The position numbers were made by a program, and so were the translations under genes. A DNA stretch of 42,223 nucleotides from a virus: the IMG/VR virus record IMGVR_UViG_3300005882_000002, positions 1-42,223 of that record. One strand, 5' to 3'. Below, in pieces: positions 1 to 42,223 of this stretch. The notes under the pieces were generated by a model. That model was given only the letters and a program-made list of their open reading frames with translations, was not told the origin of the DNA and searched no databases. Within the stretch, counting starts at the first letter, position 1. Each line of letters starts with the position of its first letter.

Positions 1-3
1 AAG

Positions 4-357
4 ATGCGTGGCTATAAGATGATGCAAGAGGGCGGTGAGACTGACCCACCAAAGGCAACTAAGAAAGATGTCATGCGTCAGCTTAGAGAGATTAGGCGAG
101 AAAGAGATGAGATGCTTTCTGGTCAATTGATAAAAGGGGAGACTCTTTTTGCTGATGCTAACCCTGACTTAAGAGGCTTAACGAATTTCGGTGATGAAAG
201 TAAAACCTCTGCTAAGATTAAAAACTTCTATGGTAAGAAAGAAGAATTCTTACTTAAGAAAGCTGAGGAGTTAGATCCTGTAGGTTATGATAGAGAGGAG
301 TTTTTGAGAATGATAGGTGGCACTGATGAGTCTATCGAGATTGGTGGACTAGACTAA
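4..357 (+). CDS. Hypothetical protein, possibly 5'-truncated by the window edge
   Basis: I do not recognise this protein. The visible 117 residues are highly charged and predicted helical: an N-terminal stretch rich in K, R and E (about residues 20-45) and a C-terminal part with KEEFLLKKAEELD. There is no signal peptide, membrane segment or cysteine cluster. The first ATG lies three bases from the window edge and the frame is open upstream of it, so the true start may lie outside. It ends just before a strong hairpin terminator, so it is the last gene of a plus-strand transcript arriving from the left. A small virion or assembly-associated protein is possible but unsupported. Confidence 0.6.
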   Translation: MRGYKMMQEGGETDPPKATKKDVMRQLREIRRERDEMLSGQLIKGETLFADANPDLRGLTNFGDESKTSAKIKNFYGKKEEFLLKKAEELDPVGYDREEFLRMIGGTDESIEIGGLD

Positions 358-363
358 AAAAAT

Positions 364-392
364 AAAAAGGGGCTTGCGCCCCTTTCTTTTTA
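364..392. terminator. Bidirectional intrinsic terminator between convergent genes
   Basis: A hairpin with arms AAAGGGGC (366-373) and GCCCCTTT (378-385) and loop TTGC is flanked by A-runs on the left and T-runs on the right, so it can act on both strands. It lies between the stop of the plus gene ending at 357 and the stop of the minus gene ending at 390, as expected for a shared terminator of convergent genes. Confidence 0.85.
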
Positions 393-761
393 CCTAAGCT
401 GCATGGTAACGATTTCTTCAAGTGCCATGTCTTCAGTTACGGAGAAGTACAATGGAACGGTAGTTCTTTGGTAATCACTATCTGAACCAATTACTACAAA
501 GTCTCCCTCGCAAAAAAATGTAAAAGGGAATGCTTCTGGGTGAGTGCTACGAGCAGCATAAGGAATGTTGCCCCCAATTTCTTGAACTCGAAAAACACCT
601 AGGTATTCAGTATCCTGGTTTGTTTCGAACTCAATAAATACGATGCCTTCCATTTCTTTTGAGTCATCAAAGTGAAGGTTGTCAATCTCATTAAATCCGT
701 CTTCTTGAGCCTGTGTGATTGATGCTAAGGCTAGTGCTGCTATTAGAATTATGTTTCTCAT
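390..761 (-). CDS. Small secreted protein with signal peptide, function unknown
   Basis: This 123-residue protein begins with a clear Sec signal peptide: a short basic N-terminus (MRN), a hydrophobic core (IILIAALALASI) and a likely cleavage after TQA-Q near residue 19. The mature part is acidic and predicted beta-rich (for example GIVFIEFETN and TVPLYFSVTED). There is no lipobox cysteine, so it is probably periplasmic or secreted. The gene lies alone on the minus strand between plus-strand genes, with its own terminator, like an accessory ('moron') gene. I do not recognise a family. Confidence 0.7.
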   Translation of the reverse strand: MRNIILIAALALASITQAQEDGFNEIDNLHFDDSKEMEGIVFIEFETNQDTEYLGVFRVQEIGGNIPYAARSTHPEAFPFTFFCEGDFVVIGSDSDYQRTTVPLYFSVTEDMALEEIVTMQLR

Positions 762-768
762 AATGATG

Positions 769-776
769 TATATTTG
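769..776 (+). promoter_or_regulatory. Bacteroidota-type promoter -7 element (TATATTTG)
   Basis: An exact TATATTTG, fitting the Bacteroidota -7 consensus TAnnTTTG, lies 59 bases before the ATG at 836 in the intergenic gap. The same 8-mer occurs in four other intergenic positions in the window. No TTG -33 element is seen at the usual spacing, so this rests on the -7 element and its position. Confidence 0.5.
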
Positions 777-835
777 TTTCTGCTAATATAGGAGCTTGTT
801 AGCTTCTAACCAAGTTATTAACAAAAATTTTAATT

Positions 836-1045
836 ATGATTTTATTTCTAAGCGTAATGTGTGGTTTACTGTTGTGTGCATGTATATACCTTGTGTATCT
901 ACTAAACAACAGAGAAGTTGACAAGAACAATAACTTTATCCCAGATTCTCTTGACAGCAGGTGTGTTGAGATGAAGGCTGATCTTAAAAAAATCAAGGAG
1001 TCGTTAGACATTGTTGCTGACGATTTATACAAATCTCTCTCATAG
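836..1045 (+). CDS. Small single-pass membrane protein
   Basis: The 69-residue product starts with a hydrophobic segment (about residues 2-23, including a CGLLLCACIYLVYLL core), followed by a polar, charged, predicted helical tail with KADLKKIKESLDIVADDL. This suggests an N-terminal membrane anchor with a short coiled coil. The ATG at 836 follows an AT-rich leader downstream of a TATATTTG element, and the next gene begins four bases after its stop. The shape would fit a holin accessory or spanin-like protein, but there is no sequence support for either role. Confidence 0.6.
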   Translation: MILFLSVMCGLLLCACIYLVYLLNNREVDKNNNFIPDSLDSRCVEMKADLKKIKESLDIVADDLYKSLS

Positions 1046-1048
1046 CTA

Positions 1049-1372
1049 ATGCCGAAAGACAAGAAGAAAAAAGGGACAAAGGTTGATGCGTTGCTAAAAG
1101 TGTTAGCGAAGCCAACTGTTAATTTGACAAGTAAAGGAAAGAAAGCATCTTCTCCTAACATCAAAATCCCTTCTCGCACCCCAAAGAAAACTTCTGCCTC
1201 AGCATACCTAGGGGGAGTGGCTGGTCAAGGTTTTTTCGGGGGCGCTTCTGCGTCTACACAGATTAAGGGCATAAGAGTTACTGGTGGTGTTTCGGGCTAT
1301 ACTAATGATGGGAAGATTAATCCAAGTGGTTCTGTTGGGGTAAACATTCCTATCAAAAGAAAGAAGAAATGA
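1049..1372 (+). CDS. Basic glycine/serine-rich small protein, unknown
   Basis: This is a 107-residue, very basic protein with lysine clusters at both ends (MPKDKKKKGTK and IPIKRKKK) and a glycine/serine-rich middle (about residues 50-95) with short beta-like alternations. The basic termini suggest nucleic-acid or membrane contact; this is inference only. It starts four bases after the preceding stop and its stop overlaps the next start in an ATGA, so the three small genes at 836-1563 look like one translationally coupled operon. No family is recognised. Confidence 0.6.
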   Translation: MPKDKKKKGTKVDALLKVLAKPTVNLTSKGKKASSPNIKIPSRTPKKTSASAYLGGVAGQGFFGGASASTQIKGIRVTGGVSGYTNDGKINPSGSVGVNIPIKRKKK

Positions 1373-1563
1373 AAGTAGGCAAGATATACAAGAAGGGTGG
1401 TAAGCTAACTATCTCTAAGGATAAGGTTGAGGTAGATCCACCAAAAGGTTACCACTGGATGGAGGAGCAAGGAAGGTACTATCTTATGAAGGGAGAGTAT
1501 CAGCCTCACCCAGGTGCTGTCGAAAAGGCAATGTTTAAAACAGCCTCACATCCAAAGTCTTAA
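1369..1563 (+). CDS. Small hypothetical protein, third gene of the 836-1563 operon
   Basis: The 64-residue product is basic, with an aromatic core (YHWMEEQGRYYLMKGEY). It has no signal peptide or membrane segment. Its ATG overlaps the stop of the previous gene in ATGA, which supports this start and translational coupling. Its stop overlaps the stop of the minus-strand regulator gene tail to tail by a few bases, leaving no room for a separate terminator. No family is recognised. Confidence 0.6.
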   Translation: MKVGKIYKKGGKLTISKDKVEVDPPKGYHWMEEQGRYYLMKGEYQPHPGAVEKAMFKTASHPKS

Positions 1564-1997
1564 TCGGGGATCGATATAGCCTCATCTCCCTCTAGCTTTC
1601 TGTAGAATCTCTGTACGGCTAGTCTCGCCTTTTGAGATAAGGTGTATCTATTTTTATACGTGGTTCTTTCATGGAATAGCGCTTCAGAGAAATTCATTTC
1701 ACTCACCTTGTTTCTATCGAATGCCTTGTCTATCCATCCCCGGCTCTGCAATGGGTAGAGAACCTTCTGCTTAAACTTTAGCCTACTCTGAAATAAAGCG
1801 TCTGCTATATGGTTAGCGGTAAAGAACTCGTAGTCATACATAAACAGCATAACATTGATTTCATTCATCGTTAGCTTTGTAGTCCCCGATATATCTCTGA
1901 TAGCATGCTTATAATACTTTAGGTAGTTCTTATTAACGTACCTATCGTTTAAGTATGAAAACTCCCTAGTTTTCCTTCCCTTATGGTGTCTTGCCAT
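1560..1997 (-). CDS. Winged-helix DNA-binding protein, probable transcription regulator
   Basis: The 145-residue protein fits a MarR/PadR-like winged-helix layout. A basic N-terminus (MARHHKGRKTR) is followed at about residues 40-93 by helices (LTMNEINVMLFMYDYEFF, then ANHIADALFQSR and a recognition-like helix KQKVLYPLQSRGWI). A wing-like segment ends in YTLSQKARLAVQRF at about 117-130, matching the usual 'YxLTxxG/A' motif after the wing. It lies on the minus strand, head to head with the structural gene at 2029, and shares a 31-base regulatory gap with it. A local repressor or activator of itself and the late gene is a reasonable inference. No ligand site is visible. Confidence 0.6.
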   Translation of the reverse strand: MARHHKGRKTREFSYLNDRYVNKNYLKYYKHAIRDISGTTKLTMNEINVMLFMYDYEFFTANHIADALFQSRLKFKQKVLYPLQSRGWIDKAFDRNKVSEMNFSEALFHERTTYKNRYTLSQKARLAVQRFYRKLEGDEAISIPD

Positions 1998-2002
1998 TTA
2001 AT

Positions 2003-2010
2003 TATATTTG
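2003..2010 (+). promoter_or_regulatory. Promoter -7 element for the fibre-like gene at 2029
   Basis: An exact TATATTTG followed by C, 18 bases before the ATG at 2029, matches the Bacteroidota TAnnTTTG element. It overlaps the transcript of the opposing promoter at 2016-2023. Confidence 0.6.
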
Positions 2011-2015
2011 CTACA

Positions 2016-2023
2016 CAAATTTA
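2016..2023 (-). promoter_or_regulatory. Promoter -7 element for the regulator gene (minus strand)
   Basis: Read on the minus strand this is TAAATTTG, a match to TAnnTTTG, ending 18 bases before the regulator's ATG at 1997. The spacing mirrors exactly that of the plus-strand element at 2003-2010. Confidence 0.5.
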
Positions 2024-2028
2024 ACAAT

Positions 2029-2901
2029 ATGGCGACTCTTTCCGGCAACTCAATAAAAAATACCTACCAAGGTCTATTAAAGACTTCTGACAGCGCTGCT
2101 GTATCTAGCACACTTAAAACTATTCAAGACGGTAGCGGTAATGATACTGCTTTATCTGTTTCGTCTACAACTGTGAAGGCGGCAGCTTTACAAATTGACG
2201 CTCCACTTAGAGCCTCCTCTACAAATGTTTTGGTTTGGGACGCATCGACAAAAAGTGTAGGCTATAGAGGCTTACCTGTTTTTGAAACAGTTACCACTAC
2301 TATAACTGGAGCTACTAATCCTACAGTAGCAATCGCTGATTCAGGGGGAAGCTCTACATCAATCGTTTTTAGTGGGGGTGTTGGTATCGATGTAACACAA
2401 GCGTCTAACACAATTACCTTTGCAAACACAAACCAAACTACTAATCTTGTAAACGATACTGTATCACTTGGCGCTGGCGATTCAGGCAAAGTGCATCTCA
2501 TAGACGCTAACGCTTTAGCTGGAGATACTGTTACACTTCCTACGTGTGCTGCGGGATTGTATTTCAAGTTTCTTTTTATCACAACAAGCAATACTGAGTT
2601 TAATATTACTACAGCTAACGCTGGTACAAGCGGAACTGTTCAAAGATTTATAGGTAAGGTTTCTGTTGAAAGTACTACTGATGAACAACGGGCTGTTCAA
2701 ATAGTAGCGAACACAGGAAACTCTTACGACAATGACACATTATCTTTAGATGGCAACTCTGCGACAAGCGGTGGTGCTCAAGGTGATGTTATTGAAATAT
2801 ACGGAGCTACCATTTCAAGTGTAGCCACATGGGTCGTTGATGCTAGACTCACTACAACTAACGCTAACCCAAGCAGCATCGCAGTTATAGGAGCCGCTTA
2901 A
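2029..2901 (+). CDS. Beta-rich virion protein, fibre or decoration-like
   Basis: The ATG at 2029 (290 residues) is preferred to an in-frame TTG at 2008 because that TTG lies inside the promoter element. The N-terminus (ATLSGNSIKNTYQGLLKTSD and a following LRASSTNVLVWDASTKSVGY) is typical of phage fibre-like structural proteins with repeated beta-strands. The rest is rich in T, S, G, N and V. The last ~150 residues (DSG...TVTLP...GLYFKF, then SATSGG..G...SS..TWVVD) resemble the C-terminal half of the gene at 13698, next to the capsid gene. It could be a head fibre, a decoration protein or a tail fibre. It carries no enzymatic motif or signal peptide. Confidence 0.6.
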   Translation: MATLSGNSIKNTYQGLLKTSDSAAVSSTLKTIQDGSGNDTALSVSSTTVKAAALQIDAPLRASSTNVLVWDASTKSVGYRGLPVFETVTTTITGATNPTVAIADSGGSSTSIVFSGGVGIDVTQASNTITFANTNQTTNLVNDTVSLGAGDSGKVHLIDANALAGDTVTLPTCAAGLYFKFLFITTSNTEFNITTANAGTSGTVQRFIGKVSVESTTDEQRAVQIVANTGNSYDNDTLSLDGNSATSGGAQGDVIEIYGATISSVATWVVDARLTTTNANPSSIAVIGAA

Positions 2902-3179
2902 TGGAAAACCATAAGAACTTCGTTGTTAAAATAAAGAAGCTTATCAAAGAAATCTTAGTAGTAGCTGAGGAGGAAGGGGTAAGTGATGACTTCACCTACA
3001 TCTTTTGCTTCGGAGTTGACAGAAAAGACTTCTTTCATGAGATTGAGTATACTGCGGGTTACTCTTGGGATGTAGGTAATAAGCAGCAGTTTGATGAGCT
3101 TATGACTATATTAGACGAAGCTTATGAATTTAATAATGATGACAGTGACGACCTCTTTGGTAATATCTGTTTAAATTAA
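2901..3179 (+). CDS. Small acidic hypothetical protein
   Basis: The 92-residue product is acidic, especially at the C-terminus (FNNDDSDDLFGN). It has a predicted helical start (VVKIKKLIKEILVVAEEE) and an aromatic beta-like middle (FTYIFCFGVDRKDFFHEIEY). The start ATG overlaps the upstream stop by one base (TAATG), so it is probably translated by re-initiation after the fibre-like gene. No family is recognised. Confidence 0.6.
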   Translation: MENHKNFVVKIKKLIKEILVVAEEEGVSDDFTYIFCFGVDRKDFFHEIEYTAGYSWDVGNKQQFDELMTILDEAYEFNNDDSDDLFGNICLN

Positions 3180-3184
3180 TTGTA

Positions 3185-3421
3185 ATGGCAAATATTATTA
3201 GAAAGATAGTCGTGGGGCCAAACCCCAAAGACGCAATGGCTTATTATGTAGGCATGAGAGCTGGGCAAGGAAATGTTTCAGCCATAATGGAAGACGAGCG
3301 CTCCTTATACAAATACAATGTACGTAGGTACGAGATATACATCGAGGACAATGACTCTTCTGTTCTATGGAAAACTGTAGAGAACCAACCAGTATTAATT
3401 GAATATGATTGTAATTTTTAA
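3185..3421 (+). CDS. Small hypothetical phage protein
   Basis: A 78-residue protein beginning MANIIRKIVVGPNPKDAMAY with alternating beta-strand pattern and a conserved-looking GPNPKDAMAYYVG segment. There is no signal peptide or membrane segment. It lies between the fibre-like gene and the co-chaperonin in a closely spaced plus-strand operon, with gaps of only five bases on each side. The function is unknown. Confidence 0.55.
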   Translation: MANIIRKIVVGPNPKDAMAYYVGMRAGQGNVSAIMEDERSLYKYNVRRYEIYIEDNDSSVLWKTVENQPVLIEYDCNF

Positions 3422-3426
3422 TATAG

Positions 3427-4035
3427 ATGAACGCATTAAATCACTTTATTGTCCATGTGCCAAAAAAGCATGAGGACACAATTAAGTTAGGCGATAAGGA
3501 TATATATCTTGAATCCAAGTATAACGAGTTTGAAAACCGTATTGCCTACGGGGAGATAATTTCTACACCTTTAAAATATAATACGGGTGCTAAGCCTGGG
3601 GATACATTAATCTTCCATCACCATGTAACAACAAATAAATCATTAGACATTGGAGATGATAACTACATCTGTGTATATGATAATGTTAATGGTAGGTTGA
3701 GTGCAAGCATAGCTTACCGAAGCAAGGATACTAGTGAGCTTCATATGTTATGCGATTGGCTTTTTGTTTTACCTGTAGATGAGCCGGAGGATGATGTCGA
3801 GGAAAGCGGCATTATAACTAAGATTGCTGCTTACAAGGAAAGTCGAGATGTAGCTGAGGTATACACTCCTCACCCAGAGTTATTAGACCAAGGAGTTAAC
3901 CCTGGGGATATTATTGGTTTTGATAAAAACTCAGACTATAAGATTAAGCTAGATAATGGTGATATAGTTTATAGGATGAGAGTTGATGATATATCTTATG
4001 TCGAAGTCCAAGTCGAAGAAGTTCACAACGATTGA
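3427..4035 (+). CDS. Tandem GroES-like co-chaperonin
   Basis: The 202-residue product looks like two GroES (Cpn10) beta-barrels in a row. The first, about residues 4-85, has NHFIVHVPKK (strand 1), YGEIISTP and AKPGDTLIFHH, matching GroES 'DRVIVK', 'GEVVAVG' and 'VKVGDIVIF'. The second, about 108-200, has DWLFVLPVDEP, the mobile-loop-like ESGIITKIA, DVAEVYTP, VNPGDIIGFDK and the terminal DDISYVEV. Known phage co-chaperonins (T4 gp31, RB49 CocO) work with host GroEL to fold the capsid protein. Here the gene precedes terminase, portal and capsid, so the same role is inferred. The two-domain form is unusual, since GroES is about 97 residues. No numbers were computed; the match is by motif order. 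Confidence 0.6.
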   Translation: MNALNHFIVHVPKKHEDTIKLGDKDIYLESKYNEFENRIAYGEIISTPLKYNTGAKPGDTLIFHHHVTTNKSLDIGDDNYICVYDNVNGRLSASIAYRSKDTSELHMLCDWLFVLPVDEPEDDVEESGIITKIAAYKESRDVAEVYTPHPELLDQGVNPGDIIGFDKNSDYKIKLDNGDIVYRMRVDDISYVEVQVEEVHND

Positions 4036-4297
4036 TGCAGCCAAAAGGCTAATGTCATCAATGGAGGAGGCAATCGATAATATGATTACTGAAATCCGAA
4101 AGCCTGTTGATCCTGAGATAAATGGTTCCGCAAGAAAGGCAGAGCTGCAATCTATAAAACAAACCGCCATCGATTGCAAGGAGCTTCTTGTTGAAAGACA
4201 GCGTTTAGAGCAGATGGTTAAAGATCTTTCTTCAACAGGGTCTATACAAGAGGAAAATGATTACAGCAGTGGGTTTGCTGAACGAATGGCTAAATAA
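3998..4297 (+). CDS. Helical protein, possible small terminase subunit
   Basis: The ATG at 3998 gives 99 residues (MSKSKSKKFTTIDAAKRL...); an earlier in-frame start at 3983 is possible. It overlaps the end of the co-chaperonin gene by 38 bases in another frame. The product is nearly all helical and charged, with a coiled-coil-like ELLVERQRLEQMVKDL at about 70-85. Position just upstream of the large terminase, size and helical content fit a small terminase subunit, but no helix-turn-helix is clear, so this is a positional inference. Confidence 0.5.
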   Translation: MSKSKSKKFTTIDAAKRLMSSMEEAIDNMITEIRKPVDPEINGSARKAELQSIKQTAIDCKELLVERQRLEQMVKDLSSTGSIQEENDYSSGFAERMAK

Positions 4298-4305
4298 ATT
4301 AATTC

Positions 4306-4656
4306 ATGGCTTACAAGGATAAAGAAGCTCAAAGGGAAGCATCAGCTCGTCACTACAAGAAAAATAAAGAAAGGATCGTAGAGGAAAGTGCAAAGAGAAA
4401 TAAACTGCGGAGAAATTGGAATAGAAAGTTTTTAAATAAAGTAAAGGATATGTTTCACTGTGCAGACTGCGGTGAGGATGAATCCATACTCTTAGACTTT
4501 GATCATGTTAGGGGAGAAAAACTAAGTAATGTTTCTGACATGGTAGGTAGATCTTATTCGATAAAAGCGATAAAGAACGAAATTCGTAAGTGTGAAGTTC
4601 GGTGCGCTAATTGCCACAGAAGGAAACACGCTAATGAAAAGAATAATAAATGCTAA
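4306..4656 (+). CDS. HNH endonuclease
   Basis: The 116-residue protein has a basic helical N-terminus and a compact HNH/His-Me finger. A first zinc pair is in FHCADCGED (about residues 48-51), the catalytic-type histidine in LDFDHVRGE (about 66-68), the second cysteine pair in RCANCHRRKHA (about 101-107), and the final H in the same segment. HNH proteins beside terminase genes are common in phages and in several systems support packaging-linked cleavage. A free-standing homing-type nuclease is the alternative. Its stop overlaps the terminase start by seven bases, so the two are co-translated. Confidence 0.85.
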   Translation: MAYKDKEAQREASARHYKKNKERIVEESAKRNKLRRNWNRKFLNKVKDMFHCADCGEDESILLDFDHVRGEKLSNVSDMVGRSYSIKAIKNEIRKCEVRCANCHRRKHANEKNNKC

Positions 4657-6791
4657 TAGATGTTGAGGAACATGATGAACAGGGTATTGTCATATGCCCC
4701 AATGGTTCGATTGGTGAAAGTATTGAGCTCTGTGGGCTTCACATTGTGCTTCCCGCTGCCCCTAAAGATGAAGACATTGCATATCACGACCTTCCGAAGG
4801 AAGATCAATATTGGAGGCGACAAGAATTACCCGAAGAGTTGTTGCGTGTTAAGTCTATGGATGACTGGTTGGAAGCCCCGAAAGAGTTTAGGAAAAAATT
4901 TCATCCACATGTCGAAAGGGAGTTTGAGCGTAGGCGTGTCGGCTTTTGGTTTTTCAATGACGGTGTACGCACGTATATTTCGGGGCATCATTACATGTTC
5001 CTCCAGTGGTCTAGAATAGACATTGGATACCCTCACTACTTATCTTTCCAAAGAGATTTGTTTTTACATATGTCTGCATGCGAGGTAGACTCTAGATGCA
5101 TGGGTCAGTTGTATGTGAAGTGTCGTAGGTCTGGGTACACTAATATGTGTGCTTCATCTATAGTAGACGAGGGTACTCAGGTTAAGGAGAAGCTGTTAGG
5201 TATACAGTCCAAGACTGGTAAGGATGCTCAGGAAAATATTTTTATGAAAAAAATAGTTCCAATATTCCGCAGCTACCCGTTCTTCTTTAAACCTATACAA
5301 GATGGTACTACTAATCCTAGGATGGAGTTAGCATTCAGAGAACCATCTAAAAGAATCACTAAGAAAAATAAAACATCTACTCGTGGTGAAGCGCTAAACA
5401 CAATTATAAATTGGAAGAACACAACTAACAATGCTTACGATGGTGAGAAGGTTCATTGGCTTTATTTAGATGAGGCGGGTAAATGGGAGAAGCCTACAGA
5501 TATTCGAGAAGCCTGGAGAATACAAAGGACTTGTCTTATAGTTGGTAGGAAAATTGTAGGTAAGGCTATGGTTGGCAGCACTGTGAATCCTTTAGATAAA
5601 GGAGGTAATCAGTATAAAAAGATATGGGGGGACTCTGATCCTTTGGAGCGTAATGCTAACGGCAGGACTGTTTCTGGATTATACCGAATATTCATACCAT
5701 CTTATGATGCTCTTGAGGGTTTCTTTGATAGGCATGGTAATGCTGTAGTTGATGACCCAAGCTCTCCTATTGAAGGGATTGATGGAGAGATGATTGCATT
5801 TGGAGCTAAGACATTCTTGAAGAATGAAAGGTCTGCAATGAGAAATGATGCTAGGGAACTCAATGAGTTTATCCGGCAGTTCCCATTTTCTCCAGAAGAA
5901 GCTTTCAGAGATTCTGTTGAAAGTAGCCTTTTTAATATTGGGAAGATATACGAGCAGATAGAGTATAACGACAACCTATATCCGCAACCATTTGTAGAGG
6001 GTAACTTTGTATGGGAGTCTGGTAAGAGAGATACGAAAGTTCTTTTTAGACCAACATCTGGGGGTCGATGGAAAATAGGGTGGATGCCGCCCCCTGAACT
6101 AAGAAACATTAAGAAAATCGAGAGAGGCAACATGGTCGCTCCGAATTCTAGACTTGGCTGTGGTGGTGTGGATAGCTATGATTTAGATGCTACCGTTGAC
6201 AACAGGGGGTCTAAAGGTGCTTGTCATTTATACAATAAGTTTAGTATGGAGCACCCTTCGAATATTTTTGTGGCTGAGTACATCAGTCGTCCTCCAATGG
6301 CTAAGATATTTTACGAAGATATTTTGATGGCTTCTTATTTCTATGGGTATCCTTTATTGATAGAAAATAATAAGTACGGGATAGTACGTTACTTCGAGGA
6401 GCGTGGTTATGATGGTTATGTTTTAGATAGGCCAGCTCATCTGAGATCCACTAGCAGTTCCGTGAACGTAAAGACTAAAGGTATCCCTTCTAACTCTCAA
6501 GACGTTATACAGTCTCACGCCCAAGCTATTGAAGATTATATACACCAATACGTTGGGTCAAGTGAAGACGGAAGCATTGGAGTTATGCCGTTCAATAGGA
6601 CTCTAGAAGATTGGGTTGGATTTAAGATAAATGACAGAACAAAATATGACCTTAGTATAAGTTCAGGGCTAGCTTTATTAGCTGCTCAGAAGGCAGACAA
6701 GGAAAAGCCTAAATCGTCATTTAATGAGAAAGAATTCTTCAGAAGCTATAAATACAATAGCGGCGGGGGAGCGTCTATATTAAACAAGTGA
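4650..6791 (+). CDS. terL: Terminase large subunit
   Basis: This 713-residue protein is the ATPase-nuclease that packages DNA into the prohead through the portal. The Walker A position is VKCRRSGYTN (K157-R160, G162-T164). It lacks the lysine of the standard GKT, with an upstream K157 possibly substituting. Walker B is WLYLDEAGKW with D274-E275. The coupling motif is MVGSTVNPLDK. The RNase H-like nuclease part starts at GCGGVDSYDLDAT (D508) and includes PLLIENNKYG as the second acidic site. The start at 4650 overlaps the HNH gene end. Portal follows after a short gap holding a promoter, the standard order of packaging genes. Confidence 0.9.
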   Translation: MLIDVEEHDEQGIVICPNGSIGESIELCGLHIVLPAAPKDEDIAYHDLPKEDQYWRRQELPEELLRVKSMDDWLEAPKEFRKKFHPHVEREFERRRVGFWFFNDGVRTYISGHHYMFLQWSRIDIGYPHYLSFQRDLFLHMSACEVDSRCMGQLYVKCRRSGYTNMCASSIVDEGTQVKEKLLGIQSKTGKDAQENIFMKKIVPIFRSYPFFFKPIQDGTTNPRMELAFREPSKRITKKNKTSTRGEALNTIINWKNTTNNAYDGEKVHWLYLDEAGKWEKPTDIREAWRIQRTCLIVGRKIVGKAMVGSTVNPLDKGGNQYKKIWGDSDPLERNANGRTVSGLYRIFIPSYDALEGFFDRHGNAVVDDPSSPIEGIDGEMIAFGAKTFLKNERSAMRNDARELNEFIRQFPFSPEEAFRDSVESSLFNIGKIYEQIEYNDNLYPQPFVEGNFVWESGKRDTKVLFRPTSGGRWKIGWMPPPELRNIKKIERGNMVAPNSRLGCGGVDSYDLDATVDNRGSKGACHLYNKFSMEHPSNIFVAEYISRPPMAKIFYEDILMASYFYGYPLLIENNKYGIVRYFEERGYDGYVLDRPAHLRSTSSSVNVKTKGIPSNSQDVIQSHAQAIEDYIHQYVGSSEDGSIGVMPFNRTLEDWVGFKINDRTKYDLSISSGLALLAAQKADKEKPKSSFNEKEFFRSYKYNSGGGASILNK

Positions 6792-6799
6792 AAAACATT

Positions 6800-6807
6800 A
6801 TATTTGC
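6800..6807 (+). promoter_or_regulatory. Promoter -7 element before the portal gene
   Basis: An exact TATATTTG followed by C sits in the 37-base gap between terminase and portal, 21 bases before the portal ATG. It would start a separate transcript for the head genes. No TTG element is seen at the usual upstream distance. Confidence 0.6.
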
Positions 6808-6828
6808 TAATATGAGAAAATTTTTGTA

Positions 6829-9276
6829 ATGGGGTACGAAAGCTCAAAAGGAATATACGGAAATTTCCCTGACCCATTTGCTAATCCCATGGAGAAGCAG
6901 TCTAAGGAGTATGGGGATAAATATGCAAGGGCAATAATTGGGCAGTGGGGAAGCGGTCAAGATTCTTCTTCATTGATGAGCAGGCGTACTTACGAGTTTG
7001 AAAAAAGCCGTGACTACGCCAACGGAACTCAAGACACAGCTATCTATAAGCAAATATTAAACTCACTTGATCCTAACAATGGAGATGGTACATTGCTCAA
7101 TATAGATTGGTCACCAGTTCCAATCGTACCTAAGTTCGTTAAGGTTGTTGTAAATAGGATTCTTTCTCGCAAGCCATACCCTACCGTAGAGGCTTTAGAT
7201 CCTGTGTCTAAGCAAGAGAAGGAAACAAACAAAGCTAAGATCGAGTCAGCTATTGAAAACAAAGCTGAATTCAAAGAAGCGAAAAGCCTAGGACTAAATC
7301 TAGAGATAGACCCCGACAGCCTCCCTGAGACTACAGAGGAAGCGGAAATATTTTTAGATCAAAATATTAAAACCAATGCTGAGATTGCAGCTCAACTAGC
7401 AACAGCACTTACTCTTGATTGGAATGATTTTGATCAAGATGTTTATCGAAGATGTGTTAAAGATCTTGTTGAGTGTGGTATTGGAGTTTGCAAAAGAAGT
7501 AACGACCCCAATTACGGAATAACTCAAGAGTATGTAGATCCTTGTAACTTTTTACACAGCTATACGGACGACCCTAACATGAAAGATATTGTTTATGGTG
7601 GTCATGTAAAGCGTATCTCTATTATGGAGTTAAAGCGAAAAGCTGGTGATCAGTTTACGGAGAAAGAATATGAGGAGCTTGCTAGAAATGTAATGAGTAA
7701 AACTTATAACGATCAAGCTAAATTCGCTACCCAAGGTTATGATGGGGCTGGTAAAAGGCAGACTTATGGTTATGATGATTTTCTAGTAGAGGTTTTAGAT
7801 TTTGAATTCTTAAGTGTTGACTGCGTATACTACGAAAAGAAAGAATCAAAGTTTGGGAATGTAGGATTCTACTACAAGGGGCAAGAGTATAAGCCAGTGA
7901 CTGACTCCGTGTATAAGCGGGAGCCATTTAAGATGGAGATTGAAACTGTCTATAGTGGTTCTTACCTTATGGACATGAGTAAGATTTTCAATTATGGTAT
8001 TCAGAAAAACATTCCTAAAAATGTTCACGACATTTCTAAGGCTAAATTATCTTACAGTGTAGCCTGTACGAATATTAGGAAAATGATACCGAAGTCAATG
8101 GTTAGCGGTATTACTGGATTCGCAGATCAGCTTCAACTTACCCATCTAAAGATTCAACAAGCAGTAGCTAAAGCTAAGCCAGATGGGTTGATTATTGACA
8201 TCGAAGGATTAGAAAATGTGCAGCTTGGAAGAGGTGGTGAGTTGTCTCCTTTGCAAATTCAAGATATATATGAGCAGACGGGTATCATGTACTATCGTTC
8301 TAAGAATCCAGAGGGAGGTTTCCAGAACCCGCCAATTCGATCTATTGAAAACGAAATAAGAAACATAAACTCTTTCATTACTCTTTATAACCATTACTTG
8401 AGAATGATTCGTGATGCTACGGGTGTCAATGAGGTTATGGATGCTAGCACACCTAAAGGAGATGCTTTGGTTGGTGTTCAGCAGCAAGCTATGGCAGCGG
8501 GTAATAATGCCCTTTATGATATTACTAACGCATCACTTGTTCTTTATAAGAAGGTATGTGAAGATATTGTGAAGTGTATTCAAATTGTTCCAGAGGAATC
8601 TGTTCTTCATTCTATTTATAAGAAGGCTATTGGTAAGCATAATATGGAAATCATTACTTCCTTTAAAGACTTACCTATGTACAACTTTGGTATTAGAGTT
8701 GTTAAAACAATGTCTGAAGAGGATAGGCTTTTCCTTGAGCAAAATATTCAAGCTTCCTTAGCTCAGAGAGAGATTGATTTAGAGGACGCTATATCTATTA
8801 GGCAGTTAAAAGATATTGACCAAGCTCAGCGCTTATTAATTGTTAGGCGTAAGAGAAGAGCTAAAGAGGCTCAGCGTATGGCTCAACAAAATATGCAGAT
8901 GCAAGCGCAAGCCAACGCTCAAGCTTCCCAAGCTGCTTCTCAATCCAAGATTCAAGAAATGCAAGCTGAAGCTCAGATTGATGCTCAGAAGATTCAGCTC
9001 AAAGCGCAAGTAGATGTACAAGTTGCTGCTGCTATGCATCAGATGAGAAAAGAAATTGAGACTATTAAGGCTGAAGCTACTCTCGGATTCAAGACTGACG
9101 ACCAGGAGTTCCGTGAAAAGATTGAGGTTCTCAAGGAAAACCGAAAGGATGATCGTGTGGGAAAGCAAGCGGTCGAGCAGTCAAAGTTAATTTCACAAAG
9201 AAAAGGTGATCGTGGAGAGCTTGACGAACAAGCTGAAGCGGGAGACATTGATTCTATAATCGAAGGACTATCATAA
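6829..9276 (+). CDS. Portal protein
   Basis: The 815-residue protein follows terL and is the size of large podovirus portals, whose dodecamer forms the DNA channel and packaging motor dock. N-terminal segments such as VPIVPKFVKVVVNRILSRKP (about residues 98-117) and the mixed alpha/beta body with RMIRDATGVNEVMDASTPKG (about 526-545) are typical of portal proteins, the latter of the region preceding the crown. From about residue 690 the protein becomes a Q/A/K-rich long helix (AQRMAQQNMQMQAQANAQAS and onward), as in the barrel/crown of P22-type portals. The start follows an A/T-rich leader without Shine-Dalgarno sequence. Confidence 0.85.
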   Translation: MGYESSKGIYGNFPDPFANPMEKQSKEYGDKYARAIIGQWGSGQDSSSLMSRRTYEFEKSRDYANGTQDTAIYKQILNSLDPNNGDGTLLNIDWSPVPIVPKFVKVVVNRILSRKPYPTVEALDPVSKQEKETNKAKIESAIENKAEFKEAKSLGLNLEIDPDSLPETTEEAEIFLDQNIKTNAEIAAQLATALTLDWNDFDQDVYRRCVKDLVECGIGVCKRSNDPNYGITQEYVDPCNFLHSYTDDPNMKDIVYGGHVKRISIMELKRKAGDQFTEKEYEELARNVMSKTYNDQAKFATQGYDGAGKRQTYGYDDFLVEVLDFEFLSVDCVYYEKKESKFGNVGFYYKGQEYKPVTDSVYKREPFKMEIETVYSGSYLMDMSKIFNYGIQKNIPKNVHDISKAKLSYSVACTNIRKMIPKSMVSGITGFADQLQLTHLKIQQAVAKAKPDGLIIDIEGLENVQLGRGGELSPLQIQDIYEQTGIMYYRSKNPEGGFQNPPIRSIENEIRNINSFITLYNHYLRMIRDATGVNEVMDASTPKGDALVGVQQQAMAAGNNALYDITNASLVLYKKVCEDIVKCIQIVPEESVLHSIYKKAIGKHNMEIITSFKDLPMYNFGIRVVKTMSEEDRLFLEQNIQASLAQREIDLEDAISIRQLKDIDQAQRLLIVRRKRRAKEAQRMAQQNMQMQAQANAQASQAASQSKIQEMQAEAQIDAQKIQLKAQVDVQVAAAMHQMRKEIETIKAEATLGFKTDDQEFREKIEVLKENRKDDRVGKQAVEQSKLISQRKGDRGELDEQAEAGDIDSIIEGLS

Positions 9277-9277
9277 G

Positions 9278-9640
9278 ATGAGTGTATCAAGTGTAACATT
9301 AGACGTAGCTAAAAGATTAGATATTATTTGTAGGAAAGGGGACACCTTTAGCCTTGTTGTTAACGTAACTGATTCAGCGGGAGCTGTTATTGATCTTACT
9401 GTTTATTCGTTTAAGATGGAGGTTAGAGAGACTGACACTTCTTCCGGATCAACGGTTTCTAATAATAATGTAACTATTACAGGAACATCGGGTGGTGTTC
9501 TAACTGTAAACATTGACTCAAGTATTATGAGTGGTGTTTCTAGTGGCTTGTATGCGTATGATTTGCAGACGATAAAAGCTGGGACTACTCAGACATGGTT
9601 GACTGGAGTGTTGCAAGTAAATGAGGATGTTACAATATGA
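9278..9640 (+). CDS. Small beta-rich structural protein
   Basis: The 120-residue protein begins one base after the portal stop. The order RLDIICRKGDTFSLVVNVTD, DLTVYSFKMEVRETD, GLYAYDLQTI and a terminal WLTGVLQVNEDVT is a familiar immunoglobulin-like pattern in phage structural proteins, similar in outline to the N-terminal domain of BppU-type proteins. No enzyme motif, signal peptide or membrane segment is present. Its position suggests a head or connector accessory role. Confidence 0.65.
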   Translation: MSVSSVTLDVAKRLDIICRKGDTFSLVVNVTDSAGAVIDLTVYSFKMEVRETDTSSGSTVSNNNVTITGTSGGVLTVNIDSSIMSGVSSGLYAYDLQTIKAGTTQTWLTGVLQVNEDVTI

Positions 9641-9801
9641 GTCATCTTAATCTTATTATATCAACTAGTAATAACGTGGTTAGCCTTGTACTACCCACCT
9701 CTAGTTCTATTGATGTAACTATTGAGTCTCAAAAAACAATTACTATAACCCCAACTATTAATCCCGATACTATTTCAATCGACCAAGGAGCTAATGGATA
9801 G
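9637..9801 (+). CDS. Very small beta-rich protein, 54 residues
   Basis: This short reading frame fills the gap between two clear genes. Its ATG overlaps the upstream stop as ATGA, and its TAG overlaps the next ATG (9794) by eight bases. Tight overlap at both ends supports real translation. The product, starting MSHLNLIISTSNNVVSLVLP, is rich in T, S, I and V and predicted all-beta, like its upstream neighbour, so a small virion component is plausible. No family is recognised. Confidence 0.65.
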   Translation: MSHLNLIISTSNNVVSLVLPTSSSIDVTIESQKTITITPTINPDTISIDQGANG

Positions 9802-10132
9802 ATCAAAACTACGTGCGTCTATAGCTTCTAAGATAAAGAAGGTTGGAGTTAAGGGAGTTAACAAGCCTAAGCTGACTAGGAGTCATAAGACTAAGAAGGC
9901 TGTTGTAGTTTCCACATTAGGGCCAGGTCAAGAGTCTGGTAAGGTTATTAGGTTTGGCGATCAGAAGATGGGGCATAATTATAGCCCCGAAGCAAGGAAA
10001 GCCTTTAAGAGTAGGCATGCTAAAAACATTAAGAGAAAAGGTAGTCCAGCATACTGGGCTAACAGGTTTCTCTGGGCTGGTAAAGGGGGAGGCTCGAAGC
10101 GCCCACCTAAAAGCCAAAAACGGACATTTTGA
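9794..10132 (+). CDS. Basic phage protein with SPEARKAFKSRHAKNI motif
   Basis: The 112-residue protein is strongly basic. Residues about 60-98 hold MGHNYSPEARKAFKSRHAKN and SPAYWANRFLW, a pattern I recall from small conserved proteins in the head modules of several podoviruses; the function of that group is not known to me. The charge would suit DNA or scaffold contact. It overlaps the 54-residue gene by eight bases and is the last gene before a promoter, so it closes the portal transcript's first block. Confidence 0.65.
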   Translation: MDRSKLRASIASKIKKVGVKGVNKPKLTRSHKTKKAVVVSTLGPGQESGKVIRFGDQKMGHNYSPEARKAFKSRHAKNIKRKGSPAYWANRFLWAGKGGGSKRPPKSQKRTF

Positions 10133-10158
10133 TAAAAAAACAAAAACAACAGGATGTC

Positions 10159-10166
10159 TATATTTG
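10159..10166 (+). promoter_or_regulatory. Promoter -7 element before the 10196 gene
   Basis: An exact TATATTTG followed by C lies in the 63-base gap, 29 bases before the ATG at 10196. A TTG at 10129-10131 is 27 bases upstream, longer than the usual spacing, so it is not counted as a -33 element. Confidence 0.6.
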
Positions 10167-10195
10167 CACATAGAACTTACTGACAAAAATAAGAT

Positions 10196-10558
10196 ATGGC
10201 TTCATTAATAAAAACACTATCACTAACAAGCACCGACACGGCCTCAGATGCTCTATCGTTGTCAGTAACAGACACCGTTACTGTCACTTCACCATCTATA
10301 GATGTCGCTAGGACAAGCATAGCTACTGGATCTGCTCAAGCATTAATAGCATCCAATAGCGCTTTTTCTTACGTATACATCAAGGTAGTATCGGGCGCAA
10401 ACGCAACAGATTTCCTTCAAGTAAAGATTGATGGGAATGTAGTATTTAAAGTAAGGGTTGGAGAGTTCGCTTTCTTCCCATTGTATAACAGCCTAGCTAT
10501 CACTGCCGAATCATATGGTGGTGCTACAACGGTAGAATATGGCTTCTGGTCAATATAA
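10196..10558 (+). CDS. Small beta-rich head protein
   Basis: The 120-residue product is all-beta in character. Its T/S/D-rich start (SLTSTDTASDALSLSVTDTV) is followed by a jelly-roll-like pattern (YVYIKVVSGANATDFLQVKI, GEFAFFPLYNSLAITA and a terminal VEYGFWSI). It is the first gene after a promoter and precedes the 181-residue beta-rich gene, scaffold and capsid genes. A capsid decoration or head accessory role is inferred from size, fold and place. The start follows an AAATAAGATATGG context without Shine-Dalgarno sequence. Confidence 0.6.
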   Translation: MASLIKTLSLTSTDTASDALSLSVTDTVTVTSPSIDVARTSIATGSAQALIASNSAFSYVYIKVVSGANATDFLQVKIDGNVVFKVRVGEFAFFPLYNSLAITAESYGGATTVEYGFWSI

Positions 10559-10570
10559 AAAACAAAAGAT

Positions 10571-11116
10571 ATGGCACTTGATGTAATTACAGTATCACCA
10601 ACAGTATCAGATGGCGCTCATGCCGCTGGAGATGTTATGTTTGACCTTACAGAATTTAGTATGCCAGCTAGAGCATGCAAGCTTATAAACATATTCATGG
10701 AGGTCGCTAATGGTGGCGGTGAGGATGATACTAAGATTGGAGTTTTGTTCTTTAAAAAGAACACCACTGCTGATCTTGGAACTGGAGTTCTAAACACTGT
10801 AGCAGATATTGCACACGGTGACTTTACAGCTAATGAATATATTGGACAAACTATCCTTGCATTAAGTGATGGAAGTAATCTTGATTTAGATTTAATTCAA
10901 ACTACTGCTCTTTACTACTCAGCCAATCAGTTTAGTACTGCCGCTGCATCAAGAGCAGGATCTGGACTTATGGAGATGGTTTTGACTTCAGACGATACTA
11001 AGGTATCTGGTGGAGTATCTAAAACTGTGGTATATATGGGTGGCGTGGTTCACTCTGGAGCCCCAGATCTTGATGGTACTGCCAATGTGAAGATTCACCT
11101 TCACATAGAATACTAG
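10571..11116 (+). CDS. Beta-rich structural protein, possible capsid decoration
   Basis: The 181-residue protein is soluble and beta-rich (DVITVSPTVSDGAHAAGDVM, KLINIFMEVANGG and the terminal NVKIHLHIEY). Such paired small beta proteins just before scaffold and major capsid genes are often virion decoration or head-fibre subunits. The product resembles generic phage proteins that describe 'd(I/V)...G D..fdl' strands, but no family can be named. The start is an AAAAGATATGG context 12 bases after the upstream stop. Confidence 0.6.
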   Translation: MALDVITVSPTVSDGAHAAGDVMFDLTEFSMPARACKLINIFMEVANGGGEDDTKIGVLFFKKNTTADLGTGVLNTVADIAHGDFTANEYIGQTILALSDGSNLDLDLIQTTALYYSANQFSTAAASRAGSGLMEMVLTSDDTKVSGGVSKTVVYMGGVVHSGAPDLDGTANVKIHLHIEY

Positions 11117-11137
11117 TATAAATGAAAATATAATTAA

Positions 11138-12205
11138 ATGAATAAAGACATTGAAAATGTACTAGGGGAGGCTGGCTTCACGCTTAGTGATACGCCCCCT
11201 GTTGTTGAAGAATCAAAACCTGAAGCTGAGCCGCAAGCTCAAGCGGCTCAAGAAGCTCCTCAAGAAACACCTGTGGAGCAGAACACAGAGCAACAAGTTG
11301 AGTCACAAACTCAACAACAAGAAGAAGTTAATGCAAACGACATTGACGTTGCTAGCGAGGTACTATCATTCCTAAGCGAAAAGCTAGGTAGAAAGTTCGA
11401 TAGCTATGACTCATTGTCTGAAGCAATTACTAATACACCTGTTGAAATTGATGAGCGTGTTAGCGCAATCAACAAGTTCGTTTTAGAGACTGGCAGATCG
11501 CCAGAAGACTGGTATAGGTATCAATCGCTTAACCCATCCGAAATGGATGATATGGCAATTGTTAGATTACAGATGTCTTCTAAGCACAGCAATCTCGACC
11601 CTAATGAAGTTAATCTATTGCTTGGAAATAAGTACAAGATAGATGAAGACTTGCATACGGAAGACGAAGTAAAGTTGGCTAAGCTACAGCTTAAGATGGA
11701 TGCAGATGGTGCTCGCCAATACATTGGAGACTTACGAGATTCGTATATGGCTCCAACAGAAGGGGTGAGCGAAGATGACACGCTTATTACCGAAGAGTGG
11801 ATTTCTGAAATGTCAAAAAGCACCAACACGTTTGGTACTCTAGATTTTGATATTCCAGGCAAGAACGAAATGTTCAAGTTTGGAATCGATGATGGATATA
11901 AAAAGCAATTGATTCAGAAGAACTCTAATCTTGAAAACTACTTTGACGACTATATAAATGAAGGTGGTTCGTGGGATTTCGACAAGCTAAATGCTCATAG
12001 AGCGTTGGTCGATAACATCGATTCTATTGTTTCATCAATCTATAATCAAGGATTGAGTGACGGGAAGATGGGTGTTGTTCAGACGGCAGCCAATGTGGAT
12101 GCGTCTAGGCCTGCTGTTGGAGGCGAACAAGGTTCGGATAGTAAGATTGCGGAGCAGTTGATGAAAGCTCTTGGTGGTAGCGATGTTATGACTTTTAATC
12201 ATTAA
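11138..12205 (+). CDS. Scaffold-like protein
   Basis: The 355-residue protein starts with an acidic, low-complexity region rich in E, Q, P and A (about residues 20-65) and continues as charged helices, ending in a small helical segment with IAEQLMKALGGSDVM. Length, acidity, disorder and the position directly before the major capsid gene are typical of phage scaffolding proteins, which chaperone capsid assembly and leave the head. No protease active site is visible, so proteolytic maturation is not indicated. The 'NKFVLETGRSPEDWYRYQSL' segment is often seen in phage head scaffolds. Confidence 0.7.
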   Translation: MNKDIENVLGEAGFTLSDTPPVVEESKPEAEPQAQAAQEAPQETPVEQNTEQQVESQTQQQEEVNANDIDVASEVLSFLSEKLGRKFDSYDSLSEAITNTPVEIDERVSAINKFVLETGRSPEDWYRYQSLNPSEMDDMAIVRLQMSSKHSNLDPNEVNLLLGNKYKIDEDLHTEDEVKLAKLQLKMDADGARQYIGDLRDSYMAPTEGVSEDDTLITEEWISEMSKSTNTFGTLDFDIPGKNEMFKFGIDDGYKKQLIQKNSNLENYFDDYINEGGSWDFDKLNAHRALVDNIDSIVSSIYNQGLSDGKMGVVQTAANVDASRPAVGGEQGSDSKIAEQLMKALGGSDVMTFNH

Positions 12206-12224
12206 TATTTTTATCTAAGAAAAA

Positions 12225-13670
12225 ATGGCAATTACTCAAAATACCGGTAGAGATACCACAGCTATTCCGTTTGGGTCGGCTCCTAGAGGCATTAACTATA
12301 ACGCCTTTACATTAACAGCGCCTGAAAGGTATACTTCTCTTTATGACTTCATTGACGAAGTTAACGCTCCAGATATTCGTGCTAAACTATCGAAGACTTT
12401 CGGTAACCAAGGCATCTCTGGATTTTTAAAAATGACTGGCGCTATCAAAAACAATGGTACTGCTGATAGTGTTCAATACTTTGAGGAAGCTCGTCTTCAC
12501 CAGGTTCAAAGAGCGACAGCAACAGCTCACGACGCTGGGACTCACGTAGCTATAACTTTTAGCGCAGTTGAAGAAGCTGATTCTGGAAACTTTGTTTCTG
12601 CTGATGGTAGTTCTGAGATTCAGAAAGTTGTTAGGACTGGTGACATCCTTTTAATCAATGGTGTTGATCGTCTTTTAGTTACTGATCAAGCTGCTTCAGC
12701 TACATCGTTTACATGTCAACCTCTCACAACACTATCTGTTGCGACATTAGTCCAGGTATACGATATGCCAATTGTTGGTAATATGTTTGCTCAGGGTACT
12801 GATCAACCAGCAGATTTCCTTGAATCTAACGTAGTTAAAAGGACTAACCCTTATGCTATTGTTAAGGAGTCTTTTGAAGTTTCTGGTTCTCAAGCAACCA
12901 ATATTGGCTATGTTGACGTTGGGGGTGGAGATCATCGCTGGTATGTTAAAGGCGAAATGGATACTCGCCAGCGCTTTATGGATAAGCGTGAGATGGTAAT
13001 GCTTCTAGGGCAGGAAGTAACAAACACTGGTGACATTACTACTATCGATGGTACTGAAGGATACTTCTCAGCACTTGAAGATAGGGGAATGGTAACTGGA
13101 TCTCTTCTCGGTAGTGGTGGTCTTGGAGATTTAGATCTTTTGATCAGAGAAATGGACAAGAATGGATGTCCTGCTGAATACGCTGTTTACTCAGCGACTG
13201 CTCAAGATCTTCTTCTTGACGACATGATTGCTGGAGCTGGATCACAACAAGCTGTATCTGCTGGATCTACATCGTCATACGGTGCGTTTAACAACGATAG
13301 GGATATGGCATTGAATCTAGGCTTTAAGTCTTTCTCTCGTGGAGGTTATACTTTCCACAAGAATAGCTTTAAGTTGTTGAATGACCCTACTCTATTAGGA
13401 ACTGATGATGTCCACAATCGTTTAGCTGCTGGTGTTATGATTCCATTGGCTAACGTAGTAGATCCACGTTCAGGTGAAAGAGCTCCTTCTCTTGAAATGA
13501 ACTTTAAGTCTGCTAATGGATACTCTCGTGAAATGGAGCACTGGGTAACTGGTGGTGGTGTACTTGGTTTTACTAACGATACCGCTGACATTGCTAAGTT
13601 CCACTATCGTTCAGAGTGTTGTCTTGTTACTAGGGCTGCTAACCAGCACGTTCTAATTCAAGGAGCTTAA
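12225..13670 (+). CDS. Major capsid protein
   Basis: The 481-residue product follows the scaffold gene and is probably the HK97-fold shell protein. N-terminal part has the helix-type LYDFIDEVNAPDIRAKLSKT; the middle (about 225-300) has AIVKESFEVSGSQATNIGYV and a long helix region TRQRFMDKREMVMLLGQEV, the likely spine helix. The C-terminal end is a beta-rich A-domain-like region ending YRSECCLVTRAANQHVLIQG. The two adjacent cysteines near the end are unusual but not necessarily functional. Size agrees with capsid proteins of large podoviruses. Highest expression is expected, and the gene starts in an A-rich context. Confidence 0.8.
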   Translation: MAITQNTGRDTTAIPFGSAPRGINYNAFTLTAPERYTSLYDFIDEVNAPDIRAKLSKTFGNQGISGFLKMTGAIKNNGTADSVQYFEEARLHQVQRATATAHDAGTHVAITFSAVEEADSGNFVSADGSSEIQKVVRTGDILLINGVDRLLVTDQAASATSFTCQPLTTLSVATLVQVYDMPIVGNMFAQGTDQPADFLESNVVKRTNPYAIVKESFEVSGSQATNIGYVDVGGGDHRWYVKGEMDTRQRFMDKREMVMLLGQEVTNTGDITTIDGTEGYFSALEDRGMVTGSLLGSGGLGDLDLLIREMDKNGCPAEYAVYSATAQDLLLDDMIAGAGSQQAVSAGSTSSYGAFNNDRDMALNLGFKSFSRGGYTFHKNSFKLLNDPTLLGTDDVHNRLAAGVMIPLANVVDPRSGERAPSLEMNFKSANGYSREMEHWVTGGGVLGFTNDTADIAKFHYRSECCLVTRAANQHVLIQGA

Positions 13671-13681
13671 TTATTAACTTT

Positions 13682-13689
13682 TATATTTT
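13682..13689 (+). promoter_or_regulatory. Degenerate promoter-like element after the capsid gene
   Basis: TATATTTT differs from the recurrent TATATTTG at the last base and lies eight bases before the ATG at 13698. It is too close to the start for a normal leader, so it may be incidental AT-rich sequence; I list it only as a weak candidate. Confidence 0.2.
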
Positions 13690-13697
13690 TAGAAAAC

Positions 13698-14498
13698 ATG
13701 GAAAAATTCTTGTATTTCAACGCTGCGGCCGACGACGCTGTAACTCTTCCGCTGTCAGCCCTGAAATCTATGAGCCACAATGGTGCTAACACTGTTGTAT
13801 TTGAATTCTTAACAGATGATGTGAACGGTAATACAGCTATTACTATTACTACTGCTGCTAATAAGGAGAAGGAGTTCATGGATGATGTATCTAGAATCAT
13901 TGCTAGAGGTAGAGATCCTTTTGTCGAGATCGCTAACGATGAAGATGAAAGGTATGCTTCTAGTAATGTTGGAACTTCTGGTTCTGTTGTTGCTGCTATT
14001 GGCAGGGACGTGGGGCCACGTAGGAAAGTTGTAGATATAGTTGGTCAGACTACGGTTTTAACTGCTGCTGACTCAGGAACTATATTCACTGTGAATGTTG
14101 GTTCTAACGCTGCAACTACTATTACTCTTCCTACTATTACTGCTACTAATATCGGTAGTTACTACGAGTTCTTTGTAAACACAGAGAACACTGGTGGTAT
14201 TGATATTTTAACTGCTACGACAGACGACACAAGTGGTGATGTATTCTTTGGAGCTCTCGGCATAGCGTCTAATGTCGCAGATAGTGGAGCTGTTTCAAGT
14301 GTGATCACTGCTGCTGACGTAAACCAAATTAACCTAACTGGAGCTCTAGCAGATTCAGGTGGTGAGGTTGGTAGTTTTGTGCGATGTATTGCTGTAAGCT
14401 TTTCATCTGCTGGTCACAGCCAGTGGCAAGTAGACGGAACTGTAGGAACAGACGATAACGACAACGCAGGTACTGCTCTATTTATTGATAGGGATTAA
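13698..14498 (+). CDS. Capsid-associated beta-rich protein sharing a domain with the 2029 gene
   Basis: The 266-residue protein lies directly after the capsid gene. Its first 110 residues are mixed, with FEFLTDDVNGNTAITITTAA and a helix KEKEFMDDVSRIIARGR. From about residue 115 a beta domain follows (LTAADSGTIFTVN, ATTITLPTI, GSYYEFFVN, then INLTGALADSGGEVGS and SAGHSQWQVDG) that aligns with the C-terminus of the protein at 2029-2901. This suggests a shared capsid-binding or trimerising beta module, for example a head fibre or decoration protein. It ends just before an intrinsic terminator. Confidence 0.65.
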   Translation: MEKFLYFNAAADDAVTLPLSALKSMSHNGANTVVFEFLTDDVNGNTAITITTAANKEKEFMDDVSRIIARGRDPFVEIANDEDERYASSNVGTSGSVVAAIGRDVGPRRKVVDIVGQTTVLTAADSGTIFTVNVGSNAATTITLPTITATNIGSYYEFFVNTENTGGIDILTATTDDTSGDVFFGALGIASNVADSGAVSSVITAADVNQINLTGALADSGGEVGSFVRCIAVSFSSAGHSQWQVDGTVGTDDNDNAGTALFIDRD

Positions 14499-14514
14499 TA
14501 CCTTTAATACTAAG

Positions 14515-14545
14515 AAGGGGGAGGGGATAGCCCTCTCCCTTTTTT
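14515..14545 (+). terminator. Intrinsic terminator after the capsid block
   Basis: A nine-pair stem, GGGGGAGGG (14517-14525) with CCCTCTCCC (14531-14539) including one G-T pair, has a five-base loop GATAG and is followed by six T residues. It lies between the beta-rich protein and the next gene and probably limits read-through from the highly expressed capsid genes. Confidence 0.85.
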
Positions 14546-14573
14546 ACTTTTTAATTGAATAATATTTAATATC

Positions 14574-15431
14574 ATGGAAACACCAGAAAAACCAGCGGTA
14601 AAGCGAGGCCGTCCCATAACTCGCAAAGAAACTACAGCCCCAACTACATCTCCTAAAAAGAAAGTAGCATCTAAGAGTAGCTCTGTTATAAAGAGGGATA
14701 TTCCTAATGAGGATAAAATTCCTAAGCTTTATGAGACTATCGGCAAACGTGGAGGAGTTTATTTTAATTTAAAAGGAAACAACCTCGTTGTATTTGATGA
14801 AGAAACTAATACCAACAGACAGATAAGGTATTGCCCTGGAGAGGCTTCTATTTATGTTGACGAGCAATCAAAGTCTGCAATTAGAGAGCCTGTTATATTT
14901 AGGAATAAAATGCTTTTGGTTAGGTATGATCAGCCAAATCTTCGTGAATTCTTGACTAAGCATCCTGAAAATATCATCAATGGCGGTGGTTCATTTAGCT
15001 TGGTTAATAAGCAAGTTGATGTTGAAAAGCAAATTGAAAACGACTTCCTTATAACTGATGCTATTACTATCATTAAAGCAAGGCCAATTGATGAGCTTTT
15101 GCCTGTTGCTATGGCATTGAATATAAAGACCAATCAAAAAGATTTAAATGTTAAGAGAGATTTAGTGAACTACGCTAAAAACAAGCCTCAAGATTTTTTG
15201 GATATGTTTGACAATCCTATAGTCCACGCACGTACTACGGTAATGCAAGGATTAGATTTTCAAATTGTTTCAGAAAAAAACGGAGTTATTGTTTGGCCAG
15301 ACACAGGAAAGGTTGTAGTTTCGATCCCTGTAGGACAAGACCCAATCGATACTCTTACTCGATTCTGTATGACAGATAAAGGGTCTTCTGTTCTCTCTGA
15401 GATAGAAAGGCAACTTGCTGACATTGCCTAA
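14574..15431 (+). CDS. Unrecognised virion-type protein with AT-hook-like N-terminus
   Basis: I do not recognise this 285-residue protein. Residues about 8-45 are basic and disordered, rich in K, P, S and T, and contain KRGRP, the core of an AT-hook. From about 55 the fold looks mixed: YFNLKGNNLVVFDEETNTN is a beta hairpin, AIREPVIFRNKMLLVRYDQP follows, and a helical part includes ELLPVAMALNIKTNQKD. The C-terminus has DFQIVSEKNGVIVWPDTGKV and a final helix. It is flanked by two hairpin terminators, so it may be expressed separately. Placement between capsid and connector genes suggests a head-completion or DNA-contacting internal protein. Confidence 0.55.
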   Translation: METPEKPAVKRGRPITRKETTAPTTSPKKKVASKSSSVIKRDIPNEDKIPKLYETIGKRGGVYFNLKGNNLVVFDEETNTNRQIRYCPGEASIYVDEQSKSAIREPVIFRNKMLLVRYDQPNLREFLTKHPENIINGGGSFSLVNKQVDVEKQIENDFLITDAITIIKARPIDELLPVAMALNIKTNQKDLNVKRDLVNYAKNKPQDFLDMFDNPIVHARTTVMQGLDFQIVSEKNGVIVWPDTGKVVVSIPVGQDPIDTLTRFCMTDKGSSVLSEIERQLADIA

Positions 15432-15462
15432 CTGTTTGTGTAACTCATAGTGTGTACTGATT

Positions 15463-15486
15463 GAAAAGGGGCTTCGGCCCCTTTTC
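15463..15486. terminator. Intrinsic terminator with TTCG tetraloop
   Basis: A perfect ten-pair stem GAAAAGGGGC / GCCCCTTTTC encloses the very stable tetraloop TTCG. The right arm ends in TTTTC, and the mirrored A-run would let it act on both strands. It separates the head block from the tail block and ends two bases before the next promoter element. Confidence 0.85.
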
Positions 15487-15487
15487 T

Positions 15488-15495
15488 TATATTTG
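15488..15495 (+). promoter_or_regulatory. Promoter -7 element for the tail and ejection operon
   Basis: An exact TATATTTG followed by C, 16 bases before the ATG at 15512. It directly follows the hairpin terminator, so transcription is reset at this point. A TTG at 15461-15463 lies 24 bases upstream, slightly beyond the usual spacing. Confidence 0.65.
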
Positions 15496-15511
15496 CCTAT
15501 ATATAGTTTTT

Positions 15512-16243
15512 ATGGCAAGTGTAAGGGAAGTATATAATGCGTTAAGTGATTTAGCGAATAAGGAGCAGAGGGGTTTTGTAACTCCTACTGAGTTCAACTC
15601 CTTCGCACCAATTGCACAGCAGAATATATTCAATAAGCTGTTTGCAGACTTGACAGCGTCAGAGGCGCTACGTAGGCGTAACATCGATCCGGCTAGGGAT
15701 AAGTCTGTATTAAAGCAAATTAAAGAAGACCTAGGAGTTTTCTCAAAAAACTCTACAATAACTAAGGCTTCTAGTGTGTTTGCCAAGCCCGATGATTTCG
15801 CTAGGCTCATAAGCATGAAGACGTTCGGTAGTGTTTTGCTAGACGTTACTAGCTCAGTAACGATTGATCCTATCTATGATGAAGAGAAGATTGATAGAAT
15901 ATTACTTAGTAGTCTGTCAGCTCCTTCAACCTCACACCCAGTAGCGATAGTCAAGGACAGCTTCGAGGTTTTCCCTACAAGCATAAACAAGATTATATTA
16001 AGATATTATAAGCAGCCAGAGGGATTAGATCCTACAACAGGAGCAAGGACAGTATCTCTTCCTAAGTTTGGATTTGATACAGATAATGGAAAGGAAACAT
16101 ATGTCGCTGTTAAATCAGTTGACTTTGAGCTCCCAGAACATTACAGTTCTGACTTAGTGTTTGAGATCGCTAAGCTTATAGGCGTCAACCTCAGAGATCC
16201 TAACGTGTATAATTATGGGAACGTAGAGTCTCAAAAGTCTTAA
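15512..16243 (+). CDS. Connector / tail-adaptor protein
   Basis: The ATG at 15512 (243 residues) is chosen because the longer in-frame start at 15461 would lie inside the terminator hairpin. The N-terminus VREVYNALSDLANKEQRGFV with FNSFAPIAQQNIFNKLFADL is helical and resembles ring or adaptor proteins between portal and tail. A beta part follows (KIILRYYKQPEGLDPTTGAR, VDFELPEHYSSDLVFEIAKL). The gene is the first of the promoter-led tail operon and precedes the second connector gene by three bases. A head-tail adaptor role is inferred from place and pattern. Confidence 0.65.
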   Translation: MASVREVYNALSDLANKEQRGFVTPTEFNSFAPIAQQNIFNKLFADLTASEALRRRNIDPARDKSVLKQIKEDLGVFSKNSTITKASSVFAKPDDFARLISMKTFGSVLLDVTSSVTIDPIYDEEKIDRILLSSLSAPSTSHPVAIVKDSFEVFPTSINKIILRYYKQPEGLDPTTGARTVSLPKFGFDTDNGKETYVAVKSVDFELPEHYSSDLVFEIAKLIGVNLRDPNVYNYGNVESQKS

Positions 16244-16246
16244 AAG

Positions 16247-17056
16247 ATGGCAAGAAATTTAGTAACAGTATCACAAGTAGTAAATGATTTTATACTCACT
16301 CTTGAAGGAGATGACTATGCGAATAATGCATCGGATACTCTAATTCATAACTACGCTCTAAGAGGTATTAGGGAATTAGGTTTTGATTTACTTCAGAGAG
16401 TTCGTTCATTAAAGCTTTCTGTCGGTGTAAATGACACGGTTGATTTACCGGATGATTTTGTTGAACTTGTAAAGATTGGTATTGTAGGCGGTGATGGCTT
16501 AGTTCATGTCTTTGGCGAGAACAAGAATATTAACTACTCACAGAAGTATAAGACTGATAGCGCTGGTAACAACTTAGATAGTGATGGAGATGGGGTTTTT
16601 GACAGAGAAGATTCTAAGACGGGACTCACTTCGGCGGGTGTATTTGGGAGCGATGATTTTATCGTATTCTCAAATTATATTTATCAAAACAACATAGGAC
16701 AAATCTATGGACTAGGTGGTGGTTTCTATCAAGGGGAGTATCGAGTTAACCTTGATCAGAATAGAATTGAGCTAGCTGTTAATACGGGTACTGGTGAAAT
16801 AGTTATAGAGTATATAGCTGATGAAGCTAGGTCAAGCAATCCAACAGTTCACGTGCAAGCAGAGGAAGCTTTGCGGTCTTATATCTATTACCGATTGATT
16901 GAGAGGAAAAGCAGTGTGCCTATGGCTGAGAAGTCTAGGGCTAGGTCTGAGTTCTACAACGAACGAAGGAAAGCTAATGCAAGGCTTAAGGCTTTCAGTC
17001 AAGAGGAGGCGCTTAAAACTATTCGTAAGAACTTCAAGCAATCACCTAAGTATTAA
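16247..17056 (+). CDS. Head-tail connector (gp4/gp11-like) with calcium-binding-type loop
   Basis: The 269-residue product has the layout of short-tail connector proteins (P22 gp4, T7 gp11). An N-terminal helical segment (DTLIHNYALRGIRELGFDLL) is followed by beta-strands SLKLSVGVNDTVDLPDDFVE and a C-terminal helical region with EEALRSYIYYRLIERK, as in P22 gp4-like tail accessory factors. An inserted loop at D111-S-D113-G-D115-G with D119 and D122 matches the DxDxDGxxDxxD thrombospondin type 3/EF-hand calcium pattern. It would form the ring linking portal to nozzle. The 1-base overlap with the next gene (TAATG) indicates coupled translation. Confidence 0.75.
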   Translation: MARNLVTVSQVVNDFILTLEGDDYANNASDTLIHNYALRGIRELGFDLLQRVRSLKLSVGVNDTVDLPDDFVELVKIGIVGGDGLVHVFGENKNINYSQKYKTDSAGNNLDSDGDGVFDREDSKTGLTSAGVFGSDDFIVFSNYIYQNNIGQIYGLGGGFYQGEYRVNLDQNRIELAVNTGTGEIVIEYIADEARSSNPTVHVQAEEALRSYIYYRLIERKSSVPMAEKSRARSEFYNERRKANARLKAFSQEEALKTIRKNFKQSPKY

Positions 17057-20000
17057 TGGCTATAGATAAACTTATACCACAGTACCTCAACAAGGATGAG
17101 GACGCTAGACTGATAAAGAATACAGAGATGTCTAACGCTGTTAATGTTAGAGTCTCTAATGATGCGGATGGCAATCAAGGTGTTCTAAAGAATGTTAAAG
17201 GCAATACTGCTGTGTCAGCTAGCTTACCTAGAGATTTAATTCCAGATTCTGGTAGCAATAGAATTATTGGTTCTGTGTCTTCTGAGGCTGGTAAGTGTAT
17301 CTATTACTTTCTATACAATACTAATGGGCTTCATGGTATATATCAGTATAGGTACACTACCGATCAATACCATATGGTTTATGAGAATTCTGTTTTAAAC
17401 TTTGGCTCTCAAGATCATATTAAGGCTGACGTTGTAATCAATCAGTTTGGTGAGCACCTATTGTATTTTACTGACAATCGTAATGAGCCAAGAAAGATTA
17501 ACGCCACTAGAGCGCTTCAATTAAATTACTCATCAGTAATAAACAATGGGACTACAGCAGAAAAAGAATTGTTCTTGACGGTATGTAAGCAGCCACCGCA
17601 GACCCCAATTACTTTTGAGTTTATAACTGAGGAAAATAATAAGTCCAATAAGTTAAAGAACAACATCTTCCAATTCGCTTATCAGTATGTGTATGATGAT
17701 GGAGAGGTTACCGCTTTATCTATGTATTCTAAGATAGCAGTGAGCACTACAAATCTTGCTCATAACATTACTGCTCAAACATTTTTTGAGGATGAGAATA
17801 ACGCTATAAGGTTAAGTCTTACTGGGACGACAGGGCCAGTAGATAAAATAAGGGTGTTTGCTAGGAAGAATAATGATCAAGCTTTTTACAGAATAGGGGA
17901 GGTAGATAATCTAAGTTTCGGAGTTGGATCTGTATTTGTTTTTAGAAACGATGGAGTCTACAATTTATTGCCAGATCAAGATGCCTTTAAAGCTTTTGAT
18001 GCTGTTCCAAGAAAGGCTTTTTCTCAAGCAATAAGCAATAACAGATTATTTTACTCTAACTACTTAGAGGGTTTTGATAATATAAAAACAAAGGGGAACA
18101 TCACTTACCCTGTATATCATCCAACACCTTTTAACTTAGAATTTCCTTCAGAAGTGGCACCACATGAGTCCGGCGCATTCACTGAGTTTGTTCAGAATTA
18201 CTATGACTTTATACTTGGAAATAGGATAGGGACTACCGAGCCTAGCACATTAACAGCTAATGATGATCTAGTTTCTTACGCTCAATTCGATGGGTATCCT
18301 GGAATTGAAATTGACCTTAGTGATGTTACGGGGATAGAGGCTATAGAGCCAGGGCAAATAAACTTCCTTGCTAAGTTTGACTTTACTGAAATGGGTATTG
18401 GTAGTTTTGGTGATGATATCAATCACTTTGATTACCCAATAACTTTTACTGATGACAATGGCGACCCGCCGCAATCTCTGATTGATCAAGGTTTACCTAC
18501 AACCTTAAATATGAACTTGCTGACTCCTCAGTTTTCAGGTTTTGCATTTGGGTTTAATACTTCACAAGCAAACACTGTAAACCCCGTCGTGGAAGGTTTT
18601 ACAGCCGAAGGTGATGTTGATGGTGGTGGTGATGATATTCAAGCATCAACAGCAATATCCAATCTTCAACCCGCAGCCCCAATAACATTTTCTACAACAT
18701 TTGATGTTACTAACCAAATATCAGCAACTAACAATAATACTATAGAGCAAGCTTTTGCAAACGAATTAATAACGGCTGTAAATAATACTACTACTACTGA
18801 GTTCTTAGGAGTTCTTCAGACAGACGCTGTTTATAGTAACTCTAGTATATCCGGTGTTAACGGTAATCCAGTACAACCCCATGTATACTCAACAGTTGGT
18901 ATTACTGATGCAGAGGTAAGTCCATCTGGTGATAATTTTCCATTTAGCGGCACAGATCAGCTAGCGGGAAAAATGGATTTTGAAGGGTTTGTAACATTCC
19001 AATTATACGGGGGTACTTATTTTCTTGATGCGGGCGTTCCAAAGGTTAGGTTTAAAATCAGAGTAATTGAAACTGCTTTAAATATTACTAGGCTTCGTTT
19101 CCTAGATCACCCAAGTAACGTATTTAACTTTCAAGATAATGATCAGATAGGCTTTGAGTATCTTCAGCATACTATGTCAGCCCCTATATTGGGGGGCGCT
19201 GGAAACACAACTGGCGCTGGTCTAGAGCTGAAGGATGATATTAGCGACCCAACCAATCAAATTATAACTGCCTATAGAGGTTTCAAACAAACCTCAGCAA
19301 GTATTGAATTTATCAATGATCAGTCAAAAGCATTTGAATCTTTTAAAGCAGGGGCTACACATGATCTTGGTGTTGTTTACTTTGATCACAGGAATAGACC
19401 AAGCGGCGTACAGAAAATTAATTCTGTTGATGTTGATCACTTTGGTCAAGCCCCAAGGCTGGGTAATGAAGGTAAAACTGAGATAGATATTAGGTTAGAG
19501 CACGAGCCTCCATCTTGGGCATCTAAGTGGGCTCCTGTATATTCTAAAAACACTACATACGAAAAGATACTTCAGATCTCAGTGTCAGAAGCAGCTCTCG
19601 CTAAGCAAACAGTTTATGCAGATCCGTTAAGCCCCACTAGTACCAATAGACCTGTATTAGAAAGTCTTGATGGAGGAACTACTGGTTTGATTTACCTTTC
19701 GCTAAGAAGCTTAGAGGGAAAGAACAACTCATACAAAGAATCTAAGGGGGCAAACATATCTTACGAATACAAGGAAGGGGATATGCTGAGGGTCTTAGAG
19801 TGTGTTAATAATGATGGCGTAAAAACAAGACCACTTGCTGAGTTCCCTATAACATCATACAAAAAATATCTTGATGATGAAAACAATCCTATAAGCTTGA
19901 CAAGCGTGAGTGGTGTTGCTGATGAAACTTCTTACAGAAGGACTGGGTTCTTTATGACTATACGTGATGAAGACATTGCTAACTTCACTAGGCAAGATGT

Positions 20001-22329
20001 AGCGGCTGGAGCTGATTTATTTACAAACAACTGCATTGTAGAAATATATAGATCCGCAAAGATAGAGGAGAATCAAAGGTTTTATGAGATTGGTAAGTGT
20101 TATGATATTGTAGAAGTTAGTGGACAGCTAACTCATGGAGGTGATAGGAGCAACAGTGAGAGCCCTACATTTAATATTGTCGTGACTGGCTTTAACGACT
20201 TCACTACCTCTCAGCGTTTATATATAGGAGATAAAGTTTTAATTCCTAGTACGCTTAATGGGTTTGTTATTATAACAAGCATACACCTTAATGAAGATGG
20301 AACCTTTTCGTACACAACAGACGGAAATAGTTTTGGTATAAGTCAGCAAGGCACTAGTATCCTTAACAATACAATTGTAACAACTGTAGGTGATAACTAT
20401 GGAGTATTCCCTGGAGTTGTCACTCTTGATACTGGGGATGTTTATTTAAGGAGAAGGTCTTTGCTAGTTAACACTCTTGACTCGACTACTGGCTTGCCTG
20501 ATGAAACTAAGCCAGATGATCAATTCTATAAAACCTTTTTTATTGAGGATCAATCTGCTAGTGATTTCTTTGAATCAAAAGCCGTTTCAATTGGAAGGCC
20601 ACATATAGAGACTCCAGACCAAGAGGAAATTCGTAGAACATCATCAGTCACGTATAGCGATGTATTTACTTTAGATAGCGCAACATTAAATCTATCTTCA
20701 TTCAATCCGTCTTTATTCCCATTTAAAGACTACAACACGCAGCATGGAGCAATCTGTTATTTGATGGACAGGAATGAGGCGCTTCTTGTGATGCAAGAAA
20801 ACAAAGTCTCAGCCACCCCAATATCAAGAGTGCTTATTGAAAGCGCAGCAGGAGGACAGCTTGTAACATCACAGAATGTTATGGGGACACCTACGTTCTA
20901 TGCGGGTGACTATGGCCCTGGCTTACAGCCAGAAGGAGTAATTGAAAGGTTTGGTAGGGTTTACTTTGTAGATGTGTCTAGAGCTGCGATTTTACAGCTT
21001 GATAGTAACGGTCTTCAGCCTATTAGTGCTAAGCACATGGATTCATACTTCCAAACAAAGCTAGGGCTTATAGATAGTGTGTCTGTTGATAAGAAGGTTC
21101 CTTGTGGGTTTGACCCTGAGAATGACGAGTATATCGTGAGCTTTACTGCAAAAGATACTCAGAGGTTAAGCGTCCCTTCTGATGATGGTGGTGATATTAT
21201 TGATGTAGAAAACCCAAATCTTTCTGGTACTAGGTATTCTGACGTTGTTGTTAATCCTGAGTATAGAAAGAATGGGGCTCCTTGGTGGAATGAAGACGCT
21301 GATCTTTGGCAAATGGATTCTGAAAAATGGAATTTTTCTGGGAATGGAGTGGCGTATATTGATCAACTGCCAGAGAAAGGGGGCGTTATATTAGACTCTA
21401 AGTTTGACAATGCAGTAACTGAATCAACTGTAAATATTAAATTCTCCTTGTATGGTGATGACTTTACTGGACTTGGCTTCATGTCAACTAAAGACAACAC
21501 AATGTCCTTGCCTAGCTCCTTAATAAGGACTTCAAATGCAGGCTCTGTTACACTAACAAAGGGAACTGCTAGTACAACAGTATCAGGGGAGACTGTTGCT
21601 TGGTCAACCACTAAACAACTATGGCTTACGTTCTACTCTTTTGTTCCTGAAAACTACGCACACTTACATGACAGATTCTTTTCATTTGTAGGTGGTCAGA
21701 TTTGGAAGCATAACGTAAACACTTCTCACAATAATTTTTATGGGTTTGCATATAGATCAGAGATAACCATAGTATCCAAAGGCAACCCTAGTATGGTTAA
21801 GGTTTATGATGCAATGTCTTATGAAGGAGATAGCCCTTGGAGCGCAACGGTTTCCAACTCAGACCAAACCACAAGCTTAATGCTGTCGAGTTCGTTTAGT
21901 GAAAAGGAAAATATGTGGTATCGTGTGGTGGGCAAAGATGAAACGAGTGGAACACTAAACACTTCTCATAAGATCGTTCTAGGTGAAGTAACAGCTATTG
22001 ATGGGGATAAGATTACATTTTCCTCTAGAATCAGTAACTTGCCGTTTGGAATTGGAGACACCTTATTTAAGTTAGAATCATCATCTGAAACAAGCTTGAG
22101 CCTTACTGTATCATCTGTATCTGGTAGAAAAGAAATCACGGCAAACGCAGCCGTCACTGGTCTTGTAGTAGGTGATACTGTAATGGCAGTTTCAGACGAT
22201 CAAATAAACGGAGATAATATTAGAGACTATTACGCTCAAGCAAGCATGAATAATAGTAGTGCATCAGCTATTGAACTTTACGCTGTTAACATGTCTTATA
22301 CTCCATCAAACCTACATAACGATAAATAG
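17056..22329 (+). CDS. Large tail nozzle/tubular protein
   Basis: The 1757-residue protein follows the connector gene, in the place of T7 gp12 or the P22 gp10 nozzle. It starts PQYLNKDEDARLIKNTEMSN, a segment typical of this protein type, and continues with propeller-like strands (YFLYNTNGLHGIYQY and LLYFTDNRNEPRKINATRAL). It is soluble, beta-rich over the entire length, without catalytic motif or membrane segment. It is more than twice the length of T7 gp12 (794 residues), so extra beta domains, probably at about 400-760 and 1400-1757, form added tail or receptor-contact parts. Host-recognition segments could lie there, but the sequence does not show which. Confidence 0.75.
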   Translation: MAIDKLIPQYLNKDEDARLIKNTEMSNAVNVRVSNDADGNQGVLKNVKGNTAVSASLPRDLIPDSGSNRIIGSVSSEAGKCIYYFLYNTNGLHGIYQYRYTTDQYHMVYENSVLNFGSQDHIKADVVINQFGEHLLYFTDNRNEPRKINATRALQLNYSSVINNGTTAEKELFLTVCKQPPQTPITFEFITEENNKSNKLKNNIFQFAYQYVYDDGEVTALSMYSKIAVSTTNLAHNITAQTFFEDENNAIRLSLTGTTGPVDKIRVFARKNNDQAFYRIGEVDNLSFGVGSVFVFRNDGVYNLLPDQDAFKAFDAVPRKAFSQAISNNRLFYSNYLEGFDNIKTKGNITYPVYHPTPFNLEFPSEVAPHESGAFTEFVQNYYDFILGNRIGTTEPSTLTANDDLVSYAQFDGYPGIEIDLSDVTGIEAIEPGQINFLAKFDFTEMGIGSFGDDINHFDYPITFTDDNGDPPQSLIDQGLPTTLNMNLLTPQFSGFAFGFNTSQANTVNPVVEGFTAEGDVDGGGDDIQASTAISNLQPAAPITFSTTFDVTNQISATNNNTIEQAFANELITAVNNTTTTEFLGVLQTDAVYSNSSISGVNGNPVQPHVYSTVGITDAEVSPSGDNFPFSGTDQLAGKMDFEGFVTFQLYGGTYFLDAGVPKVRFKIRVIETALNITRLRFLDHPSNVFNFQDNDQIGFEYLQHTMSAPILGGAGNTTGAGLELKDDISDPTNQIITAYRGFKQTSASIEFINDQSKAFESFKAGATHDLGVVYFDHRNRPSGVQKINSVDVDHFGQAPRLGNEGKTEIDIRLEHEPPSWASKWAPVYSKNTTYEKILQISVSEAALAKQTVYADPLSPTSTNRPVLESLDGGTTGLIYLSLRSLEGKNNSYKESKGANISYEYKEGDMLRVLECVNNDGVKTRPLAEFPITSYKKYLDDENNPISLTSVSGVADETSYRRTGFFMTIRDEDIANFTRQDVAAGADLFTNNCIVEIYRSAKIEENQRFYEIGKCYDIVEVSGQLTHGGDRSNSESPTFNIVVTGFNDFTTSQRLYIGDKVLIPSTLNGFVIITSIHLNEDGTFSYTTDGNSFGISQQGTSILNNTIVTTVGDNYGVFPGVVTLDTGDVYLRRRSLLVNTLDSTTGLPDETKPDDQFYKTFFIEDQSASDFFESKAVSIGRPHIETPDQEEIRRTSSVTYSDVFTLDSATLNLSSFNPSLFPFKDYNTQHGAICYLMDRNEALLVMQENKVSATPISRVLIESAAGGQLVTSQNVMGTPTFYAGDYGPGLQPEGVIERFGRVYFVDVSRAAILQLDSNGLQPISAKHMDSYFQTKLGLIDSVSVDKKVPCGFDPENDEYIVSFTAKDTQRLSVPSDDGGDIIDVENPNLSGTRYSDVVVNPEYRKNGAPWWNEDADLWQMDSEKWNFSGNGVAYIDQLPEKGGVILDSKFDNAVTESTVNIKFSLYGDDFTGLGFMSTKDNTMSLPSSLIRTSNAGSVTLTKGTASTTVSGETVAWSTTKQLWLTFYSFVPENYAHLHDRFFSFVGGQIWKHNVNTSHNNFYGFAYRSEITIVSKGNPSMVKVYDAMSYEGDSPWSATVSNSDQTTSLMLSSSFSEKENMWYRVVGKDETSGTLNTSHKIVLGEVTAIDGDKITFSSRISNLPFGIGDTLFKLESSSETSLSLTVSSVSGRKEITANAAVTGLVVGDTVMAVSDDQINGDNIRDYYAQASMNNSSASAIELYAVNMSYTPSNLHNDK

Positions 22330-22331
22330 AT

Positions 22332-23297
22332 ATGGCTTATCACTTAAATTTTCCTCTTAATTTTATAGTTGATGAAGAGGGTAATGTAATCCCAGAGGAT
22401 GGCGGCGACGACAGCGGTAGCACTGGTTTTTCTGCAGCAGGAATGTCCATGATGGGTGGCGGTATTGGTATGATGGCTAGTGGTGTTGGTTCACTTACTG
22501 GCGGTATCATGGATATTCAAGCGGGAAAGGATTTGCGTGACGCAGGAATAGCAGAACAAAAGACTGCTAATATTGAGCTTGCAAAACTAAAGGCTTCACA
22601 GCCATCGCTAGACACCCCATCTGAATACTACGATTTAGTAAAGGGCGCTTACGATCAAAGACTCATGCAACAGCGTGTTGAAGATATTAATAGATCATTT
22701 GCCACTACCGCTGCTGCCGCTGGTCAGTATGGAGCTAGGGGTCTTGGTGCTGTTCTTCAAGCCTCATCTCAAGCTGAGCAAGCTCAACGTCAAGAAGTGT
22801 TAACACAACAGCGTTTACAAACCCAAGCACTTGGTCAGTTAGCTAAAGCAAGAGAAAGGGAGACTAGACTTAAGGAAATTAGGAGCACTAGAGATATTGA
22901 GTATGGGTTTGATGCTAAACGTGCTGCTGAGGCGAAAGAGTTTATGGGTGAGCAGCAAAGAAGAGAAGGTATCACAAGTACTATTACGGGTGCTAGTGAG
23001 ATCGTTGGTGGTGCTGCTATGACTTCGGTAGGTGCAGGATTTACTGGATTCGCAAGTGGGGGCAAGATTGCTAAGCGTGGGGTAAGGGTTACGAAAACGC
23101 CAGGCAAGTTTTCTCACAAAGAAAACCCTCTTCATGTCGTTGATAAAGGCGGTGATAAAGTAGCCGAGCTTACCGGAGGCGAGTATGTATTTAACCCAGA
23201 TCAATCCAAGAAGCTGTTGAAGATGGCTAAGAGTGGAGACACTCCTTTACACAAGTTTGTTTTAAACCTATTAATGAAATTCGAAAATAATGGCTAA
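22332..23297 (+). CDS. Internal virion / ejection protein 1
   Basis: The 321-residue product has a glycine-, methionine- and alanine-rich hydrophobic stretch at about 35-62 (AAGMSMMGGGIGMMASGVGS), a long helical coiled region rich in Q, A, R and E (about 65-210), and a second glycine-rich segment (about 215-245). It ends with KVAELTGGEYVFNPDQSKKL, a motif common near the end of phage ejection or tape proteins. It matches the small ejection protein (T7 gp14-like) in place and composition; such proteins insert into the host outer membrane. The next gene overlaps its end by eight bases. Confidence 0.65.
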   Translation: MAYHLNFPLNFIVDEEGNVIPEDGGDDSGSTGFSAAGMSMMGGGIGMMASGVGSLTGGIMDIQAGKDLRDAGIAEQKTANIELAKLKASQPSLDTPSEYYDLVKGAYDQRLMQQRVEDINRSFATTAAAAGQYGARGLGAVLQASSQAEQAQRQEVLTQQRLQTQALGQLAKARERETRLKEIRSTRDIEYGFDAKRAAEAKEFMGEQQRREGITSTITGASEIVGGAAMTSVGAGFTGFASGGKIAKRGVRVTKTPGKFSHKENPLHVVDKGGDKVAELTGGEYVFNPDQSKKLLKMAKSGDTPLHKFVLNLLMKFENNG

Positions 23298-25176
23298 CGG
23301 ATTCAAAACGTCTTTTGTAGGAAAACCTACTAGCTTTTCTCAACTAGGTGGTGCTGCGGGTCAAAGGATCGGCTCCTCTATTGAGAAGGTGTTCAACGCT
23401 GCCGCAGTTCAAAAGCAAAATAAGCTAAAGGAGGCTGAGGCTAAGTACGGCTTTGATAAGGCTGAGATGGAGATTATCCCTAGCGGTATTGAACCACGAT
23501 TTAGGAGTGGGCTTCAGAGCTACTTAGATGATTATGTGAGCTTAGCTGCTAGCTCTAAGCAGAATCCGACTTCAGGAAATATTAATGCTTATAAGTTAGC
23601 TAGGCGAAACTACCTTGAGTATGAACAAGCAGCAACTACTTTGAGTAGTTTCAATAGGACTACTGCTGTTCAAATTCAGAAGGGTCAAGTTAAAGACATG
23701 ATTGGTAGTGTTTCTGAAAACATGAATCTATACAACAAGTATAGGAATGGTGATGGAATTAAGCAGTATTACAAGGATGGAACTCTCTATGTTGTTGAGG
23801 AGGGTGTTGAAAAACCTTGGAACCAATCAACAGCCTTTTCTGCAAACTCAGTATTCGTACCGCCTATTGAAGCTAAAGAAGCAAAGTACTCTGTAGACAA
23901 AACTCAAGCAGATCTCGTATCTAAAGTATTTAACTCTAGAAAGGGAATTTTTCAAATTAGGGATAGTCAAGGGTTTGCTACTGGACAGATTGATGAGATT
24001 GAGGCTGCGAAAATTGGTGTTGAATTTCTAAACACTAGAGCAGAGACTGACGCTGAGCAAAACACAGCTATCTCAATAAACGCTTACAATCAAAATCAAA
24101 AGGCTGGTGCGGGTGTAACTGAAGAGGATATTGTTAAATCTGCTGTGATTTATGATCCAAGCATGGACAATAAGACTTTTGAGAGACAAGATTCTCCTAC
24201 TGGAAAGATTATAAATGTTAATGTTGCTACAATCATAGGGTTAGATGATGAAGGCAAGGCAGTGTTTAGCACTACTAATTCTGATATAATAAGAGAGTTC
24301 GGTGGCACTGACACTTTTGAAGCGGCACGAATACTGAGGTGGAGAGATGCTAAAGCTGATTACTACGAAGGTAGCTTAAACACATCTATTAGTCAGATTG
24401 GTGTAGTAGATGAGTCGGGGCAAAAGTTGAGATACAACATATCACTAGAGAAAGCCCGAGCTAAAGCAGGAGTTGAAGCGGGTAAGGAACAGAAGAAGCT
24501 AATAGATGATCTTACAAAAAAATACAAAGGCGCTCCTGGTCTAATACAAATAGATGGAGGTTATGAGGCTCCGTCTAATCAGAAGGTAATTACATCTTCA
24601 GGAGAAGAGTCTACTGTTGTAGGTGTTGACTTCAACAAACAAGGGAATGTATTTCAGTATAAAATACAGACGGAAGTACCACAACTTGAAGCAGATGGAA
24701 GCCCAAAGATGGGTTTTGATTCTAGTGTTAATGCGATGGTTGAACTGACAACAACTGAGCAATCGGTTGTTAAGTTTGATGATCCAGAGTTTAGCCTAAT
24801 CGATAACTTTATGAGGAATGAAGAGGCTGACTTAATTGCATTAGGGGAGCAAAAGGTTTTAGTAGCTGATAATATGTCGGAGTATGCTTTAAAGAATGTA
24901 GGTATCCCAACTAAAGTACTTATAGGTGGAGCTGAGGAATCAGAAGAAGAGAAATCAGAAGAAGAGGTGGTAGTTAAAGATTCGGAAAAAGACTTAACAT
25001 TGAAGTCTTCTGCAAGCGTTCCAAAAGAGCATATAGATTGGATTATGGGTTCTACTCCACAGCAAGCTAAAGTCTACAGGAATGCTCTGAAAGACCCTGA
25101 GAAAAAAGTTTCTATAGAAAACGGTCAGTTGATTATACGTAAAAAATCAAATGTAGGCGCTGGCGCAAGCTTTTAA
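23290..25176 (+). CDS. Internal virion / ejection protein 2
   Basis: This is the second of three consecutive tail-side genes, as T7 gp15 follows gp14. The 628 residues are soluble and mainly helical in the first third (FRSGLQSYLDDYVSLAASSK). A mixed middle follows, with E/K-rich low-complexity SEEEKSEEEVVV at about 549-560 and a C-terminal helical SVPKEHIDWIMGSTPQQAKV. No enzyme motif is seen. Its start overlaps the upstream gene by eight bases and the giant gene follows after four bases, so the three are translated as one unit. Assignment as an internal core protein is by synteny. Confidence 0.6.
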   Translation: MANGFKTSFVGKPTSFSQLGGAAGQRIGSSIEKVFNAAAVQKQNKLKEAEAKYGFDKAEMEIIPSGIEPRFRSGLQSYLDDYVSLAASSKQNPTSGNINAYKLARRNYLEYEQAATTLSSFNRTTAVQIQKGQVKDMIGSVSENMNLYNKYRNGDGIKQYYKDGTLYVVEEGVEKPWNQSTAFSANSVFVPPIEAKEAKYSVDKTQADLVSKVFNSRKGIFQIRDSQGFATGQIDEIEAAKIGVEFLNTRAETDAEQNTAISINAYNQNQKAGAGVTEEDIVKSAVIYDPSMDNKTFERQDSPTGKIINVNVATIIGLDDEGKAVFSTTNSDIIREFGGTDTFEAARILRWRDAKADYYEGSLNTSISQIGVVDESGQKLRYNISLEKARAKAGVEAGKEQKKLIDDLTKKYKGAPGLIQIDGGYEAPSNQKVITSSGEESTVVGVDFNKQGNVFQYKIQTEVPQLEADGSPKMGFDSSVNAMVELTTTEQSVVKFDDPEFSLIDNFMRNEEADLIALGEQKVLVADNMSEYALKNVGIPTKVLIGGAEESEEEKSEEEVVVKDSEKDLTLKSSASVPKEHIDWIMGSTPQQAKVYRNALKDPEKKVSIENGQLIIRKKSNVGAGASF

Positions 25177-25180
25177 AATT

Positions 25181-28100
25181 ATGGATGAAAAGTTACAGCA
25201 GTTACTGCTTGATGCAAAGATAGCTGGGGCTTCCCCAGAGGAGCTTCAATCCATTGTCGATGAGTACAACGGAGGGGTTGATAGTGAAGTTCCTGATTTC
25301 TCTATGCTCACTGAAGGCTTAGACAACTTGTTGTTAGACGCTAAGATAAACGGCGCTGACAATGAGGAGCTTAACTTGATAACAGAAAGATACAAGAAGA
25401 CTGAGGCTGACCTTGAAATGGCTAGCCAACAGCAGTACCTAGAAACTTTAGATCCGGAGATAGCGCAAGCTGTTGATTCATTTGTCTTCAACCGTGAGGA
25501 GAAGATGGAGAACTACTTCAGAGAAAACTTTGACCTCAACAAGTATTACAGCAAATCGCAGTCTGGATTAGATTATGTAGCTCAGTTAGATGACAATCAA
25601 AAGAATGAGCTTAAGAATGAAGTTATTGATAACATCATAACTACTGATGGGTATGGTGATGCAGCTTTAGCACAGCTTCTTAAAGGAACTGATGAAGAAC
25701 TTTCTAAGAATATTCAGAGTGCAAAATTAAGTGCTAACGCTATAGCTACTGGTGAGCTAGTCGGTTCTGTTGGGCCAGCGGGTATGGCGTTTATCGGAGA
25801 GGAAGGCAGAGCAAAAGCAGATAGCGACATCTATGACGACTTAACTAAAAGATATATTAGTGAGGCTAACGGAAGGTTTCAAGGTGCTATTATGCGACAA
25901 GACTCAGAGGAGTTCCTTGCTACGCTTCCAGAGGAAAAAAGAAATGATCCCGCTTATTTACAGTCTATAGAAAATACTCTTAATAAAGAGTATGACATTA
26001 TTCTTGATCTAACAGGTGATGGGTATTCCTATAAGAAAGAGGGTAGGCTTCATGTTGTAGCTGACACTTGGGATTCAATGATGAAGAGTTTCTCTGAAAC
26101 TAGGACAGCTATAGGAACAATCTCAAGAGATGTTTTAGGTTACAGTGAAGAAGATGTAGCTAAATACAGAAAGGAACGTGGGGAGGTTATAGACGAAAGA
26201 ATGAAGGATGTAAGAACTCCATTAAAAACTATTTCTGAAAAGTTTGAGAGTGGAGACATCCTTGGGGGTATTAGTGATGGTATTGTTATGACGGGGGAGT
26301 CTGCTCCTATGATGGCTGCGGCTATAGGTACTGGACTTATTACACGTAATGCCAGAGCTGTAAGCGCAACGACTAAAGCTTTTCCTAAGCTAGCTAGAAC
26401 TTCGGCGGGATTTAAAAAAGCGCTAGCTGAAACAAAAAAGAAAAGAGGGCTGATAGCAAACATAAACACGTTAGGCGTAACCTCTGCCTACGGATCAGCA
26501 ACAACCTACAATAGGGTTCGTGACGAAAAGTGGTATAATGAATTAAGCGGTTGGGAGCAGGCTGGGTATATCGGAGTTATGGGTATAGCTGAAGGAGCCC
26601 CTGCTGCTGTTGGCGCTAGCTTGTTTAACAGCATGACAACTAAAACTCTTCAAGCTCTTGCTAGCGGAGAGGGCATAGGATCTATAGCTAAAGGCATGCT
26701 GATTAGGACTGGATTTGCAGGTTCTTCTGAAGCATTAACAGAAGGTTCTACTGCTGCTGTTCAGTACACTGCTGATATTGCTGCTAAAAGAGCAGGGGGT
26801 CTTATTGATCCTAAAACCGATAAGCTGATTGAGTTCAATGATGAAGACTTCTGGAGGCAAACAAAAGACGGGGCTTATGCTGGTCTTGTTATGGGTGCTG
26901 GTCTTGCTGGGCTAGGTGCGGGAGCAGGGCTTTCGATAAAAGCTGTTGGGTTGGCTGCGGCTTCTATGCCTGTTCTGCAAAGCCAAATGGTTATCAAGCA
27001 ACTTAGAAAAGATTTCGATGCAGAGAAAAGCAGAGAGGGTAGGGCTACCATAGGTCAAAGAATTATAAAGGCTGTTAAGGATGCAAGTAATATTGAGAGA
27101 GACAGAGAAGCGTTCTACACGCAAATATCTGAGGAGAATCAAGGAGACTTTGATCAGCTTGTAGGCTTACAAAACAACATCACTAGGCTAGCTATTGAGC
27201 ACACTAAGTCTAAAGGTAAAAGGAAGGCTGAGATTCGAGAAGAGATGGGTGGACTTCTTGAGAAGCGTAGTTCTATTGAGTCTAAGTATGATGCTGCTTT
27301 TGAGATTGACATTAAGTCAGAAAGGCGTAGGATTTTTACAGCAGCTACTAAGCTAGATAAAAGGTTTGGTGGTTATGGTGAAGTGTTTGGTGATCAAGAT
27401 TCTGTTACCGTTACCGAAGGAAATGCAGATGAAGTACTAGATAACATATTAGATTCTAATATCTCAGATGCTGACTTAGAGGTTAAGATGGGGCTCGACC
27501 CTGTTACGGTTAGCACTGTAGAGGCAGTTAGAGATGGACTAGTCAATGCTGTTAAGGTTGTTAAGGCTTTATCAAAGATGGTTGACCCTAAGACGGGTAA
27601 GAAGCCTAAGCTAGTTATTCATAAGACTGCTGATTCGTTTATTAAAGGAACTGGTGAAGCTCCATCTAGAGGGGTTTGGAAAGGTAAGGGCGAGATACAC
27701 TTGCTTGCGCCTGCTATTAAAAACAACACTGCATACCACGAAGCCTATCACGATTTTGTTTTAGAAAATCTTGGGGTTAGTAAAGTAGCTAAGCTAGCGG
27801 CAGCGTTAGCAAAAGGAGTTAAGGGAGATGCTAGAGCTAGGTATGCGAACTTCTTGAGAGGCTATGTTGGTGATCGAGATGTAAACATCGATGAGAAGAA
27901 CTTAGCTAAAACTATTGAGCAGAATCCAGACTTGTTTGGTGAGGAGTTCTTGGTTGAGCTGCTTGGTGATCTTAGTTCGGAGAACGTATCTATAGAGTTT
28001 AAGAAGGGAGTCATAGACAGCTTTATGAGCTTCATAGCTCCGGCACTAGGTAAGATCGGAGTCAACATAGACGTAGACAAGATCAATAATAGAGCTAAGC

Positions 28101-31100
28101 TACAAGATGTAGTGAACGCTATTGAGAAGGCTACAGGACAGCTTCGTGAAGGAAAGGCTGTAGAGGCTGTTGAAGATATTGATGCAGCGGTTGAGGTTAC
28201 TGAGGATGTTGATGTAGATGAGACTACTACTAAGCAAGCAGATGATGACGCTGAAAGCAAGGCTCAAGTAATAGAGGAGCTTTCTCAAAGACCTGGTCTT
28301 CAATCTCTCTTAGATGCTACTGGATTAACAGAAGCAGATATAGAACAAAGGAAATCTGAACTTAAACTACCAGAGTCTCAAAGACAAAAGAGAGTACCAA
28401 CAATTGTAAATGGACTTCAAGAATATACTGATGGAGAAATTACTCAGCAAGAGTATCTTGAAACTGTTCGCAAAGATTCCCCAATTAGACTATTTGATTC
28501 TGTTCCAGAGATACCGAGTGTATTAGACATGGCTGGTGCGCTTAAAAAGAACTTGCTAGACTCTGGTATTATTGGCGTAAACAAGCAGATACCTGAATCA
28601 TACTACATTGGTTTAAGGTTAGACATTAGTGCATATGATAAATACGACACTTGGGTAGTGTCTACACATCAAGGTAAAAAATCTGAAGCAAGATCACCTT
28701 ACCTTGGAGGAAAGATTATAGGGTACGCTCAAACAGCTTTGATTACAAACGCTACGTTTGACTCTACACCAAGGGCTGCTTACAAAATTGCAATGGGACT
28801 TGATAAAACTACTATTGCTAGAATGTTTGGGGATAACGTGAACCACGATTCAGCAGAGCTTAAGGCTAGGGCTGAAGAAATTATGGCTGGTTCTGAATAC
28901 AATGTAGATCAGAAAGAAATTGGTGTACAAGAAGGGTGGGTTCAAGTGGGTATGAATCCGTTTAGGCATAGTTGGTTCTACGATAAGCGTGATGGATTAC
29001 CTGTTTCTACTGCATCTGAAATCATTCAGATTGGAGCTTTAGTTTTAGCGAAGAACACTGAGAAGATTAGTGTCGCAGATCCACGTTTTGAATTCAATAT
29101 TGGGGATAAGGAGAATGTTAAGAACATTAAGTTCCAAAAAATAACTGAGGAAATTGTTGATGGCGTAGATAATCAAGAGGCTATTATTGATACTCCTATC
29201 TCTATTAATTCTAGAGTGCTTGGGGATGCGCCAAAGAAACAGCAGATAGATGTTTCTGATACATACATGGCTAATGAAAAGGTTGTAGATATAACCAACC
29301 TTGTTCGTGACTTTGAGAAGGATAATGGTCGATCTCCAAATGTTTGGATTTGGATGGGGGATCAACTTAAAAGAGGTGAGTATTTTAACCCTGAGACTGG
29401 TGTTAAAAATTCATTGCTTGGTGGTGTAGGGTTTTCTGTTGCTGAGGACATAGATACCGAGAATGCTGTATGGGCTTCTGGATTATCTATGAATACTCTT
29501 TCTACTAGAGTTGAGCAAGCGGATTTTATTTTCATTATGGCTGGATCACCTAATAGTGGTCACAACTTTTCTAAGGGATCTATAAACACCTTATTTGCTG
29601 AGATTGAAAATGGAATGAAGAACAACATCGGCAAAGAGTTTGGCGGTGTTGAAATTACTGATGGTTCTCTCGATGAGTTTATTAAGATTACTAATGAGCT
29701 TTTAAAGGAAGAGAAAAAGTCTAAGGGTGAAATGGCTCCCGTTAGCAACACGAAGAAGTGGTCTACGGTGCTTAAGGGTTTAAATGAAAACGGGAAAGAT
29801 CTAGCTGATTATCCAATAAGAAAAAGTGTTGTGGAGTTAATGCTCCATGAGGGTGCGGGTAAAAAGCATGGTCTAGAATTCCATAAGTTCCTTCACGATG
29901 ACCTTAAGGTTCCTAAGAAAGATGTGTTTAACGATCTGATTAGGGATGAGTATCTGTCAAAGCTAGACGCAAAGTATGGTGATATTGTTTCTATACTAAA
30001 GCCTACTAGCGTAAAGGAGAATGCTAACGACCATGACACTTATGCTAACACTATCATTGGTGAGTTTGTAGGCATACCTAGTGGTATATATAACGTAGCA
30101 GACATTGTCCCAAACAATGTTCTTCAAAGCCTAGCAAAAGAAGGGGCAGATATAGAGTCTCTTTCGAAGTCAGCTAAGATTAAAACTGCTGCTGGAGATG
30201 TTGGTGGCATTTACACTGGTGAAAACTTAGAGTCAATAATTTCTGAAATCAAATCCGTTAGTGAAGATCCTTCATCTGTAAGGAGTGTTGCAAAAGCTCA
30301 AGACAGCCTTATCAGCTTAGTCGCTGACTTCATTGAACAAGGAGTAGCAGATCCTTCTGTTCAAAGAGATGGGAGAAGAAAGAATCCTGTTGTGTCTATT
30401 GACAAAAGCGGTCAAGATACTTTGTTCCCTCACCTTTCTAGGAAGAATAAAAAAGAGATTATACAGATCCTCATTGACAACGGCTTGTCTAAGGAGTCAG
30501 CAGAGATTACCTATAAGCAAGCTGTGCTTTTCAAGAAGGGTCGTGTAGCGGGTAAGAAGCAAATTCAAAAGACTGTAGTTAATGTTCTTAAAAAGAACTT
30601 AAAACTAAAGACTACTGAAGCTAAGGACTTACAGAAAGAGCTTAACGAAATAAGAGAAAAGGCTAAGACTGTAGCTGAGTTTAGGAAGAAAGCTAGGGCG
30701 CTTATTAACGAGAGATCAAAGGAATTTAAGGTTAAGTTTACTGCGGCCCAGATTACAAAGGTGTTCGAGATTGCGATGAGTGCTAATCAAGTTAGCGCTA
30801 AAAGGTTAGCTAAGGAAGGTGATGCTTTCATGGATACCTTTATAGAAAGGATGTCTAAGATCTTTGATGCTCAAGACAAGAAGCAAGCGATGCAAGATTA
30901 TATCGATAGTGTTGCAAAGGCTAAGCAGATCATGGCTAAGATAAAGAGAAAGCTTAAGGCAACCAAGAAGGGTAAGGCTTTGAAGGCAAAGACAGCTTAC
31001 CTTTTACCTGCTACAAAGCTAGCTAACGTAGATGCTAATCTTATATCAGTAGAAAACATTGGGGAGTTTTTAAAAGCCTTAAATAAAACTCTAGAGACTG

Positions 31101-34100
31101 TCGAAAATATAACAGTCAGAAAAAACAAGAAGACTGGTGAGATTGAGGTAACGACAAAGAACAGACTTACGGCTTCTCAAGTCCAAGCTTTTGCAGATAC
31201 TTACTCAGAGATTGAAGCTTTCGGCAGGGATCTAAAGTTTACTAGAGCAGCAGAAAGAGCTGTTGAGAGAGCAGCTAAGAACGGTATCGAGACTACCGTT
31301 GAAGAGGAGAAGGCTAAGCTTGTTGAGAAGTATGAAAGAGGTTTGCTATCTGCTTCACTTAAAAGAATACAAGATCGTATTGATGAGTGGAACGAAGCTA
31401 ACCCAGACAATGAGAGAAGCATTGATAATCCTATAGACCTTGAGACTACTATCGATGAGCTGTCAGAAGAGCAGTCTCAGTTAGCGGAGATTAAAAAAGA
31501 AACCATCATCAAAGATGGTCTACTTCCGGTCATTCAAAAGAATCTAGATAGGCTGTTGCAAGACCCTGACGTAAGATCAATCTTGGGTATAAGTGATATA
31601 GATTCGTATGACGCTGACGCTCTCACTAAAAGAATGATGGGCATTGACCAAAGGGTTCTCATTCAGTTAGAGTTCAAGTTAGACTCTATGGTTCTGAATG
31701 GGGATGCGTATGGTATTGAGTATGTACGTGTGTACTTTGATGCTCTTGATGCTAGGAATAGATTAGCAGAGTTTAAGGATAACAACCCAAGGGTAAAAGC
31801 TAGAAGACCAACCTTGCTAGGTATTTCAGATCAGTTGATTACTAGCTTAGAGAATTATACAAGGCAGATGTTCCCTCAAGTAAACAGAAAGAAGTTGACT
31901 GAGGTTAGGGGAGGCTTAATGCTTGACAAGCTGTACAATAGGTTTGAAAATGCTGAGCAACTTATAGCTGAGTATGATTCGTTATTGGTTGATGAGATTA
32001 ATTCTATAAGTGAAGAGGAGGGCAATAGTGTTAAGACTTCATTTGATCAAGTATTAATGACCATCTTCTCAATGGCTAGACAAAAGCCAGAGACTAAGCT
32101 AGAAGCACAATGGTATAATGATCTTAGGGATGCACTAGACAACACTATAGAATACAACGAAGCTCAAAAGAGGGTGTTTGATAAAGACACTATTGAGCAA
32201 ATGAAGGAGGCACGTGATTTCTTGTTCTCTGGTACTGCTGATCTTAATGAGCTTATAGACAAAGTAACCTCTGAAAGGGAGAGTGACATTGTTCGAATGG
32301 TTGATTTTATAGCGTCTATGCACACTAGAAACACAGCTTCATTTGAAGGATATGTAAATAGGTTCTTAGGTAAGGAGTTAAAGCATGAGGATAACTACAC
32401 TCACTTTGATGTAAGGAAGCAAACTGGCAATGCAGCTCTTGATGAAGTGCTAGACACTAGATCTCTTCTTATGGAGAGCTTGTCTAATTCTAGCATAGAC
32501 AACATGAAGAAGATAGCCGGAGCTTCTATAGAAAGAAATCCACAAGCTATAGGTGAAGGAACTGTGTTAGGGTTAGACTTTTATGTGTCTAACATGGGTG
32601 CTATCCAAGAAAATATAATCCTAGAAAAGACAGCATCTACAGTAAGCGCAATAGTAAAGACTTATAATTCAGATGAGTTTAACTCGCTGATTGATGATAG
32701 TGAAACTAAGTCTAGTCTTAAGGCTAAGCTGTCTCAGCTTATATCAAAGGATAGGACTAACACATTCTTTGCTCTCAAGCCAGAAATTAAAGTGTTTGGT
32801 AGGTCGTTCCCTAATCCAATTATGGCCCTTCGTGCTGCCTCAGATGTCCTTGCTTTTGGTGGGCTTATCAATCAAACTATAGTACAGAGTACAGTTTTGT
32901 TAAATGTTATAGGTTATTCCTTTAATCCTGGTCAAGCAATAGCGCATCAAACAAAGATGTATAAGAACCTTTGGATGAGGTCTTTAAAGAGGGATAAGCT
33001 TTACAAGAAAGACTACGTTGTTCTTAGTGATGCTGAGAATGCACTACTTCAGCAGTCTTCTGTCTTCAGAAGGGATTACCAAGAGGGGCTTCTTAATGCT
33101 GCTAGTGGTCAGATGGAGTACGACAAAGGAAAGTTCAGAGGGGCTGTAGATAAAATGAGGGATTTCTCTTTAAGAAATCTAGTCAAGACTGACAAGCTAG
33201 CTGCTGTTGCGGGGTTCTTTACTTACTACGGGGACTACCTTATTAATGAGGGGGTTGTTGATAGCTATGACAAGATAGATTACAATGAGCAAGCGAGGCT
33301 TGTAAAAGAGGGAGACAAGACAGCCTTGGCTGCCCTTGATTACGCTAATGCAACAGTGAGTGCTACACAAGGGCCATCTACAGGAAGAGAGCAAACTGAG
33401 TTCTTCCAAAAAGATGACTCTGTGGTTCAGTTGCTTAGAGAGATATTCGTTAGGTATCAAAGGTTTGCATACAACAAGAAGGCTAGTATGAATGCTGCCG
33501 GAATGAAGCTTAGGCTTGGTGAAGATGCCTCTACTAAAGCAGAGGGAGCTAAAGAAATGGTTTCAATAATAACTGAAGCTGCGGTGTTCCATGCTGCAAA
33601 GATTGCTTTACTGCCTACTCTTTATCAAATAGGTTATTGGTTATTGTTTGATGATGATGAAGAGGCTGAGGACTTAAAGAAAAAGAACAGCAAGGCTTAT
33701 GATTATGCTGGCAGAATATTGCAAGACATTAATCCTGTTCCAGATATTCCTGTGCTTAATGACGCAGCAATACACAGCTTTAATAAGTACGTATTATTCC
33801 CCGCAACAACAAACCTAACAGAAGACTTTAAGGTTCTTGAATCAGACACTTATGATGATGGGTTTAAGAGGTGGGTTGAGTCTGGTAGAGGTATACCTGA
33901 ATACACGTTTAGTCCTTCAGTGGACAAGCCTAATTTTATTCTTAATAATCTAGGTGTTTATGGGCAGACTATACAGAAAACTATAGAGCCATTAAGCAAC
34001 TTAAAGACATTTAATGCTGATGGATATATAACTTCATCTACAGGAAAGAAGTACTACGTAAGGCCAGAGGATAAAGACAAGATGAAGATGCACTTAATAT

Positions 34101-34669
34101 TCACTGGCATCCAACAGCTTGCGGCTTTTGGTGGTATTGGAGTTAAGGAAATTTCTAGTATGACAAAGAAGCTAGATGATCAAGCTAAACGTAGAGCCCT
34201 TAAGAGTGACTTCGAACTATTGTCTTATGAGAAAACACTTTACTTTGATTTATTAAAAAATCAAAAGGATGGTCTTGATTTGATTGAAGACTACGGGGTT
34301 GACATGGCTCCTGAGATATTGCGTAGTAAGCTTGAAGAGCTAGATCCAAATGATCCTACGGCTCTTGCTAAAGCTTATAGACAAATTAAATCTGGTGGAA
34401 AGATCGCTGGGTTTGAGTCTTACTTAAAGAAAAAATTTCCTGATCACTATGGTAAGTTCATAAGAGATGTCAAAAACATCTCCAAGGCTGACTCAAAAAG
34501 TGTAGAGGTGTTAAGGCGAAACGCTATAGATGATATTACAAGTAACTATTCTGACGAGGATGCTGAAGTATTTCAATTAATGCTTGATAACTATCTTAGC
34601 GTTATGAGTCCAGGTAAGTTGGAGACTTATAAAAACATCCTATACAGAAACCCAATTGAGGAAGATTAA
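25181..34669 (+). CDS. Giant polyvalent ejection protein with HEAYH metallopeptidase motif
   Basis: The 3162-residue protein is the largest here, in the place of T7 gp16. Visible parts in order: two N-terminal helical repeats ending LDAKIAGASPEEL and LDAKINGADNEEL (about 5-75); a hydrophobic glycine/alanine-rich segment (about 563-600) suited to membrane entry; HEAYH (H853, E854, H857) with a downstream EEFLVELLGDL (about 921-931), the layout of a zinc metallopeptidase; and a large polyvalent protein-associated domain at about 1100-1310, including MNPFRHSWFYDKRDGLPVST. Long charged helices follow (about 1800-2100), and near 2800 a hydrophobic ALLPTLYQIGYWLL. It is presumably ejected with the DNA. 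No lytic transglycosylase motif was found by eye. Confidence 0.8.
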   Translation: MDEKLQQLLLDAKIAGASPEELQSIVDEYNGGVDSEVPDFSMLTEGLDNLLLDAKINGADNEELNLITERYKKTEADLEMASQQQYLETLDPEIAQAVDSFVFNREEKMENYFRENFDLNKYYSKSQSGLDYVAQLDDNQKNELKNEVIDNIITTDGYGDAALAQLLKGTDEELSKNIQSAKLSANAIATGELVGSVGPAGMAFIGEEGRAKADSDIYDDLTKRYISEANGRFQGAIMRQDSEEFLATLPEEKRNDPAYLQSIENTLNKEYDIILDLTGDGYSYKKEGRLHVVADTWDSMMKSFSETRTAIGTISRDVLGYSEEDVAKYRKERGEVIDERMKDVRTPLKTISEKFESGDILGGISDGIVMTGESAPMMAAAIGTGLITRNARAVSATTKAFPKLARTSAGFKKALAETKKKRGLIANINTLGVTSAYGSATTYNRVRDEKWYNELSGWEQAGYIGVMGIAEGAPAAVGASLFNSMTTKTLQALASGEGIGSIAKGMLIRTGFAGSSEALTEGSTAAVQYTADIAAKRAGGLIDPKTDKLIEFNDEDFWRQTKDGAYAGLVMGAGLAGLGAGAGLSIKAVGLAAASMPVLQSQMVIKQLRKDFDAEKSREGRATIGQRIIKAVKDASNIERDREAFYTQISEENQGDFDQLVGLQNNITRLAIEHTKSKGKRKAEIREEMGGLLEKRSSIESKYDAAFEIDIKSERRRIFTAATKLDKRFGGYGEVFGDQDSVTVTEGNADEVLDNILDSNISDADLEVKMGLDPVTVSTVEAVRDGLVNAVKVVKALSKMVDPKTGKKPKLVIHKTADSFIKGTGEAPSRGVWKGKGEIHLLAPAIKNNTAYHEAYHDFVLENLGVSKVAKLAAALAKGVKGDARARYANFLRGYVGDRDVNIDEKNLAKTIEQNPDLFGEEFLVELLGDLSSENVSIEFKKGVIDSFMSFIAPALGKIGVNIDVDKINNRAKLQDVVNAIEKATGQLREGKAVEAVEDIDAAVEVTEDVDVDETTTKQADDDAESKAQVIEELSQRPGLQSLLDATGLTEADIEQRKSELKLPESQRQKRVPTIVNGLQEYTDGEITQQEYLETVRKDSPIRLFDSVPEIPSVLDMAGALKKNLLDSGIIGVNKQIPESYYIGLRLDISAYDKYDTWVVSTHQGKKSEARSPYLGGKIIGYAQTALITNATFDSTPRAAYKIAMGLDKTTIARMFGDNVNHDSAELKARAEEIMAGSEYNVDQKEIGVQEGWVQVGMNPFRHSWFYDKRDGLPVSTASEIIQIGALVLAKNTEKISVADPRFEFNIGDKENVKNIKFQKITEEIVDGVDNQEAIIDTPISINSRVLGDAPKKQQIDVSDTYMANEKVVDITNLVRDFEKDNGRSPNVWIWMGDQLKRGEYFNPETGVKNSLLGGVGFSVAEDIDTENAVWASGLSMNTLSTRVEQADFIFIMAGSPNSGHNFSKGSINTLFAEIENGMKNNIGKEFGGVEITDGSLDEFIKITNELLKEEKKSKGEMAPVSNTKKWSTVLKGLNENGKDLADYPIRKSVVELMLHEGAGKKHGLEFHKFLHDDLKVPKKDVFNDLIRDEYLSKLDAKYGDIVSILKPTSVKENANDHDTYANTIIGEFVGIPSGIYNVADIVPNNVLQSLAKEGADIESLSKSAKIKTAAGDVGGIYTGENLESIISEIKSVSEDPSSVRSVAKAQDSLISLVADFIEQGVADPSVQRDGRRKNPVVSIDKSGQDTLFPHLSRKNKKEIIQILIDNGLSKESAEITYKQAVLFKKGRVAGKKQIQKTVVNVLKKNLKLKTTEAKDLQKELNEIREKAKTVAEFRKKARALINERSKEFKVKFTAAQITKVFEIAMSANQVSAKRLAKEGDAFMDTFIERMSKIFDAQDKKQAMQDYIDSVAKAKQIMAKIKRKLKATKKGKALKAKTAYLLPATKLANVDANLISVENIGEFLKALNKTLETVENITVRKNKKTGEIEVTTKNRLTASQVQAFADTYSEIEAFGRDLKFTRAAERAVERAAKNGIETTVEEEKAKLVEKYERGLLSASLKRIQDRIDEWNEANPDNERSIDNPIDLETTIDELSEEQSQLAEIKKETIIKDGLLPVIQKNLDRLLQDPDVRSILGISDIDSYDADALTKRMMGIDQRVLIQLEFKLDSMVLNGDAYGIEYVRVYFDALDARNRLAEFKDNNPRVKARRPTLLGISDQLITSLENYTRQMFPQVNRKKLTEVRGGLMLDKLYNRFENAEQLIAEYDSLLVDEINSISEEEGNSVKTSFDQVLMTIFSMARQKPETKLEAQWYNDLRDALDNTIEYNEAQKRVFDKDTIEQMKEARDFLFSGTADLNELIDKVTSERESDIVRMVDFIASMHTRNTASFEGYVNRFLGKELKHEDNYTHFDVRKQTGNAALDEVLDTRSLLMESLSNSSIDNMKKIAGASIERNPQAIGEGTVLGLDFYVSNMGAIQENIILEKTASTVSAIVKTYNSDEFNSLIDDSETKSSLKAKLSQLISKDRTNTFFALKPEIKVFGRSFPNPIMALRAASDVLAFGGLINQTIVQSTVLLNVIGYSFNPGQAIAHQTKMYKNLWMRSLKRDKLYKKDYVVLSDAENALLQQSSVFRRDYQEGLLNAASGQMEYDKGKFRGAVDKMRDFSLRNLVKTDKLAAVAGFFTYYGDYLINEGVVDSYDKIDYNEQARLVKEGDKTALAALDYANATVSATQGPSTGREQTEFFQKDDSVVQLLREIFVRYQRFAYNKKASMNAAGMKLRLGEDASTKAEGAKEMVSIITEAAVFHAAKIALLPTLYQIGYWLLFDDDEEAEDLKKKNSKAYDYAGRILQDINPVPDIPVLNDAAIHSFNKYVLFPATTNLTEDFKVLESDTYDDGFKRWVESGRGIPEYTFSPSVDKPNFILNNLGVYGQTIQKTIEPLSNLKTFNADGYITSSTGKKYYVRPEDKDKMKMHLIFTGIQQLAAFGGIGVKEISSMTKKLDDQAKRRALKSDFELLSYEKTLYFDLLKNQKDGLDLIEDYGVDMAPEILRSKLEELDPNDPTALAKAYRQIKSGGKIAGFESYLKKKFPDHYGKFIRDVKNISKADSKSVEVLRRNAIDDITSNYSDEDAEVFQLMLDNYLSVMSPGKLETYKNILYRNPIEED

Positions 34670-34679
34670 TAATAACATT

Positions 34680-35150
34680 ATGAAACTAGAAGTATTAAGA
34701 ATAAGCTCGCAGTCTGATTCTACAAATGGAGTTCTGTATAAAGTAAATACAGATGGCAGTAGAGATTTCTTGGCTTACACGCTAGAGGACGAAGAGAGAG
34801 ATGAGAAAGTAATGCATGAGACTAGGATTCCTTCGGGTACTTATAGGATTACTCTAAGAACAGTTGGGGGATTTAACGCTAAGTATGCAAAGAGATTCAA
34901 GGACATTCACAAGGGTATGCTATGGGTGCGTGACGTACCTAATTTCCAGTATATACTTATTCATTGCGGTAATACTGACGAGCATACTAGTGGTTGCTTA
35001 TTGCTTGGTAAAACTCAGACGAGCAATAAAGATACGAAGGATGGGTTCATAGGTAAGTCTACTCAGGCTTACTTTGATGTGTACCCACCAATAGCTGAGG
35101 CTCTTGAAAATGGAGAGGATGTATCTATCACATATATAGATCACGCATAA
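34680..35150 (+). CDS. DUF5675-like protein, L,D-transpeptidase-type site, possible lysis enzyme
   Basis: The ATG at 34680 gives 156 residues; an in-frame TTG at 34656 would overlap the giant gene and is rejected. The segments TLEDEERDEKVMHETRIPSG, YRITLRT and ILIHCGNTDEHTSGCLLLGK match the conserved blocks of DUF5675, found in many phages of Bacteroidota. The HxGN...TSGC pattern resembles the His/Cys active site of YkuD L,D-transpeptidases, suggesting action on peptidoglycan cross-links. Neighbouring holin-like genes favour a lysis or cell-wall role. It has no signal peptide, so it would need a holin or act inside the virion. Confidence 0.65.
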   Translation: MKLEVLRISSQSDSTNGVLYKVNTDGSRDFLAYTLEDEERDEKVMHETRIPSGTYRITLRTVGGFNAKYAKRFKDIHKGMLWVRDVPNFQYILIHCGNTDEHTSGCLLLGKTQTSNKDTKDGFIGKSTQAYFDVYPPIAEALENGEDVSITYIDHA

Positions 35151-37915
35151 TGAGGATACTGTTAACTTTCCTTCTGTCTCTATTAGGATTAATTAGCACA
35201 GCTCAATTTTCCTACATAGACTTAACCATTGGATTTGATCAGTACCCACAAGAAACAGCTTGGGCTATTACTCAAGGGCCGGATACCATTCTATCTGATG
35301 ATGACTACGGTTATACTAACTACGTTAGCACCACTATAACAGAGAGGCTCTTAATGGAGGCTTCTCCTTTTCCTTACAAGTTCACAATGACTGATGAGTT
35401 TGGGGATGGAATCTGTTGTGACTATGGTAGTGGATTCTTCTCTGCTGAGAATCAATGTCAAGGAGTTCTGTTTGAGGACTACAACTTTGGGTCAGAGATG
35501 GTGGAGTATGATTTTACTCTTGCTCCTTGTGACTTACCTACAGTAGATGTAACCTTTCAACTAGACTTAAACGAAGCCCCTCCAGAAATAATTAATCCTG
35601 AGATAAACGGTACTTTCAATGGGTGGTGTGGAAACTGTAATCAGTTGGAAGATCCTGATGGTAACGGGGTTTGGGAAGTAACAGTTCCTTTATCTGCGGG
35701 TAGCTATTTATGGAAGTTCTCTTCTAATAACTGGGAGTATCAAGAGTTTCCTGACGGAGTTAATGAGTCGGGCTGTTTTGTTTTTGATGAGTTTGGTTTT
35801 ATCAATAGACAAATAACTGTTGGGGACGAAGACATTGTCCTTCCCCCATTCTGTTGGGAAAGCTGCTTGCCATGTGGGGCTATTCCAGGATGTACAAATC
35901 CAGAGGCTTACAACTGGAATCCTTGGGCAAACTTTGATTTAGGATTTTGTGACTTACCTATAGCAATAGAGTGTGAGTCTGGGGAGTCTCCAATTATAGT
36001 TACGATAGTACCAGATAGCTACCCTTCTGAAACAGCTTGGGAGCTGTATGATCAAACGAATGCTGAAACTATTTATGAGGTATTACCAGGCGAGTATGAT
36101 ACTCCAGGCATCCCAGTTCAGACAGCAGTATGCGCCTCAGTAGGATCAACACTACAGTTTGAGATTACAGATACTTATGGGGATGGATTGAATGCTGCTC
36201 AGTTTGGTGGTGTTGATGGGACTGCTGTTGTAGGTTCTTGTGATTCAATCTATTACTTTACTAACCCAATGAATGTTGACTTTGGATATGAAGATGAAAT
36301 TTTCTTTGAGGTCTTGGCTTGTGCGGGCGACCTTGATATTGAGGGATGTATTGACTCTGATTACATAGAGTACTCACCAGATGCTACGATAGATGATGGA
36401 AGCTGTTCAACACTAGTAATCGAGGGGTGCATGGATAATACGCAGTACAACTACAACCCAGATGCAAATGTGGAGGACATGGTAATTGCGTGTGACTTTA
36501 CTCTGACAATCACTGACGGTGTAGGCGATGGTTGGTTCGGAAGCTGGCTAGGGGTTTACCAAGAGGGATGGCTGTCTTCACAGTACGAGATGAGTCCTGA
36601 TGATGGGTTTGAGAAAAGTTACTCCATTCCATTAAACTCTATTGATGAAGCTCAAGTTTATTTCTTTGCTAACTCTCAATCAATAAACACTATACAGCAG
36701 TGCGGGTTTAAGATAACTAATCCTGAAGGAGAAGTTGTTATTGAAGTGCCTCAGTTTTTTGTTAATGCCTTCCCTTTTGTATATGAGTTCCAACCTTATT
36801 GTGGTAACACTTGTATACCGTTTGCTTACGGATGTATGGATGAGTCTGCGTTTAACTACGCAGCTACTGCTAACACCGATGACGGGAGCTGTTACTATTC
36901 TCCGGGGTGTACATCAGCAGGCTACTTAGAGTATTATATTCAAGACTTTGAGGCTGACTATGATGACGGGAGCTGTCAGACACTAGCGGTATTTGGATGC
37001 ACTGACTCAACAGCTTTTAATTATAACGAAGAGGCTAACGTAGATAATGGGGGATGTGTTGCTGTTGATCTTGGTTGTACTAATCCATTAGCATATAACT
37101 ACACTCCTTCTGCTAATGTAGATGACGGCAGTTGCATTCCATTTATATTTGGATGCACAGACTCCACAATGTTTAACTATAATCCAGAAGCTAATACCGA
37201 TGATGGAGAGTGTGAGCCTTTCGTTTATGGCTGTATGGATTCAACGATGTTTAACTTCAATGCTTTAGCAAATGCTTCTGACGATTGTATTCCTTTCATA
37301 TATGGCTGTACTGATTCTAGTATGTTCAACTACGATCCATTATCGAATACAGAGGACTTTAGCTGCATTCCCTATATATATGGGTGTACTGATATGGCTG
37401 CTCTTAATTACGATTCAATGGCTAATACAGACAATGGTTCGTGCATTGAAGTGGTTGAAGGCTGTATGGATCAAGATGCGTACAACTATAATGCAGATGC
37501 TAATACTAGCACTGATACTTGTTTATATGATGCAGGATGTTATGGTGGCCCAGGCGAACCTTACTGGCTTAATGACCCTTGTTACGCTTGGGTGATTGAA
37601 GTAGACCCTTACTGCTGTGATAGTGATTGGGATGACTCATGTGCTAGCCTTTACCAATACTGTGGAGACAACTATGTTGGGATAGGGGATCAGTCATACC
37701 TATACTTAAGCTTGTATCCAAACCCTACAACAAGTATAGTAAACGTAAAGTCTACGCTACCTACAGTGTCAAGCGTATATAATATGTCTGGTCAAATTTT
37801 AATAGACTCAAGTTTATCTGACAAGCTAGATCTATCAGAATACCCTGCGGGAGTTTATACGGTGCAAGTAAAAGTTGGGGAAAGAATTCACTGTCAAAGA
37901 ATTATCAAGCAATGA
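35150..37915 (+). CDS. Secreted multidomain protein with T9SS sorting domain
   Basis: This 921-residue protein is built like a Bacteroidota surface protein. A signal peptide (MRILLTFLLSLLGLISTAQ) leads, then a beta domain with DEFGDGICCDYGSG (about 20-128) and a CBM20/48-like domain with INGTFNGWCGNC and SAGSYLWKFSSNNWEYQEF (about 131-230). Related DxxGDG domains occur at about 270-395 and 447-545. Twelve GC(T/M)D...DDGSC repeats follow, seven or more in tandem at 561-791, then a cysteine-rich EVDPYCCDSDWDDSCASL segment. Residues 854-921 (LYPNPTTSIVNVKS, then DLSEYPAGVYTVQVKVG and QRIIKQ) are a type A T9SS sorting domain, sending cargo across the outer membrane. The start overlaps the upstream stop by one base. 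A tail fibre is unlikely because of the signal peptide. Confidence 0.8.
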   Translation: MRILLTFLLSLLGLISTAQFSYIDLTIGFDQYPQETAWAITQGPDTILSDDDYGYTNYVSTTITERLLMEASPFPYKFTMTDEFGDGICCDYGSGFFSAENQCQGVLFEDYNFGSEMVEYDFTLAPCDLPTVDVTFQLDLNEAPPEIINPEINGTFNGWCGNCNQLEDPDGNGVWEVTVPLSAGSYLWKFSSNNWEYQEFPDGVNESGCFVFDEFGFINRQITVGDEDIVLPPFCWESCLPCGAIPGCTNPEAYNWNPWANFDLGFCDLPIAIECESGESPIIVTIVPDSYPSETAWELYDQTNAETIYEVLPGEYDTPGIPVQTAVCASVGSTLQFEITDTYGDGLNAAQFGGVDGTAVVGSCDSIYYFTNPMNVDFGYEDEIFFEVLACAGDLDIEGCIDSDYIEYSPDATIDDGSCSTLVIEGCMDNTQYNYNPDANVEDMVIACDFTLTITDGVGDGWFGSWLGVYQEGWLSSQYEMSPDDGFEKSYSIPLNSIDEAQVYFFANSQSINTIQQCGFKITNPEGEVVIEVPQFFVNAFPFVYEFQPYCGNTCIPFAYGCMDESAFNYAATANTDDGSCYYSPGCTSAGYLEYYIQDFEADYDDGSCQTLAVFGCTDSTAFNYNEEANVDNGGCVAVDLGCTNPLAYNYTPSANVDDGSCIPFIFGCTDSTMFNYNPEANTDDGECEPFVYGCMDSTMFNFNALANASDDCIPFIYGCTDSSMFNYDPLSNTEDFSCIPYIYGCTDMAALNYDSMANTDNGSCIEVVEGCMDQDAYNYNADANTSTDTCLYDAGCYGGPGEPYWLNDPCYAWVIEVDPYCCDSDWDDSCASLYQYCGDNYVGIGDQSYLYLSLYPNPTTSIVNVKSTLPTVSSVYNMSGQILIDSSLSDKLDLSEYPAGVYTVQVKVGERIHCQRIIKQ
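36830..37522 (+). repeat. Tandem cysteine-bounded GC(T/M)D repeats
   Basis: Within the T9SS protein, residues 561-791 consist of copies about 21-27 residues long. Each opens with GCxD, has a central FNY or NYN segment followed by AN and an acidic turn, and closes with (D/N)GSC or a variant. Earlier separate copies start at residues 247, 399 and 426. The acidic turns suggest calcium binding and the paired cysteines suggest disulphides, as in extracellular proteins of Bacteroidota. The copies differ in sequence, so this is not a recent DNA-level duplication. Confidence 0.8.
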
Positions 37916-38949
37916 GATATATACTGACTATTATAACTTGTTTACTTCTCATGTCTGCAAGCGGGCAGTCGCTAAAGAAGATAGTTAAGTTCTCTACCTT
38001 TTATATTGGGGCAAGCGGTAACAATTCACTAGCTCCTAGTAATGTGTATGGGGTATCTAATGGACTGACTACTGATATTGTAGAAACTCCTTTTGATTAC
38101 GCTATAACAGCGGGGGTTAGGAAGATAGCTAGGTTTGGATATGAGAACAGAGCGAATGCTTTCTATGATGGTACTGAAAAGTCTTACTCAGATGCTGCTA
38201 CTATAGGAAAGATCAAGGGCTTTGAGTTCTTGTCTGAGGTAGATTGGAAGAGACAGCAAGGAAAGTCTTTCTTTAATCAAGATCACTTCGTTAGATATGT
38301 AGCTAAGAACTGGATTGCTAAGGCTGAGTACATAGAAGATAACTTTGCAGATGTTAAGTACTTTGAATCATCACAAAGATTCAGAGTTAACCTTAGCAGT
38401 AAACTTAGTATTAATCTAGGCGCTGTTCAACGTATCTCTGAGCCATACGGATACAACCCATTGAATGATTGGGTACTACCCACCGGACAGATTCACTACA
38501 CAGCTCTTGCTTTAGAGGAAGGGTACACTGTTGATGTAAACAACTCAGAGTTCTTCTCACCTAATGGAGAGCTTGTTGCAAACAGTACTGAGGTTTGGGA
38601 GGCTGTCGTTGTCCCTCAAATGCTAAGTGATTACGTCAGCAGAAAAAGAAGCGAGCTACCTAACCAATGGGTGCATTCTCTTGTGGTGGGATATGACTTG
38701 TATCACTACACAGATGACTTTTGGTTGCACAGTTGGAGCAATGTTTTGCCTTACCACCTAGACTCAAATGGGGAATACTCTTACAGTGGGTTCAATGATG
38801 AAGAGCAATGGATTGATTTCTCAGGAGGTCTTATATTTGGAAAGAGATTTAGTAAGAGTTTAGGTGTTTACCTTGAGGGTAAATACAATAGGTATTGGGA
38901 TAGGCAGTGGTATGATTTCTCAGTTGGTCTTAACTATGTAATACTTTAA
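37912..38949 (+). CDS. Outer-membrane beta-barrel candidate
   Basis: The 345-residue protein has a signal peptide (MRYILTIITCLLLMSASGQ, cleavage near 19) and a long series of amphipathic beta-strands (KFSTFYIGASG, FDYAITAGVRKIARFGYEN, QRFRVNLSSKLSINLGAV). It ends with GVYLEGKYNRYWDRQWYDFS and a final VGLNYVIL strand. Alternating aromatic and hydrophobic positions and a hydrophobic C-terminus are typical of outer-membrane barrels. Its ATG overlaps the stop of the T9SS cargo gene in ATGA. It could anchor or expose the cargo, alter phage receptors, or resemble PorP/SprF-type partners that accompany T9SS adhesins; none of these is proven. It is not recognised as a named family. Confidence 0.6.
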   Translation: MRYILTIITCLLLMSASGQSLKKIVKFSTFYIGASGNNSLAPSNVYGVSNGLTTDIVETPFDYAITAGVRKIARFGYENRANAFYDGTEKSYSDAATIGKIKGFEFLSEVDWKRQQGKSFFNQDHFVRYVAKNWIAKAEYIEDNFADVKYFESSQRFRVNLSSKLSINLGAVQRISEPYGYNPLNDWVLPTGQIHYTALALEEGYTVDVNNSEFFSPNGELVANSTEVWEAVVVPQMLSDYVSRKRSELPNQWVHSLVVGYDLYHYTDDFWLHSWSNVLPYHLDSNGEYSYSGFNDEEQWIDFSGGLIFGKRFSKSLGVYLEGKYNRYWDRQWYDFSVGLNYVIL

Positions 38950-38951
38950 GT

Positions 38952-39311
38952 ATGTACGAGTACAAGATAACATTAGATAGGGTTGTTGATGGTGATACTA
39001 TAGATGCTCACATTGATCTAGGCTTCGATATTACAACCAAGAAAAGAATTAGATTTGCTGGTATCAATACGCCTGAATGCAGGACTAGAGATATAGAAGA
39101 GAAGCAGAAAGGCTTAGCTGCTAAGGCAAGGCTGATAGAGATATTAGAGAGCGCAAAAGAGATACATCTAGACTCTCATGGAGTAGGTAAGTTCGGGAGA
39201 GTTTTAGGACAGCTTCATGTAGATAGTGAGCATTCAATTAGTATGGTTGATGTGAATCAACTATTGATAGACGAGGGTCATGCTGTGGAATATCACGGTG
39301 GTAAAAGATAA
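38952..39311 (+). CDS. Staphylococcal nuclease-like endonuclease
   Basis: The 119-residue protein matches the thermonuclease (SNase) fold: VVDGDTIDAHI (D13, D15), RFAGINTPEC (R34 and E42 at the catalytic arginine/glutamate positions), KFGRVLGQL (R83 as second catalytic arginine) and the terminal LLIDEGHAVEYHG. The usual aspartate before TPE is asparagine (N39), so the calcium site may be altered. SNases cut DNA and RNA using calcium. No signal peptide is present, so it would act in the cytoplasm or after lysis, for example in host DNA degradation. It begins two bases after the barrel gene stop. Confidence 0.85.
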   Translation: MYEYKITLDRVVDGDTIDAHIDLGFDITTKKRIRFAGINTPECRTRDIEEKQKGLAAKARLIEILESAKEIHLDSHGVGKFGRVLGQLHVDSEHSISMVDVNQLLIDEGHAVEYHGGKR

Positions 39312-39314
39312 GAG

Positions 39315-39599
39315 ATGGCGAAAGAGCTTAATGAAGAAACTGGATTTAAAGTAAGTGTCAAAACACTTGCTGGTATTGGGGGTGTTATGGCTACTGTTAT
39401 TAGTATGTGGTTTGTATTGCAAGCTGATATTGCTGAGGCTAAAGAGTTACCCATACCTCCTGACCCAGAGGTAACACGGATGGAGTTCGACATGAAGGAT
39501 CAGCTCATACGTCAAACTATTATGACGACACAAGAAGATGTGGGTGAGATCAAGGAGGACATGAAGAGGATCGAAGAGAAAATAGATAAACTTAAATAA
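39315..39599 (+). CDS. Single-span membrane protein with coiled coil, holin/spanin-like
   Basis: The 94-residue protein has one hydrophobic segment (about residues 19-38: LAGIGGVMATVISMWFVLQA) and a C-terminal charged coiled coil (TTQEDVGEIKEDMKRIEEKI). This layout is common among small phage lysis-associated or membrane-accessory proteins. It lies between nuclease and the thioredoxin-fold gene in the envelope module. The N-terminus lacks a cleavable signal, so it is probably an inner-membrane protein with the coiled coil on one side. No family assigned. Confidence 0.6.
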   Translation: MAKELNEETGFKVSVKTLAGIGGVMATVISMWFVLQADIAEAKELPIPPDPEVTRMEFDMKDQLIRQTIMTTQEDVGEIKEDMKRIEEKIDKLK

Positions 39600-39606
39600 T
39601 AAAATT

Positions 39607-39978
39607 ATGAAAGGTTTGTTACTTAGTCTGCTCTCTTGTTTTGTTTTTTCTGGAGCGCTACTTGTATCGATACCAAAGGTTGATCCCCCCAACCTATCTA
39701 CAGATGGAATTGTTGTTGTGGAGTTTAACGCTGCGTTTAATAAACAGAACAGTGTTGATTGGATTGAAAAGCTTAACGACTGCACAACCGATAGAGTTGA
39801 CATTGCTACATCTCCACAGCTCCAAGCTGAATTCAAGATAGTTGTAGTGCCTACCATCATTGTCTTTAATGAAGGTGAAGAAGTAAAAAGATTTCAAGCA
39901 AACATCATGATGCAGATTGACGCCAATAGAGATGACGTCCAGGATGCTGTTGATGAAATTATAATGAGTGACTTCTAG
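39607..39978 (+). CDS. Exported thioredoxin-fold protein lacking the CxxC site
   Basis: The 123-residue protein begins with a hydrophobic signal or anchor (MKGLLLSLLSCFVFSGALLV). The rest fits a thioredoxin fold: GIVVVEFNAAFNKQNSVDWI corresponds to 'VVDFWAxWCGPCK', LQAEFKIVVVPTIIVFNEGE holds the cis-proline VPT motif, and a terminal helix follows. The residues at the CxxC position are F-N-K-Q-N, so disulphide exchange is excluded; C59 lies elsewhere. If LSC at residues 9-11 is a lipobox the protein could be a lipoprotein, but the site is poorly placed. A binding or host-mimic role is inferred. The ATG at 39607 follows an AATAAAATT context. Confidence 0.6.
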   Translation: MKGLLLSLLSCFVFSGALLVSIPKVDPPNLSTDGIVVVEFNAAFNKQNSVDWIEKLNDCTTDRVDIATSPQLQAEFKIVVVPTIIVFNEGEEVKRFQANIMMQIDANRDDVQDAVDEIIMSDF

Positions 39979-39982
39979 AGAA

Positions 39983-40546
39983 ATGAAAGAAGCTTTAAGA
40001 ATTGATCTGAGCAAGGTGGCTTACGCTATCATCATCATGGTTGTGTTAATGCTAGGCTCATGCAAGAAAGAATCCGTTATGCCTTACCTTGAGACTAGGT
40101 CATCAAGCTCCTCCCTAGAGGAGCTGTTGGGTAGTGAGTTCTATTGCTTCAGGGCAGAGTATCCGGACAGCAACACCTACCACTTTAACACTGCTGTCAA
40201 TAATGATTTTCTAGCAGCCTTTAATTCACCACCCTCTGAGTTTGACTTGAATGATGATCAGCAAGTGAACACAGAAGATGTGTTGCTGAACCTTAGTGGG
40301 TTTGGAAATCCTCAGCCTGGGCATCCTTCGTTTGCAGACTTCACTCCCTTCCAAACTTTTGGAGAGGGGAATACGTGGTTAACGTACACAGGATCTGATT
40401 CAAACATTAGCTTTGGATGGATGCACCGTACTCCGTATGACGAGTCTAATGAACCTAACTACTCAGGCTACGAAGACATATACACTTGGACACTAGATGT
40501 TGTTGGCCAAGATGAAATAACTTTTTATTATTTTGTACAGATATGA
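39983..40546 (+). CDS. Lipoprotein with dockerin-like calcium loop
   Basis: The ATG at 39983 (187 residues) is preferred to an in-frame GTG at 39968. A hydrophobic signal with lipobox MLGSC (C27) predicts lipid attachment. The following KKES is unlike typical surface-export signals, so the final location is uncertain. At residues 88-99, D88-x-N90-x-D92-x-Q94-V-N96-x-x-D99 matches one dockerin/EF-hand calcium loop, within FDLNDDQQVNTEDVLLNLSG, a pattern frequent in secreted Bacteroidota proteins. The C-terminal half is beta-rich (WLTYTGSDSNISFGWMH). Its stop overlaps the holin-like start in ATGA. Function unknown; envelope modification is suggested by the neighbours. Confidence 0.65.
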   Translation: MKEALRIDLSKVAYAIIIMVVLMLGSCKKESVMPYLETRSSSSSLEELLGSEFYCFRAEYPDSNTYHFNTAVNNDFLAAFNSPPSEFDLNDDQQVNTEDVLLNLSGFGNPQPGHPSFADFTPFQTFGEGNTWLTYTGSDSNISFGWMHRTPYDESNEPNYSGYEDIYTWTLDVVGQDEITFYYFVQI

Positions 40547-40992
40547 GTGAAAAGAAAAAGATAAAAGACGGTAAGATAGGTCAGTGGCTAAAGGAGAAAG
40601 CTCCGAAAGTATTAGACATAGTTGGTGACTTGTTGCCAGATCAAGGCTACCTTGGTGTTGTCAAGAACTTAATAAGCAGTGATCCAGATGTAACGCCAGA
40701 GCAAGAGGCAGAGTTCGAGCAGATGGCTTTTGAATTGGAGGCTGCTGATCGTGCGTCTGCACGTAACAGAGAAGTGGAGCTAGCTAAGGCTACGGGAAAG
40801 AGTGATTGGATGATGATCATCACAGGAATTGTCGGGCTTACTTCATTCCTATTTACAATCTACGCTGTGGTATACATCGAGTCTGTTCGTGAGAACGAGC
40901 TGTTCATACACTTGATGGGTATGATTGAGGGTGTTGTTATTGGTAACATCTTCGCTTACTATTACGGAGCTTCAGTAAAGAAGGGTGAGTAG
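40543..40992 (+). CDS. Holin-like protein of the 3TM holin type
   Basis: The 149-residue protein has a basic helical N-terminus (KKIKDGKIGQWLKEKAPKVL), a conserved-type helix with ELEAADRASARNREVELAKA, and two clear hydrophobic segments at about 86-107 (WMMIITGIVGLTSFLFTIYA) and 122-142 (HLMGMIEGVVIGNIFAYYYG). The 'ADRASARxREVELAKATGxxDW' arrangement is typical of 3TM-type holins (gene-transfer-release type). Holins open the inner membrane at lysis. It is the last gene of the plus-strand module, overlapping the lipoprotein gene by four bases. Confidence 0.7.
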   Translation: MSEKKKIKDGKIGQWLKEKAPKVLDIVGDLLPDQGYLGVVKNLISSDPDVTPEQEAEFEQMAFELEAADRASARNREVELAKATGKSDWMMIITGIVGLTSFLFTIYAVVYIESVRENELFIHLMGMIEGVVIGNIFAYYYGASVKKGE

Positions 40993-41057
40993 TCCAGATT
41001 GAGTTATGAATATCTCACAGTCCCAAGGGGCGTAAGACATTGTGCTAGTCCAGTAGT

Positions 41058-41489
41058 TCATAGCTTAATAAACTTTACAAGTTCAAGGGGTATCTGATAG
41101 AAGAACTCACCCTTACGTATATATTTATTGCTAACCTCTACGGGTTTAAGATGTTTAATCTTATGACTCCAAAAGGTAGCTGCATGTGTTAGGGGCTTGT
41201 TCCATATATAGAAAAGAGTTTTTCTTAAAAAAAACTTCTCCTTACGCTGAGGTAATTGAACAGTGTCATAGGGGAAGACATCGCCTCTCCAAACTAGCTT
41301 GACCTCAGTCTCCACCATGAAGGATTGATCCTCTCTTTCTGCGATTAAGTCTTGAATGTATCTGTTCTCCGGCTCTGATACTTTGAAGCCAAGTGGCTCA
41401 AGGTGTTTCGTAGAAGCTTCTTTAGCTAGCTGATCGTGCTTAGCGTACAGCTCATTGCAAAAGGCTTTACGATTCTCCTTGATATTCAT
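41058..41489 (-). CDS. Hypothetical protein, possible nuclease-fold
   Basis: The ATG at 41489 (143 residues) is chosen over 41522 because it overlaps the upstream stop in ATGA, as elsewhere in this genome. The product contains MVETEVKLVWRGDVFPYDTV and a long basic tail with FYIWNKPLTHAATFWSHKIK. The ExK-like EVK after an acidic stretch could belong to a PD-(D/E)XK fold, but the needed upstream aspartate is not clearly placed, so the assignment is only suggested. It is the third gene of the minus operon starting with the resolvase and faces the plus-strand lysis module tail to tail. Confidence 0.55.
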   Translation of the reverse strand: MNIKENRKAFCNELYAKHDQLAKEASTKHLEPLGFKVSEPENRYIQDLIAEREDQSFMVETEVKLVWRGDVFPYDTVQLPQRKEKFFLRKTLFYIWNKPLTHAATFWSHKIKHLKPVEVSNKYIRKGEFFYQIPLELVKFIKL

Positions 41490-41710
41490 TCTTGAGAAAG
41501 AGCTTCGTTGTAATCTTGACATGTTGAGATAATGTGATCAGTCTCAGCCTTTATTCCTTGCCTATACTTGTTTACTTTGTCTATGATTTTCTCCCAGTCT
41601 TTGATCGGATTGCCATTGGCATTATGAATCTCCTCGTACAACATTGTAGTTGTCCTTTGTATCTCTTCGCAGGATATTGAGTACTGCCTACTCAGCTCTT
41701 GATAATTCAT
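41486..41710 (-). CDS. Small helical hypothetical protein
   Basis: The 74-residue protein is helical throughout (YQELSRQYSISCEEIQRTTT and IIDKVNKYRQGIKAETDHII) and has no signal, membrane segment or metal site. Its start overlaps the end of the resolvase gene by about 23 bases, and its stop overlaps the next gene in ATGA. The middle position in a three-gene minus operon suggests a DNA-metabolism accessory role, which the sequence does not prove. Confidence 0.55.
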   Translation of the reverse strand: MNYQELSRQYSISCEEIQRTTTMLYEEIHNANGNPIKDWEKIIDKVNKYRQGIKAETDHIISTCQDYNEALSQE

Positions 41711-42146
41711 CTTTTATTATTTCGATTGTAGCATCAATTTGTTTTCTGTTCTTAGGGATGAACAGCATATAATCATCCATCCCTTTGTCGATCAGATAGC
41801 GCAAGAACAGCTTCCACCTGAGAGGGAAGGTGTGCTGTCCAGGCACATAACCTTTCGTTTCAATTATAAACTTGTGTTCATGTGAAACAAAATCTGGCGT
41901 GTACTTAATTCCTAGTACGGCTTTGTTAGTGTTATCTGTCATAACATTCTTGCCTCTAGTCATCTTGTGATACACACTAGGATAGCGGAACCCATCCATT
42001 AAATAGAATGTCTCTCCTTCGTAGTTAAATTTTAACTTGCTATCCTTTAGCCTATCGAAACAATACGCTTCTAATGCACTCTTTAATTTATGCCCCCCTC
42101 GTCTATGACCCTTTGGCTTTTTAGCGTTCTTGTTTTTCTTTGCCAT
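41688..42146 (-). CDS. T7 endonuclease I-like Holliday junction resolvase
   Basis: The 152-residue protein has the catalytic layout of T7 endonuclease I (gp3), a PD-(D/E)XK enzyme that cuts branched DNA. E26 lies in KSALEAYCFDRL, D85 in IKYTPDFVS, E96 and K98 in FIIETKGYVPG, followed by RWKLFLRYL as in T7 ('RxKxLL'). The basic N-terminus (KKNKNAKKPKGHRRGG) should aid DNA binding. Resolution of branched replication intermediates before packaging, or host DNA breakdown, are the known family roles. It is the first gene of the minus operon ending at 41058; upstream lies an AT-rich leader with no clear TAnnTTTG element. Confidence 0.8.
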   Translation of the reverse strand: MAKKNKNAKKPKGHRRGGHKLKSALEAYCFDRLKDSKLKFNYEGETFYLMDGFRYPSVYHKMTRGKNVMTDNTNKAVLGIKYTPDFVSHEHKFIIETKGYVPGQHTFPLRWKLFLRYLIDKGMDDYMLFIPKNRKQIDATIEIIKDELSRAE

Positions 42147-42223
42147 GAGTCGAAGTATAGTAAATTATATATGTTAATTTGAATTAATCTTTAATTGTTT
42201 ATCAACATTCCTTGTGTTAATAC

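Follow-up and report, generated by a model that had tools for sequence, protein, structure and literature searches.

A giant ejection-type protein with a conserved zincin-like centre and a probably exchangeable cassette in a Bacteroidota-type podovirus

The window analysed here, a stretch of 42,223 nucleotides that makes up one entire IMG/VR virus record (IMGVR_UViG_3300005882_000002), contains a gene whose product raises the question of which of its parts is carrier, which is cargo, and what its metallopeptidase-like motif is for. A sequence-only reading had placed this giant protein in the gp16 position of an ejection set and had proposed that it delivers a protease, and perhaps other effectors, into the cell at the start of infection. 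The frame is open throughout its 3,162 codons (9,489 nt) and takes up 22.5% of the window, more than a fifth, as had been stated. It is the last gene of a trio (gA, gB and the giant) directly after the muzzle gene, in agreement with the proposed gp16 position. The genes concerned are:

16247..17056, plus strand: virion structural protein (phrog_13977), ring-like by position
17056..22329, plus strand: muzzle protein (PF25731, PF25729)
22332..23297, plus strand: gA, 321 aa, first of the post-muzzle trio; 57% identity in the closest relative
23290..25176, plus strand: gB, 628 aa, middle of the trio; 23% identity in the closest relative, a low value as for the giant
25181..34669, plus strand: giant, candidate ejection-type polyvalent protein, 3162 aa

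The window represents a podovirus of the Bacteroidota type whose muzzle resembles that of crassviruses. The upstream muzzle gene product (1,757 aa) scores 40.3 bits with PF25731 and 41.7 bits with PF25729 (cut-off 27), and the muzzle protein expected in a crassvirus-like virion set is present. The terminase large subunit is 39% identical to that of the Flavobacterium elemo phages and 47% to that of the Manatee Spring phage ctfjg026. Within the muzzle protein, the C-terminal three quarters (18257-22329, plus strand) vary much more than the N-terminal part and are perhaps the host-contact surface. The gene following the giant (34656-35150, plus strand) encodes a member of DUF5675 (84 bits) whose H...SGC pattern looks, by eye, like that of L,D-transpeptidases; its identity in the closest relative is 93%. 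Next comes a gene for a 921-aa protein (35150-37915, plus strand) that starts with a signal peptide-like sequence and carries the C-terminal sorting domain of type IX secretion (PF18962, 38.5 bits). This protein is apparently exported by the T9SS of the host, and the sorting domain points to a Bacteroidota host. A 345-aa gene (37912-38949, plus strand) matches nothing in G010, the closest relative, but is 65-66% identical in G008 and G004, a mosaic presence. A small staphylococcal-nuclease-like protein (PF00565, 30.3 bits) is encoded at 38952-39311 (plus strand).

Searches with the giant itself gave little. No Pfam, PHROG or NCBIfam family passed its cut-off; in particular, Pfam yielded no lytic transglycosylase of the T7 gp16 type, and the earlier remark that such a motif is missing holds. 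Sequence comparison with solved structures gave no match, and the C-terminal profile found nothing in bacterial and archaeal genomes. In named phages, tblastn of the giant matched only one internal module (M1, see below), and tblastn of a second module (M2) and of gB matched nothing. A virion RNA polymerase that starts early transcription, as in N4 or crassviruses, was considered, since size, gene position and the combination of an HExxH motif with a helical C-terminus parallel the N4 enzyme (PMC12633501). We rejected this identity, to which we assign next to no probability, because the D-x-D-G-D/A motif is absent from the window giant and five relatives and no RNA polymerase family matched the window giant.

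Evidence for presence in the virion comes from the first part of the protein:

25181..26980, plus strand: N-terminal domain, aa 1-600, with Gly/Ala-rich hydrophobic stretches

Profile comparison linked this domain of the window family to elemoF gp18 (probability 88.6), and elemoF gp18 in turn to gp101 of Cellulophaga phage phi40:1 (91.2); the direct comparison of the N-terminal domain with gp101 gave no match. The gp101 protein, which is syntenic to the giant and has no zincin, is annotated as structural from MS/MS. In crassviruses, cargo proteins are packed in the capsid and tail (PMC10172136). Judging from gene position and from this two-step profile link of moderate probability, the giant is very probably an ejected virion protein.

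The metallopeptidase-like centre lies behind the N-terminal domain:

27248..28192, plus strand: predicted zincin-like metallopeptidase domain, aa 690-1004
27737..27751, plus strand: HEAYH, aa 853-857
27944..27958, plus strand: E922 and E926, invariant, candidate third zinc ligand

HEAYH, found at residues 853-857 as the sequence-only reading had it, is the sole HExxH of the protein, with 0.015 expected from composition. In an alignment of the zincin region of the window and 18 other sequences (22-44% identical to the window), H853, E854, H857, E922 and E926 are among only nine invariant positions in 426 columns. The two glutamates lie in a predicted helix, and the downstream glutamate helix postulated before is thereby borne out. 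A C-terminal profile search collected relatives at 49 loci. HEAYH, HEAFH, HEGYH or HEGFH (HE[AG][YF]H) is present in all 37 relatives with the motif region, several of which are near-copies of one another; L084, whose contig ends before the motif, is outside this count. The giant of the elemo phages has HEIFH and belongs to the window zincin profile. Lack of conservation among homologues had been named beforehand as what would refute the idea, and the retention of the motif throughout supports, at the sequence level, a metallopeptidase centre. Some giants harbour three HExxH motifs, L074 at aa 808, 1337 and 1743 and L079 at aa 1083, 1431 and 2592, including extra ones inside the cassette described below.

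The model of the zincin region, with pLDDT values mostly about 65-79 (medium confidence), shows a helix, three strands, the helix of the HEXXH motif and, further on, a helix bearing the glutamates. This is the minimal zincin pattern, and the order of its elements matches that described for the zincins of polyvalent proteins (PMC5512222). Both sequence and predicted secondary structure thus give what is expected of a polyvalent protein, a zincin-like metallopeptidase with HEXXH and a downstream glutamate helix. A genuine zincin fold in the giant is, on the strength of the model and the invariant residues, highly probable. We infer that it belongs to a clade missed by the Pfam, PHROG and NCBIfam models tested. 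Such an enzyme could be a peptidoglycan endopeptidase which opens the wall for ejection in place of the missing transglycosylase, since we found no wall-lytic domain in the giant, whereas T7-type gp16 has one (PMC8954989). However, no similarity to known wall-cutting metallopeptidases was found and the DUF5675 gene is another candidate for wall chemistry, and we regard this function as improbable.

The body of the protein downstream of the centre was modelled in part:

30293..34525, plus strand: C-terminal backbone, aa 1705-3115, conserved; the modelled part (to aa 2529) is alpha-helical

In the model, its first 825 residues are alpha-helical, and confidence is good along most of this stretch. 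In a viral predicted-structure library the model matches the second halves of several long viral proteins (best E 7.7e-14), most of them unnamed; some proteins in weaker rows are annotated with LPD and MuF domains. Foldseek searches of the zincin and C-terminal models against the PDB revealed no significant match, and neither a solved nor a predicted structure gave a trustworthy confirmation of the zincin fold. VIA-align weakly listed anthrax lethal factor (Z 2.8, 152 residues, rmsd 6.2) as well as generic helical repeats, and both were set aside as evidence.

Between the zincin and this backbone lies the most variable part of the protein:

28193..30292, plus strand: putative exchangeable cassette, aa 1005-1704
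28298..29155, plus strand: module M1, aa 1040-1325
29168..30265, plus strand: module M2, aa 1330-1695

The distance from the end of the zincin to the start of the C-terminal body ranges from 41 to 1,375 aa across the relatives. Three giants whose C-terminal 1,440 aa are 94-96% identical have three different cassettes, namely a ParB-like domain (weak profile match), LPD23 together with a second motif, HEIQH, and a mere linker of 41 aa. In the cassettes of other relatives, DUF7178 and LPD23 score above the Pfam cut-off, and ART-PolyVal narrowly misses it. A polyvalent domain had been suggested at about residues 1100-1310 of the window giant; it is real in the form of M1, a mobile module with the wider borders of about 1040-1325. 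M1 is 48-64% identical in giants with a C-terminal backbone only 28-36% identical to that of the window. It is also found in gp54 of Roseobacter phage CRP-9 and in a protein of a Manatee Spring podophage; in both cases the gene directly follows that of the portal. An unrelated podophage protein (L043) combines M1 with the ADP-ribosyltransferase family ART-PolyVal and with DUF7178, each scoring above its cut-off. The Pfam relative of M1, PF25735, exceeds the cut-off in L099 alone. The search of bacterial and archaeal genomes detected M1 in two metagenome bins, L098 and L099, in ORFs of 3,388 and 2,351 aa, respectively; these contigs, binned as Pseudomonadales and Rhodospirillaceae, are probably phage contigs.

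M2 is 53% identical in four giants which lack M1 and have a 29% identical backbone. The two modules occur in different lineages and are united in the window giant. By eye M2 is like the second variable segment of other giants; profile comparison gave no match, and the model of M2 is very poor. In pairwise comparison, L053 and L092 are 92-95% identical in the backbone and 72% in M1, while for L053 and L062 the values are 56-75% and 76%. (The mixed fragment alignment A4 and alignment A6 misaligned modules and were discarded.) The N-terminal, zincin, M1, M2 and C-terminal segments move independently, and the several unrelated domains typical of polyvalent proteins are therefore present. The recognised polyvalent families LPD23, DUF7178 and ART-PolyVal were seen in the relatives, and the window giant has only M1. 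Taken together, the cassette is probably exchangeable cargo. This exchangeability was absent from the sequence-only reading; M1 and M2 are candidate effectors, and better ones than the zincin.

According to the earlier proposal, it is the zincin that would act as injected effector, cutting host proteins such as those of defence systems. The catalytic set is indeed complete and invariant, and an effector role is discussed as one option for the zincins of polyvalent proteins, for which processing of their own polypeptide is the default proposal (PMC5512222). However, no part of the protein is more constant than the zincin, whereas the adjacent cassette varies, and effectors in an arms race are expected to vary. 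Because of this contrast a zincin aimed at host defences is less favoured, and we consider it unlikely. Somewhat less likely still is a structural or regulatory zincin like domain C1 of the N4 virion RNA polymerase, in a giant which is mainly a channel or core protein with cassettes as passengers of little effect. It is true that the HExxH domain C1 and the helical C2 of N4 resemble the zincin and the helical C-terminus found here (PMC12633501). But the presumed ligands and the general base are all invariant across very divergent sequences, and one would not expect mere passengers to belong time and again to known families of polyvalent effectors.

Exchange is also seen at the level of whole genes. 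Compared with G010, the window reaches mostly 62-88% identity in its terminase, portal, capsid-type, ring-like and muzzle N-terminal genes, and 90-94% in several others, in contrast to 23% for gB and 29-30% for the giant. A tree of the muzzle N-terminal part pairs the window with the phage of G010 (support 100), whereas the giant trees reject this pair with p-AU values of 7e-92 (C-terminal) and 6e-8 (zincin), the exact size of which deserves little weight because in the giant tree the window sits on a long branch. Judging from the sequences, the giant and its upstream partner gB have been replaced as a pair between phages which are otherwise 62-94% identical.

A second case was found among 68 elemo records. 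The giants of elemoD_13-5B and elemoF_6-3D, cultured Flavobacterium phages with one shared host strain, differ by replacement of nt 421-2476 by nt 421-2665, a segment of 2.1-2.2 kb with abrupt borders, and are 98.3-98.5% identical in the rest. In the other genes compared, identity is 100% (muzzle, ring-like and gB-like) and 95.6% (gA-like). This swap is N-terminal in the giant, away from the position of the window's cassette, and exchange across the wider group thus goes beyond one site. The low identity of gB and the giant to the closest relative could alternatively reflect very fast divergence in place, with which the long branch of the window would agree. Yet the tree topologies conflict with strong rejection, the borders in the elemoD/elemoF pair are abrupt, and M1 and M2 stem from different backbone lineages; we therefore hold divergence in place to be quite unlikely.

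Our best explanation, which as a whole we regard as reasonably probable, is that the giant is a polyvalent ejection protein composed of a constant carrier, a zincin-like centre and an exchangeable cassette. According to this explanation, gA, gB and the giant would be packed in the head or tail, and the giant would leave through the short tail after gA and gB, its N-terminal domain helping to cross the envelope. More speculatively, the zincin may cut the chain or otherwise free the cassette from the carrier. During the first minutes of infection, the cassette modules would then target defence or host metabolism. We propose that different hosts demand different cargo and that for this reason relatives swap the cassette and, at times, gB and the giant together. 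That the zincin processes its own chain is a tentative suggestion by analogy: P1 DdrB is processed, while the HExxH-bearing virion RNA polymerase of N4 is packaged unprocessed (PMC5512222), and self-processing of the giant is thus not a given. An action of the cargo against defences is possible but doubtful. With similar reserve, it is tempting to speculate that in Bacteroidota phages giants of this kind join a fixed carrier and a zincin that cuts its own chain to a site where early host-directed modules are exchanged, which would make them the phage equivalent of polymorphic toxins.

Injection is predicted for polyvalent proteins, and direct tests are few. Since the elemoD/elemoF pair differs by one replaced segment of the giant, it becomes directly testable which cargo such giants deliver and whether it decides success on the host. 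Cargo exchange is visible among near-identical phages, and M1 and M2 are worth assaying as uncharacterised modules.

Among known systems, elemovirus gp18, the ctfjg026 giant and Pervagoviridae gp101 share the gene position after a muzzle homologue, and elemo gp18 also shares the zincin; the C-terminal body has no detectable homology to them. The ctfjg026 giant (L012:744-12320, minus strand; 3,859 aa) has two HEFGH motifs (aa 1615 and 2500), both outside the window zincin profile, which are perhaps other zincin types at the equivalent gene position. With T7 gp14/gp15/gp16 the giant shares its place as third and largest member of a trio after the tail genes, and domain swapping is known for the T7 type (PMC8954989). 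It differs from gp16 in that no transglycosylase was found and in being about 2.4 times as long as the largest gp16-like homologue listed (1337 aa; PMC8954989). The N4 virion RNA polymerase (Schitoviridae), about 3,500 aa long, is likewise a giant that is ejected; in the intact virion protein its HExxH domain (C1) precedes a large, helical C-terminal part (C2, about 110 kDa; PMC12633501). In contrast, no RNA polymerase domain was found in the window giant, and no sequence relation was detected. With the polyvalent proteins (Iyer et al. 2017, PMC5512222) the giant shares the very large chain, HEXXH-Glu zincin hub, gene among the late virion genes and mixture of unrelated modules, here LPD23, ART-PolyVal, DUF7178 and ParB-like domains in relatives of the window giant. 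The class is therefore already known, and what is new is the unannotated backbone, which like the zincin escaped all Pfam, PHROG and NCBIfam models tested, and the visible exchange of a cassette between a constant zincin and a constant C-terminus among near-identical relatives.
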